This document shows, piece after piece, positions 1 through 61,051 of a stretch of DNA of 61,051 nucleotides. Below the pieces are notes generated by a model. That model saw only the letters and a list, made by a program, of their open reading frames with translations. It did no database searches and had not been told where the DNA came from. Source of the stretch: Propionibacteriaceae bacterium (GTDB lineage Bacteria > Actinomycetota > Actinomycetes > Propionibacteriales > Propionibacteriaceae); NCBI GenBank assembly GCA_031272505.1, contig JAISTQ010000028.1, positions 1 to 61,051 on the forward strand, in the 5' to 3' direction. A program made the position numbers and the translations under genes. The first letter of the stretch is position 1, and each line of letters opens with the position of its first letter.

Positions 1-1767
1 GGGGGTGGCCGCGTTGCGGGTCCGCACGAACGGCTGGTTCCACCGCCTGCCGGACAGCCCGGTGAACGACGCGGCGCCGCGGAAGAATCCGGAGAAATTG
101 TCGGCGCCCAACGGGTCCACATCAAGGGAGAACTGGTCCAGCGAATGCGGCTGCGAGTAATCGTTCTTGGCATAGAGGCCCATGCCGCAGTTGAGGTCGT
201 AGACGCCGGAGCCGTCGTTGCGGCCGTTGGAGTAGATCGGCTCGCCGGTGGAGCTGTTGACCGCGATCGGATAGTAGTAGTGCTCGACGGGCTCCTGCTC
301 CTTGCCCGCCGGATAGGCGAAGCGCAGCTTGACGTCGTCGGCTACATAGTAGGTGTTGGCGCACGACTGGTTCAACGTCTGCGTCCCATCCTGGTTGGTG
401 GCGGTGTTGATGGGCGAGCCGGCGCTGCCCAGCCCGCCCAGCCAGATCATGCCGTCGTTGTCCGACGCCGTGCCATACAGGGCGGCGATGGCAAAGCCGG
501 TGGCTCTGTCGTAGTTGGTCCCGGTGAACGAGGTCATCTGCAACTGCGCGGCGCTGAAGGTGGGGTTGTTGGGGTTGGTCAGCGGGTCGGCGCCGCCCTG
601 GTAGCGGCCGTCCACGCCCTCCATCGAGTTGGGCACGCCGTTCTGGTTGGCGGTGTGCTGGGGGCTGTAGTAAATGCTGTCAGCGCGGTACCTGGCCGTG
701 ATCCAGGTCGGGATGTAGTTCATCGCCTGGTAGCTGGAAGAGGGATCGAACCGGTCGGTGCCGGTGTAACTGCCATTCGGCGCGGTCAACTCGTCATAGA
801 GCACTCCGGAGCCGGAGGTCCACTTGATCGCCGAAGCGTTGGACGCGTCACGGGCCTCCGAACCCCAATACATCCAGTCTTGCGTATAGAAGGCGGTGGA
901 ATAGCGGCTGGTAAGCGTGGTATAGCTCGCATCCGGCGTGATCTTCACGGTGATCGACTTGTCGACTTCGGAGGTTGACACATCTTCGATGCCCGCCTTG
1001 GTGCTGACTTTGGTGCTGGGCCCCAAGACATCGGAAGCGGGAGTGTAATTCGCGCCCTTCTTCACGTTGATCGCGAGCGGCTGCACCTGCGAGTTCGAGC
1101 CGATTTCGGTGTCGTGGAAGTCGATCGTGGAGTTTATGGACATCTGCCAGTTCTCATTGGATTGCTCCGCTCCGGCGAAGCCATAGATCATGCCGTCATA
1201 GCGCGGCAGGGTGAACAGGCCGGACATGAAACTCCCGCGGTAGTAGAAGCGCGGGGCCGAGCCGTCGGCGCAAGCGGTGGTGTAGATGTTGTTGCCGTCG
1301 GCGCACCCCGTCCAGCCCTGCCAGACCGGCTCGTAATAGGTGCCCGAAACGGAATCGCCGCTTTGGGTGGCGCCGCTCACCGAGGTGATGAGCGCGGTGG
1401 AGTTGGAGGCTTTGATGCCATAGGTGAAATCATGCGCTACGTAATTGGTGGCGCCGTTTTTCATCGCATAGGTGCGCTCGAAAGTGTTCGCGTTCGCCGT
1501 GAGCAGCGAATACGTCCAAGAGCCGCCGGCCGCCTCGCAGGCGGCTTTCTGCGCTTTCGACCCACCGGGGTACGTGGTGCCGTTGGAGCAATAGCCCGCC
1601 CCGTAGTCGGGCAGGATGCGGGTGCCCGGCTGCACTTCGCCGGGCGCGGTGGTGACGTCCGCCACCGCCACTTCAACTTGGGACACTGGGACGACGCCCA
1701 CCGATAATGACAAAATTAGCGCAGCGCCAAGCGAGGCACCGAGTAGCCGTTTCAACCTCTCAAACAC
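1..1767 (-). CDS. Large exported protein, 3' end beyond the window
   Basis: The frame is open from a GTG at 1767 to the window edge (589 codons, no stop). The GTG is preceded by AAGGGGGT at a normal ribosome-binding distance, and an upstream ATG in the same area meets a stop within seven codons. The N-terminus (MFERLKRLLGASLGAAL...) has basic residues followed by a hydrophobic stretch to about residue 25, a clear signal peptide. The mature part is rich in Ser, Thr, Gly, Asn, Tyr and Trp, with few Lys and scattered Cys, as in extracellular beta-rich proteins of Gram-positives. I do not recognise a family. It is transcribed away from dapB's 3' end, with 151 bp between them. A cell-wall anchor, if any, would lie beyond the window. 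Confidence 0.8.
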   Translation of the reverse strand, partial: MFERLKRLLGASLGAALILSLSVGVVPVSQVEVAVADVTTAPGEVQPGTRILPDYGAGYCSNGTTYPGGSKAQKAACEAAGGSWTYSLLTANANTFERTYAMKNGATNYVAHDFTYGIKASNSTALITSVSGATQSGDSVSGTYYEPVWQGWTGCADGNNIYTTACADGSAPRFYYRGSFMSGLFTLPRYDGMIYGFAGAEQSNENWQMSINSTIDFHDTEIGSNSQVQPLAINVKKGANYTPASDVLGPSTKVSTKAGIEDVSTSEVDKSITVKITPDASYTTLTSRYSTAFYTQDWMYWGSEARDASNASAIKWTSGSGVLYDELTAPNGSYTGTDRFDPSSSYQAMNYIPTWITARYRADSIYYSPQHTANQNGVPNSMEGVDGRYQGGADPLTNPNNPTFSAAQLQMTSFTGTNYDRATGFAIAALYGTASDNDGMIWLGGLGSAGSPINTATNQDGTQTLNQSCANTYYVADDVKLRFAYPAGKEQEPVEHYYYPIAVNSSTGEPIYSNGRNDGSGVYDLNCGMGLYAKNDYSQPHSLDQFSLDVDPLGADNFSGFFRGAASFTGLSGRRWNQPFVRTRNAATP

Positions 1768-1918
1768 GACTTACCCCCTTCGGGATAATCATGCCAGAAA
1801 AAGCCCCTTTTACCAAGATTGCGTATTCGTATTCTGGAAGTGTCTCATGTCTAAATGTGATAGGCCACCGGGTGAGAATCCGCGAAAACTACAAGCTCCC
1901 CTGCAGTAAAAAGCGGGT

Positions 1919-2692
<774 letters not shown>

Positions 2693-2740
2693 TTAGGCGA
2701 TGTCGGCCTCGCGGTCTTCGGGCTTCGCCCTCAGGCACCC

Positions 2741-2895
2741 TTGGTTCGCTCCAAGCGCTTCGCGCGTCGCGAACTGTTCGGCTTCGCCTATCAGACTCAA
2801 TCGTCACGGTCGAATGAGCTTGCGCTCGCTCTCCCGCTCCTCAATCGTCTGTTCGGCTTCGCCCGAGAATGACGGCTGTAGGTGCGCTTTTCCCG
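2741..2895. repeat. Dispersed intergenic repeat, copy A
   Basis: The uvrC-dapB gap (2684-2895) contains no convincing gene. It carries TTGGTTCGCTCCAAGCGC followed by TTCGCGCGTCGC and, at its end, GAGAATGACGG and a CTTTTCCCGTCA block. The same words in the same order occur in the gaps at 8571-8713 and 42900-43097. Copy A is the most degenerate, with several GGCTTCGCC words inside. It is non-coding and rich in short inverted repeats. Confidence 0.6.
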
Positions 2896-4779
2896 TCACA
2901 GCACTTCGCCGGTGGCGGTGTTGAGGGTGGGGGGTGCGGCGGTGAGGGCGGCGGCGATGGTGGCGGCGAGGGTGGGGCCGATGCCGGGGACGGCGGCGAG
3001 TTCGGCGGGGGTGGCGGCGCGCATAGCTTTGAGAGAGGGGAAGCGTTTGCGGAGGGCCTTGATGCGGGCGGGGCCGAGGCCGTCCACCCCTTCGAGGATG
3101 GAGAGCAGCATGGACTTGCTGCGGCGCTGGCGGTGGTGGGTGATGGCGAAGCGGTGGGCTTCGTCGCGGACGCGTTGCAGCAGATACAGACCCTCGGATG
3201 TGCGCGGCAGGATGAGCGGGTAGGGCTCGCCGGGCACCCACACCTCTTCGAGCCGCTTGGCCAGGCCGATCAGCGCGATCTGCTCGCCGGCCTCGTCGAG
3301 GGCCTGCTGCGCGGCGGCCACTTGGGGAGCGCCGCCGTCCACCACCAAGAGGGACGGCTCATAGGCGAACCGCTCCTTGGTGGAGTCTGCGGCGGCGGCC
3401 TGCGGATGCGCGAGCCGCCGGGAGATGACCTCGTGGATGGCCGCCACGTCATTCGACCCCTCGAATCCCTTGATCACGAACCGCCGGTACTGCGACTTCT
3501 TGGGCAGGCCGTCCTCGAAGACCACCATCGAGCCGACCACCTCCTGCCCTTGGGTGTGCGAGATGTCGAAGCACTCGATCCGCAGCGGCGCCTGCGCCAA
3601 CCCGAGGGCCTGCTGCAATTCGTCCAACGCCTGGGAGCGGGTGGTCAGATCGGAGGCCCGATGCGCCTTGTGCAGTTTCAGGGCGTCGGCGGCGTTCTGC
3701 TCCACCGTTTGCAGCAGAGTGCGCTTGTCGCCGCGTTGCGGCACCCGCAACTCCACCTTCGCGCCCCGCCGCTCACTGAGCAACTCGGCCAGCGCGTCGG
3801 CGTCGGCCGGCATTTGCGGGACCAGCAGCAGCGGCGCGGCCACCGCCTCCGACTGCTCGCTCAGAATGAAATCGGTGAGCAACTGCGCGATGGGCGAATC
3901 GTCCGCCCGATCCGCGATCCAGCTCTTCTCGCCGACCACGCGGCCAGCCCGGACATGGAAGATGGCGACCGCCACCTCCAACTCGTCGGCGGCCAGGCCG
4001 ATCACGTCTGCGTCGGTGCCGTCGAGGAAGACGATGGCGTTGCGTTCCGCCGCGATCTGCATCGCCCCCAGCCGATCCCGCCAGGTGGCCGCCTGCTCGT
4101 ACTCCTCCCGCGCGGCGGCCGCCCGCATCTGCGCCTCCGCCTCTTTGACGAGCTGCTCCACCCGGCCGTTCAGGAACTCCCCCATCTTGACGGCCAGCTT
4201 GCGGTGCTCGTCAACGCTGATCCAGCCCACGCACGGGGCCGCGCACTTGCCGATATGCCCAAGCAGGCAAGGCCGCCCACTCGCCGCCGCCGACTTGAAC
4301 ACGCCCGCCGAACACGACCGCATCGGATAGGCCTGCAGCAGCACGTCGATGGTGCCCCGGATCGCCCAGGCCGCCCGGTACGGCCCGTAGTAGCGGTTGC
4401 CTTTGCGCTGCGCGCCGCGGCCCACGAACACCCTGGGGAACTCCTCCGCCCAGGTGATCGCCGCCCACGGATACGACTTGTCGTCGCGGAACATCACGTT
4501 GAAACGCGGATCGTACTTTTTGATCCACGTCCATTCCAGTTGCAGGGCCTCCAGATCCGTCTGCACCAGCGTCCACTCCACCTTGGCGGCCGCGTGCACC
4601 ATCGCGTAAGTGCGCGGATGCAGCCCCGACACATCCTGGAAGTAGCTGTTCAGCCGGTTGCGCAGATTTTTGCCTTTGCCGACGTACACCACCCGGCCTT
4701 GCGCGTCCGAGAAGCGATAGACGCCCGGGCTGGTCGGGATCTCGGAAGTTTTGGGCCGGTAAGTGGCCGGATCAGCCAT
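2896..4779 (-). CDS. uvrC: Excinuclease ABC subunit C
   Basis: UvrC makes the two incisions on either side of a DNA lesion after UvrAB loading. The 627-residue protein starts with [15 protein letters not shown] and a GIY-YIG domain ([20 protein letters not shown]), then a UVR motif ([15 protein letters not shown]), an RNase H-like nuclease core ([17 protein letters not shown]) and a C-terminal double helix-hairpin-helix ([17 protein letters not shown]). The ATG at 4779 overlaps the last 8 nt of uvrA, so translation is probably coupled. A longer frame from 4893 would add 38 unrelated Arg-rich residues inside uvrA and is rejected. Length and domain order are normal. Confidence 0.96.
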
Positions 4780-7696
4780 CTGAGCCCTCCGCCACGGTGA
4801 GCAGCGTCTCCTCCTCGGGCTCCGGCGGCGGCTGCTTTTGCGCCAACACCCGGCCCAGGAACTGCCCGGTGTAGGAGTGTTTCGCTTTGGCAAGCTGCTC
4901 CGGGGTGCCGGTGGCCACCACCGTGCCGCCCGCGTCGCCGCCCTCCGGGCCGAGGTCGATCACCCAATCGGCCGTCTTGATCACATCGAGGTTGTGCTCG
5001 ATGACGATCACGGTGTTGCCGGCGTCCACCAGCCGGTTCAGCACCTTCAGCAGCTTCTTGATGTCGTCAAAGTGCAGGCCGGTGGTCGGCTCGTCAAGCA
5101 CATAGACGGTGTTGCCGGTGGAGCGCCGCTGCAGCTCTGCGGCCAGCTTCACCCGCTGCGCCTCGCCGCCGGAGAGGGTGGTGGCGGGCTGGCCGAGCCG
5201 CACGTAGCCGAGGCCGACGTCGTCCAACGTCTGCAGGTGGCGGGTGATCCGGGGCAGCGCGGCGAAAAACTCCAGCGCCTCCGAGATCGGCATGTCCAAC
5301 ACCTCGGAGATGGTGCGGCCTTTGTAGTGCACCTCCAGCGTCTCCCGGTTGTAGCGCGCCCCATGGCAGACCTCGCAGGGGACGTAGACGTCGGGGAGGA
5401 AGTTCATCTCGATCTTCAAGGTGCCGTCGCCGGCGCAATTCTCGCAGCGGCCGCCCTTGACGTTGAAGGAGAAACGCCCGGGCAGATAGCCGCGCACCTT
5501 CGCCTCTTCGGTGTCCGCGAAGAGCTTGCGGATGATGTCAAAGACGCCGGTGTAGGTGGCCGGATTCGAACGCGGGGTGCGGCCGATCGGCGACTGGTCC
5601 ACATGGATGCACTTATCCACATTCGCCAGCCCCTCGATGCTGCGATGCTTGCCGGGCACCGTGCGGGTGCCGTAGATGTGCCGCGAGAGCGCGTTGTAGA
5701 GGATGGCGTTCACCAGCGACGACTTGCCGGAGCCGGAGACGCCCGTCACCGCGATGAACTGGCCCAGCGGGAAGGAGACGGTGAGGTGCTTGAGGTTGTT
5801 CTCGTGCGCGTCCACCACGGTGAGCTGCTTGCCGCTCGGCTGTCGGCGGCGTTTCGGCAGCCGGATCACCTTGCGGCCCGACAGGTAGGCCCCGGTGATC
5901 GAATCCGGGTGGGCGAGCAACTCGGCGACGGGGCCGGCCACCACGATCTCACCCCCGGTCTCGCCCGCGCCCGGCCCGATCTCGACGGCGAAATCGGCGG
6001 CCCGGATGGTGTCTTCGTCGTGCTCGACCACGATCAGGGTGTTGCCCAGATCGCGCAGGTGTTCCAAGGTGGCGATCAGCCGGTGGTTGTCCCGCTGGTG
6101 CAGCCCGATGGAGGGCTCGTCCAGCACATACAGCACGCCGGTGAGCCCGGAGCCGATCTGGGTGGCGAGCCGAATCCGCTGCGCCTCTCCGCCGGAGAGG
6201 CTGGCGGCGGGGCGGGAGAGCGTCAAATAATCCAAGCCGACGTCCAGCAGGAAGTTGAGCCGCTCGGCCACCTCCTTGCGCAGCCGCCGGGCGATCTGCG
6301 CCTCCCGCTCGGTGAGCTCCAGGTTGGCGATGAATTCCGCGCATTTGGAGATGGGCAGATTCGCCACCTCGGCGATGTTCAGATCGTTGACGGTGACCGC
6401 CAGGCTGGACGGCTTCAGCCGCAGCCCCTGGCAGGCTGAGCAGGGCACGTCCATCATGTATTCGGCCCACTTGGAGCGCGTCGTCTCCGAGTTGGATTCC
6501 TCATGCCGCCGCTTCAGGAACTCCAACGCTCCCTCGAAATGCGCCTTCCAGGTGTACACCTTGCCGCTGCGCGAGGTGGCGGACACCGGCAGCTTGCCGG
6601 GCCGCCCGTAGAGCACCAGCTTTTGGGCCCGCTCGGAGAGCTGCTCCCAGGGCGTGTCCACGCTGAACCCCTCGGCATCGGCCAGGCCGCGCAGGATGGA
6701 TTGGAAGTAGCTGGCGGTGTAGGGCGTCTGCCAGATCGAGATCGCGCCCTCGGCCAGTGATTTGGACGGGTTCGGGATCACCAGCTCCACGTCGATCTCG
6801 GAGCGCACCCCGAGGCCGGAACACTCCGGGCAGGCCCCATAGGGGGCGTTGAAGGAGAACTGCCGCGGCTCCAACTCCGCGATGGAGATGTCGTGCCCAT
6901 TCGGGCAGGCCAACTTTTCCGAAAAAGTGCGTTCGGCGGGCGTGTCGCCGTCCACCAGGGCGATGGTGACCACCCCGGAGCCCAGCCGCAGCGACGTCTC
7001 CACCGAATCGGTGAGCCTTTGTTTGATCGACGGTTTGACGGCCAGGCGATCCACCACCACGTCAATCGAATGCTTTTTCTGCTTGTCCAGGCGTGGCACC
7101 TCGGTGAGCGCGTAGACCTGCCCGTCCACCCGCACCCGGGCGAAGCCATCCGAAGCCAGCGAACGGAAAACCTCCACATACTCGCCCTTGCGGCCCCGGA
7201 TGATCGGCGCGAGCACCTGGAAGCGCGTCCCCTCCGGCTGCTCCAGCACCCGATCCACGATCTGCTGCGGGGACTGCCTCGCGATCAGCGCGCCGCACAC
7301 CTGGCAGTGCGGATGACCGATCCGGGCGTACAACAGCCGCAGATAGTCGTAAACCTCGGTGATGGTGCCCACCGTGGAGCGCGGATTCCGCGACGTCGAC
7401 TTCTGATCGATGCTGACGGCCGGGCTCAACCCCTCGATGAAATCCACATCCGGCTTGTCCAACTGCCCCAAAAACTGCCGGGCGTAGGCGGACAGGCTCT
7501 CCACGTAACGCCGCTGCCCCTCCGCGAAGATGGTGTCGAACGCCAGCGACGATTTGCCCGAGCCGGACAGCCCGGTGAAGACGATCAAGGCGCCGCGCGG
7601 CAAATCCAAGGAGACATCCTTCAGGTTGTGCTCCCGCGCTCCGCGAATCTTGATCAACTCCGTCACCCGACCTATGTTAGTAGCCACCTGTGACAT
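4772..7696 (-). CDS. uvrA: Excinuclease ABC subunit A
   Basis: UvrA is the damage-recognition ATPase of nucleotide excision repair. The 974-residue product shows two ABC modules: Walker [10 protein letters not shown] (42-50) and GVSGSGKSS (about 640), signatures [19 protein letters not shown] and [15 protein letters not shown], Walker [11 protein letters not shown] and [10 protein letters not shown]. Cys pairs for zinc modules are visible (CQVC...; CENC...CEVC). It is followed by uvrC with an 8-nt overlap. The ATG at 7696 lacks a strong ribosome-binding site; a GTG 11 codons later is an alternative. No LexA/SOS box of the CGAAC-N4-GTTCG type is visible upstream, where it faces the maleylpyruvate-isomerase-like gene across 99 bp. 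Confidence 0.97.
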
Positions 7697-7795
7697 TTAT
7701 CGGGCTGCTCGTGGACTACTTCGCTGCCCGCAGACGGCCGTCCGTCGGGGTAAAGCCGTAGGTGGACAAACGCGTAGGTAGTGTAGGTTTGTCAC

Positions 7796-8533
7796 ATGGC
7801 CCGCAGATGGCAGTCAGACCGCCGACACGCCCGCGCCTGGTCTGCTTACCCGCCCGAGCAGTACCGGCTCTGGCAGAACACCGCGAACACCCGGCTGCTC
7901 GGCGACGCGATCACGCTCACCGAAACGGCCTGGCACCAGCCCTCGCTGCTGCCCGGCTGGTCCCGCGCCCACGTGGTGACGCACCTGGCCCGCGACGCCG
8001 ACGCCTACCGGCAACTGCTGCGCAACCCCGCCCTCGGCTTCGACCTCGGCTCAGACGAAGAACGCTTCCGCGCCCTCGAATCCGGCGCCGACCGCAACGC
8101 GCTGAGCCTGCTCGAAGACCTCGACAACGCCATGGGCCGCCTGGCTGACGCCGCCGCCGACGTCACTGACTGGAATCGCCCGGTCCGCATCTTCACCGAA
8201 ACCTACCCGCTCTCCTTCGTCTCCGCGCTTCGCCTGCACGAGACGCTGATCCACCACCTCGACCTGAAAGTCGGCTTCAACCCAGACGCCATCAACGAGA
8301 CGGCCGCCGCGCTGCTGCTGCACCTCGCCATCCACCTGCGCCGCAAGTCCGCCACCCCCACGATCCACATCCAATCCACTTCCGGCATCGACGAGACCCT
8401 CGGCCGCGGCGACCCCATCGCCACCGTCACCGGCCTGGACGCCCGCCTCTGGGCCTGGCTCTCCGGCCGCCTCTCCCCCACCCACATCAGCGGCGCCGCC
8501 GGCTTGGAACTGGATTTACTCACCATCGATTGA
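7796..8533 (+). CDS. Maleylpyruvate isomerase / DinB-fold family protein
   Basis: This 245-residue protein has the N-terminal signature of the mycothiol-dependent maleylpyruvate isomerase family: a helical bundle with SLLPGWSRAHVVTHLARDAD around residues 50-69. His63 and a later HETLIHH segment (Glu, then His four residues on) match the His/Glu/His metal site of the DinB/MDMPI fold. This type of enzyme uses the actinobacterial thiol mycothiol, but the substrate of this member cannot be told. It is divergent from uvrA, with a 10-bp palindrome GACGGCCGTC at 7733-7742 in the 99-bp gap. Many uncharacterised paralogs of this family act in thiol transfer or detoxification. Confidence 0.8.
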   Translation: MARRWQSDRRHARAWSAYPPEQYRLWQNTANTRLLGDAITLTETAWHQPSLLPGWSRAHVVTHLARDADAYRQLLRNPALGFDLGSDEERFRALESGADRNALSLLEDLDNAMGRLADAAADVTDWNRPVRIFTETYPLSFVSALRLHETLIHHLDLKVGFNPDAINETAAALLLHLAIHLRRKSATPTIHIQSTSGIDETLGRGDPIATVTGLDARLWAWLSGRLSPTHISGAAGLELDLLTID

Positions 8534-8570
8534 GCAACGCGAAATTTTCTTCGCTTCGCTCAGGCTCAGT

Positions 8571-8713
8571 GTGTTCGCTCCAAGCGCTCTCGCGCGTCGC
8601 TCACTGGATTCCCAGCCTGCGGCTGAGAATGACGGCGTGAGGTGGCTCTTTTCCCGTCATCCTCGACCGCAGGTCGGGGATCAAGTTCGGAGGAGCGAAG
8701 CACTCCGACGAAC
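8571..8713. repeat. Dispersed intergenic repeat, copy B (inverted pair)
   Basis: The 208-bp gap between the isomerase-like gene and terC (8534-8741) holds no gene. One unit (8571-8635) runs GTTCGCTCCAAGCGCTCTCG, then TCACTGGATTCCCAGCC, then GAGAATGACGG. A second unit (8656-8713) is in the opposite orientation, with GTCATCCTCGACC, GTCGGGGATC and GGAGCGAAGCACTCC. The pair therefore forms a long imperfect palindrome between convergent genes and might act as a bidirectional transcription stop or be a decayed miniature element. Confidence 0.6.
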
Positions 8714-8741
8714 AAAGAGCGACTGAGCGAAGCGAAGGCAA

Positions 8742-9755
8742 TTACGCGGAAGCAGGAGGGTTGCGGCGGGATTTGATGAGGCTGGCGATGGTGGTGATGG
8801 CGAGGACGCCGATGATGATGGTGAGGGAGAGCCAGATCGGGATTTCCAGGCTGTCTTTGGGGAGGCCGATGGCGACTTCGAGCCCGTATTCCGTCATCGC
8901 GTGGAAGACGAGCTTGACGCCGATGAAGCCAAGGATGATGGCGAGGCCCACGGAGAGGTAGACGAGCCGCTGCATCAGGCCGCCGATCAGGAAGTAGAGC
9001 TGCCGCAGGCCCATCAAGGCGAAGACGTTGGCGGCGAAGACCAAGTAAGCCTCTTTCGTCAAGCCGTAGATGGCGGGGATGGAATCGAGGGCGAAGAGCA
9101 GGTCGGTGGAGCCGAGGGCGACGATGACGAGGAACATGCCGGTGAACATCCGCCGGCCGTTCTTTTTATCAGGCTGGCCATGCTCGTCAAGCTTGATGAG
9201 CACCCGCTCGCCGTGGAACTCGTCGGTGACCGGCAGATGCCGCTTCACCCAGCGCATGAACGCGTTGTCCCCTTCGGATTCGTCGTCCCCGCCGTGGGAG
9301 CGGTACTCCACGTAGAGCTTGATCGCGGTGTAGATCAGGAAGGCGCCGAAGAGGAAGAACACCCAGGCGAATCGCTCGATGGCGGCCGCGCCGATCAGGA
9401 TGAAGACGAACCGGAAGATGAGCGCGAGGATGATGCCGATCATCAGGGCGAACTGCTGCAGCTGTTGCGGCACCTTCAGGTTCGACATGATGATGATGAA
9501 GATGAAGAGGTTGTCCGCCGAGAGCGAGTATTCGGTGATCCACCCGGCGAAGAACTCCGCCGAATATACCGGCCCGGAGACGAAGTACACCGCGATGCCG
9601 AAGGCGACCGCGAGCAGGCAGTAGCAGATGATGGCGGTGAGAATCTCGCGGCGGCCGGGCACATGCGGCTTCCGGCCGATCACGAAGACATCGAAAGCCA
9701 GCAGGACAACCAGCACACCGATGGTGATCAGCCAGACTTCAAGGGTGACGTGCAT
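8742..9755 (-). CDS. TerC/Alx-family integral membrane protein
   Basis: The 337-residue protein has about eight or nine hydrophobic segments and the TerC family motifs: an early FDVFVIGRK segment, DNLFIFI in the loop after the third helix, and the ALGSTDLLFALDSIPAIYGL block. The acidic residues in the DN and DSIPA motifs are the conserved metal-site candidates. TerC/Alx proteins are linked to manganese efflux and metal loading of exported enzymes, and to tellurite resistance in some contexts. It lies 51 bp after the uvrB start region on the same strand, an order common in actinobacteria. The short leader shows no yybP-ykoY riboswitch. Confidence 0.9.
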   Translation of the reverse strand: MHVTLEVWLITIGVLVVLLAFDVFVIGRKPHVPGRREILTAIICYCLLAVAFGIAVYFVSGPVYSAEFFAGWITEYSLSADNLFIFIIIMSNLKVPQQLQQFALMIGIILALIFRFVFILIGAAAIERFAWVFFLFGAFLIYTAIKLYVEYRSHGGDDESEGDNAFMRWVKRHLPVTDEFHGERVLIKLDEHGQPDKKNGRRMFTGMFLVIVALGSTDLLFALDSIPAIYGLTKEAYLVFAANVFALMGLRQLYFLIGGLMQRLVYLSVGLAIILGFIGVKLVFHAMTEYGLEVAIGLPKDSLEIPIWLSLTIIIGVLAITTIASLIKSRRNPPASA

Positions 9756-9806
9756 TGGACTCGCTTTTTCAACTGCAGGCAGTTATGGGTAACGAAAGTC
9801 TATACG

Positions 9807-11882
9807 TTATGAAAGCGCCCGTGTGGCTTGTCGCAGTGTCTTTTTCAGATCGGCCACCTCATCGCGCAGCCGGGCGGCCAGCTCGAACTGCAACTCAGCG
9901 GCGGCGGCGTGCATCTGCTCGGTGAGCTCGGCCACCAGATCAGCCAGCTCCTGCGGCGGCAACTGGGCCAGATCTGGGGTTTGCCGCCCTGGATGGACGC
10001 TGGCGCGGCCCAGCTTCGGGGTGTTCTTGATCAGCGTGTCGGTATCCGCGTCTTCGCGGGCCAGCATCTCGGTGATGTCGGAGATCTTCTTGCGCAGCGG
10101 CTGCGGATCGATGCCGTTGGCCGGGTTGTAGGCCACCTGTTTGGCGCGGCGGCGATTCGTCTCGTCGATGGCGGCCGCCATGGAATCGGTGATCCGATCC
10201 GCGTACATGTGCACCTGCCCGGAGACGTTGCGGGCGGCGCGGCCGATCGTCTGGATCAGCGAGCGCTCCGAACGCAGGAACCCCTCCTTGTCGGCGTCCA
10301 AGATGGACACCAGCGACACCTCGGGCAGATCCAACCCCTCGCGCAGCAAGTTGATGCCGACCAAGACGTCAAACACGCCCAAGCGCAGATCGCGCAGCAG
10401 CTCCACCCTTTTCAGGGTGTCCACGTCGGAGTGCAAGTAGCGGGTCTTGATGCCGTTCTCGGTGAGGTAATCCGTCAAATCCTCGGCCATTTTCTTCGTC
10501 AAGGTGGTGACCAACACCCGCTCCTCGCGCTCCACCCGCGCGTGGATCTCGCCGAGCAGATCGTCAATCTGGCCTTTGGTGGGCTTGATGACGACTTCCG
10601 GATCGACCAGGCCGGTGGGCCGGATGATCTGCTCCACGAAGCCGTGCGAGCGATCCAGCTCGTAGGGGCCGGGGGTGGCGGAGAGATAGACCGTCTGGCC
10701 GATGCGCTCCAGAAACTCCGCGAACCGCAGCGGCCGGTTGTCCAGCGCCGAGGGCAGCCGGAAACCGTGCTCCACCAAGGTGCGCTTGCGCGACATGTCC
10801 CCCTCGTACATCGCCCCGATCTGCGGGACGGTGACGTGCGACTCGTCGATCACCAGCAGGAAATCCTCGGGGAAGTAATCGAGCAGGCAGTTCGGCGGGG
10901 AGCCGGGTTCCCGCCCGTCAATATGACGCGAATAGTTCTCGATGCCGGAGCAGGTGCCCAACTGGCGCATCATCTCAATGTCGTACGAGGTGCGCATCCG
11001 CAGCCGTTGCGCCTCCAGCAGCTTGTTTTGCGCCTCCAACTCCTTGAGGCGCTCCACCAACTCCACCTCGATGCCGCTGATCGCCCGCTCCATCCGCTCC
11101 GGCCCGGCCACATAGTGCGACGCCGGGAAGATGTACACCTCTTGATCCTCCGAGATGATCTCGCCTGTCAACGGGTGCAGCGTCGTCAACTTTTCGATCT
11201 CGTCGCCGAAAAGCTCGATGCGCACCGCGTTCTCCTCGTACATCGGGAAGACCTGGATGGTGTCGCCGCGCACCCAGAACGAGCCGCGCACCCCGGCCAG
11301 ATCGTTGCGATCATATTGAATCGTGACCAATTGGCGCAGCAGCGCGTCGCGCTCAATCGACTCCCCCACCTTGAGGCGCACCATCCGATCCACATACTCC
11401 TGCGGCGTGCCCAGGCCATAGATGGCGCTCACCGTGGCCACCACCACCACATCGCGGCGCGTCAACAGCGAATTGGTGGCCGAATGCCGCAGCCTTTCCA
11501 CCTCCTCGTTCAGCGAGGAATCCTTCTCGATGTAGGTGTCCGTCTGCGGGACGTAGGCTTCGGGCTGGTAGTAGTCGTAATAGGAGACGAAATACTCCAC
11601 CGCGTTCTGCGGGAAGAACTGCCGCAACTCGTTGGCGAACTGCGCCGCCAGCGTCTTGTTCGGCTGCATCACCAGCACCGGCCGCTGCAGCCGCTCGGCC
11701 AGCCACGCCACCGTCGCCGTCTTGCCGGTGCCCGTCGCCCCCAGCAACACCACATCCGGCTCGCCGGCCTTGATCCGCGCCTCCAACTCGTCGATGGCGG
11801 CAGGCTGATCCCCCGCCGGCGCAAAATCCGCCTGCACCTTGAACGGCGCTACCCGCCGCTGCAGATCACTCACTGGTCGCAT
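9807..11882 (-). CDS. uvrB: Excinuclease ABC subunit B
   Basis: UvrB is the helicase-like damage verifier that receives DNA from UvrA and recruits UvrC. The 691-residue product has Walker A GATGTGKT at 48-55, the beta-hairpin region [17 protein letters not shown], the helicase motif VIDESH, later motifs TGLVDPE and QTIGRAARN, and a C-terminal UVR helix pair ([18 protein letters not shown]). The start [14 protein letters not shown] matches the usual actinobacterial N-terminus. A TATAGAT hexamer abuts the ATG directly, so the transcript may have a very short or no leader. coaE lies 43 bp upstream on the same strand. Confidence 0.97.
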
Positions 11883-11925
11883 ATCTATACCCTAATGGGA
11901 AGGTACGACATTTATTCGCGCTCCG

Positions 11926-12513
11926 CTAACTCGACAACTGGGGGACGAGATCGTCGACTTGGTCGGCGAGGTCGGCCAGGGTGCCGTAGTTGTGGATGAC
12001 GCGGGTGGCGGCCTGTAAGCGCTGGGCGCGGGTGGCCTGGGCGCTCAGCCGGGCGCGGGCCTGCGCGACGCTCAAGCCGTCGCGGGCGATGACGCGGGCG
12101 AGTTGCTGCTCGGGCTCGGCGTCCACCACGATCACCTCGTCAAAGCGATCCGCGAGGCCGCTCTCCACCAGCAGCGGGATCTCGTGCACCACCAGCTTAT
12201 ATTGGCCCATGGCTTGCAGTTCGGCGTGTTGGGCCAACAGGAACACGAACGGATGCACGATCGCGTTCAGCCGCCGCCGGGCATCTGGATCATTGAAGAT
12301 GATCTCCCCCAGCGCCTTCCGATCCAGCGATCCGTCCGGAGCCTGCACCCCGGCCCCGAATTCTGCGATCACCGCCGCCAGCCCCGGCGTCCCCGGCGCC
12401 ACCGCCTGCCGTGCCAAATCGTCATAGTCGATCACCACCGCCCCCAACTCTTTCAAACGCTCCGCCACCACCGACTTCCCCGAGCCAATCCCCCCCGTCA
12501 CCGCTATCCGCAT
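11926..12513 (-). CDS. coaE: Dephospho-CoA kinase
   Basis: CoaE phosphorylates the 3'-hydroxyl of dephospho-CoA, the last step of coenzyme A synthesis. The 195-residue product has a P-loop GGIGSGKS at residues 7-14, the acidic substrate segment VIDYDDLARQ, the HPFV motif after LNAIV, and VHEIPLLVES plus VIVVDAEPEQQ in the lid/base region. Length matches a single-domain enzyme; actinobacteria such as mycobacteria often carry an extra GrpB-like domain, which is absent here. It lies upstream of uvrB on the same strand and is divergent from the HEXXH protein gene (35 bp gap). Confidence 0.94.
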   Translation of the reverse strand: MRIAVTGGIGSGKSVVAERLKELGAVVIDYDDLARQAVAPGTPGLAAVIAEFGAGVQAPDGSLDRKALGEIIFNDPDARRRLNAIVHPFVFLLAQHAELQAMGQYKLVVHEIPLLVESGLADRFDEVIVVDAEPEQQLARVIARDGLSVAQARARLSAQATRAQRLQAATRVIHNYGTLADLADQVDDLVPQLSS

Positions 12514-12548
12514 GACCCCTAGCGTAGCGGAGTGGGTAGGCTGGGGTT

Positions 12549-13073
12549 GTGGGAAAAGGGCTGGAGGAAGTCAAGGCCGTGGACGGGAGTGTGTTTTGGG
12601 TGTTGCCGGTGGGGGTGGGGCCGCGGGAGGCGGCGGAGGCGGTGTTGCGGATGGTGCCGACGCCGGAGGTGGAGCGGCGGGTGAATCGGAATCGGTGGAG
12701 TTATGAGATCTTGGTGCCGCTGACGCGGTGCGCTGGGGGGCGGTTGGCGGTCACGCCGAATGGGATGCTGTTGGCGCTGGGCCTGCGCGGGCCGGCAAAG
12801 CTGTTGGCGCAGCGCGGTGGCACGACCTATGGCGATGTGTTCTGCATCAAGGCGGAGCGCGGTGACGACGCCGCCCACACCCTACGTCAGCTAATCCAGA
12901 CCCGGCCACTGGAACGGTTGCTGCGGCACGAGGAAATCCACTCCCAACAGTGGGCGCGGGGCGCGTGGCGATTCGCCGTCGGCTACCTGATCGAGGCGGT
13001 GTGGGCCAGGCTGCGGCACCGCCCACATCGCGACGAGGTGGAAGCCGGCCTGCGCGACGGCGGGTACCAGTGA
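12549..13073 (+). CDS. Uncharacterised protein with HEXXH motif
   Basis: This frame begins with GTG (GGCTGGGG upstream) and gives 174 residues. I do not recognise the family by name. Near residue 125 it has RHEEIHSQQWAR, an HEXXH motif followed by a conserved-looking Gln, a layout seen in zinc metallopeptidases and in small actinobacterial proteins of unknown role. The C-terminal third has a hydrophobic helix (FAVGYLIEAVW) then a basic tail (RLRHRPHR). No signal peptide is evident. It converges with the XRE regulator, whose stop lies 2 nt after its own stop. Whether zinc is bound or peptide bonds are cut is unknown. Confidence 0.7.
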   Translation: MGKGLEEVKAVDGSVFWVLPVGVGPREAAEAVLRMVPTPEVERRVNRNRWSYEILVPLTRCAGGRLAVTPNGMLLALGLRGPAKLLAQRGGTTYGDVFCIKAERGDDAAHTLRQLIQTRPLERLLRHEEIHSQQWARGAWRFAVGYLIEAVWARLRHRPHRDEVEAGLRDGGYQ

Positions 13074-13074
13074 G

Positions 13075-13974
13075 CTACTCCGGCAGGTGGATGTCGTCCC
13101 GCTGCGGCAGGTTGACGGTCAAATCGGATTTGGTGACGCCATGCGCGGCGGCAAAATCCCGCAAGCGGAAAAGAATCTCCTCGCTGGGAGAGCCCGGCTC
13201 CACGGTGTGGACGAGCACCTGGAGATTCGCGTCGGTGCTGGAGTGGAAGCTCACAAAATGCAGGTTGAGCCGCCCGAAACCGGGGACATCCACCAACATC
13301 GGCCCAGTGGGATAACCTTCGACCCGCTGCTCCTGCCACATCCGTTTGAAATCCGGTGAGACAGCCTGGAATTCCGCGATCAAATCCCCGATCCGCTCAT
13401 TGTCGCCATTCCGCCCGAAGTTCTGCCGCAGCACCTCCACCCCGAGGGCGGCGTATTTCTCCCAGTCCACCCGGAAGTCGCGCGCTTGCGGAACCGTGAA
13501 ATCGAAGCGGGTCATGTTCAGCACCCCGCTTTGGAAGAATGGCAGATGTGTGGCCCAGCCCAGCGGATTCACGGCCACCATGTCGCGGTATTGGTTGGTG
13601 ACGAAAGTGGGTGCCATTTCCAGATGGTCCAGGGCGTCCAACAAGTCAGCGTCTACCCGCAACCCGGATTCCGGGTCAACCTGATATGGCCACGGGTCTT
13701 GCGCAAACAGGAGATTGATGAGGTACTGGCTCTCCCGGTCAGTCAACTGCAGCGCCTTGGCCACCGCGCGCAGCACGTCGACGGAGACCCCGCGGATGTT
13801 GCCGCGCTCCAACTCCCGGTAGTAGCTGGTGGACACGCCTGCCAACTGGGCCACCTCGGAACGCCGCAAACCGGGCACGCGGCGCGGCAGCTCGTCCACG
13901 ATGCCCACCTGTTGCGGAGACAACTGGGCACGCTTCGCCCGCAGGAACTCGCGAATCTCCTCCTGATAACGCAC
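13075..13974 (-). CDS. XRE-family regulator with MmyB-like ligand domain
   Basis: The N-terminal helix-turn-helix carries the hallmark RVPGLRRSEVAQLAGVSTSY and YRELERGN (about residues 33-60) of the large actinobacterial XRE family whose C-terminal half is an MmyB-like PAS-type ligand-binding domain, here spanning roughly residues 100-290. Such proteins often repress a neighbouring gene and sense fatty acids or other small hydrophobic molecules; the ligand here is unknown. I chose the GTG at 13974 (GAGGT six nt upstream, 299 residues) instead of the GTG at 14031, because the latter lies inside a promoter-palindrome. The gene is probably autoregulated through that site. Confidence 0.88.
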   Translation of the reverse strand: MRYQEEIREFLRAKRAQLSPQQVGIVDELPRRVPGLRRSEVAQLAGVSTSYYRELERGNIRGVSVDVLRAVAKALQLTDRESQYLINLLFAQDPWPYQVDPESGLRVDADLLDALDHLEMAPTFVTNQYRDMVAVNPLGWATHLPFFQSGVLNMTRFDFTVPQARDFRVDWEKYAALGVEVLRQNFGRNGDNERIGDLIAEFQAVSPDFKRMWQEQRVEGYPTGPMLVDVPGFGRLNLHFVSFHSSTDANLQVLVHTVEPGSPSEEILFRLRDFAAAHGVTKSDLTVNLPQRDDIHLPE

Positions 13975-13997
13975 ATCGACCTCGAATAGGGGGTTTG

Positions 13998-14033
13998 GTG
14001 ACAGTCTATACGCACTGGCACAGACTGTCACAA
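13998..14033 (-). promoter_or_regulatory. Promoter inside a 10-bp inverted repeat (XRE operator)
   Basis: Perfect inverted arms GTGACAGTCT (13998-14007) and AGACTGTCAC (14022-14031) flank a 14-nt centre. On the minus strand TTGTGA (14028-14033) and TATAGA (14005-14010) are separated by exactly 17 nt, so a sigma-70-type promoter lies within the palindrome. The regulator's start codon at 13974 is about 25 nt past the expected transcription start. This is the expected geometry for autorepression. Confidence 0.7.
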
Positions 14034-14085
14034 ATGGACCGCGAATCTGCCCTGCTACCCATCAAACCAGATGTCGCTAGTGCAT

Positions 14086-17964
<3,879 letters not shown>

Positions 17965-17974
17965 CTTCCACTCC

Positions 17975-21481
<3,507 letters not shown>

Positions 21482-21528
21482 TTCGTCCTTCCAAAACTAC
21501 GGGTGCTACCGGTTACGAACGCACAAAA

Positions 21529-21552
21529 CGACCCGTGTCAAGACACGAGCCG
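21529..21552 (-). terminator. Hairpin followed by T-run in the rpoB leader
   Basis: On the minus strand an 11-bp stem (CGGCTCGTGTC with GACACGGGTCG, two G-U pairs) closes on a 2-nt TT turn and is followed by TTTTG. It lies 48 nt before the rpoB start. It resembles an intrinsic terminator or attenuator, so it may set how much transcript enters rpoBC. It could instead be a leader hairpin affecting translation. Confidence 0.45.
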
Positions 21553-21573
21553 GTTTGTAAGATGCAAACAACC

Positions 21574-21602
21574 AGTATTGCACACTTTTCGCCCCCACGC
21601 AA
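21574..21602 (-). promoter_or_regulatory. Candidate rpoBC promoter
   Basis: On the minus strand TTGCGT (21597-21602) and AATACT (21574-21579) are 17 nt apart. This would start transcription about 85 nt before rpoB, allowing rpoBC to be expressed separately from rplJL. Match to consensus is moderate and the region is more AT-rich than its surroundings. Confidence 0.45.
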
Positions 21603-21676
21603 GTGCCTTTCGCGGCGTTCCCGCCGTCACTCACCCGAACGCGCCCCCTGAGTGCCACCCAACCCCCGACAACCCT

Positions 21677-21740
21677 AAGACAATTCTAAAGCCAAGGGGG
21701 TGACAAATCTAAAGTCAAAGGAGTGACAAATCTAAAGTCA
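21677..21740. repeat. Three tandem 23-bp iterons upstream of rpoB
   Basis: GTGACAAATCTAAAGTCA occurs exactly at 21700-21717 and 21723-21740, and a diverged copy AAGACAATTCTAAAGCCA occurs at 21677-21694, each start 23 bp apart. Each exact copy has TGAC-N9-GTCA ends. The block lies between the candidate rpoBC promoter and the rplL-side hairpin. The 23-bp period is about two helical turns, as in arrays of protein-binding sites. Confidence 0.7.
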
Positions 21741-21853
21741 CCTGCCGCGACAGGAGGCGTGATTCCCGCGTTGACAAGGCAAAACGGCACGATGCTGAGC
21801 CGGGCTTTCACAGGAATCCTGCACAGGAATCGAGAGGGTCAGGGCATGGGAAA

Positions 21854-21881
21854 GGCGGGACGGAGGTGCTCGCGTCCCGCC
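21854..21881 (-). terminator. Hairpin between rplL and rpoB
   Basis: Perfect 8-bp arms GGCGGGAC and GTCCCGCC enclose a 12-nt loop, 18 nt after the rplL stop, and are followed on the minus strand by TTTCCC. The T-run is short, so partial termination (attenuation) between the stalk genes and rpoBC, as known in E. coli at the same place, is more likely than a full stop. Confidence 0.55.
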
Positions 21882-21899
21882 TCTGGGTGTGTGAAATTT

Positions 21900-22298
21900 T
21901 TACTTGATGGTGACGCTGGCGCCGGCGGCCTCCAGGGCCTCTTTGGCCTTGGCGGCGGCGTCGCGGGCGACCTTCTCCAGGATCGGCTTCGGGGCGGCCT
22001 CGACGAGATCCTTGGCCTCCTTGAGGCCGAGGTTGGTGAGGGCGCGCACCTCCTTGATGACCTGGATCTTCTTGTCACCAGCGGCGTCGAGAATGACGTC
22101 CACCTCGTTGGAGGCTTCCTCAGCCCCGCCTTCTTCAGCGGCGGCCGGGGCAGCGCCCGGAGCGGCGGCGACGGCCACCGGAGCGGCGGCGGTGACGCCG
22201 AAGGTCTCCTCGAACAGCTTCACGAACTCGGAGAGCTCGATCAGGGTGAGTTCTTTGAAAGCCTCGATCAGTTCTTCATTGGTGAGCTTCTTAGCCAT
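21900..22298 (-). CDS. rplL: Ribosomal protein L7/L12
   Basis: L7/L12 forms the mobile stalk that recruits translational GTPases. The 132-residue product has the N-terminal dimerisation helix ([27 protein letters not shown]), an Ala/Gly/Pro/Glu hinge, and the C-terminal domain with [26 protein letters not shown]. Length and architecture are normal. It lies 14 nt after rplJ and is the last gene before the rplL-rpoB hairpin. Confidence 0.97.
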
Positions 22299-22312
22299 GA
22301 TGGCATCCTTTC

Positions 22313-22978
22313 CTATTCTGCTTCAGCAGCTTCAGCGGACGCCTCGGCTGCGGGTTCTTCGGCAGCTTCGGCAGGAGCCTCGGCTGCGGGTTCGGCAACA
22401 GCTTCGACGACCGGCTCAGCGGGCGCTTCGGCTGCCTCGGGCTCAGCTGCGGGTGCAGCGGGAGCCGCTTCCTTCTGGGTTTGCAGGGCGGCAAAGAGAC
22501 GCGCGGCCTGCGACAGGGCGGCGTTGAACAGCCCGGCAGCCTTGGCCAGGTTTCCGTTCATCGCGCCGGCGAGCTTGGCGAGGAGCACCTCGCGGGACTC
22601 GAGGGAGGCCAGCTTCTTGACCTTTTCGGCGTCCAGGACTTGACCGTCCAGGTAGCCGCCCTTGATAACCAGAAGGGGGTTGGCCTTCGCGAAATCCCTC
22701 AGGCCCTTGGCCACCGTGACCACATCGCCCTTCACAAAGGCGATGGCCGTCGGCCCGGAGAGCTGGTCATCCAGCCCTTCGTAACCGGCATTCTTGGCGG
22801 CAATGGCGGTGAGGGTGTTCTTCACGATGGCGTAGTCCGCGCTCTCTCCCAACGACCTGCGAAGCGTCTTCAGGTCGGCAACGGAGAGACCGCGATACTC
22901 GGTAAGCACGACAGCCGTCGCATCCGTGAACTGCTGCTGCAGCTCCGCAACGACCGCTGCCTTCTCCGGGTTCGCCAT
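22313..22978 (-). CDS. rplJ: Ribosomal protein L10 with acidic Ala/Pro/Glu tail
   Basis: L10 anchors L7/L12 dimers to the ribosome. The start [17 protein letters not shown] at 22978 has GGAG upstream; a longer frame to 23110 would run through the leader terminator and is rejected. Residues 1-170 form a normal L10 ([22 protein letters not shown] after [10 protein letters not shown]-terminal L12-binding helix to FAALQTQKE). Residues 171-221 are an extra low-complexity tail of almost only Ala, Glu and Pro. The tail makes the protein 221 residues against about 165-180 in most bacteria. It follows an L10-type leader and precedes rplL. Confidence 0.96.
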
Positions 22979-23023
22979 AAGTGGTCTCCTCTTCCTTGGT
23001 TTCCATAGCCGGGGACCACCAAC

Positions 23024-23053
23024 AAAAAACCCATGCACCGGCAGGCACATGGG
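23024..23053 (-). terminator. L10-leader attenuator terminator
   Basis: On the minus strand a 10-bp stem (CCCATGTGCC with GGTGCATGGG) with a TGCC loop is followed at once by six T, 45 nt before the rplJ start. Together with the upstream 5' leader (from about 23103) this matches the known autogenous L10 leader design, in which excess L10(L12)4 binding leads to premature termination. Confidence 0.75.
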
Positions 23054-23109
23054 AACATGTACAACCTGCGCAGGATTTATAGTTACCGGCGGTCTACGGC
23101 CAAGGAGCA

Positions 23110-23139
23110 ACTATACACGAAAACAATGGGGGCCGCCAA
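23110..23139 (-). promoter_or_regulatory. rplJL promoter
   Basis: TTGGCG (23134-23139) and TATAGT (23110-23115) lie 18 nt apart on the minus strand. The -10 is close to consensus. The -35 falls inside the rplA terminator stem, so the end of one unit and the start of the next share DNA. Transcription would begin near 23103 and read through the L10 leader. Confidence 0.6.
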
Positions 23140-23156
23140 CTCGGTGAGTTGGCGGC
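23132..23156 (-). terminator. Terminator after rplA
   Basis: Perfect 11-bp arms GCCGCCAACTC and GAGTTGGCGGC with a 3-nt loop lie 3 nt after the rplA stop, followed on the minus strand by CCCCATTGTTTT. The stem is strong and the T-run is delayed, so it probably ends or reduces transcription from rplKA. Confidence 0.7.
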
Positions 23157-23159
23157 GGG

Positions 23160-23864
23160 CTACGCCTCCGCGGAGGGCTTGACCTTCGTCGGATCGACGG
23201 GGAAGCCCGGGCCCATGGTGGTGGAGATCGTGGTCTTCTTGATGTAGCGGCCCTTCGACGCGCTGGGCTTGAGCCGCAGCACCTCGTCGATGGCGGCGAA
23301 ATAGTTCTCGTTGAGCTGCTGCTCGGAGAACGACGCCTTGCCGACGATGAAGTTCAGGTTCGCGTGGCGGTCGATGCGGAACTCGATCTTGCCGCCCTTG
23401 ATGTCGCTGACGGCCTTGGCGACGTCCATCGTCACCGTGCCGGTCTTCGGGTTCGGCATCAGGCCGCGCGGGCCGAGCACCCGGCCCAGCTTGCCCACCT
23501 TGCCCATCAGATCGGGGGTGGACACCACGGCGTCGAAATCGAGGTAGCCGCCGGCCACCTTGTCGATCAGCTCGTCAGCGCCGACCTCGTCCGCCCCGGC
23601 GGCGGTGGCCTCGGCCGCCTTGTCGCCAGTGGCGAACACCAGCACCCGGGCCGTCTTGCCGGTGCCATGCGGGAGGTTGACGGTGCCGCGGACCATCTGG
23701 TCGGCCTTGCGCGGATCGACGCCGAGGCGCAGCGCGACCTCTACCGTCTCGTCAAATTTGGCAGCCGCACCCTTCTTGGCCAACGCGAGGGCCTCTTCGG
23801 GGGTGTAGAGCTGTTGCGGATCACGCAGCGCGGCGGCGTTGCGATATGCCTTAGATCGTTTCAT
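23160..23864 (-). CDS. rplA: Ribosomal protein L1
   Basis: L1 binds 23S rRNA at the E-site stalk and often represses its own operon. The 234-residue protein shows the typical N-terminus [11 protein letters not shown], the [21 protein letters not shown] segment, the signature [20 protein letters not shown] and [20 protein letters not shown]. Length is normal. It follows rplK by 78 nt on the same strand. Confidence 0.97.
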
Positions 23865-23942
23865 TTTCTGGTCTCCTTAGGTTGATATTGCCAGTCGCGG
23901 TGGGGGCTGAAACGGCCCTCCCGCTGTATTCAGTTGTGGGGC

Positions 23943-24377
23943 TTAGCCTTCGACGAGCACGCCCATCGAGCGCGCGGTGCCGGCGATGATGTTCGCGGCC
24001 GCCTCGATGTCGTTGGCGTTCAAGTCGGGCATCTTCGTCTCCGCGATCTCCTTCGCCTGGGCGCGGGTGATCGTGCCGACCTTGTCGGTGTGCGGACGGC
24101 CGGAGCCGCTCTTGATCCCGGCCGCCTTCTTGATCAGCTCGGCCGCCGGGGGCGTCTTGGTGATGAAGGTGAAGGTGCGATCCTCATAGATGGTGATCTC
24201 CACCGGGATGATGTTGCCGCGCATCGCCTCAGTCTTGGCGTTGTACTGCTTGCAGAAATCCATGATGTTGACGCCATGCGGGCCGAGCGCGGTGCCCACC
24301 GGCGGGGCGGGGGTCGCCTGACCGGCCTGCAGCGCGACCTTGACGATCGCCATTACCTTCTTCTTGCTGGGTGCCAT
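23943..24377 (-). CDS. rplK: Ribosomal protein L11
   Basis: L11 sits at the GTPase-associated centre with the L10/L12 stalk. The 144-residue product has [35 protein letters not shown] and the C-terminal RNA-binding domain ending with the family signature ([27 protein letters not shown]). It follows nusG by 16 nt, the usual bacterial order. Confidence 0.97.
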
Positions 24378-24393
24378 GATTTCCTTCTTCTAT

Positions 24394-25239
24394 TTAGTCG
24401 ATCTTCGAGATCTGGTTGAACGTCAAATCCACGGGCGTCTCGCGGCCCAGGATTTCTACCAGCGCGCGCAACCGCCCGCGCTTGAGGTCTATTTCGGTGA
24501 TGGTGGCGTGGATGCCCTGGAAGGCGCCCTGGGTGACCATGACGGAATCGCCCGCCTTGAAATCCGTCACCTCCACCTTCTTGCGGCGCTTCTTCTCCTT
24601 GGCGGTGTCCTGGATCTTCGCCAACGCGGCCGGGGCCAGCATCTTGACGACTTCCTCCAGGCTCAACGGCACCGGATTCGAGGCGTGGGCCACAAAGCCC
24701 GTCACCGACGGGGTGTGCCGGACGGCCGCCCAGGAGGCGTCGTCCAACTCCATGCGAACCAGCACATAGCCGGGGAGGATGGTGCGGGTGATCACCTTGC
24801 GGGTGCCATTGCGATTCTCCACCACGTCCTCGGTGGGGACGACCACCTCGTAGATGTAGTCTTCCATGCCGAGGGCTTTGATGCGGTTCTCCAAGTTTTG
24901 CTTGACGCGGTTCTCCATGCCGGAGTAGGTGTGGACCACGTACCAGTCGCCCACTTCGGACGCCAACCGGGAGCGCAGCTCGTCAAGCACCTGCTGCTCC
25001 TCGGCGTCCAGCTCACCATCTTCCTCGACGACCGGAGTCTCCGTGACCACTTCGGCCTCGGGCTCGGTGTCGAAATCCAGATTCAACGCAGCTTCCGGCT
25101 CCGGGGCTTCGGCGCCGAAATCCAGATTCAGCTCGACGTCGTCGACGCTGGGCTCCAACTCGCCGAAATCCAGATTAAGGCCCTGCTCCTGCGCGGCCTG
25201 CACTGCGTCCTGTCCAGGATCATTCACTACATCAGTCAA
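24394..25239 (-). CDS. nusG: Transcription factor NusG with repeat-bearing acidic N-terminal extension
   Basis: NusG binds RNA polymerase and links it to Rho or the ribosome. The 281-residue protein has a normal NusG core from about residue 90 (GDWYVVHTYSGMENRVKQNL, ILPGYVLVRMEL) and a C-terminal KOW domain (KAGDSVMVTQGAFQGIHATI). Residues 1-90 are an acidic extension with the five-residue word LNLDF at 21-25, 37-41 and 52-56. Actinobacterial NusG proteins often have acidic N-terminal extensions, but this triple repeat is unusual. secE lies 11 nt upstream and rplK 16 nt downstream. Confidence 0.96.
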   Translation of the reverse strand: MTDVVNDPGQDAVQAAQEQGLNLDFGELEPSVDDVELNLDFGAEAPEPEAALNLDFDTEPEAEVVTETPVVEEDGELDAEEQQVLDELRSRLASEVGDWYVVHTYSGMENRVKQNLENRIKALGMEDYIYEVVVPTEDVVENRNGTRKVITRTILPGYVLVRMELDDASWAAVRHTPSVTGFVAHASNPVPLSLEEVVKMLAPAALAKIQDTAKEKKRRKKVEVTDFKAGDSVMVTQGAFQGIHATITEIDLKRGRLRALVEILGRETPVDLTFNQISKID

Positions 25240-25250
25240 AGGGGTACCTC

Positions 25251-25700
25251 TTAGCCGAATATCCGCAGCAGCAACCAGCCGAAACCAAGATCAATGCCGC
25301 TCACAAAAGCGATGATGAACACCACGAAGATCAACACCACCCAGAAGTACTGCTGCCACTGGGAGATCGTGGGCCAGATGACCTTCTTCAACTCCTGCAC
25401 GCACTGGCCGACGAATTGGGCCGGTGTGGTGCGGGCCTTCTTCGTGTCCGGCGCCGCTTTGGATTGCTTGGTCGTCGGCTTGCCCTTGGCCTCCACCTTG
25501 CGGGTGGGCCGGGCTACCGCCACCTTGGCGGCGACGCTCTGCGCCTCCGTCAATTCCTCGGGCTCGTCGTCTTCGTCTACCGCGTCCGCGGCATCGGCGA
25601 GGTCGCTCTCGAACTCGGTGGGCCCATACTCGGGCTTCGCCGCGTCGTCGACCGCGTCGACATCGTCTTCGCGCTCTTCAGCCTTCTCGTCTTCGGCCAT
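25251..25700 (-). CDS. secE: Preprotein translocase subunit SecE with long acidic N-terminus
   Basis: SecE stabilises SecY in the Sec channel. The C-terminal 60 residues hold the conserved amphipathic segment (FVGQCVQELKKVIWPT) and one transmembrane helix (YFWVVLIFVVFIIAFVSGI). The first 85-90 residues are an added cytoplasmic region, first acidic (Asp/Glu-rich) and then basic (Lys/Arg/Thr). Total length is 149 residues, longer than the minimal 60-70 residue form. It lies between tRNA-Trp and nusG, a standard actinobacterial order. Confidence 0.93.
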   Translation of the reverse strand: MAEDEKAEEREDDVDAVDDAAKPEYGPTEFESDLADAADAVDEDDEPEELTEAQSVAAKVAVARPTRKVEAKGKPTTKQSKAAPDTKKARTTPAQFVGQCVQELKKVIWPTISQWQQYFWVVLIFVVFIIAFVSGIDLGFGWLLLRIFG

Positions 25701-25749
25701 TGCCGTCCTTACCTATTCGTTCTGTGAGTATGCCTTGTTGACATACCAG

Positions 25750-25822
<73 letters not shown>

Positions 25823-25914
25823 ATGGTTGCCATGAGGGCGGCAACCAAGGGGCGACCGTGTTGAGTCACCAAGAACATGAGTTTACGCGATTTCTCCCAA
25901 ATCGTCGAATGGAC

Positions 25915-27102
25915 TCACGAAACTGACGTTAAAGCGCTGGCGACACGCTCCAAATTGCGGTCATTCAGGGCGGCGACGCAGATGCGTCCGGAGTTCAATC
26001 CGTAGACGTGGTACTCGCTGCGCAGCCGCTGCATCTGCTCCGGGCTGAGGCCGGTGTAGGAGAACATGCCGGTCTGCGCGGTGATGAAGGACGGATCGCG
26101 CGGGAAGCCGGCCGCCGTCAAAGCCGCCTGGAGTTCCGCCCGCAGCCGCTTGATCCGCTCGCGCATTGACGTCAATTCGGCCTCCCAACTGCCGCGCAGC
26201 CGCGGATCGCCGAGCACTTCGGTGACGATCGCCTCGCCGTGGGTGGGCGGGTTGGAGTAGTTGGTGCGCACCAGCACCTTGAGCTGCGAGGTGACCCGGG
26301 CGGCCGCCTCCGGGCTCTCGGTGACCACGCTGAGCGAGCCGACCCGTTCGCCGTAGAGGCCCATGTTCTTCGAAAACGAGGTGCCCACAAACAGCGGCAC
26401 CCCGATGGAGGCGAAAGCCCGCACCACGGCGGCGTCCTGCTCCAAGCCGTCCGCGAAACCCTGGTAGGCCATGTCGATGAACGGGATCAGGCCCCGGGTG
26501 CCGATGATCGCCGCCACGTCCGCCCACTGTTCGGGATGTGGATCGACGCCGGTGGGATTGTGGCAGCAGGCGTGCAGCACCACCACCGTGCCCGGCGCAA
26601 CCGCCTCCAGATCGGCCGTCATGCCGGCGAAATCCAGCCCGCCGGTGGCCCAGTCGTAGTAGCGGTAGGCGTCCACCTGCAAACCGGCCTTGGTGAACAG
26701 CGCCCGGTGGTTCTCCCAAGACGGATCCGAAATCACCACCTGGCCGACGTATTGGCGCAGGAAATCTGCGCCCAGCTTCAACGCGCCCGTCCCCGAAAGC
26801 GACTGGACGGTGGCGGTGCGCTGCTTCAAGTCCTCGTTGCCGGCCCCGAAAACCAAATCCTGGATCAGCGACAGGTAGGCGGGCAGGCCGGTCTGTGGGA
26901 GATAGCCGCGCGGCTGGGCGGCGGCGGCGAGCCGTTCCTCCGCCTCCGCGACACAGCCGAACAGCGGCGTCTTGCCATGCTCGTCCTGATAGACGCCCAC
27001 GCCGAGATTGACTTTGTCCGGGCTCTGATCCGCCCGGAAGGCCTCCGTCACCCCCAAGATGGGATCCGGTGGGGCCAGCTCAACATCCGAAAATAAACTC
27101 AC
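25915..27102 (-). CDS. aspC: Aspartate/aromatic aminotransferase (class I, AspC/TyrB type)
   Basis: A pyridoxal-phosphate transaminase that interconverts aspartate and oxaloacetate or, in some members, aromatic amino acids. The 395-residue product aligns over its length with the E. coli AspC type: PPDPILGVTEAFRAD, NLGVGVYQDEHGKTP, SLSGTGAL, CCHNPTGVDP (HNPTG at 181-185) and the Schiff-base lysine K245 in TSFSKNMGLYGERVG. The last Arg-bearing GRICVAAL is also present. The GTG start has GGGGAAC upstream and lies 10 nt after murB. The exact substrate preference cannot be told from sequence. Confidence 0.93.
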   Translation of the reverse strand: MSLFSDVELAPPDPILGVTEAFRADQSPDKVNLGVGVYQDEHGKTPLFGCVAEAEERLAAAAQPRGYLPQTGLPAYLSLIQDLVFGAGNEDLKQRTATVQSLSGTGALKLGADFLRQYVGQVVISDPSWENHRALFTKAGLQVDAYRYYDWATGGLDFAGMTADLEAVAPGTVVVLHACCHNPTGVDPHPEQWADVAAIIGTRGLIPFIDMAYQGFADGLEQDAAVVRAFASIGVPLFVGTSFSKNMGLYGERVGSLSVVTESPEAAARVTSQLKVLVRTNYSNPPTHGEAIVTEVLGDPRLRGSWEAELTSMRERIKRLRAELQAALTAAGFPRDPSFITAQTGMFSYTGLSPEQMQRLRSEYHVYGLNSGRICVAALNDRNLERVASALTSVS

Positions 27103-27112
27103 AGTTCCCCAA

Positions 27113-28138
27113 TCATAGACTCAATGCGACGAAAACCGGCTCCGGCACGAGGGTAATCGCGTAGGCGGCGGCCACCCCGTCGCGGACTTCGCGGGCGAGG
27201 TTGACGACGTCTGCGGCGGTCGCGCCACCGCGATTGGTGATCGCCAGCACATGCTTGGTGGAGAGCCGCGCCGGGCCGTGCCCGTAGCCCTTCGCAAAGC
27301 CGGCGTGCTCGATCAGCCAGGCGGCCGACGTCTTGCCCAGGCCGGCTTCGATTGGATAGTACGGCGCCCCGTCCGGGACCAGCGCCGCGGGCACCACCGG
27401 GTTGGTGAAGAAACTGCCCGCCGACCAGGTGTCGTGATCGGACTCGTCAAGCACCATGCCCTTGCCGCGGCGCACCTCCAGCACCGCCTCGCGGACGGCT
27501 GCCAGTGGCGCGCGCTCCCCCGGCGGCACACCGAGCAGCGCGGCGACCTCGGCGGAACGGATCGGCTTGGAGCGGCTGCCCAGGTTGAACTGGAAGCTGG
27601 CGCTGAGGATCAGATAGCGATCCGGCTCGGCCTTGAAGCGGCTGGTGCGGTAGCCGAGTTGCGCGTCGAGGACGCTGAGGGTGTGCTGCTGTAGCTCCCG
27701 GCGATCCCAGACCTTCACCCGCGCGAGGGTCTGCCCGGTCTCCTGGCCGTAGGCGCCCGCGTTCTGGATGACGGCCCCGCCGACCGTCCCCGGAATCCCG
27801 GAGAGGCCCTCGATGCCGGTGTACTCGTGGGCCACCGCATACTGGACCAGCTCGTCAAGCGGGACGCCGGCGGCGACTTCGACGAAAGCGCCGGAACAGG
27901 CGGCCACGTCGTCAACCTTGATGCCGGTGGTGGCGACTTTGACGACGGTGCCCGGATATTCGGCGTCGGCGGCGACCACGTTCGCTCCCCCGCCGAGCAC
28001 GCAGACCGGCTCTTGGCGGGCGTCGGCCTGGCTGACCGCGTCGATCAGCTCGGCTTCGGTGGCGGCGGCCACAAAACCGCGCGCGGGGCCGCCCACCCGC
28101 ATGGTGGTGTGCTGGGCGAAAGTCTGCGCACCGCTCAC
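27113..28138 (-). CDS. murB: UDP-N-acetylenolpyruvoylglucosamine reductase
   Basis: MurB reduces UDP-GlcNAc-enolpyruvate to UDP-MurNAc using FAD and NADPH, an early cytoplasmic step of peptidoglycan synthesis. The 341-residue protein has TTMRVGGPA at residue 11, the FAD-binding GGGANV at 49-54, GIEGLSGIPGTVGGAVIQN, a YRTSRF segment, the catalytic Ser in SAGSFFTNP and a C-terminal GGAT block with EVRDGV. The GTG start overlaps the stop of the MaoC-like gene by 4 nt. The neighbourhood (murB beside aspC and tRNA-Trp) matches streptomycete order. Confidence 0.95.
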   Translation of the reverse strand: MSGAQTFAQHTTMRVGGPARGFVAAATEAELIDAVSQADARQEPVCVLGGGANVVAADAEYPGTVVKVATTGIKVDDVAACSGAFVEVAAGVPLDELVQYAVAHEYTGIEGLSGIPGTVGGAVIQNAGAYGQETGQTLARVKVWDRRELQQHTLSVLDAQLGYRTSRFKAEPDRYLILSASFQFNLGSRSKPIRSAEVAALLGVPPGERAPLAAVREAVLEVRRGKGMVLDESDHDTWSAGSFFTNPVVPAALVPDGAPYYPIEAGLGKTSAAWLIEHAGFAKGYGHGPARLSTKHVLAITNRGGATAADVVNLAREVRDGVAAAYAITLVPEPVFVALSL

Positions 28139-28803
28139 AGCTTGACTCTACCTTCGATCAGGGGCCAGCCGTGGGAATCTGTGACGGTGAAGCCCGCGTC
28201 GGTGCCGAAAACCGCCAATTCCACCGGCCGCTCCCCCACTGCCACCGGGCTCAAGAAGCGGGCGCTGATTTCGCGAAGCTGGGTGGAGTCGGCGTCGAAG
28301 TGCCGCTGCAGCGCCAACCCCAGCACCAGCAATCCGGGAGCCACGGCTGGGGTGGCGGTGTGGATCGGGTTGTCGTCGCCGAGCAGTTGCACGGCGGCGG
28401 CGATCTGGGTGGCGGAGACGGTGAACCGCTTGGCGCAGGGTTTGGGTTCGGTGGGCGACGGGCTGGGAGCGGGTGGACGCGGGGCCACCCCGTGGGCGAG
28501 TTTGAAGAAACAGGTGGCGACCGGGCGGTCTGCGGCGTCGCGCAGTTTGGCGCGGATCTCGATGCCGCTCACCGGCCCGCGTTCCCAGGCCCGCTCGGTG
28601 TTCACCGCGACGTCGGCGGGCTCAACGATGGGAGGTGAGGCGTGCATCCGCAGCTCGGTAAGCAGCGTGCCGGGATATTCCCAGCCTGCGCCGTCAAGAT
28701 GATCGCGGACGGGCTTAAACGCCAAAACTGCCGCCCCGAGGGACGGCAGTTGGTTTTCAGGCGCGTAACCCAACAACTCGCGAAGCTGGGTGACGCGGGA
28801 CAT
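28135..28803 (-). CDS. MaoC-like double hot-dog dehydratase-family protein
   Basis: The 222-residue product begins [15 protein letters not shown]; its ATG overlaps the rpmG stop as TGATG. The C-terminal half has the hydratase signature GDDNPIHTATPAVAPGLLVLG, with Asp and His in the positions expected for a hot-dog (MaoC/HadB) active site. The N-terminal half looks like a degenerate second hot-dog fold joined by a Pro/Ser linker (APRPPAPSPSPTEPKP). In mycobacteria hadABC occupy the same slot next to rpmG and tRNA-Trp, so a role in beta-hydroxyacyl-ACP dehydration is plausible, but the substrate is unproven. Confidence 0.8.
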   Translation of the reverse strand: MSRVTQLRELLGYAPENQLPSLGAAVLAFKPVRDHLDGAGWEYPGTLLTELRMHASPPIVEPADVAVNTERAWERGPVSGIEIRAKLRDAADRPVATCFFKLAHGVAPRPPAPSPSPTEPKPCAKRFTVSATQIAAAVQLLGDDNPIHTATPAVAPGLLVLGLALQRHFDADSTQLREISARFLSPVAVGERPVELAVFGTDAGFTVTDSHGWPLIEGRVKL

Positions 28804-28973
28804 CAACGGGTTTCGCGATGCGGCTGATGCTGACGGCAGCGGGGGCAGAATTTCTTCAGCTCCATGCGATCCGGATCGTTGCGGCGATTCTTCTTGGTGA
28901 TGTAATTACGTTCTTTGCAGACCGTGCACGCCAAAGTGATCTTCGGCCGAACGTCCGCCTGCTTCTTAGCCAT
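28803..28973 (-). CDS. rpmG: Ribosomal protein L33 (zinc-ribbon form)
   Basis: A 56-residue protein too short for many gene calls. It reads [19 protein letters not shown], then [18 protein letters not shown], then CPRC, ending RETR. The CxxC...CxxC pairs make it the zinc-binding (C+) form of L33. GAGGAG lies 8 nt before the ATG. The stop overlaps the start of the MaoC-like gene (TGATG). It is preceded by tRNA-Met and tRNA-Thr, the normal actinobacterial arrangement. Confidence 0.95.
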
Positions 28974-28998
28974 TCTCTTCTCCTCGTTACAGTGCCAG

Positions 28999-29071
28999 TA
29001 GCGGAGACGGGACTTGAACCCGTGACACAGCGATTATGAGCCGCTTGCTCTACCGTCTGAGCTACCCCGCC
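28999..29071 (-). tRNA. tRNA-Met, elongator (anticodon CAT)
   Basis: Cloverleaf on the minus strand: acceptor GGCGGGG/CTCCGCT (with G-U pairs at the outer and sixth positions), D-arm GCTC/GAGC, anticodon stem AGCGG/TCGCT with loop CTCATAA, T-arm ACGGG-TTCAAGT-CCCGT, discriminator A. It lacks the initiator-tRNA features (no GGG/CCC anticodon stem). CCA is not encoded. rpmG starts 26 nt downstream. Confidence 0.95.
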
Positions 29072-29163
29072 AAGTCTTCAGTTTTCCATCCTTGGTCAGA
29101 CGGCCACTCTTCAATCGGTTCGGGAAACCAGCAAGTGCCGTTTCCGCTCACCTCAATCGAGTG

Positions 29164-29216
29164 TACCGTCTGAGCTACCCCGCCAAGTCTTCAGTTGTTG
29201 GTGCCCGTCTGAGCTA
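29164..29216 (-). repeat. tRNA-Met 5'-end remnants
   Basis: The 33 bp at 29051-29083, which cover the first 21 nt of tRNA-Met and 12 nt upstream of it, recur without a mismatch at 29164-29196. A shorter third piece (CCGTCTGAGCTA) is at 29205-29216. No anticodon or T-arm accompanies the extra copies, so they are tRNA fragments, not genes. They fill the 156-bp gap between tRNA-Met and tRNA-Thr. No integrase gene is near. Confidence 0.85.
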
Positions 29217-29227
29217 TCCGTCAAACG

Positions 29228-29300
29228 AGCCCCCATGCGGAATCGAACCGCAGACCTTCTCCTTACCATGGAGACGCTCTGCCGACTGAGCTATAGGGGC
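29228..29300 (-). tRNA. tRNA-Thr (anticodon GGT)
   Basis: Cloverleaf on the minus strand: acceptor GCCCCTA/TGGGGGC, D-arm GCTC/GAGC, anticodon stem TCTCC/GGAGA with loop ATGGTAA (anticodon GGT), T-arm TGCGG-TTCGATT-CCGCA, discriminator T. CCA is not encoded. It is the first gene of the tRNA-Thr/tRNA-Met/rpmG unit. Confidence 0.96.
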
Positions 29301-29325
29301 GTCGCATTTTGGTGCAACCTACGAG

Positions 29326-29355
29326 ACTATAGCGCATTTTTGGGCTGGTTCCCAA
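29326..29355 (-). promoter_or_regulatory. Promoter of the tRNA-Thr/tRNA-Met/rpmG unit
   Basis: TTGGGA (29350-29355) and TATAGT (29326-29331) are 18 nt apart on the minus strand. The expected start near 29319 lies about 19 nt before the mature tRNA-Thr 5' end. Confidence 0.6.
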
Positions 29356-29368
29356 CCCGAAGCGCGAA

Positions 29369-29992
29369 CTAGTCCGTAAACCCGGCCATTTTCAGCCCTT
29401 CTCCGGTCAAATCGGCGTGTCGCAACTCGCGCTCGCCAATCGGGTTCGGCAGGTGGACGAGCCCGAATCCCGAAGTGAAAACGTCTTCGCAAGTGCCCGA
29501 ACCGGTCTTCTGGATCACGAAGGCGATGGTGACCGCCTCATCCGTCTCGGTGATCACCACCGAATCGCCGGCATAGCAGGACGAGCCGATGCCGTAGGTG
29601 ATGTACAGTTCCTCGTCCATCCCCCACTGCAGGAACTGCCAGGGGGCGCTCTCGCCCTTCTTGGGCATCTTCTTCAGCACCTGGAGATCGGAAATCGACG
29701 TGCCATCCGGGATGCCGATCTGCTCCTGCATGTCGACAAAACCGCCGCCGCTCTCCTGGTAGGAGTTCAGCTCCTCAATCGGAGTCGGGGTGACGACGGG
29801 AGCGCTCGCCTGCCCCGAGTTCGAATCGGTGGTGGGCGTCGGCTCCGCGCTGGGCTGATCGGTAGCGGCCGGCGACTCCACCGGTTGGCTCGGCGAGACC
29901 GAGGCGCCGGAAGTCTCGTAGCTGTCGGGGCCGGAGACCGCGCAGCCCGCCAAGAGCAGCGCACCGGCCAAAAGTAGGCACAATCTCTTCAT
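29369..29992 (-). CDS. Putative lipoprotein
   Basis: The start [17 protein letters not shown] at 29992 (GGAG upstream) is a textbook lipoprotein signal peptide with lipobox LAGC, so the mature protein would be lipid-anchored to the outer face of the membrane at Cys17. A Ser/Thr/Pro/Glu-rich linker of about 60 residues follows, then a globular domain of about 120 residues with two Cys (SSCYAG and GTCEDVF) that may form a disulfide. I do not recognise the domain. It is divergent from fumC, with 43 bp between the starts. Confidence 0.85.
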
Positions 29993-30035
29993 GTTTGCTC
30001 CATTCACTAGAGCAAAGTGTATACGCTCAGGGTTT

Positions 30036-31412
30036 ATGGATTATCGCATCGAACATGACACCATGGGCGAGGTCCGGGTACCGGCCGACGCCCTCTACGC
30101 CGCCCAGACCCAGCGGGCTGTCGAGAATTTCCCGATCTCCGGCCGCGGGCTGAGCCCCCACCACATCGCCGCCCTCGGCGAGATCAAGCGGGCGGCGGCG
30201 CTCGCCAACGCCGAATTGGGGGTGATCTCGGCCGCCCAATCGCAGGCCATCGTCACCGCCGCCGAAGCGGTGATCGCCGGGAAACACGACGACCAGTTCC
30301 CCATCGACACCTTCCAGACCGGCTCGGGCACCTCGTCGAACATGAACACCAACGAGGTGATCGCCACCCTGGCCTCCCGGATGCTGGGCGAGCAGGTGCA
30401 CCCGAACGACCATGTGAACGCCTCGCAATCCTCCAACGACGTCTTCCCGTCGTCAATCCACATCGCCGCCTACGCCGCCATTGAGCGCGAGTTGCTGCCC
30501 GCGTTAGGGGTGCTGGCCGATTCGCTGGCCGCGAAGGCCGCAGAGTTCAAAGACGTGGTGAAATCCGGGCGCACGCACCTGATGGACGCCACCCCGATCA
30601 TGCTGGGCCAAGAGTTCAGCGGCTATGCGCAGCAGATCCGCAACGGCATCGCCCGGGTGCGGGCCACCCTGCCACGGCTGGCCGAGTTGCCGCTGGGCGG
30701 GACGGCGGTGGGCACCGGCATCAACACCCCGCCCGGGTTCTCGGCGCGGGTGATCGAGCTGATCGCGCAGCACACCTCGCTGCCCTTCGTGGAGGCGCCG
30801 AACCACTTCGAGGCGCAAGCCGCCCAGGATTCGCTGGTGGAGGCCTCGGGGGCTTTGCGCACCATCGCGGTCTCCTTCGTCAAGATCGCCAACGATCTGC
30901 GCTGGATGGGCTCCGGCCCGCGCACCGGCATCGGCGAGATCGCGCTGCCGGATTTGCAGCCCGGCTCGTCGATCATGCCCGGCAAGGTGAACCCGGTGCT
31001 GCCCGAGGCCACCGTGCAGGTGGCGGCGCAGGTGATCGGCAACGACCAAGCGGTGGCCTTCGCGGGCGCGCAGGGCAACTTCGACCTGCTGGTGATGCTG
31101 CCGGTGATGGCCCGCAACCTGCTGGAATCGATCACCTTGGAGGCGAATGTGGCCAAGCTGCTGGCCAGCCGCTGCGTGGACGGTTTGACGGCCAATGTGG
31201 AACGGTGCCGCGAATACGCGGAATCCTCGCCCTCGATCGTCACCCCGCTGAATCGGCTGATCGGCTACGAGGCGGCCGCGAAGATCGCCAAGTATTCGGT
31301 GAAGCAAAACATCACCATCGCCCAGGCGGTGCGCGAACTGGGCTATCTGGAACGCGGCGAACTCACCGAGGAGCAGTTGACGGCGGCGCTGGACGTGGCC
31401 GCGATGACTTAA
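30036..31412 (+). CDS. fumC: Class II fumarate hydratase
   Basis: FumC hydrates fumarate to malate in the TCA cycle. From the ATG at 30036 the product has 458 residues and starts [21 protein letters not shown]. Visible are [14 protein letters not shown] (about 95-108), [10 protein letters not shown] (131-140), the HLMDATP segment (181-187) and the superfamily signature [11 protein letters not shown] (310-320), whose Ser is on the mobile catalytic loop. A 15-codon upstream extension is rejected because it runs into the divergent lipoprotein start. It ends with a 4-nt convergent overlap with the zinc-ribbon gene. The succinate dehydrogenase genes lie 6 kb away. Confidence 0.96.
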
Positions 31413-31753
31413 TCTTTGCTTTCGGCCGCCACGTTGACGGTGGAGCCGCAATACTCGCACTCCACTAGCCCGATGCCGTCCACCGGCGCGCCACACTGCG
31501 GGCAGGCGATGGTGTTCGCGCTGAGCTTTTGCGTCCACAGCTCCTTGGGCGGGAATTCCCGATCCGTCTGCGTTTTCGGGGCATCCAGCGAAGAATAGGC
31601 GGCGCTGGTGAAGGCCGCCCGCCCCGACGAGATGAGGCTGCTCGCCGTCTTCCGCAGAAAGTGCAAAATCAAGGCGATGATGACTCCCACGACCACAAAG
31701 ATGGCCAAGATGACCACGATCAAGACCGTAGACCCCGTGCTCGCTGGCAACAT
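31409..31753 (-). CDS. Small membrane protein with C-terminal zinc ribbon
   Basis: The ATG at 31753 follows AGGAGG by 6 nt, giving 114 residues. One strong transmembrane helix ([21 protein letters not shown]) is near the N-terminus, followed by a short cytoplasmic region and a zinc-ribbon: CPQCG about 25 residues before the end and CEYCG 20 residues later. No enzymatic motif is seen. The family is not recognised; similar one-helix zinc-ribbon proteins are common and unassigned. It overlaps the end of fumC by 4 nt tail to tail. Confidence 0.75.
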
Positions 31754-31800
31754 ATCCCCTCCTGGCGACAAACTACCTATATCTTAGGCCACCAGCCAAC

Positions 31801-32190
31801 TCACTCAGCCCCCTGCCCGCTGCCGACCAACTGCGACACCCGTCCGCGCGAAACGCCCAAGATCTCAGCGATGTCCGTCACCGACAGCCCGGCAACCTGC
31901 AGCTTGGCCACTGCGGCGCGAATCCGGGCACTGGCTTGGAGTTGCAACTGCTGGGCCCGCTCCTGTTCTCGCCGAGCCGATTGCAACTCATCCAACAACG
32001 CCCCCAACTCCGGCTGGATCACGATCTCCCAACCAGCATGGTCTATCTCTGGCGTGACCGTGTCCAGATAGTCGACCACCTGCTGCCTGGCGGTGCGCAA
32101 TGTCCGCGATTGGGTGACTCCACCGGTACTCGGCCACAACTCCCAGCCGCGCTTCCAACGCTTGGCGACAACAGTCACGCGCTTATTCAT
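31801..32190 (-). CDS. HicB-like antitoxin-type DNA-binding protein
   Basis: The 129-residue product from the ATG at 32190 (GGAAGGGG upstream) has an N-terminal segment KRWKRGWELWPSTGGVTQSR followed by an Ala/Arg helix (TLRTARQQVVDYLDT), the layout of HicB-type partial RNase H folds, then a charged coiled helix and a C-terminal helix-turn-helix (LSVTDIAEILGVSRGRVSQL). No HicA toxin gene is adjacent, so it may be a solitary regulator. An in-frame ATG nine codons earlier overlaps the -10 box and is not used if that promoter is right. It follows dprA on the same strand. Confidence 0.65.
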   Translation of the reverse strand: MNKRVTVVAKRWKRGWELWPSTGGVTQSRTLRTARQQVVDYLDTVTPEIDHAGWEIVIQPELGALLDELQSARREQERAQQLQLQASARIRAAVAKLQVAGLSVTDIAEILGVSRGRVSQLVGSGQGAE

Positions 32191-32215
32191 CTGCCCCTTC
32201 CTTTGCCTGCTCGTC

Positions 32216-32244
32216 ATTATATGTCTACCCTCCCTAGATAGCAA
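32216..32244 (-). promoter_or_regulatory. Near-consensus promoter of the HicB-like gene
   Basis: TTGCTA (32239-32244) and a perfect TATAAT (32216-32221) are 17 nt apart on the minus strand, directly after the dprA stop. Transcription would start near 32209, about 20 nt before the ATG at 32190. It is one of the strongest promoter matches in the window. Confidence 0.7.
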
Positions 32245-33354
32245 CTATTTAGTACCTCTTGACAACTGGAAAGAGGAGTTGGGGTTGGATTGGACGAGGG
32301 AGCGGGTTTCCAAGGCGGAGAGGGCGGCCAGACAGGCGGGGATAGTGAGGCCGGTGCGGGCGGCCAACTCGTCAGGAGTGCGGCTGCCGCGGGCGGGCAG
32401 GGCTTCGAAGATGGCCAATTCGGCGCCGCTGAGACCGTCGGTGGGACGGTGCTCGGGGTTGGGCGGTGGCGGGAGTTGCGGATGCCTGCTGATCAGCTCG
32501 CGGACTTCGGCGGCGTTGCTGACCAGCACCGCCTCGCCGCTGCGGACCAACTGATGCGGCAGGTATGACATCGCGGAGAACACCGAGCCGGGGGTGGCCA
32601 TGCAGATGCCCCGTTGCGCGGCCACCCAATTCGCGGTGTTGCGCGCCCCGGAGCGCACCGACCCCTCGACCACCACGGTACCCAGCGAGAGGGCGGCGAT
32701 GAGCCGATTCCGGCCCAGGAAGCGCGACCGGGTGGGATGCTCGCCGGGCGGAAACTCCGAGATGAGCAACCCGCGTTCCAAAATGTGCTCGAAGAGCGGA
32801 TCATTGGTGGCCGGGTAGCAGCGATTCAGGCCGTTCGCTAAGGCCGCGATAGTGGGTGACGGACCGCTGAGCGCCCCACGATGGGCGGCGGCGTCGATCC
32901 CGACCGCCCCGCCGGAGATGACGGTGAAGCCGCTGGTGGAAAGATCCTGGGCCAGCTCAAAGGCCAACTGCTCGCCGTAGCGGGTGGCGGCCCGCGCGCC
33001 CACCAAGGCCACCGACTGGCGGGAGACTTCGGCCAGCTCGCCGACGCCGCGGACGAACAGCCCGAAGGGCACGCCGTGGAACTGGTTCACCATCTCGGAA
33101 TGCTCCAGGACCGCCAACTGCGGCGGCCAATCGGCGTCCCCCGGAATCACGAACCGGATGCCCAGCCGCTGGCATTCGACGGCCACCGCCTCCGGCCGCA
33201 CCGCCCGCGCCCGCCGGGCCAGCGTGGTGTTCAGCTGCGGCAACTGCTCCCAGACGTCCACCGGGCCGAATTCGGCTACCGCTTTGCCCAATTGCGGGTG
33301 CGCCGGATCGGTGACGCAGGTGAGCGCCAGCCGGGACATCCGTTCGCTCAGCAT
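32245..33354 (-). CDS. dprA: DNA-processing protein DprA
   Basis: DprA loads RecA on incoming single-stranded DNA during transformation. The 369-residue protein starts at the ATG at 33354, overlapping comM by 7 nt; the same frame stays open far upstream inside comM but that part is not protein-like. The Rossmann core is clear: SVALVGARAATRYGEQ, GFTVISGGAVGIDAAAHRG, LISEFPPGEHPTRSRFLGRNRLIAAL, VVVEGSVRSGARNTANWVA and GSVFSAMS. A C-terminal winged-helix segment (TPDELAARTGLTIPACLAAL) is present. Confidence 0.93.
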   Translation of the reverse strand: MLSERMSRLALTCVTDPAHPQLGKAVAEFGPVDVWEQLPQLNTTLARRARAVRPEAVAVECQRLGIRFVIPGDADWPPQLAVLEHSEMVNQFHGVPFGLFVRGVGELAEVSRQSVALVGARAATRYGEQLAFELAQDLSTSGFTVISGGAVGIDAAAHRGALSGPSPTIAALANGLNRCYPATNDPLFEHILERGLLISEFPPGEHPTRSRFLGRNRLIAALSLGTVVVEGSVRSGARNTANWVAAQRGICMATPGSVFSAMSYLPHQLVRSGEAVLVSNAAEVRELISRHPQLPPPPNPEHRPTDGLSGAELAIFEALPARGSRTPDELAARTGLTIPACLAALSALETRSLVQSNPNSSFQLSRGTK

Positions 33355-34871
33355 CGCTCTGACCCCCGTCGCATCGCCAACGCGGCGTGCAGTTGATCCT
33401 GGCTGGGCTTGGCCGACCCCGCGATGTCGCAGATCGTCCAGGCGAGGCGGAGTACCTTGTCCACCCCGCGCGCGGAGAGCCGCCCTTGGGCCACCGCCGC
33501 CTCCAGCAGCTCGATGCCATCGGGCAGCGGCAACTGCTTGCGCAGCACCACCCCGGGCACCTCTCCGTTCACCTGGAAGCCGACTTCGGCCAACCGCGCC
33601 GCCTGCCGCTCCCGGGCGGCGGCCACCCGCTCGGCGATTTGGGCGCTGCTCTCCCCCACCGCGTGGGTGCGGCTCAGGAACGAGCGTTGCAGCGGCTGCA
33701 ACTGCTGCCGGATGTCTACCCGATCCAAGATCGGGCCGGAGACCCGGCTGGCGTAGCGCCGCACCGTGAACGGAGTGCATTTGCACTCCTGGCCGGGGGT
33801 GTCCGCATTGCCGCAGGGGCAGGGATTGGCGGCCAGCACCAACTGGAAGGCGGCCGGAAAGACGGTGACGGCGTAGGCGCGCGAGATCGTCACCTTCCCC
33901 GATTCCAACGGCACCCGCAGCGAATCCAGGGTACGGGCGGAGAACTCCGGAGCCTCGTCGAGAAACAGCACCCCGCGATGCGCCATGGAGATCGCCCCCG
34001 GATTGGCGATCTTCGCCCCACCGCCGACCACCGCCGGCAGCGAGGCCGAATGATGCGGCGCGGAGAACGGCGGCCGGGTGATCAGATCGGAGAGCGGACG
34101 CCCCGCCAATGAATGGATGGACGACACCTCCCGCGATTCCGCCGGGGAAAGATCCGGAAGCAGCGTGGGCAGCCGCTCCGCGAGCAACGTCTTGCCCACT
34201 CCGGGCGGGCCATGGAAATACACGTGGTGCCGGCCGGCGGCGGCCACCTCCAAGGCCCATTTGGCCTCAAACTGCCCGGCGACATCGGCCATGTCGGGAA
34301 GCGGCTTCGAGCGCGGGGCCACGGGGGTGGGTGGAGGTGGCTCATCCCCATTCCCCCCGTTCAACACCGCAAAGAGCCTTTCGATGCGGGAAACCCCAGT
34401 GACCTCGACGCCGTCAATCAGCATCGCCTCGCGCAGCTGGGCGGTGGGCACGATCACCTTGGTGAAGCCGTGCCGGACCGCCTCCAACAAGGCCGGCAAC
34501 AGCCCCCGCGCGGGCCGCACCTGGCCGTCCAACCCAACTTCGCCAAACAACATCACCTGCCGCAGTGCCTCCTGGCGGCAGAGCCGCTGGGTGGCGCCCA
34601 CGGCGGCCACCATCGCCAAATCAAAATGGGTGCCCGCCTTCGGCAGATTCGCCGGGGAGAGGTTGAACGTCACCCGGCCTTCGGGCCAGCCCAGATCGGT
34701 GACCTGCATCGCCGCCCGGCAGCGATCCCGCGCCTCGGTGACCGCGGTGTCGGGCAGGCCGACCACAATCGTGCCGCGCAAGCCGCTGGACACCGCCGCC
34801 TCCACCTCGACCATCGCCCCGGAGAGCCCCACCAGGGCCACTGACCAGGCTTTCGCCAACTGCGCGGGCAT
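33348..34871 (-). CDS. comM: YifB/ComM-family Mg-chelatase-like AAA ATPase
   Basis: ComM is a hexameric branch-migration helicase that helps integrate transforming DNA. The 507-residue product has the N-terminal Lon-protease-like fold (VEVEAAVSSGLRGTIVVGLPD), Walker A GPPGVGKTLLAERLP, Walker B VLFLDEAPEF, the Cys motif NPCPCG followed by another Cys pair (PGQECKC) and a C-terminal Mg-chelatase domain. It overlaps yraN by 1 nt upstream and dprA by 7 nt downstream, so the three genes are translationally coupled. Confidence 0.94.
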   Translation of the reverse strand: MPAQLAKAWSVALVGLSGAMVEVEAAVSSGLRGTIVVGLPDTAVTEARDRCRAAMQVTDLGWPEGRVTFNLSPANLPKAGTHFDLAMVAAVGATQRLCRQEALRQVMLFGEVGLDGQVRPARGLLPALLEAVRHGFTKVIVPTAQLREAMLIDGVEVTGVSRIERLFAVLNGGNGDEPPPPTPVAPRSKPLPDMADVAGQFEAKWALEVAAAGRHHVYFHGPPGVGKTLLAERLPTLLPDLSPAESREVSSIHSLAGRPLSDLITRPPFSAPHHSASLPAVVGGGAKIANPGAISMAHRGVLFLDEAPEFSARTLDSLRVPLESGKVTISRAYAVTVFPAAFQLVLAANPCPCGNADTPGQECKCTPFTVRRYASRVSGPILDRVDIRQQLQPLQRSFLSRTHAVGESSAQIAERVAAARERQAARLAEVGFQVNGEVPGVVLRKQLPLPDGIELLEAAVAQGRLSARGVDKVLRLAWTICDIAGSAKPSQDQLHAALAMRRGSERC

Positions 34872-35251
34872 CAGAACCCCAACCCCCGCTGGTGCTGGAT
34901 CACCGGCTCGCTGTGCTCGCCGAGCACCACGCCGATGCCGTCATAGCGCACCCCGCGAATCGAAAGGTGGTATTGCCGGCGGGCGGCGCGCAGCCAGCGC
35001 ATCCCCAGCTCTTGCAGCTTGTAGAGCTTCTTGACGGTGATCGCCTCCAATGGCGGCACCGGCAGCTCCCGGTAGCGGCGGCGGGTCTTCACCTCGCAGA
35101 AAACCAGATAGCCAGCCGTATCTCTGGCGATGATGTCCAGCTCGCCCGCCGGGCAGCGCCAATTCCGATCCAGGATTTCCCAGCCCTTGGCCTCCAGATG
35201 CTCCACGGCGAGCTGTTCGCCCAGTGAGCCGGTCTCTTTACGTCGATCCAT
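34871..35251 (-). CDS. yraN: YraN (UPF0102) putative endonuclease-fold protein
   Basis: A 126-residue product starting MDRRKETGSLGEQLAVEHLE, with GGAGG 7 nt upstream of the ATG at 35251. It has the family pattern of a Holliday-junction-resolvase-like nuclease: GExxA, then NWRCPAGELDIIARDTAGYLVFCEVKTRR, where Glu, Asp and the ExK form the expected metal site. It is coupled to comM (1-nt overlap). A role in DNA processing fits its dprA/comM neighbours but is not proven. Confidence 0.88.
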   Translation of the reverse strand: MDRRKETGSLGEQLAVEHLEAKGWEILDRNWRCPAGELDIIARDTAGYLVFCEVKTRRRYRELPVPPLEAITVKKLYKLQELGMRWLRAARRQYHLSIRGVRYDGIGVVLGEHSEPVIQHQRGLGF

Positions 35252-35310
35252 AATGTCCTCCACCTGGTTAATTAGGGCTGGAGGAGCCGAATCGGTTAAC
35301 TAATTTATTT

Positions 35311-35340
35311 CTGTGGATAACTCGAAAAAGTTATCCACAG
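35311..35340. promoter_or_regulatory. Two perfect DnaA boxes as an inverted repeat
   Basis: CTGTGGATAACT (35311-35322) and AGTTATCCACAG (35329-35340) are perfect inverted arms around CGAAAA. Each arm holds the consensus DnaA box TTATCCACA (35331-35339 on plus, 35312-35320 on minus). The site lies in the 105-bp gap between the DUF2469 gene and yraN. No T-run follows on either strand, so a plain terminator is less likely. Confidence 0.7.
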
Positions 35341-35356
35341 ATGGGGGTTTCAACTC

Positions 35357-35668
35357 TTAGAAGTTGTCGGGGATGCGCAGACCGGCGTGGTCGATCTCCT
35401 CGATGGAGACGTCGCGGAAGGTGAGCACCTTCGCGCTCTTGACGAAACGGGCGGTGCGGAACATGTCCCACACCCAGGCGTCACCCATGGAGACCTCGTA
35501 GTAGACGTCGGTACCCTCGGTGCGCACCTTGAGATCGACCGCGTTGCACAGGTAGAAGCGGCGTTCCGTCTCCACCGCGTACTTGAAGATGCCCACCACG
35601 TCCTTGTATTCACGGTAGAGCTGCAACTCCAACTGGGTCTCGTACTGTTCCAGATCTTCAGCGCTCAT
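35357..35668 (-). CDS. DUF2469 family protein
   Basis: The 103-residue product starts MSAEDLEQYETQLELQLYREYKD; GAAGGA lies upstream of the ATG at 35668. Sequence such as VVGIFKYAVETERRFYLCNAV and VRTEGTDVYYEVSMGDAWVWDM is characteristic of DUF2469, a small conserved actinobacterial family without known function that sits between rnhB and yraN. No membrane segment is present. A 26-codon upstream extension is rejected because it overlaps rnhB and lacks similarity to the family start. Confidence 0.9.
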   Translation of the reverse strand: MSAEDLEQYETQLELQLYREYKDVVGIFKYAVETERRFYLCNAVDLKVRTEGTDVYYEVSMGDAWVWDMFRTARFVKSAKVLTFRDVSIEEIDHAGLRIPDNF

Positions 35669-35708
35669 CTTTTTCCTTCTGCCGACCCCGTGGCCAGCGT
35701 GTCTCATC

Positions 35709-36350
35709 TTATCTGGTACCGGCCAAGATGGCTTGGATGTTTGCATAGCTGCGCCGATGCACCGCGCTCACCCCCTGCGCTTCCAGCCGCTGCTGGTGCG
35801 CCTTGGTGCAATACCCCTTGTGGACCTCGAATCCGTAGCCCGGATATGCGAGGGCCAACCCGCCCATGATCCGATCCCGCGTCACCTTGGCGATCACCGA
35901 GGCGGCGCTGACGCTGGGGGCCACTTGGTCGCCCTTGATCACCCCCAAGGCCGGAAAGGGCAGGCCGGGAACGGCGAAACCGTCCGTCAACGCGAAATCG
36001 GGGGGCGGGGCGAGCCGCAGCAGCGACCGGCGCAGCCCGGCCAGATCGGCTTCCTGCATCCCCAACTCGTCACACTCTGCGGGGCTGATCTCCACCACCG
36101 CCCACTGCGCCACGGCGGTGACTTGCGCGTAGACGCGCTCGCGGGCTTTGGCCGTCAACAGCTTGGAATCGCGCAGTTCGGGAATGTCGTAATCCGGGGG
36201 CAGGATGACGGCGGCAGCCACCAACGGCCCGGCGCAGGCACCCCGGCCCGCCTCGTCAGCGCCAGCGATGCGGGTGAAACCCTGGGCGCGAAGCGTGGCT
36301 TCCAACTCACACCGGCGGCTAATCGATGGTGACGGTGATGATCGGCTCAT
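35709..36350 (-). CDS. rnhB: Ribonuclease HII
   Basis: RNase HII cleaves RNA in RNA-DNA hybrids and removes misincorporated ribonucleotides. Using the ATG at 36350 (213 residues), the first catalytic pair is D32-E33 in AGADEAGRGACAGP; further Asp residues are in LRDSKLL and VTRDRIM, with the family motif SAASVIAKVTRD and a C-terminal HKGYCT. The start is uncertain: this ATG overlaps lepB by 32 nt and has a weak ribosome-binding site, and a TTG about 15 codons later is possible. Confidence 0.92.
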   Translation of the reverse strand: MSRSSPSPSISRRCELEATLRAQGFTRIAGADEAGRGACAGPLVAAAVILPPDYDIPELRDSKLLTAKARERVYAQVTAVAQWAVVEISPAECDELGMQEADLAGLRRSLLRLAPPPDFALTDGFAVPGLPFPALGVIKGDQVAPSVSAASVIAKVTRDRIMGGLALAYPGYGFEVHKGYCTKAHQQRLEAQGVSAVHRRSYANIQAILAGTR

Positions 36351-37110
36351 CCGGAACTGTCGCCGGATCGGGGACCCCGTCAAAAGCCACCTGGTGCGGC
36401 AGCGCCTTGAAATGATCGAACGGGAAGATCACCAGCACCGCCTTGCCCACCACGTCTTCGACGGGCACGAAGGCGTTCGCGCCGGCCACTTCGCCCTCCG
36501 GCACCGGATCGCGCATGTGGTAGCGGGAATCCGCCGAATCGTTGCGGTGATCGCCCATCACCCAGATGTGCCCCTTGGGCACCACCACGTCAAAGGCGTT
36601 GGCGGACGGATCCACCACCCCGGTGGGCGAACTGGGATCCGGGTAGAGATAGTCGACCTCATTGAGCGCGTAGCCGTTGACGGTGATCTTGCCCGAAGCG
36701 TCACAACAGACCACATGATCGCCCTCGACGCCGATCACGCGCTTGATCAGGAAATTCGAGGTGGTGTCCGGCAGCAAGCCGATGAAGATCAGCGCTTTTC
36801 CGAAGAAACCCGGATCTTGGACCGGATCGGAGAGCCAATTCTGGGTGTCTTTGAAGACCACCACGTCGCCGCGGCCGTAGCCGCCGACCTTCAGCACCGC
36901 CACCCGGTCGTCTTTCACCAGGGTGTTGTTCATCGACCCGGAGGGGATTTCGAACATCTGCAGCAGGAAGGCGCGGATCAGCGTGGAGGCGATCAGCGCG
37001 CCGATGACCACGATGCCGATCTCGCGGGCCCAAGCCCCGGCAACGCGCAGCTTGGAACGCTCCTCCTGCGGAGCATCCTCGACGACTTCAGGACTTGGCT
37101 CGTCCGACAC
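36319..37110 (-). CDS. lepB: Signal peptidase I
   Basis: LepB cleaves signal peptides outside the membrane. The 263-residue product has an acidic cytoplasmic head, one transmembrane helix (about 30-48), the nucleophile Ser59 in EIPSGSMNNTL, and the general base Lys123 in FLIKRVIGVEGD, then GHIWVMGDHRNDSADSRY. Two vicinal Cys (HVVCCDASG) follow the Lys box. It starts with GTG 1 nt after the rplS stop and overlaps rnhB. Many exported proteins in the 46-61 kb island would be its substrates. Confidence 0.95.
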   Translation of the reverse strand: MSDEPSPEVVEDAPQEERSKLRVAGAWAREIGIVVIGALIASTLIRAFLLQMFEIPSGSMNNTLVKDDRVAVLKVGGYGRGDVVVFKDTQNWLSDPVQDPGFFGKALIFIGLLPDTTSNFLIKRVIGVEGDHVVCCDASGKITVNGYALNEVDYLYPDPSSPTGVVDPSANAFDVVVPKGHIWVMGDHRNDSADSRYHMRDPVPEGEVAGANAFVPVEDVVGKAVLVIFPFDHFKALPHQVAFDGVPDPATVPDEPIITVTID

Positions 37111-37111
37111 T

Positions 37112-37462
37112 TCAGCTTTCGCGCTTCTCTTTGATCTTGGCGGCCTTACCCTTTAGGCCGCGGAGGTAATACAGCTTAGCCCGACGCACGTCACCGCGGC
37201 GCTCAACCTCGATCTTTTCGATGATCGGCGAGTTCAGCGGGAAGGTGCGCTCCACCCCGGTGCCGAAAGAAACCTTGCGGACAGTGAAGGACTCGGAGAT
37301 GCCCGAGCCGTTCCGGGCGATCACCACGCCCGCGAAAATCTGCACGCGGGAACGGTTGCCTTCGATGACTCGCACGTGCACCCGCACGTTGTCTCCCGGA
37401 CGGAAATCCGGAATGCCATCCTTCAACGCTGCTTTGCTTACTTGCGCAACTAAGTCGCTCAT
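37112..37462 (-). CDS. rplS: Ribosomal protein L19
   Basis: A 116-residue L19: [32 protein letters not shown] segment, [22 protein letters not shown] and the basic C-terminus ([14 protein letters not shown]) are all typical. GAGGAAGAG precedes the ATG. It heads the rplS-lepB-rnhB run. In most bacteria rimM-trmD lies directly upstream; here trmD is 5.7 kb away at 43126. Confidence 0.97.
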
Positions 37463-37478
37463 GTCTCTTCCTCGCCGG

Positions 37479-37536
37479 TGCCACAGGCCACCTCGTGGGC
37501 TTACATTTAGCTGTCCTGGCGATTCCCCCTGTGGCA
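37479..37536 (-). promoter_or_regulatory. Possible L19 leader hairpin
   Basis: TGCCACAGG (37479-37487) and CCTGTGGCA (37528-37536) form a perfect 9-bp stem closing a 40-nt loop that itself contains CCAC-CTC-GTGG. The base of the stem is 16 nt before the rplS start. This resembles autogenous ribosomal-protein leaders, though homology to a named L19 leader cannot be shown here. Confidence 0.45.
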
Positions 37537-37592
37537 GGAGCGCCTGAAGACAACCGTTCTATTCTGCCATACTTTCCAACTTCGCGCGAACG

Positions 37593-38369
37593 TTACTTGC
37601 CGTCGCGGGTGAAGAGGGACGAGATGAGATCGCGGTTCAACTGCGAAATGACGTCCAGCGGGATCGCCTTCGGGCAGACGGCCGCGCATTCGCCGATGTT
37701 GGTGCAGCCGCCGAAATCGAGGGCGTCGTGGACGCCGATCATCTTCTTGATGCGGAGGTGACGCTCGGGCTGGCCCTGCGGCAACATCGCCAAGTGGGTG
37801 ATCTTCGCGGCGGTGAACAACATGCCGGAGTGATTCGGGCAGGCGGCCACGCAGGCGCCACAGCCGATGCAGGTGGCGGCGTCGAACGCGCGATCCGCCT
37901 TCAGCTTCGGCACCGGGGCGGCGTGCGCCTCCGGGGCGGCGCCGGTATTCACCGAGATGAAGCCGCCGGCCTGGATGATCTTGTCGAACGCGGAGCGGTT
38001 CACCACCAGATCCTTGATGACCGGGAAGGGACGCGCCCGCCACGGCTCCACGGTGATCACGTCGCCGTCGTGGAACATCCGCATGTGCAACTGGCAGGTG
38101 GTGGTGGGGACCGGGGACGAGCCGCGGCCGTGCGGGGTGCCGTTGATGACGACGCCGCACATGCCGCAGATGCCCTCGCGGCAATCGTGGTCGAAGGCCA
38201 CCGGCTCTTCGCCCTTGACGGTGAGCTCCTCATTCAGCAGATCGAGCATTTCCAGGAAGGACATGTCGGTGGAGACGTCCTTGACGGGATAGCTGACCAG
38301 CTTGCCGGGCGTGTGGCCATTCGGCTGCCGCCAGACCCGCAGCGTGATGTTGATGGTGTTCTCGCTCAC
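37593..38369 (-). CDS. sdhB: Succinate dehydrogenase iron-sulfur subunit
   Basis: SdhB carries electrons from the flavin of SdhA to the membrane quinone. The 258-residue product has a [2Fe-2S] site with C63, C68, C71 and C92, and two ferredoxin-like clusters: [13 protein letters not shown] and [16 protein letters not shown]. The layout is that of the SdhCAB type with a single membrane subunit, known from corynebacteria and bacilli. Its start overlaps the end of sdhA (ATGA). It ends the operon. Confidence 0.96.
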
Positions 38370-40354
38370 TTGTAGCTCCTCTGCTTTAACTCGATGGCCT
38401 TGTAGATGAGCGGCTCCTTGTGCAGGATCGGCTTGCCTTCGTGATACTCCCAGGCGCCGACGTACAGGAAGTGCTCGTCGTCGCGCAGCGCCTCGCCGTC
38501 CTCGGTTTGGCTCTCGGCCCGGAAGTGGCCGCCGCAGGATTCGCGGCGGTGCAGGGCGTCAATGCACATCAGCTCGCCCAGCTCCAGGAAGTCGGCGAGC
38601 CGGCCGGCCCGCTCCAGCGTCTGGTTGAAATCCTCGTTTTCGCCGGTGACCTTGACATTCTTGTAGAACTCTTCGCGCAGCTCGCGGATCTTGCCGATGG
38701 CGGTGATCAGGCCAGCCTCGGTGCGCTCCATGCCGCAGTATTCCCACATGATGGTGCCGAGTTCCTTGTGGATGCTGTCCACGGTGCGCTCGCCGTCAAT
38801 CGCGAGCAACTGCTCGATGCGCGCCTTCACCGAATCGACGGCCTCCTTGACCTCCGGGCTCTCCGGCGTGAGCGCCGGGTACGGACCCTTGGAGAGGTAG
38901 TCGTTGATGGTGTTCGGGAGCACGAAGTAGCCGTCCGCCAGGCCCTGCATCAGCGCCGAGGCGCCGAGCCGGTTCGCGCCGTGATCGGAGAAGTTCGCCT
39001 CGCCCGTCACATACAGGCCGGGGATGTTTGACGACAGATCGTAATCGACCCAGAGGCCGCCCATGGTGTAGTGCACCGCCGGGTAGATGCGCATCGGCGT
39101 CTCGTACGGATCCTCGCCGGTGATCTGCGCGTACATGTCGAAGAGGTTGCCGTAACGCGCGGCCACCCCGTCTTTGCCGAGCCGGGAGATGGCTTCGGCG
39201 AAATCCAGGTAGACGCCGCGGCGGACCTGCTTCTCGTTGCCGTCCAGATCGATCTCGGTGACCGCCGGGCCGACGCCCAGGCCTTCGTCGCAACGGTACT
39301 TGGCCTGCCGGGAGGCGATGTCGCGCGGGACGAGGTTGCCGAAGGCGGGATAGATGCGCTCCAGGTAGTAATCGCGATCCTCTTCGGGGATGTCGCGCGG
39401 ATCCTTGGTGGCGTCCTCCGGATTCTTCGGCACCCAGATGCGGCCGTCATTGCGCAGCGACTCGCTCATCAGTGTGAGCTTCGACTGCGTCTCGCCGTGG
39501 ACGGGGATGCAGGTGGGGTGGATCTGGGTGTAGCACGGGTTGCCGAAATAGGCGCCCTTGCGGTGCGCCCGCCAGGCTGCGGTGTTGTTGCAGCCCATGG
39601 CGTTCGTGGAGAGGAAGAAGACGTTGCCGTAGCCGCCGGTGGCCAGCACCACGGCGTCGCCGGTGAACGCCTCAATCTCGCCGGTGACCATGTCGCGGGT
39701 GACGATGCCGCGCGCCTTGCCGTCCACCACGATCAGCTCCAGCATCTCGTGCCGGGTGAACATCTGGACGGTGCCGGCGTCAACCTGACGCTCCAAGGCC
39801 TGGTAGGCGCCGATCAAGAGCTGCTGGCCGGTTTGGCCGCGGGCGTAGAAGGTGCGCTGCACCTGCACGCCGCCGAAGGAGCGGTTGTCCAGCAGGCCGC
39901 CATATTCGCGGGCGAACGGGACGCCCTGGGCCACGCACTGGTCGATGATGTTGGCGCTGACCTCGGCCAGCCGGTGGACGTTCGTCTCGCGGGCGCGGTA
40001 ATCGCCGCCCTTGACGGTGTCGTAGAAGAGCCGGTGTACCGAATCGTTGTCGTTGCGGTAATTCTTGGCCGCGTTGATGCCGCCCTGCGCGGCGATGGAA
40101 TGCGCCCGGCGCGGGCTGTCCTGATAGCAGAAGTTGAGCACGTTGTAGCCAGCCTCGCCCAGCGAAGCGGCCGCCGCGCCACCGGCCAGGCCGGTGCCCA
40201 CGATGATCACGGTGAGCTTGCGGCGGTTTGACGGGTTGACCAGCGCCGCGTGGAACTGGCGATCCGCCCAGACCTGCTCGATGGGCAGCTCCGTGTTGGC
40301 CTTGGTGTCGGCGATGTCCGCGCCGACGGTGAAGAAGTCTTCAGGTTTTGCCAT
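38366..40354 (-). CDS. sdhA: Succinate dehydrogenase flavoprotein subunit
   Basis: SdhA oxidises succinate with covalently bound FAD. The 662-residue product starts [16 protein letters not shown]; the ATG at 40354 has GGTGA upstream. A Rossmann FAD motif ([19 protein letters not shown]), the flavin-linking His in [14 protein letters not shown], the active-site region [20 protein letters not shown] and [19 protein letters not shown] are visible. Longer in-frame starts lie inside sdhC and are rejected. sdhC ends 5 nt upstream. Confidence 0.96.
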
Positions 40355-40359
40355 GTCAA

Positions 40360-41043
40360 TCACCCAATCCATCCGAGTAGCACCGCCACCGGCATCAAAA
40401 TGAAGCCGAAGTAGATGGCGATCGCCACGATCCAAGCCAGGCCGTCCAACACCAGCTTCGCCTTCGCGGAGGTGTTCGCGCCCAAGGTGGTGAACGCGGA
40501 CCAGAAGCCGTGCCGCACGTGCATACACACCGCGATGAGCCACAGCGCGTACAGCGCCACGAAGTACCACTGGCTGAAGGCCTCGGATACCGCCGCGTAC
40601 GGGGACTCATTCGTGGGCGCCAAGGTGAACTGGTACAGGTGCCACAGCAGGAAGCCGGCCAGGATCACACCGCCCCAGCGCATCATCCGGGAGCTGTACG
40701 TCTGCTCCAGCCGCGTGGTCACCGCGTAGCGGGACTCGGTGGCCTTGTTGGCCCGCAGCCACAGTGTGATGGCCGACCAGATGTGCAACGCCAGCGCCGC
40801 GAGCACGATCGCCCGGAACACCCAGATGAAGCCACCGTGCGGGAAGATCGGCACGAAGGCGTCCACCTTGAGCCAGTGCGCGTACTCGTCGTACACCTCC
40901 TGGCCTAAGAACATTTTCAAGTTTCCATACATGTGGAAGAGCAGGAAGAAGATCAAGAACAGGCCCGTGACCGCCATCAAGGCTTTCCGGGCAACGGTAG
41001 ACCTCACTGCCTTCTGATGCGGAGTAAGTGTTGAAGTCGCCAC
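40360..41043 (-). CDS. sdhC: Succinate dehydrogenase cytochrome b subunit
   Basis: The 227-residue protein has five predicted membrane helices, with His residues in helices ([33 protein letters not shown]) that can ligate two hemes b, as in the single-anchor SdhCAB complexes. It starts with GTG at 41043 and heads the operon sdhC-sdhA-sdhB. A modest promoter candidate TTGAAA (41130-41135) to GGTAAT (41106-41111), 18 nt apart, lies upstream on the same strand. Confidence 0.94.
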
Positions 41044-41330
41044 AGGGCAACCATACCCAATAAAAGCCGCCCAAACAGCCCGAAACCCGGCGTGGAACGC
41101 CCGTAATTACCTCACTTTTTACTTGCATATTTCAACCGCTGCCCACCCTGCCCCACCAAGAGAAGGTGCCAGAAGTAGAAGCGGCGCGGTCCAGGGTGGC
41201 CGTGGCAGGGAGGTCCGGCCCGCGAAGGGGTGTGGCGAGTGAACATGCGGGATGGGGTGAGGGGATGGGGTGAGAGGGACGGGGGGAGAGGGAGGTGGGT
41301 GCGGGCGAGAGACGCGGGCAGGGGTTGGAC
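41044..41330. other. Intergenic region with G-rich stretch
   Basis: No gene is seen between sdhC and the GntR gene (41044-41387). From about 41210 to 41330 the plus strand is strongly purine/G-rich, with repeated GGGATGGGGTGAG words and runs of up to six G, and few pyrimidines. The side next to sdhC holds its promoter and the side next to GntR the promoter-operator listed below. Confidence 0.6.
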
Positions 41331-41368
41331 TTGACACGGTGTTCTAGCTGTTATAGTATATGTATAAC
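41331..41368 (+). promoter_or_regulatory. Promoter-operator of the GntR gene
   Basis: TTGACA (41331-41336) is followed after 17 nt by TAGTAT (41354-41359). The -10 lies inside the inverted repeat GTTATA-N7-TATAAC (41350-41368), a typical YtrA-type GntR operator geometry. Binding there would block RNA polymerase, so the pair below is probably autorepressed. Confidence 0.7.
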
Positions 41369-41387
41369 AAAGGAGAAGGAGGCGGAG

Positions 41388-41759
41388 ATGCTGTTATCGA
41401 TTGCGCCGGACAGCGACACCCCGATCTACTTGCAGTTGCGCCACCAGATCGTGGACGCGCTGGTGTCCGGGGAACTGCGCGAGGGCGATCAACTTCCCTC
41501 GGTGCGGCAGTTGGCCGTGGAGCTGGGGATCAACCTGCACACGGTGAACAAGGCGTACAAGGTGCTGGAGGACGAAGGGTACCTGCGCATCTATGGCCGT
41601 CGGGGCGCGCGGATCACCTCCGGCCCCACTTATAACGACGACTATCTGCAACAGCTTGCGGACGGGCTGGAAAGGCTGTTCACCGACGCCCGCAGCCATG
41701 GCATTGACGCGGGCCAACTGCGTCAAATCGTCGACGAAACCATCAACAAAGGAGCCTGA
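41388..41759 (+). CDS. GntR-family regulator, YtrA subfamily
   Basis: The 123-residue product starts MLLSIAPDSDTPIYLQLRHQIVD after a strong purine-rich ribosome-binding site (AGGAGAAGGAGGCGGAG). The winged helix is complete (GDQLPSVRQLAVELGINLHTVNKAYKVLEDEGYL). The C-terminal effector region is only about 45 residues, as in YtrA-type regulators that usually repress a nearby transporter or membrane-protein gene sensing cell-wall stress. The stop is 1 nt before the next start, so both genes are coupled. Confidence 0.9.
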   Translation: MLLSIAPDSDTPIYLQLRHQIVDALVSGELREGDQLPSVRQLAVELGINLHTVNKAYKVLEDEGYLRIYGRRGARITSGPTYNDDYLQQLADGLERLFTDARSHGIDAGQLRQIVDETINKGA

Positions 41760-41760
41760 C

Positions 41761-42873
41761 ATGTTTCTGGCAGTATTACTCCCACTCGAAGCGCTGATGA
41801 TCTTCAGCTTCGCGTTCGTCCCGTACGTCACCCGGAGGACCGAACTCTTCGGCGTCTCGGTGCCGTCCGACCAGATCGATGCCCCGGAGTTGATGCGGCT
41901 GAAGCGTATCTACCTGGGCGTGATGATGCTGCTCGGGGTGTTGTTGATGGGGCTCACTTGCGTCTTCGGGGTGGACGCGAATTGGGAGGATCCGCAGGTC
42001 ATCTGGTTCGTGGTCCCGCTGCTGCTCGGCTATGTGGTGGCGGCCTTCGTGGTCTACCTGCCCTGCCATTTCGCGATGAAGCGGCTCAAGGCCGGGAAAG
42101 ACTGGGATGATCCGTCCCGCCCGGCGGTGATCACCGTCTCCACCGCCGCGCCCGCCGCCGACACCATCTCGCCGGCCTGGCTGCTGCTCTTCCCGCTGGT
42201 GATCGTGATCTGGCTGGTGGCCATCTGGGTGGTCTGGCCGCAGGTGCCCGACCCGGTGCCCACCCACTACGGTTTAGACGGGCTGCCCGATACCTTCGTC
42301 CCCAAAGGCGTGATGGCGGTGTTGCCGATGGCGCTGGTCCAGGTGGTCCTGGCCGGGATTCTGGCGGGCGTCTTCTGCATCATCCGCCGCGCCCGGCGGC
42401 AGACGGACGCCGCCAAACCGGAGCAATCGCTGGCCCAAGACATGCGTTTCCGCCGCTGGAACTCCATCTTCATGGTGGTGCTCGGGGTGGTGACGCTGGC
42501 CTTTACCTCGACGACCCAGATCATCACCATGCTGGGTGTGGTCTCCAACGGGTTCATCTTCCTGCCCACCGTGATACTGGTGGTCTTCATCGGCATCGCG
42601 GTGTGGGTGATGATGTTCCGGATCGGCCAGGGCGGGTCGCGGATTCGCACCCGCGCGGCTCAGGCGACTGGCGCCGTCAACTATGACGACGACCGCTTCT
42701 GGAAGCTGGGCACCTTCTACTTCAACCCGGAAGATCCAGCGGTCTTCGTCGAGAAGCGCTTCGGCGTCGGTTGGACGAACAACTTCGCGCGGCCGCTCAC
42801 CTGGGTGCTGGTCGTCGGGCTGTTGGTGCTGGTCGCCGGGCTCATCGTCACTACTGTCCTGATGACGCGGTAG
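41761..42873 (+). CDS. DUF1648/DUF5808 membrane protein
   Basis: A 370-residue protein with about seven hydrophobic segments. The DUF1648 signature is in the middle (PDPVPTHYGLDGLPDTFVPK, residues about 163-182), and a DUF5808-like end (DDRFWKLGTFYFNPEDPAVFVEKR) precedes the last helix. Proteins of this type are related to SdpI-like immunity and are often regulated by a YtrA-type GntR, exactly the arrangement here. A role in protection against membrane-active peptides is possible but inferred only from family and context. Confidence 0.8.
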   Translation: MFLAVLLPLEALMIFSFAFVPYVTRRTELFGVSVPSDQIDAPELMRLKRIYLGVMMLLGVLLMGLTCVFGVDANWEDPQVIWFVVPLLLGYVVAAFVVYLPCHFAMKRLKAGKDWDDPSRPAVITVSTAAPAADTISPAWLLLFPLVIVIWLVAIWVVWPQVPDPVPTHYGLDGLPDTFVPKGVMAVLPMALVQVVLAGILAGVFCIIRRARRQTDAAKPEQSLAQDMRFRRWNSIFMVVLGVVTLAFTSTTQIITMLGVVSNGFIFLPTVILVVFIGIAVWVMMFRIGQGGSRIRTRAAQATGAVNYDDDRFWKLGTFYFNPEDPAVFVEKRFGVGWTNNFARPLTWVLVVGLLVLVAGLIVTTVLMTR

Positions 42874-42899
42874 TGGTGGTCGCTTCGCTCCCGCACTCT

Positions 42900-43097
42900 T
42901 GGTTCGCTCCAAATGCCTTCAGCATGTCGCTCACTGGATCCCCGACCTTCGGTCGAGGATGACGAGAAAAGGACGAGGATGACGAGCGTTCCGCCGCCGT
43001 GCCCCGCCGCCGATGTCGAGGATGACGGGAAAAGGGACGAGGATGACGAGCGTTCCGCCGCCGTGCCCCGCCGCCGGTGTCGAGGATGACGGGAAAA
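42900..43097. repeat. Dispersed intergenic repeat, copy C, with 64-bp tandem duplication
   Basis: The 252-bp gap between the DUF1648 gene and trmD (convergent genes) carries TTGGTTCGCTCCAA, TGTCGCTCACTGGATCCCCG and GTCGAGGATGACG, shared with copies A and B. It is followed by two nearly identical tandem units (42971-43034 and 43035-43097), each starting GGACGAGGATGACGAGCG and ending GATGACGGGAAAA. Confidence 0.75.
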
Positions 43098-43125
43098 GGA
43101 CGAGGGTGGCGGCCGGAGGGCGTCG

Positions 43126-43812
43126 TCAGTCGAGGAGGTCGGGGCGGCGGGATTGGGTGCGGGTGTAGGCCTGGGCGAGGCGCCAGGCGTCGATGTTGGC
43201 GTGGTGGCCGCTGAGCAGCACGTCGGGGACGGAGAGGCCGCGCCACTGGGCGGGTTTGGTGTAGAGCGGGTATTCGAGCAGGCCGCCGAGATCGGGGTTG
43301 TGGGATTCCTCGGCGAGGCTCTCGGGGTTGCCGACCACGCCGGGGAGCAGCCGCACCACCGACTCGATGATGGCGAGCGCCGCCACCTCTCCCCCGTTCA
43401 GCACATAATCCCCGATGGAGATTTCGCGCACGCTCAAGCGCGGGGCGTAGTAATCGATGACGCGCTGGTCGATGCCCTCGTAGCGGCCACAGGCGAAGAT
43501 CAGGTGCGGGAATTGGGATAGCTCGACGGCGGTGGCCTGGGTGAACACCTCGCCCGCCGGGCTGGTGACGATCAACGTGGCCTCCGGATGCACCAGCGGA
43601 TCCAGCGCCTCCCCCCACGGCTCGGGCTTCATCACCATGCCGGGCCCACCCCCATAAGGGGTGTCGTCGACGGTGCGGTGCACGTCGTGGGTGTAATCGC
43701 GCAGATCGTGGACGGCCAACTCCACGATGCCGCCCGCGATCGCCTGCCCGATCAGGGAGAGCTGCAGCGGGGCGAGATAGTCGGGGAAGATCGAGACGAC
43801 GTCAATGCGCAT
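43126..43812 (-). CDS. trmD: tRNA (guanine-37-N1)-methyltransferase
   Basis: TrmD methylates G37 of tRNAs that read CNN codons, preventing frameshifts. The 228-residue product shows the SPOUT knot: [52 protein letters not shown] and the SHHNPDL-like segment [18 protein letters not shown]. Length is normal. It is not next to rimM/rplS but follows hemW by 9 nt, so it is probably expressed with lepA-hemW. Confidence 0.96.
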
Positions 43813-43821
43813 GGGGCAAGC

Positions 43822-44882
43822 CTAATCCAACAAGTCCCGGATGATCGCGTCGGAGAGCAGCCGGCCGCGCGCGGTGAGCACCAGCCGGTCCGTCACCACC
43901 GCCAAGCCGCGCTCCACCAGACCCGGAAGCCGCGCCCGCTCAGTGTACGTCAACACCTCCAGCGGCAACCCGGTGGCCAGCCGGGTCTCCAGCAGCACCC
44001 GCTCCGTCCGCCGCTGCTCGGCGGTGAGCCGCTCTTCGCTGATCCCCTCCCCCGTCTCCCAGGCGCGCACGCCGTCAAAATGCGAATGGGCGCTGATGCC
44101 GAAGCCATACCAGTTGCCCGATAACCAATAGTTCAAGTTGTGGCGGCATTCGAAGCCCGGCTTCGCCCAGTTGGAAATCTCGTAGTTCGCATAGCCCGCC
44201 GCCGTCAACAGTTCATCGGCCAGCAGGTAGCGATCCGCCTGCGCGTCCGGATCGGTGTCGGGCAATTCTCCGCGCCGCATCCGCACATACATGGGGGTGC
44301 CCGGCTCAATGGTGAGCGCGTAGGCGGAGATGTGCTCGGGAGCGAGCGCGATAGCGGCCTCCAGGGTGTGCCGCCAACTGGCGTCCGTCTCGCCGGGGGT
44401 GCCGTAGATCAGATCGACGCTGAGGTTGTGAAAACCTGCCTCCCGCGCCCATTGCACCACCTGCGGCACCCGGTTGGGGGTGTGCCGCCGATCCAACGCC
44501 CGCAGCACCTGTTCATCGGCGGACTGCATCCCAAAGGAGATGCGGTTGAAACCGGCTCGCCGCAGCCCGACCAGCGTCTGCGGCTCCACCGATTCCGGAT
44601 TCGCCTCGGTGGTGATCTCGGCGTCGGCGGTGACGTCGAAGGCCGCCCTGATCCCGTCCAAGATGGCCCCCAACAACGCGGGAGCGAGCAGGGTGGGGGT
44701 GCCGCCACCGAAGAAGATGGTGTCCACCGGGGCATCCGCCGCTTCTCCCGCCCGCGAAATCCGCGCGAGCAGCTGCTCCACATACTCCCCGAACAGCTCG
44801 GTGCGGGTGCCGACGGCTTGGGAGTGGAAATCGCAGTAGCCGCAGCGGGTGTGGCAGAACGGGATGTGGACGTAGACGCCCG

Positions 44883-44886
<4 letters not shown>
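43822..44886 (-). CDS. hemW: Radical SAM heme chaperone HemW
   Basis: The 354-residue product starts with GTG ([10 protein letters not shown]) overlapping the lepA stop by 4 nt (GTGA). The radical-SAM cluster motif C11-x3-C15-x2-C18 (CHTRCGYC) is followed by [10 protein letters not shown] and NPES; a C-terminal HemN-like domain ends it. HemW transfers heme to respiratory proteins; older annotations call it oxygen-independent coproporphyrinogen oxidase. lepA-hemW adjacency is common. A longer frame inside lepA is rejected. Confidence 0.93.
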
Positions 44887-46706
<1,820 letters not shown>

Positions 46707-46716
46707 TTGGGCAATC

Positions 46717-49113
46717 TTACTCGCCGCGCACCGCGAAAGTTGTCTTATCGGTCGCGGTGACGGATGTCGCGCCGAAAATCTGATCCTGCGCCACCCAGGC
46801 CGCGCCCGGATCGCCCCGATAGACGGTGCCGTCCGCCGCGAAAGCGAAGACGGAATCGTAGCCAGCCTGCAGTTTCACCACCCCCGCGCCGACCGCCACC
46901 GGGGTGGTGATCACGCCGTCGTTGCCCACCGGCTGCGAACCCCAGCCGAAGATGTCCCCGTTGGCGTTGATGGCGTAGGCGGCGTCACAGGTGGCCACAA
47001 TTTGGACGATGTCGCTCAAGCCGCTCACCTCCACCGGCTTGCCGCGGCCCTTCTTGGTGCCGTCGCCGAGTTGGCCCTTGTCGTTCTGCCCCCAGGCCAG
47101 CACCTTGCCCTCGTTCGTCAACGCGTAGCCGGAGTTGCATCCGGCGCTGACCTGCAGGATGCCGCTCAGCGCGGAGATCCGCTTCGGCGTCTTGGAATAA
47201 GGGGTGCTGGAGCCCACCCCGAAGGTGTACCAACCCCAGGCGTACACGTCCCCGTCGCCAGTCAGCGCCAGCCCGGCGGCGCAGGCGGCGGCCATGGAGA
47301 TGACGCCCTCCAAGTCCTGCACCGGGGCGGGCTGCAGTTGGTCCGCCTCGCCCCCATCGCCGACCGGCCACTGCCCCCAGCCCATCAAGGTGCCGTCAGC
47401 GAGCAGCGCGTAGGCCGCCCCACAACGGGCGTCGATGGCGGTGGCGGTGTCGATGTTTTTCACCTGCTTCGGGGACACCGCATCCTGGGTGGTGCCCACC
47501 CCGAGCTGGCCGTATTTGTTGACGCCCCAGGAGTAGATGGTGCCGTCATTGACCAAGGCATAGACGTAGCCCTGGTTCGCATCGTTGCGTGGGTTCCGCT
47601 GGTAATCCTCGGCGGCCACGAGCGCGGTCACGCCGTTCAGATCCGGGATCGGGCCGGGCGTGGCGCGATCCTCCTCGGAGCCGTCCCCGAGCAGGCCTTT
47701 GCCCGCGCCGCCCCAGGTGTAGACATCCCCCGCTTCCAGCGGGCTGCCCGTGGGCGTGGTGGGGCTGGCCGTCACCGCGGTCTCGGTGGGCGTGGGCGAA
47801 TCGGTGGGCACCGGGCCGGTGGTTTCGGTGGGAATGACGGAACCAGTCGGCGACCCGGAAGGCGACACTTCTCCCCCACCCCACGGCTGCCAGATGACCA
47901 GGCCGACCACCACGGCCACCACCAGGGCGCCGGTACCAGCCAACAGCTTGTAGTTGGGCTTGCGTCTTGGGGCGGCCACCGTCGGCTCCGGGCGGCTTTG
48001 CTCGCGCAGCACCGTATGGTCGAACAGTTCGCCGCCCAGCGAGCGCTCCGTGGCTGACGATGCCGGCAGGGGGCGGGCGCCGGCGGGCGGAATGGCGGTG
48101 ATCAAAGCGTCGGCAGGCGGCGGCGGCGGAGTGCCCGCTGTTGGCGACGGTTTGGAATCACTCCCGGAGAAGGCCCGCAACACGGTGTCGCCCACCTGAT
48201 CCGGCCCGGCTTGGGTGCCGGTGGAGCCGTATTCGTCGTTGTCGCGCAGGATCTCCATCGGCGTCGGGGTGTAGCCCAGCGTGGCCTGCACCGCGCGCAA
48301 CTGGTTTCCGAAGGCGGCGGCGGTGGGATAGCGCGAAAGCGGATTCTTGGCCATCGCCGTCTTCAACACCTGATCCAACTCCGGTGGCGCGTCGGGACGT
48401 CCGAGCGGCATATAGTCGGACAGCGCGATCCGCTCCGCCTGGGCCAGGGTGGCGTTGTCCGTACCGGCCACCTCGAAGGGGGCGCGGCCCGTCAACAGCG
48501 AATAGAGGGTGGCGGCCAGGCTCCACACGTCACCTTGCGGGGAGGCCAGCGGATCGTCGCCAAAGGATTCCGGGGCGCTCCAGGGCACGCTCAAGCCGGT
48601 GAGCGCGGAAACCTCGCCCATCACGTTCGCGGCGATGCCGAAATCGGAGAGCACCGGGCGGCCGTTCAGGTCAAAGAGGATGTTCGCGGGCTTGATGTCG
48701 CGGTGCAGGATGCCGCGCCGATGCGCCGACTCCACCGCCCCCGATAGCTGCACCCCGATGGCGAGCACCTCAGAGAGCTTGAGCTTCGCCTTGCGCCATT
48801 CGCGGCCCAGCGAGTTGCGCGGGTAGCGTTCCATGATCAGGCAGGGGCGGCCGTCCGGGGCCACCTGCACGCCGAAGATGGTGACGATGTTCGGATGTTG
48901 GCTGAGTTCGGCCATCGCGTTCGCCTCGGTGCGCAGCCGCGCCAGCACGTCCCCCTCGGCCTTGTCGGGGAGCAGCACCTTCACCGCCACCCGCCGGTAG
49001 GGCATGTCCTGTTGGTATTCGAAGACGTCCGCGAAGCCGCCTTGGCCCAGCACCGCGGTGTAGGTATATCCGGGGAGGGCGGGAGGGTTGGTCTCCCGCT
49101 GGGTCGTCACCAT
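46717..49113 (-). CDS. Transmembrane Ser/Thr kinase with RCC1 propeller ectodomain (kinase 1)
   Basis: A 798-residue receptor-like kinase. Cytoplasmic kinase domain about 15-275: Gly loop GQGGFADV (23-30), Lys45 in VAVK, Glu63, HRD at 137-139 (HRDIKPAN), DFG at 157-159, APE at 180-182. All catalytic residues are present, so it should be active. A Pro-rich linker leads to one membrane helix (about 391-408), then a Thr/Pro/Ser stalk, then about 340 outer residues of RCC1-type repeats ([60 protein letters not shown]). Four repeats carry a Cys just before the xxxYAL strand. The gene starts 2 nt after the LRR-Ig gene and ends 10 nt before lepA. It probably senses an extracellular partner. Confidence 0.93.
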
Positions 49114-49115
49114 CT

Positions 49116-51254
49116 CTACGTGCAGTACTCCTTTCCACCCACGATCTTGCAGTTGTCCTTCGGGGTGGTGTTGTTCGAAGTAGAGCCCCCAGATGAACTC
49201 TTCTTCTTTGGTTTGGGTACTGTCTTTGATGAGGTCGACTTGGTGACGGTTTTATAGCCGGCCTTGGTGCCGGTGACTTTCACGGAGATTTTCTTGCCGG
49301 CGTCTTTAGAGGTGATCTTGTACGTACTCTTGACCGCCCCGGAGATCTTCTTTCCGCTGCGGTACCACTGGTACTTCAGCTTGACGCCGGAGGGCTTCCA
49401 CTTCTTGGTGGTGACCTTCAAGGTCTGCCCGACTTTGGCGGTGCCGGAGTAGACCAGCTTTTGCGCGGTGATCTTCCCGGCGGCGATCTTCTTGGACTTC
49501 GACGTCTTCGTCACCTTCGGGAAGCCGGCGCTGGTGGTGGTGACGCTGACGGTGATCTTCTTGCCCTTGTCGGCGGCCTTCAGGGTGTACGTCAGCTTCG
49601 TCGCCCCTTTGATGGCCTTGCCGTTGCGCTTCCACTGCACGTTGAACGTGGGTGTGACCGGCTTCCAGGTGCCGGTTTTCACGCTGAGGGTCTTGCCTAC
49701 CGGGGCGGTGCCGGAGATGGTGGGGGTGGGAGTGGCGGTGAACTTGCCGGAGGCTACCGGGGCGGTGGCGACGAGCACCGGGGCGGCGACCGTGTAATAG
49801 CCGTCCTTGTACCCGGCGACCACCACCGTGATGGCGTGCTGGTAATCGGCGGAGAGCAGTTGGTAGGTCTTGGAGGTGGCGCCCGGAATCGCCACTCCGT
49901 CGCGGAACCACTGGTAGGTGAAGTAATCCGGCGCTGGCTCCCAGGTGCCTTCCACGGCGGTGAGCACCAGCCCGGCGGCCACGGTGCCGGAAATCGTCGG
50001 CGCCGGCGTCTGGTTGAACGCCACCCCGGCGATCTCCTTGGGGGCCGAACGGGCGGAGCGGCCCAGCTTTCCGGTCTTCTGCCCGACCACCTGCACCAGG
50101 ATGTAATGATCGACGTCCGCGCCCTGCAGCATGTAGCTGGACTTCGTCGCCCCCGGAATTGGCTGATAGTCGGCGGCCGTCTTGGCCTGGGCGGAGCGGT
50201 ACCACTGATACGAACCGCCCGAACCGGACTCCCAGCCGGTGAAGCTGGTCGTCAGCGTGTGGCCGAAGGTGGCGGTGCCGGAGATGGCAACCGTACCGGT
50301 ATGGGTGACCGCCCGGGTGGCCGTCATCGCCCCCGGAGCCGGCTCGCCGTCCAAAATCGCGGACGAGTCGACATTGAAAGCGGTGAGCTGCGAGTTCTGA
50401 TCCAACAGCGAGGCGGAGACGTAGCCGAGCGGATTCTCCTGCAGGTACAGGGTGGTGAGCGCCACCAAACTGTCAAAGACGCCCGGGTTGAAGCCGGTGA
50501 AGTGGTTGGCGTGCAAATCCAAGGTGCGCAACAACGTCATCGAATCGAAGATGCCGGCCGGCAGGCTGGAGAGGTTGTTGTTGTACAGGAAGAGGTACTG
50601 CAGCGCCAGCAAGTTCGCGAAGACACCGGAGGGCAGCGTGGTCAACTGGTTGTTGTAGATCTGCAGGGTGGTGAGCTTGGTCTGCGCCTTGAAGATACCC
50701 GCTGGCAAGGTGGTGAGCTGGTTCGAATAGAGATTCAGGCCGGTCAGATTGGGGAGCGGATCGAAAATGCCGTCGGGCAGCGAGCTGATCGCGTTGTCTT
50801 GCAAACTCAAGGTGGTGAGCTTGGAGTTCGCGGCGAAGACGTCCACCGGCAAGGTGGTGAGCTGGTTTCCGCCCAGGTTGAGGACGGTGAGGTTCTCCAT
50901 GGTAGCGAAAGCGCTGCTGGGGATCGAAGACAGGCTGTTGCTGGAGAGGTTGAGGCTCGTCAAGCCCTTCAGGTAGCTCAGGCCGGCGAGGCTGGAGATG
51001 CCGGATGAGGAGGCGGTGAGCGTGCCGGTGAGCGCGGCCAGATCGGTGTCCGTCACCGTGGAATCAATCGAGGCGGGCTGCGGCGACATCTTCAGCCGCA
51101 CCTTTTCCGCCAATCCGGTATCGGGGAAGAATTGGCGCAAAGTGGCGGTGACCGCCGTCAGGCGCGTCGGCGTCGGTGACCCCGGATCGGCGGCAGCTAC
51201 GGTGGTGCCGAGCAGCAACCCGATGGTCACCAACACACATACGGTCTTCTTCAT
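49116..51254 (-). CDS. Exported leucine-rich-repeat and Ig-repeat protein
   Basis: 712 residues with a signal peptide (MKKTVCVLVTIGLLLGTTVAAA). Residues about 76-295 hold nine or so LRRs of the extracellular eukaryote-like pattern (LxxLxLxxNxLxxLPxGIFDxL). Then come four Ig-like repeats (about 315-410, 415-500, 505-590, 598-685) with the words PTISGT, GTWKP, QWYRSGK and KAADKGKKITV. The end is Ser/Lys-rich and finishes NCKIVGGKEYCT, a tail shared with the Ig protein at 53460. There is no LPXTG and no membrane anchor. AAGGAGAT precedes the ATG, and an AT-rich stretch (51300-51370) probably contains its own promoter. It is coupled to kinase 1. Confidence 0.88.
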   Translation of the reverse strand: MKKTVCVLVTIGLLLGTTVAAADPGSPTPTRLTAVTATLRQFFPDTGLAEKVRLKMSPQPASIDSTVTDTDLAALTGTLTASSSGISSLAGLSYLKGLTSLNLSSNSLSSIPSSAFATMENLTVLNLGGNQLTTLPVDVFAANSKLTTLSLQDNAISSLPDGIFDPLPNLTGLNLYSNQLTTLPAGIFKAQTKLTTLQIYNNQLTTLPSGVFANLLALQYLFLYNNNLSSLPAGIFDSMTLLRTLDLHANHFTGFNPGVFDSLVALTTLYLQENPLGYVSASLLDQNSQLTAFNVDSSAILDGEPAPGAMTATRAVTHTGTVAISGTATFGHTLTTSFTGWESGSGGSYQWYRSAQAKTAADYQPIPGATKSSYMLQGADVDHYILVQVVGQKTGKLGRSARSAPKEIAGVAFNQTPAPTISGTVAAGLVLTAVEGTWEPAPDYFTYQWFRDGVAIPGATSKTYQLLSADYQHAITVVVAGYKDGYYTVAAPVLVATAPVASGKFTATPTPTISGTAPVGKTLSVKTGTWKPVTPTFNVQWKRNGKAIKGATKLTYTLKAADKGKKITVSVTTTSAGFPKVTKTSKSKKIAAGKITAQKLVYSGTAKVGQTLKVTTKKWKPSGVKLKYQWYRSGKKISGAVKSTYKITSKDAGKKISVKVTGTKAGYKTVTKSTSSKTVPKPKKKSSSGGSTSNNTTPKDNCKIVGGKEYCT

Positions 51255-51378
51255 AAATCTCCTTCGCGCTCGCAGAGCGGCACACCGGCATCCTCTAACG
51301 CAGCCAACGTGATTATTATTCTATGTTTTTCGTTCAAGATAAAAATTCCGTTCTACCAGTGGGATGTAAAAAAACCAT

Positions 51379-53460
51379 TTACGAGTCCTTTACGACAAAA
51401 GTCGTCGCCGCCGAGGCCGCCACGTCCGTCGCCCCGAGAGCGGCGTCGAGCTGCGCCCAAGCCGCGCCCGGATCGCCCCGGAACAAGGTGCCGTCCGCCC
51501 AGGAGGCGAAGACCGAACTGTATCCCGCTTGCAGTTTGGTGACGCTGCTGCCCACCACCACCGGGGTGCGCACCAATCCCCCGACCACCGCCGGATTGGA
51601 GCCCCAGCCCCAGACCTGCCCGCTGGCGTCCAGCGCGTAGGCGGCGTCGCAAGTGGCGGCGATTTGCACGATATTCGTCAACCCTTCGACGGCCACCGGA
51701 TTCGCGTGGTCCTTTTTGCCGCCATCACCGAGCTGGGCTTTCGCGTTCCCGCCCCAGGCGACCACCGTGCCATCTGCTTTGAGCGCATAGGCGGACGAGC
51801 ATCCGGCGCTGATCTGTTTGATGTCGGAGAGCTTCGCTATCTTCTTCGGCGTCTTCGCATACGGGGTGCCTGATCCCACCCCGAAGGTGTACCAGCCCCA
51901 GGCGTAGACGTTTCCCGCCTGCGTCAGCGCGAAACCGGTGGCGCAGGACGGGGCAACCTGGGTGACGTTCTTCAGGCCGCTCAACTTGACGGGCTCCAGT
52001 TGATCGCTCTCCCGGCCGTTGCCGACCGGCCACTGGCCCCAGCCGCTCACCGTGCCGTTGGCGTGCAGCGCGTAGGCCGAGCCGCAGGCCGCGGCCACGC
52101 CGACCGCGTCCTTGACGCCCTTCACCTGCTTCGGGCTGACCACCTCCTGGGTGGTGCCCACGCCGAGCTGGCCGTACTTGTTGGCGCCCCAGGCGTAGAT
52201 GGTGCCATCGCCCAAAAGCGCGTAGGCGTAGCCCTGATCCGGCTTGTCCCACGGATCGTCCTGGTAATCCTCGCCGGCGGCGACCGCGATCACCCCGGTG
52301 AGTTCAGTGATCGGCCCGGGCGTCTCGCGGGCGACTTCGGTGCCGTCGCCAAGCAGCCCGTTCTTGGCGCTCCCCCAGCTATAGACCGTGCCGACTTGCA
52401 GCGGGCTGGTGGGGGTGACGGCGGTGGGCTCCGGAGCCGGTTCGGCGGTCGGCGTCACTTCGGGGGTGGCGACCGGTTCGCTGGCGGCGGGCTCGGTGGG
52501 CGTGTCCGTGGTGGCGGTCTCGGTCGGCGTGGCGGCCGGAGGGACGGAGGCGCTGGGGCTGGCGGTCGGGGCGGCGCCCTCCCAAGGCTTGAGCCAGATC
52601 AACAGCCCGGCGATGATGACCACCGCCAATCCCCCGGCGATGGCGAGGATCGGCTTGCGGCGGCCTTTGCCGCGCTTGGGTTTGGGCGGCTGCAGCGCCA
52701 ACTCCTCGCTGGTGGAGCGCATGATCGTCTGCTCCAGCACCTCTCCGCCCAGCGATACTTCGTCGGCGACCGCGTATTTCAACGTCGGAGTGGGCGGAGT
52801 ATCGAGGGCGACGGTGGGCTGGGCGGCGCTGTAATCCGGCGGCGGGGCCGCTGGGGGCACGGGCGGGACGGACTCCGGTGATGGCGTGACGGGCGGCTCG
52901 GGCGTGGGGGTGGCGGGCTCGGGGACGGGCGCGGACTTCGGGGCGACCACCGGGGCGCCAGCCGCCAACTGGGCTTGCACCGCCATCAGGGCGTTGCGGA
53001 AGGCCCGGGCGGTCGGATAGCGGCTGCCCGGCTGCTTGGCGAGCGCGGTGCGCAGCACCTGGTCCAGCTCCGGCGGGGCGTCCGGACGGCCCAGCGGGAT
53101 GTACTCGAAGCGGGCCAGCGGGGCGATCGGCTTGGAGAAATCCGGATTCGGGTCTTGGTATGGGGCCCGTCCGGTGAGCAGCGAGTACAGCGTGGCGGCC
53201 AAGCTCCACACGTCCGCCTGCTCGGTGGCCGGGTTGGCGCTGCCGAAGGCCTCGGGAGCCTTCCAGAGGATCGCCTCCGGGGGCGGGTAGGGTGACGGGG
53301 CGGCCAGCATCGCCTGCCCCGCGTCGTCAAAGAGGATGTTGGTGGGCCGGATGTCTTGGTGCAGCATCCCGGCCTCATGCGCGGTCTTCAGCTGGTCAGC
53401 CAGCTTGACGCCGATGGCGAGGACCTGGTCCACCGGCTTGATCTCAGGCAGGATGCTCAT
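51379..53460 (-). CDS. Transmembrane pseudokinase with RCC1 propeller ectodomain
   Basis: 693 residues from the ATG at 53460, which overlaps the upstream Ig gene stop (TGATG). The protein begins at what is helix E of kinase 1 (VDQVLAIGVKLADQLKTAHE). The Gly loop, the VAVK lysine and the alpha-C Glu are absent, HRD is changed to HQD (34-36), and the DFG segment is replaced by AAPSPY. C-lobe parts remain ([25 protein letters not shown]). A Pro/Thr-rich linker, one membrane helix (about 271-289) and a full RCC1 ectodomain (from about 355) follow, closely matching kinase 1 including the four Cys. It cannot be a normal kinase; a scaffold or decoy receptor is plausible. No frameshift hides an N-lobe: the preceding DNA is the Ig gene. 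Confidence 0.9.
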   Translation of the reverse strand: MSILPEIKPVDQVLAIGVKLADQLKTAHEAGMLHQDIRPTNILFDDAGQAMLAAPSPYPPPEAILWKAPEAFGSANPATEQADVWSLAATLYSLLTGRAPYQDPNPDFSKPIAPLARFEYIPLGRPDAPPELDQVLRTALAKQPGSRYPTARAFRNALMAVQAQLAAGAPVVAPKSAPVPEPATPTPEPPVTPSPESVPPVPPAAPPPDYSAAQPTVALDTPPTPTLKYAVADEVSLGGEVLEQTIMRSTSEELALQPPKPKRGKGRRKPILAIAGGLAVVIIAGLLIWLKPWEGAAPTASPSASVPPAATPTETATTDTPTEPAASEPVATPEVTPTAEPAPEPTAVTPTSPLQVGTVYSWGSAKNGLLGDGTEVARETPGPITELTGVIAVAAGEDYQDDPWDKPDQGYAYALLGDGTIYAWGANKYGQLGVGTTQEVVSPKQVKGVKDAVGVAAACGSAYALHANGTVSGWGQWPVGNGRESDQLEPVKLSGLKNVTQVAPSCATGFALTQAGNVYAWGWYTFGVGSGTPYAKTPKKIAKLSDIKQISAGCSSAYALKADGTVVAWGGNAKAQLGDGGKKDHANPVAVEGLTNIVQIAATCDAAYALDASGQVWGWGSNPAVVGGLVRTPVVVGSSVTKLQAGYSSVFASWADGTLFRGDPGAAWAQLDAALGATDVAASAATTFVVKDS

Positions 53461-54473
53461 CAGGTGCACACCTGCTTTCCGGCGACGGTCTTGCAGTTTG
53501 AGGTCGGGGTGGAGGGCGTGGTGCCCGAGCTGCTCGATCCGGAACTACTTGACGACTTCTTCGCGGCGATCGATTTCGCGGCGGTGGTCTTGGTGAGCGT
53601 GGTGTAGCCGGACTTCGAGCCGGTCACCTTAGCGGTGATCTTCTTGCCTTGGTCGGCGGCGACGACTTTGTACGACCGCTTCGTGGCCCCGGAGATCTTC
53701 TTGCCGCTGCGATACCACTGCACTTTCAGCTTGACGCCGCTGGGCTTCCACTTCCCGACCGTCAACTTCAGCGTCGCCCCCTTCTTGGCGCTGCCGCTCA
53801 GCTTCGGGGTGGGCGCGGTGAGCTTGCCGGCCGCCACCTTTTTCGCCTTGGAGGTCTTCGTCACTTTCGGGAAGCCGGCGCTGACAGCCGATACCGCCAC
53901 GGTGAGCTTCTTGCCCTTGGCGGCGGCTTTCAGGGTGTAGCTGCGGCCGGTGGCCCCCGGAATGGCCTTGCCATTCAGATACCACTGCACGGAGAAGCTG
54001 GGGGTGAGCGGCTTCCAGGTGCCGGTCTTCACCGTCAACTTGCTGCCCACCCGCACGGTGCCGGAGATGGTCGGGGCGGGGGTGGCGGTGAAGGTGCCCG
54101 GGCCGATCAGCGGCGTCGCGGTGAGCGAGCCGGTCGACCGCGGATCGTATCCGGCCTTGTAGGCGGTGATCCCCACCGACAGCGCCGTTTGGTAATCGGC
54201 CGCCTGCACCCGGTAGCTGCGCGCGTTCGCGCCCAGGATGGGCTGGTTGTTGCGGTACCACTGGTAGGCGAAGCCATCCGGGGTGGGCACCCAGGTGCCT
54301 TCCACGGCGGTGAGCACCGCGCCCACCGTGGCCGACCCGCTGATCGTCGGATTCGGAGCGACGGCAAAGGTGGCCGCGGGCACCGGTGGCGCGGCGGCAG
54401 TGGTGGTGACGGCGGTGGTGACAGCGCCCAGGCACAGCGCAGTGGCGAGTGCGGTAATAGCCAGCTTCCTCAT
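53460..54473 (-). CDS. Exported Ig-repeat protein
   Basis: 337 residues with a signal peptide (MRKLAITALATALCLGAVTTA). The mature protein is three Ig-like repeats (about 40-125, 127-210, 215-300) with PTISGS/GT, GTWxP, QWYRNN/SGK and a Gly-Lys-Lys-hydrophobic strand, the same type as in the LRR-Ig protein. A Ser-rich stretch leads to the end SNCKTVAGKQVCT, matching the other tail. GGGGGGATC lies before the ATG, and a TAGAAT hexamer in the 131-bp leader may be its -10. The stop overlaps the pseudokinase start, so both are translated together. Confidence 0.88.
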   Translation of the reverse strand: MRKLAITALATALCLGAVTTAVTTTAAAPPVPAATFAVAPNPTISGSATVGAVLTAVEGTWVPTPDGFAYQWYRNNQPILGANARSYRVQAADYQTALSVGITAYKAGYDPRSTGSLTATPLIGPGTFTATPAPTISGTVRVGSKLTVKTGTWKPLTPSFSVQWYLNGKAIPGATGRSYTLKAAAKGKKLTVAVSAVSAGFPKVTKTSKAKKVAAGKLTAPTPKLSGSAKKGATLKLTVGKWKPSGVKLKVQWYRSGKKISGATKRSYKVVAADQGKKITAKVTGSKSGYTTLTKTTAAKSIAAKKSSSSSGSSSSGTTPSTPTSNCKTVAGKQVCT

Positions 54474-54604
54474 GATCCCCCCGTGGTTTCGGCTGACAAC
54501 CGGCCAGGTGGGAGCACACCTGACGCTTTTCTCAGGCCATTCTAATAAATGAATCGCCTAGCTCGAAACCGAATCCCGTTTTCGCGCGGGAGTTTACAAA
54601 AGTC

Positions 54605-55582
54605 TTAGAACATGGAACTCACCATGATGGTGGTGAGCAGGTACAGCACGATGAAGAGCACCACAAAGGTGAGGCCGACCACCAGGATGTAAGACCAGAA
54701 TCCGTTGGTCTTGGTCTGCCCGGCCTTCTGGATGCCGGCGTAAGCGAGCACGATGGTGGCGAGGAAGCTGACCAGCAAGATTCCCAAGCCGAGCAACCCG
54801 ACCCCCATTCCGATCAAGTTGCCGCCCAGCAGGCCGATCGAGAGGGGGATGAACGCCACCGAGGTGTAGTTGAGGCTGCGCGTGTACGGCAGTTTCAGCC
54901 CTTGGGTGGAGAAGATGATGTGGATGCCGGTGGCGAAGCCAAAATACAGGGCGGCCCCCGTGAACAGGCCATAGAGAATCAACAGGCCCCACGGGAAATA
55001 GATGCCGAACAATCCGCCGTAGGAGAACAAACTGGTAGCGCCCACCAGCGAGAGCAGGGACACGATGATCCAGATCAGCACATGGCCGCCGCCCAGCACC
55101 GCCCACACCGGCGAGGTGAACTGGGCTGACTGGCCGACCGCCTCGGGGGCCTGCTTGGAGAAGACGCCCTTGAACGCTTGGCCGAACTCTTGGCCAAAGA
55201 CGCTGGGCGGTTTCGGCGTGCCCGGATAGCCGGGGTAGGCTCCCGGTGCGCCCGGATACGGCCCGGGCTGCCCGACCTGCGGTTGCACGTAGGGAAGCGG
55301 GCCGGACGAGTTCTGCCACTGGCCTTCGGGTTGGGCGGGGACTTGCGGCAATGGGCCGGACGGCTCGGCGCCACCACTCCGACGGGCCTGCACCGCGGCG
55401 CTCACCTGCGGATCCCCCAGCGAGTTGAGCCAATCCAGCAAGCCGTCGTAGGCGGCCGGATGCGCGGCGATCTGCGCCCGCAGGCCGGGCTGCGCCTGCG
55501 CGATCTGCGCCAGATCGGCGGCTGGAGTGGACGGGTTGTTCAAGGCGGCCTGCGCCTGCCCGAAATCGGTGTAATCAGCCAT
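54605..55582 (-). CDS. Variant-leucine-rich-repeat membrane protein
   Basis: 325 residues from the ATG at 55582 (GGGAGG upstream). Residues about 5-70 (QAQAALNNPSTPAADLAQIA, LRAQIAAHPAAYDGLLDWLN) match the variant LRR (LRV) helix repeats that actinobacteria attach to kinases and membrane proteins. A Pro/Gly/Gln/Tyr-rich linker follows, then six membrane helices (about 165-325). No signal peptide, so the LRV part is cytoplasmic. It heads the minus-strand run of the island and is divergent from rpsT. A link to kinase signalling is contextual only. Confidence 0.75.
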   Translation of the reverse strand: MADYTDFGQAQAALNNPSTPAADLAQIAQAQPGLRAQIAAHPAAYDGLLDWLNSLGDPQVSAAVQARRSGGAEPSGPLPQVPAQPEGQWQNSSGPLPYVQPQVGQPGPYPGAPGAYPGYPGTPKPPSVFGQEFGQAFKGVFSKQAPEAVGQSAQFTSPVWAVLGGGHVLIWIIVSLLSLVGATSLFSYGGLFGIYFPWGLLILYGLFTGAALYFGFATGIHIIFSTQGLKLPYTRSLNYTSVAFIPLSIGLLGGNLIGMGVGLLGLGILLVSFLATIVLAYAGIQKAGQTKTNGFWSYILVVGLTFVVLFIVLYLLTTIMVSSMF

Positions 55583-55721
55583 TGGTCCTCCCAAAATGAA
55601 GCGCAGGATGCGCTGTGGCAGATATTATCTCATGCGCGACTCTTCACCCCGTCAGCTTGCCATGAGGACAACTGCGGCCCGCCACCGCGCGGATTATCGC
55701 TTTTTGCCGCATTCCGTCGGC

Positions 55722-55750
55722 TTGAGTGGCGGCGGGGAAAGTGGTAGGGT
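55722..55750 (+). promoter_or_regulatory. rpsT promoter
   Basis: TTGAGT (55722-55727) and TAGGGT (55745-55750) are 17 nt apart, a common actinobacterial housekeeping pattern. The start near 55757 gives a leader of about 50 nt before rpsT. Confidence 0.6.
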
Positions 55751-55807
55751 TGCTGGTTGCGCCTATTGGCGTGCAGGTTTTCAACAGACAAGACGAAGGC
55801 GATCCAC

Positions 55808-56071
55808 GTGGCAAACATCAAGTCGCAGAAGAAGCGCATTGGTACCAACGAGAAGGCGCGGCTGCGCAACAAGAGCGTGAAGTCCGCGCTCCGTACCTCG
55901 ATCCGCAAGTTCCACGAAGCTGTAGATGCTGGCGAGACGGAAAAGGCCGCCGAGTTGGCCCGCAGCGCCACCCGCGCGCTTGACAAGGCCGCATCCAAGG
56001 GCGTCATCCACAAGAACCAAGCCGCCAATCGCAAGTCCGCCGTCGCCGCAAAGGCTGCTACGCTGGCGTAG
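55808..56071 (+). CDS. rpsT: Ribosomal protein S20
   Basis: An 87-residue S20 starting with GTG: (M)[20 protein letters not shown], then [15 protein letters not shown] and a C-terminal helix ending [14 protein letters not shown]. Helical, Lys/Ala-rich, normal in length. GAAGG lies upstream. A longer frame from 55757 adds non-S20 residues and is rejected. It lies inside the kinase island, on the opposite strand to the kinases, while lepA, its usual neighbour, is 9 kb to the left. Confidence 0.95.
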
Positions 56072-56174
56072 TGACGCACCGCCCACCCGCCTCTTATCTC
56101 ACCTCCCACAACCCCTGTGCTCGGGGTCCAGTTGGCTGCTGATTTATGGAGATCATCATTGACGGGGTAGGAAG

Positions 56175-56220
56175 CGGCCCCAATAGGGTCAAAATCGGCA
56201 TTTTTCACGAATCGGGGCCG
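56175..56220. other. Inverted and direct repeats in the rpsT / kinase 3 gap
   Basis: The 262-bp gap between these convergent genes shows no gene. CGGCCCC (56175-56181) and GGGGCCG (56214-56220) form a 7-bp inverted repeat with a 32-nt loop containing ATTTTT; GGCCCCAATAG occurs at 56177-56187 and again at 56282-56292. They may help end transcription from both sides. Confidence 0.35.
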
Positions 56221-56333
56221 GTCCAGCCGGTCTGCGAGGGCGGGTTTACGCTCAACTCACCCGTCGATACGCACCGGGAGTGGCCCCAATAGCTGAAAAC
56301 CGCCCCAAAAACCACAATCGTGGGTTCGCCGGA

Positions 56334-58721
56334 TCAGGCGGGGGCGCGGAGGGCGAAGCGGGTGGTTTGGCAGGTTTGTTTGAGGCAGGCGTCTTTTTCG
56401 GCGGTGGCGTCGGCGCCGACGATGGTGGTGGCGCCAAAGAGGTCGGGGGCGGGGTTGGTCTGTTGGTAGACGGTGCCGTCGGCGGTGAAGGAGTAGAGGG
56501 CGGAATAGGTGGCGGAGATGCGGGCGATGCCCGTCAAGCCGGAGATTTGGACGGGGGTGGATTTCGCCTTCGCATAGCCGGGCAGGTTCGCGCCCCAGCC
56601 CCAGACCGTCCCGTCAGCCAACAGCGCGAAGGCCCCGTTGCTGGTGGCGGTGACGTCCACCACGTTTTCGAGCCCCTTCACCTTGACTGGTTTCGCGGAA
56701 TCCTTGGTGCCGCCGTTGCCCAGCGCCCCGTTCTTGCCCGAGCCCCAGGCGTATACCAACCCGTCAGCCGTCAAGGCGTAGTAGGTGTACTGTCCGACGG
56801 CCACGTCGACGCAGTTGGGCAGCCCGGAGATCAGCTTGGGCTTGGTGCTCAGCTCCCACTTGGTCTTGCCGTCCTGTTTGGCGTAGTAGCCCCAGCCGTA
56901 CACCTCGCCGCTCCCGGTGAGCGCGAAGGCGGCGTTCCAGGAGACCGCCAACTGCCGGATGTCGCTGACGCCCGGCACCTCCACCGGGGCGGAATGGCTG
57001 GCAGACGAGCCGTCACCGATGAATTTCTCGCCCCAGCCGTGGAGTTTGCCGTCGGCGGTGATCGCGAAGGCGGTGGTGTAGCCCGCGTAGATGGCGCTGA
57101 CATTCGACAGCGCGGTGAGCTGGGTGGGCTGGGTGCGCGTCTCCTTGTCCCCCAAGCCGAGTTGCCCCAGGTTGTTCCTCCCCCACGTCCAGACGCTGCC
57201 GTCGGCGCGCAGCAGATAGGCGGATTCCATCCCGGCCGCCAGTTGCGTCACCTCGCCTGGCTCGACGGCGAGTGTCGGCGTCTCCACCTTGGCGTCGCCG
57301 CCGCCGGCCAGCAACCCGTTGGTGGGACTCCCCCAGGCATAAACGAAGCCAGCCTGCAGCGGGCTCTCCGGGATCGGTTCGACGGACGGAGTCGGCGAAG
57401 ACGTTTGGGTGGGGGTGAGAGCGGGCTCCCCGACGTCGGTCGGATTGACGCTGGGAGTGCGGGTGACGGAGATGCTCGGCGAGGCGGACGGGTTGCCGGT
57501 GGGCGTCGGAAGGTTGTTCACCACCAGCACCGCCGCCAGGGCGACGGCGGCGACCCCCAGCCCGGCGAACAGCCAAGCCCTGCGACGCTGGCGCTGCGGG
57601 GCGGGTGGTGCGGGTTTGGCGGCTTTCGCCGACGAGGTGGACGACAGCGCGGTGGTATCGGTCGCGAGCGCGTCAAGCGGCTCAGGTGGGGCGCTGACCG
57701 GTTCCGGGAGTGACGGACCGGTCGGCTTCGACGCGACGGGCGGCTCCGGCGCAACGGGAGGCTCGGGCGGTTCGGCTGGCAACCCGGGCAGCGGCCGCAA
57801 CGACGTCATGGTGGTGGTGTCGTCCGTCTCCTCCACGCTGGCCCCATAGCCTTCGTCGTGGATCAGGATCTCCATCTCGGTGGGCGCATACCCCAGCGAG
57901 CCCTGCACCGCGCGCAGCGCGTTCCCAAAGGCGGCCGCCGTCGGATAGCGCGATTCGGGGGCCTTCGCCATCGCGGTGCGCAACACCTGCTCCACCGAAT
58001 CGGGGACGTCGCGTCGACCCGTGGGCGCGTATTCGAAGCGCTCGATGCGTTTGCGGTGGCTGTTGACGGAATTGTCGCCGCCGACCACCTCGAAGGGCGC
58101 CCGTCCGGCCAGCAGCGAGTAGAGCGTGGCCGCCAAACTCCACACGTCAGTCTGCGGGTTAGCCACCGGCGTGGTGGAGAAAGCCTCCGGCGGGCTCCAC
58201 GGCACCGAGAGCCCGGCCAGGCCCTCGCGGGTGTCGGTCACCGTGGTGGAGATGCCGAAATCGGAAAGCACCGGGCGGCGGTTCCGGTCGAAGAGGATGT
58301 TGGCGGGCTTGATGTCGCGGTGGAAGACCCCGGCCTGATGCGCCGATTCCACCGCCCCGGCCAACTGCACCCCGATCGCCAGCACCCGGGCCACTGGCAG
58401 CTTGGCCTTCCGCCAGGTCTTGCCCAGCGAGTTGTCCGGGTAGCGCTCCATGATCAGGTAGGGGCGGCCGTCGTCCGCCACTCCGGCGCCAAAGACCGTC
58501 ACGATGTTCGGATGCTGGCTCAGATCGGCCATCGCGTTCGCCTCGGCGCGCAGGTTGCCAGCCACATCGCCGGCGTCCGGACGGGGCAGCAACACCTTCA
58601 CCGCCACCCGGCGGCGCGGCATCTCCTGCTGGTATTCGAAGACGTCCGCGAAACCGCCGCTGCCTAGCAACGAGACGTACTCCAATCCGGGAATTCCGGG
58701 TGGGACAACCTCTCGTTCCAT
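56334..58721 (-). CDS. Transmembrane Ser/Thr kinase with RCC1 propeller ectodomain (kinase 3)
   Basis: 795 residues from the ATG at 58721. Kinase domain about 12-275: Gly loop GSGGFADV (20-27), Lys42 in VAVK, HRD 134-136, DFG 154-156; the usual APE is PPE (187-189), probably tolerated. A long Pro-rich juxtamembrane region precedes a membrane helix (about 382-402), a Thr/Pro/Ser stalk and an RCC1-type ectodomain (from about 455: VYAWGSPTNGLLAGGG, VWTWGRNNLGQLGLGD, VYAWGSGKNGALGNGG, VWGWGANLPG). The ectodomain lacks the Cys ladder of kinase 1 but has two Cys near the end (ACLKQTC). It is divergent from the propeller-Ig protein, start codons 33 nt apart. Confidence 0.92.
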   Translation of the reverse strand: MEREVVPPGIPGLEYVSLLGSGGFADVFEYQQEMPRRRVAVKVLLPRPDAGDVAGNLRAEANAMADLSQHPNIVTVFGAGVADDGRPYLIMERYPDNSLGKTWRKAKLPVARVLAIGVQLAGAVESAHQAGVFHRDIKPANILFDRNRRPVLSDFGISTTVTDTREGLAGLSVPWSPPEAFSTTPVANPQTDVWSLAATLYSLLAGRAPFEVVGGDNSVNSHRKRIERFEYAPTGRRDVPDSVEQVLRTAMAKAPESRYPTAAAFGNALRAVQGSLGYAPTEMEILIHDEGYGASVEETDDTTTMTSLRPLPGLPAEPPEPPVAPEPPVASKPTGPSLPEPVSAPPEPLDALATDTTALSSTSSAKAAKPAPPAPQRQRRRAWLFAGLGVAAVALAAVLVVNNLPTPTGNPSASPSISVTRTPSVNPTDVGEPALTPTQTSSPTPSVEPIPESPLQAGFVYAWGSPTNGLLAGGGDAKVETPTLAVEPGEVTQLAAGMESAYLLRADGSVWTWGRNNLGQLGLGDKETRTQPTQLTALSNVSAIYAGYTTAFAITADGKLHGWGEKFIGDGSSASHSAPVEVPGVSDIRQLAVSWNAAFALTGSGEVYGWGYYAKQDGKTKWELSTKPKLISGLPNCVDVAVGQYTYYALTADGLVYAWGSGKNGALGNGGTKDSAKPVKVKGLENVVDVTATSNGAFALLADGTVWGWGANLPGYAKAKSTPVQISGLTGIARISATYSALYSFTADGTVYQQTNPAPDLFGATTIVGADATAEKDACLKQTCQTTRFALRAPA

Positions 58722-58725
58722 GGAC

Positions 58726-58736
58726 GATAGACTATC
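58726..58736. promoter_or_regulatory. Palindrome between divergent kinase 3 and propeller-Ig genes
   Basis: GATAG-A-CTATC is a perfect 11-bp palindrome in the 33-nt gap between the two start codons. TATAGA on the minus strand and CTATAAG on the plus strand next to it could act as back-to-back -10 elements. With so little room, leaders must be very short or the promoters lie in the opposite coding regions. Confidence 0.4.
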
Positions 58737-58754
58737 TATAAGAGGGGGGCTCAA

Positions 58755-60881
58755 ATGAGATTCGCTGCGGTACGGGACATGCGGAAGGCCCGATTCGCGG
58801 TGGCCACGGTGTTGTGTGTCGCGCTGCTTTTCGGCCTCTTGGCGTCGGTGCCCCCGGAAGGCACCCGGGCTGGGGCCGCCACGGATACCTGGGTGAAAAC
58901 CTACGGGGGCTCTGCCGATGACGTCTTCCGGGATGTGAAAGCGACGGCGGATGGTGGGTTCGTCGCGGTGGGGTACAGCACTTCCTTCGACTGGGATTTG
59001 GGGTCTCCGTATGGCGGTAAAGAGGCTTTCATCCAGAAGTACAGCGCGGCTGGTGCAGTGCAGTGGACTTCAAAGCTCGGTGGGACCGGTGACGACGCCT
59101 TCGAGGCGGTTGCCCTGCTTCCGTCCGGCGGATACCTGGCGGCCGGTTGGTCTTGTTCCGATGACGGAGACTTCCTATACGGTAAGAGCGGTGAGCTCAG
59201 CTACAACAAGGGTGCCTGCGATGGGGTGGTCGCAGAGTATGCCGCCAATGGGAGTCTCTCATGGTTCGAGAACATCGGCGGCAGCATGAACGATTACATC
59301 TACTCCATCATTGTCTCGGCTACCGGAGGCTACGCCGCAGTGGGCAGTTCTGAGAGTGCTGCGTTTTTGCCGAGCAAGAACGGCACTTCAGACGCTTTCA
59401 TCTACTTCTCCGGAGATGCTACCTACCCTTCCTGGAAAAAGAACGTTGGCGGAACTGCCGCGGACACCTTCAGGGGCATAACCCAGGCTCTCGATGGTGG
59501 CTTGGTGGCCGTCGGCAACACGGCGGATGCCACCTTGATACCGTCAGTTGGCAACGCCACCGGCTCGGCGGTGATCGCCAAGTTCACAATGGATGGAACC
59601 CAAGCCTGGTTGAGCCGGGTCGGCGGCTCGACTGCTGATTCCTTGGAATCGGTAACCGCTGCCCCGGACGGCGGCGTGGTGGCGGTGGGCTACTCCAGTT
59701 CAGGGGGTGTGGGAATTCTGGCCAGCCTCGGCATGGCCGACGGAATCATCGCCAAGTTTGACGCATCTGGCAACCAGCAGTGGCTGGTAAACGCTGGCGG
59801 TTCCAACAACGACTATCTGTATGCAATCACCGCATCATCTCCGGGGTACCTGATCGCAGGTAACGCCTTGTCAGGAGACGGTTGGCTGTCGCGATTGCTA
59901 GCCGGCCAGAATGCCTTCGTCGCCAAGATCGATGAATCTGGTAACCGGGCATGGGTGGTGAGTACCGGTGGTGGTAAGCATGACCATTTCTATTCGGTGA
60001 GCAGTTTTGCCGATGGCTCCTACTTTGCGGCGGGTACTACAAACTCAGATGACGGGGACATCACCGCTCCCAGGGGTGGATACGACGGGCTGGTCGCCAA
60101 AGGTTTCGACTCGACCGCTGTGATCTCGCCGATTCCGACGCTGACCACTTCGCCGACTACGACGTCGTCGAAGTCGCCTTCTGCGTCGCCTTCGAAGACC
60201 ACCTCCTCGACGCCGACGCCGACGCAGGAGATTCCGGATGTGAAGGAGGGGTCGAAGAAGTATACGAAGGCGCCGACGCCGACGATTTCGGGGGTGAAGC
60301 GGGTTGGGAAGAAGTTGACGGCGAAGGCGGGTACTTGGGCGCCGGCGAAGGTGCAGCTCACTTATAACTGGTATCGGAATGGGAAGAAGATTGTGGGCGC
60401 GTACCTGTCGACGTATACGCTTACGGCGTCGGATCAGGGGAAGCGGATCACGGTGAAGGTGACCGGTTATAAGGATGGGTATACGACGACGGCGAAGACG
60501 TCGAAGCAGACGGGGAAGATCGCGGTTGGGAAGCTGTCGCGGAAGCCGTTGCCGAATATTGTGGGTGTGAAGAAGGTGGGGAGTAAGTTGACGGCGAAGC
60601 CGGGTTTGTGGAAGCCGGCGGTGAAGAAGAAGTATCAGTGGTATCGGAATGGGAAGAAGATCAAGGGGGCGACGAAGGCCACCTATAAGTTGAAGGCCGC
60701 TGATGCGGGGAAGCGCATCACGGTGAAACTCACCGCTTCGCGGGCCGGCTACAAGTCCGTCAGCAAGATTTCCAAAGCCGTCAAGATCGCCGCCCTCCCC
60801 AAACCCACACCAACACCCGTCCCGACGCCTACCCCGTCAACCATTCCGACCCAGTGTGACAACCCCTCCGGCAAATGCTGA
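58755..60881 (+). CDS. Exported seven-repeat beta-propeller / Ig-repeat protein
   Basis: 708 residues; GAGGGGGG precedes the ATG, and a signal peptide (FAVATVLCVALLFGLLASV) follows a basic start. Residues about 45-455 contain seven repeats with the core GG(S/T)xxDxxxxV...GGxVAVG: YGGSADDVF, LGGTGDDAF, IGGSMNDYI, VGGTAADTF, VGGSTADSL, AGGSNNDYL and GGGKHDHFY. This suggests a seven-bladed propeller of the bacterial SBBP type. A Ser/Thr/Pro linker, two Ig-like repeats (NWYRNGKKIVGA, QWYRNGKKIKGA) and a Thr/Pro tail ending QCDNPSGKC follow. From about 60120 the DNA switches to different codon choice (many TCG, ACG, AAG, TTG). It is the exported partner gene of kinase 3. Confidence 0.87.
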   Translation: MRFAAVRDMRKARFAVATVLCVALLFGLLASVPPEGTRAGAATDTWVKTYGGSADDVFRDVKATADGGFVAVGYSTSFDWDLGSPYGGKEAFIQKYSAAGAVQWTSKLGGTGDDAFEAVALLPSGGYLAAGWSCSDDGDFLYGKSGELSYNKGACDGVVAEYAANGSLSWFENIGGSMNDYIYSIIVSATGGYAAVGSSESAAFLPSKNGTSDAFIYFSGDATYPSWKKNVGGTAADTFRGITQALDGGLVAVGNTADATLIPSVGNATGSAVIAKFTMDGTQAWLSRVGGSTADSLESVTAAPDGGVVAVGYSSSGGVGILASLGMADGIIAKFDASGNQQWLVNAGGSNNDYLYAITASSPGYLIAGNALSGDGWLSRLLAGQNAFVAKIDESGNRAWVVSTGGGKHDHFYSVSSFADGSYFAAGTTNSDDGDITAPRGGYDGLVAKGFDSTAVISPIPTLTTSPTTTSSKSPSASPSKTTSSTPTPTQEIPDVKEGSKKYTKAPTPTISGVKRVGKKLTAKAGTWAPAKVQLTYNWYRNGKKIVGAYLSTYTLTASDQGKRITVKVTGYKDGYTTTAKTSKQTGKIAVGKLSRKPLPNIVGVKKVGSKLTAKPGLWKPAVKKKYQWYRNGKKIKGATKATYKLKAADAGKRITVKLTASRAGYKSVSKISKAVKIAALPKPTPTPVPTPTPSTIPTQCDNPSGKC

Positions 60882-60893
60882 ATGAGCTTGTAG

Positions 60894-60981
60894 ATGGGTG
60901 ATTCCGCATGGGTGATTCCACCCATTGCGTCCGTCTTTGAAGGTCGATAGCGTAGGGGTATCGACAACTGAATACCCCTAC
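60894..60981. promoter_or_regulatory. Direct repeat and 10-bp inverted repeat before the WXG100-like gene
   Basis: ATGGGTGATTCC occurs at 60894-60905 and 60908-60919. Further on, GTAGGGGTAT (60952-60961) and ATACCCCTAC (60972-60981) form a perfect 10-bp inverted repeat with a 10-nt loop, 21 nt before the next start codon. No T-run follows, so an operator or leader hairpin fits better than a terminator. Confidence 0.45.
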
Positions 60982-61002
60982 ACAGACCATAAGGAGGATG
61001 AG

Positions 61003-61051
61003 ATGCCGAATCTCAATGTTTCATATCAGGATATGTATGATCAGGCGCAGA
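61003..61051 (+). CDS. Probable WXG100/ESAT-6-like protein, 3' end beyond the window
   Basis: Only 16 codons are visible: MPNLNVSYQDMYDQAQ, after a perfect AAGGAGG at the right distance. The opening (hydrophobic-Asn-Val-xx-xx-Asp-Met) matches the start of many WXG100 proteins secreted by type VII systems. With so few residues this is tentative. If right, the next DNA would show a WxG turn near residue 40 and a length near 100. Confidence 0.5.
   Translation, partial: MPNLNVSYQDMYDQAQ

Follow-up and report, generated by a model that had tools for sequence, protein, structure and literature searches.

In a 61,051-nt stretch of the genome of a Propionibacteriaceae bacterium, the whole of which is referred to here as the window, three membrane Ser/Thr kinases with an RCC1 ectodomain are each encoded directly beside a predicted exported protein with Ig-type repeats. 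Two further RCC1-kinases of this genome, on other contigs (C30 and C60), likewise adjoin an exported Ig gene, so that the arrangement is found for 5/5 RCC1-kinases, at three loci on three contigs, and all five partners end in a short tail with two cysteines. Such a pair is probably a functional unit, and there is about an even chance that each constitutes a two-part cell-surface sensor, with the kinase as receptor and the exported protein as its adaptor.

Results

The three pairs of the window are listed in Table 1. Their positions and couplings, proposed in a first-pass annotation, were borne out when the junctions were read from the sequence: in pair 1 the E1 stop (TAG) is followed by 2 nt (AG) and then by the K1 ATG at 49113; in pair 2 the E2 stop and K2 start overlap as TGATG; and pair 3 is divergent, E3 starting at 58755 (+) and K3 at an ATG at 58721 (−), with a gap of 33 nt. 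A longer alternative start for K3 is TTG at 58754. Foreign DNA or mis-binning is unlikely, given genome completeness of 98.35, contamination of 0.12, GC content of 59–71% across 40000–61051 and the lepA and S20 genes adjoining the pairs. A search for a promoter motif common to the regions upstream of the pairs yielded only one 8-mer, in 3/5, and a scan for sigma-70 promoters and terminators gave results near chance level.

Table 1. Features of the three kinase/exported protein pairs in the window.
Feature	Position	Strand	Description
K1	46717..49113	−	Membrane kinase, 798 aa; kinase 16–263, [15 protein letters not shown] intact
K1, further parts			TM (best hydrophobic stretch) residues ~390–409; six RCC1 units found, 462–758
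K1 four-cysteine stretch	46987..47424	−	The ectodomain's only Cys: residues 564, 611, 659, 709
E1	49116..51254	−	Putative exported partner; signal peptide (by eye), LRR head, four Ig-type repeats 323–679, Ser-rich stalk, CKIVGGKEYCT tail
E1 two-cysteine tail	49119..49151	−	Residues 702–712
K2	51379..53460	−	Pseudokinase; TM ~271–290; RCC1 units 357–652
E2	53460..54473	−	Putative exported partner; signal peptide (by eye), three Ig-type repeats, Ser-rich stalk, tail
E2 tail CKTVAGKQVCT	53463..53495	−	Predicted beta-hairpin (strands 327–330/333–336), Cys at both ends; local pLDDT ~61–73
K3	56334..58721	−	Membrane kinase, [15 protein letters not shown] intact; RCC1 ectodomain without blade cysteines
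E3	58755..60881	+	Putative exported partner; SBBP/delta-60-type head, two Ig-type repeats, Pro/Thr stalk, CDNPSGKC tail
E3 two-cysteine tail	60855..60878	+	Residues 701–708

Both K1 (Pfam: Pkinase 6e-37, RCC1 1e-36) and K3 (Pkinase 1e-36, RCC1 4e-33) carry all of the motifs VAxK, HRDxKxxN and DFG. K2 matched RCC1 at 5e-37 and the kinase profile only in part (positions 105–252), and has HQDIRPTN in place of HRDIKPAN; the domain order that had been ascribed to all three kinases therefore holds only in part, K2 being a truncated pseudokinase with no N-lobe, glycine loop or DFG. Elsewhere in the genome, the C60 copy reads HGDIRPSN, with VAVK and DFG present, and the C30 copy, with HGNIKPSK and DLG, falls outside the active-kinase motifs. 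Degenerate kinases thus occur in two pairs, in which the ectodomains are intact.

The AlphaFold (AF2) model of the K1 ectodomain (pLDDT 92.7) had UVR8 as its best PDB match in Foldseek (TM 0.82, 3.5e-26), with BLIP-II also among the matches (3qhy, 1jtd), and is predicted to be a UVR8-like propeller; its assignment to the seven-bladed RCC1/UVR8 type draws on the Pfam, pLDDT and Foldseek values rather than on a count of blades in the coordinates. The four K1 cysteines lie in consecutive blades, each at the same hairpin turn, which corresponds to the site of the UVR8 interface tryptophans: the third cysteine aligns with the Trp of GWRHT, although in one phmmer blade alignment a K1 cysteine falls on the Cys preceding GWRHT and not on the Trp. 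Placement of these cysteines on one face is based on secondary structure and homology. The GWRHT motif, whose tryptophans lie in blades 5–7 of UVR8, was present in none of the five ectodomains. Exactly four cysteines, at the same turn, are found in each of the K1, K2 and C30 ectodomains; those of K3 and C60 are without them, the K60 ectodomain having no cysteine whatever.

Export of the partners was called from signal peptides judged by eye. All three partners in the window contain Ig repeats, as the first-pass annotation had it, but that description passed over the head domains of two of them: E1 combines an LRR region (2e-45) with its four repeats, and E3 has an SBBP/delta-60-type head, scoring below the cut-offs of those models, ahead of its two. 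E2 consists of three Ig repeats with no head, modelled as three beta-sandwiches for which Foldseek returned titin FnIII, CD22 and ICAM. In Pfam the E1 repeats matched SCAB-Ig modestly (5e-10) and those of E2 and E3 fell below cut-off. Over the five pairs, the head is LRR in three, SBBP-type in one and missing in one. K1/K2 and E1/E2 are mutually closest (ectodomains 61%, Ig 67%), and pairs 1 and 2 are therefore probably one copied block; the Ig part of E3 is nearer to that of C12 (73%) than to E1 (50%), so that pair 3 cannot have come from pair 1 by plain duplication.

A stalk followed by two terminal cysteines was detected in 7/300 called genes of the genome, namely the five partners, which extends the common tail first claimed for the window's exported proteins, and two other Ig proteins, C54 and C12. 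Of the genome's Ig frames that were inspected and had their C-terminus complete, 5/5 partners and 2/14 others had the tail (Fisher p = 0.0018, for a grouping chosen post hoc with the data already seen), compared with 0/28 of the best complete Ig homologues from 28 other genomes. Neither C54 nor C12 has a kinase called beside it, the C12 contig ending inside the next gene. C54, which holds RCC1, Ig and tail in a single exported chain, is a natural fusion of both modules. Mature E1 and E2 contain no cysteine besides the tail pair; the E2 tail is modelled, with modest confidence, as a hairpin, and the terminal segment is probably a hairpin closed by a disulphide. Partners of K1, K2 and C30 carry a CKxxxGKxxC tail and those of K3 and C60 shorter ones, a correspondence with the ectodomain cysteines that rests on few lineages because K1 and K2 are recent copies. 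Disulphide exchange between tail and propeller was ruled out as a general rule, since thiol chemistry cannot apply to the cysteine-free K60 ectodomain.

The constant pairing proposed for the window extends to all RCC1-kinases of the genome, with exported gene before kinase in three cases, kinase before exported gene in one (C60) and divergent genes in one. Adjacency at three independent loci would arise by chance with a probability of ~1e-5, on the assumption of ~20 Ig genes among ~2000, both figures being estimates. Taken together, the 5/5 pairing, the three arrangements and the common tail favour a functional unit over chance. Distances between ectodomains correlated weakly with those between Ig parts (r 0.69, 9/120 relabellings equally good); kinase and Ig distances did not correlate (r 0.17, 44/120). 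All five pairs come from one fragmented genome, and no other RCC1-kinase appeared among the matches listed when genomes of the genus (29), family (197), order (116) and class (107) were searched as overlapping sets. In phage and plasmid collections no record had one place covering 80% of K1, and the matches listed covered the kinase half only or, in one case, the RCC1 half only.

The kinases are of the Pkb2 type: K1 and K3 are 61 and 60% identical to another kinase of the same genome, on contig C7, and that of Bifidobacterium bombi (L154), whose neighbour is Big_9/fn3, is 39% identical over residues 9–286. The kinase stock is PFNA-like and older. A Big_9/fn3-type exported gene lay near PFNA-type kinases in 25/71 frames. 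Bifidobacteria have a PFNA cluster (pkb2, fn3, aaa-atp, duf58, tgm) in which a kinase adjoins an exported FN3 protein, according to PMC6803598 and PMC8430577. That cluster resembles the present pairs in its single-pass Ser/Thr kinase, variable outer part and exported Ig-fold neighbour, and differs in that here the outer part is an RCC1 propeller, there are five copies, and the partners match LRR, SCAB-Ig/IG_AIR9 and SBBP-type models rather than fn3/Big_9. A canonical PFNA operon (L080) included MoxR, DUF58 and Tgm; no MoxR or DUF58 was seen among the neighbours of the pairs, some inspected by Pfam and others by eye only. Those given to Pfam were lepA, S20, LRV_2 and radical SAM in the window, TIR and DUF2130 at C30, and, at C60, an aldehyde dehydrogenase together with a Bact_transglu_N gene of the soluble type on the opposite strand behind the partner. 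Among the papers listed by literature searches there was none on bacterial kinases with an RCC1 ectodomain, and a search on the secretion-type operon returned none. The first-pass statement that no system of this composition was known needs qualifying, because the PFNA cluster has been described and the kinases belong to that wider stock.

Discussion

In the mechanism we propose, an RCC1-kinase would be a duplicated PFNA-type receptor kinase, still found on contig C7, whose small ectodomain was swapped for an RCC1 beta-propeller. Its adaptor would comprise a head that varies, an Ig array that does not, a flexible stalk and an end segment with a cysteine on either side; this constant end would dock where the loops of the propeller are exposed, on the face by which UVR8 dimerises, and the head would offer the kinase what it has bound. 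Phosphorylation would be the output of K1 and K3; K2 and the copy on C30, and probably that on C60, would hold or modulate adaptors without catalysis. That kinase and partner touch directly is a proposition we consider evenly balanced; that they do so through tail and propeller face is a more tentative suggestion. It is more speculative still that the LRR-Ig and propeller-Ig proteins are interchangeable extracellular adaptors, plugging a disulphide-closed hairpin into the propeller's cysteine ring or equivalent loops, and that catalytically dead copies act as scaffolds or decoys, the whole being a bacterial analogue of the LRR/Ig co-receptors of plants and animals.

Parts of this arrangement have parallels. 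UVR8 shares the K1 fold and the turn at which the cysteines lie, but the K1 ectodomain is presumably extracellular, is attached to a bacterial kinase, and has nothing that points to light sensing. The Streptomyces protein BLIP-II has an RCC1-like propeller with tight binding to a protein partner, and is a soluble inhibitor rather than a receptor ectodomain. PASTA kinases (PknB/Stk1) have the same one-pass layout of a bacterial Ser/Thr kinase; here Pfam found no PASTA, and K1 and K3 scored 153 and 159 bits against an NCBIfam cut-off of 450. Eukaryotic LRR-Ig co-receptors place an LRR head on an Ig stalk beside a receptor kinase; the likeness is one of working only, with no homology claimed, and the exported protein here differs in having a two-cysteine tail and no visible membrane anchor.

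The tail could instead be a surface-retention or sorting signal, the kinase controlling production or maturation of its neighbour without contact, so that each pair is a regulator and an adhesin. Tails on C54 and C12 would suit this, as would the recurrence of kinase and exported Ig/FN3 gene in the PFNA-type stock, the report in PMC6803598 that the FN3 protein is an adhesin, and the failure to see by eye any lipobox or sortase signal. Set against it are the restriction of the tail, which is missing from all 28 relatives' homologues and from the genome's 12 other complete Ig frames, and the lack of any NCBIfam sorting model among matches at E up to 1; moreover, retention of the ectodomain by two kinases with a decayed catalytic part is easier to reconcile with a role for the ectodomain than with regulation. 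We regard this explanation as possible but rather unlikely.

Chance followed by duplication, in which one accidental neighbourhood was copied, is improbable. Ig genes are indeed frequent (33 matches in this genome, and in 50/197 family genomes at 1e-25) and pairs 1 and 2 may be accounted for in this way, but it would have to produce three loci with three orders, an E3 of another Ig subgroup than E1, and a tail specific to the partners, quite apart from the low probability calculated above. It is slightly less probable again that the exported proteins are turned to the outside, serving as adhesins or as secreted factors aimed at the host or at other microbes, the kinase sensing the wall independently and the two being neighbours as niche-specific surface genes: several RCC1 and Ig genes of the genome do stand without an adjoining kinase, and the closest named kinases are from Propionibacteriaceae MAGs, but the strict adjacency (2-nt, TGATG, 6-nt and 1-nt spacings) and the tail common to five partners speak against it.

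The receptor–adaptor reading is of interest because, to our knowledge, most bacterial Ser/Thr receptor kinases have no known extracellular ligand or co-receptor. Here there are five candidate receptors, each with a candidate partner next door, a common short tail and a specific propeller site. If true, this would show a modular receptor–adaptor repertoire built by a bacterium, and would offer a lead for PFNA-type kinases in other actinobacteria, whose gene neighbourhoods likewise often include a candidate partner.

A pairing that recurs across the genome

Three kinase/Ig-gene pairs lie where the first-pass annotation had placed them, with lepA and the S20 gene enclosing pairs 1 and 2 and pair 3 lying beyond S20, and the couplings it described (a 2-nt gap in pair 1, a TGATG overlap in pair 2, divergent genes 33 nt apart in pair 3) were borne out. 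Its broader claim of constant pairing holds throughout the genome (2.23 Mb in 67 contigs, of which the window is C25 in full, with 61,051 bases): 41 RCC1 matches (PF00415) and 13 Pkinase frames were found, of the five frames that combine both, three lie in the window and contigs C30 and C60 hold one each, and in 5/5 cases the RCC1-kinase adjoins an exported Ig gene (see table). A profile search of the genome agrees, giving five matches at 1049–1252 bits and then, at 397 bits, the C7 kinase, which is without RCC1. The pairing is real and specific.

Features of the window, its genome and the one distant locus
Feature	Position	Description
lepA	44883-46706	Flanks pairs 1 and 2
LRV_2-domain protein	54605-55594	Between pair 2 and S20 gene; C-terminal part hydrophobic (by eye)
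S20 gene	55757-56071	Other flank of pairs 1 and 2
C30 partner		Exported LRR-Ig gene, 754 aa; ends 6 nt ahead of kinase
C60 partner		Exported LRR-Ig gene, 599 aa; begins 1 nt past kinase
C54 exported protein	L013:8794-11412	RCC1 propeller, three Listeria-Bacteroides repeats, two Ig repeats, tail PCEYGTDKC, one chain
C12 tandem exported SBBP-type/Ig genes	L197:4850-6982, 7074-9002	First with tail PCEFGTDKC; second cut by contig end
L158 kinase with RCC1 ectodomain	L158:3531-5501	Cut by contig end

Pairs 1 and 2 are probably copies of one block. The five pairs are not all copies of a single block, since gene order varies and the Ig part of E3, the pair 3 partner, is nearer to the C12 proteins (72–73%) than to E1 (50%). 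lepA and the S20 gene are adjacent in many actinobacteria, so the island between them (46707–55756) may be an insertion. Directly behind the other two pairs, on the opposite strand, lie a TIR-domain gene (C30, L010:14803-16320) and a transglutaminase-like gene (C60, L015:11204-12067, Bact_transglu_N plus core); additional genes with RCC1 repeats but no kinase domain occur on C8 (L009:5370-8081), C30 (L010:5975-7357), C46 (L011) and C57 (L014:4739-6385).

RCC1-kinases were found in 0/29 other genomes of the genus, 0/197 of the family, 0/116 of the order and 0/107 of the class (overlapping sets; thresholds 1e-60 to 1e-95; 5–9 candidates per genome scored in the family, order and class searches). 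An RCC1 profile run on the best 80 loci of a genome-contig search flagged one, L158 from a deltaproteobacterial MAG, a 26% match over residues 16–734; it is an independent RCC1-kinase, and no Ig gene was called on its 5.5 kb. A record labelled bacteriophage (human faeces; MT835585.1:19333-20292) encodes a kinase 46% identical to residues 1–319 of K1, the pair 1 kinase, and is possibly bacterial DNA within a phage-labelled contig.

Kinases and their propellers

Kinase motifs are complete in K1 and K3, while K2 starts past the N-lobe and is without DFG. In each kinase the strongest hydrophobic stretch comes after basic residues and ahead of the RCC1 repeats, a topology that should place these repeats outside the cell. 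An AlphaFold2 model of the K1 ectodomain (8 sequences; pLDDT 92.7, pTM 0.91) has as its best PDB match the propeller photoreceptor UVR8 (E 3.5e-26, TM 0.82), with HERC1/2, RCC1 and BLIP-II among further matches.

The only cysteines of this ectodomain (564, 611, 659, 709) occupy the same turn in successive blades. Aligned with UVR8 by phmmer, the third falls on the Trp of GWRHT in two blades, and the first, in another blade alignment ungapped to its end, on the Cys preceding GW; W233, W285 and W337 of these motifs belong to the UVR8 dimer interaction surface, according to passages of PMC9546227 and PMC4501546. The same four cysteines occur in the K2 and C30 ectodomains, K3 having three elsewhere and C60 none, and the partners of these four-Cys kinases (K1, K2, C30) carry a CK-x3-GK-x2-C tail, those of K3 and C60 shorter ones. 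Such a match between ectodomain and tail is suggestive only, K1 and K2 being recent copies.

Partners and their C-terminal tail

All five partners have Ig-type repeats and a stalk of low complexity, and their extreme C-terminus has the form C-x(4-8)-C. Of 300 genes with complete C-termini that a simple script called, 7/300 show the pattern C-x(3,10)-C-x(0,2)-end. These genes come from the window and from fetched stretches of the same genome, and are not a random sample because the stretches were picked around RCC1, kinase and Ig matches. The seven are the five partners, an exported C54 protein and a C12 SBBP-type/Ig protein. Among Ig frames not beside an RCC1-kinase, 2/14 with complete C-termini carry the tail (one C12 frame cut by the contig end, and C32, C34 and C46 matches lacking a called Ig frame, being left out). 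The C54 protein is a fusion of both halves of the kinase/partner system; no kinase was called adjacent to it, nor near the C12 tandem up to the contig end.

Ig matches at 1e-25 occur in 50/197 family genomes, this one included. The tail was found in 0/28 complete C-termini from the best Ig loci of other family genomes (29 newly fetched, one per genome, one cut), these proteins ending at the last Ig domain or just past it. An AlphaFold2 model of E2 (22 sequences; mean pLDDT 88.3) comprises three beta-sandwiches mostly >90, a stalk <50 and the tail as a hairpin at about 61–73; its Foldseek matches are Ig/FN3 tandems.

An older habit of the kinase stock

Related kinases without RCC1, mostly about 500 aa, number one or two in 15/29 other genus genomes at 1e-60 and none in 14. 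A Propionibacteriaceae MAG locus (L080), presumably from termite gut to judge by isolate naming, carries genes for MoxR, DUF58, transglutaminase, PP2C, a kinase and a protein that joins FHA with FtsK/SpoIIIE. A small gene directly behind the canonical kinase looks FHA-like by eye, with no Pfam match for its C7 and C54 copies.

Kinase neighbours from Cellulomonas (L083) and Bifidobacterium bombi (L154), both 2053-aa proteins with Big_9 and fn3 domains, supplied their Ig/FN3 parts as queries. Of 71 kinase frames (from 69 of the 80 best-matching loci, a few being other kinases), 25 are followed, no more than two genes downstream, by a homologue of one of these parts. Wider queries gave an Ig/FN3 homologue in 30, only an FHA-like gene in 19, neither in 18 and a contig edge in 4. 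A kinase beside an exported FN3 protein is described as the PFNA cluster of bifidobacteria in passages of PMC6803598 and PMC8430577, the latter calling the linked cluster unique to them. L080 has the MoxR-DUF58-transglutaminase-PP2C-kinase arrangement despite that statement, and L083 (kinase, Big_9/fn3, MoxR) likewise lies outside bifidobacteria, other related loci being similar.

Compared with PFNA, the new features are an ectodomain of RCC1 type, partners of LRR or SBBP type, their tail and a five-fold expansion with dead copies, although the transglutaminase-like gene behind the C60 partner softens the contrast. Given the 25/71 frames, kinases of this stock have long adjoined genes for exported proteins of Ig fold. 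Each pair is most likely a receptor kinase and the exported adaptor that belongs to it, and we hypothesise that the kinase ectodomain bears a docking site for the partner.
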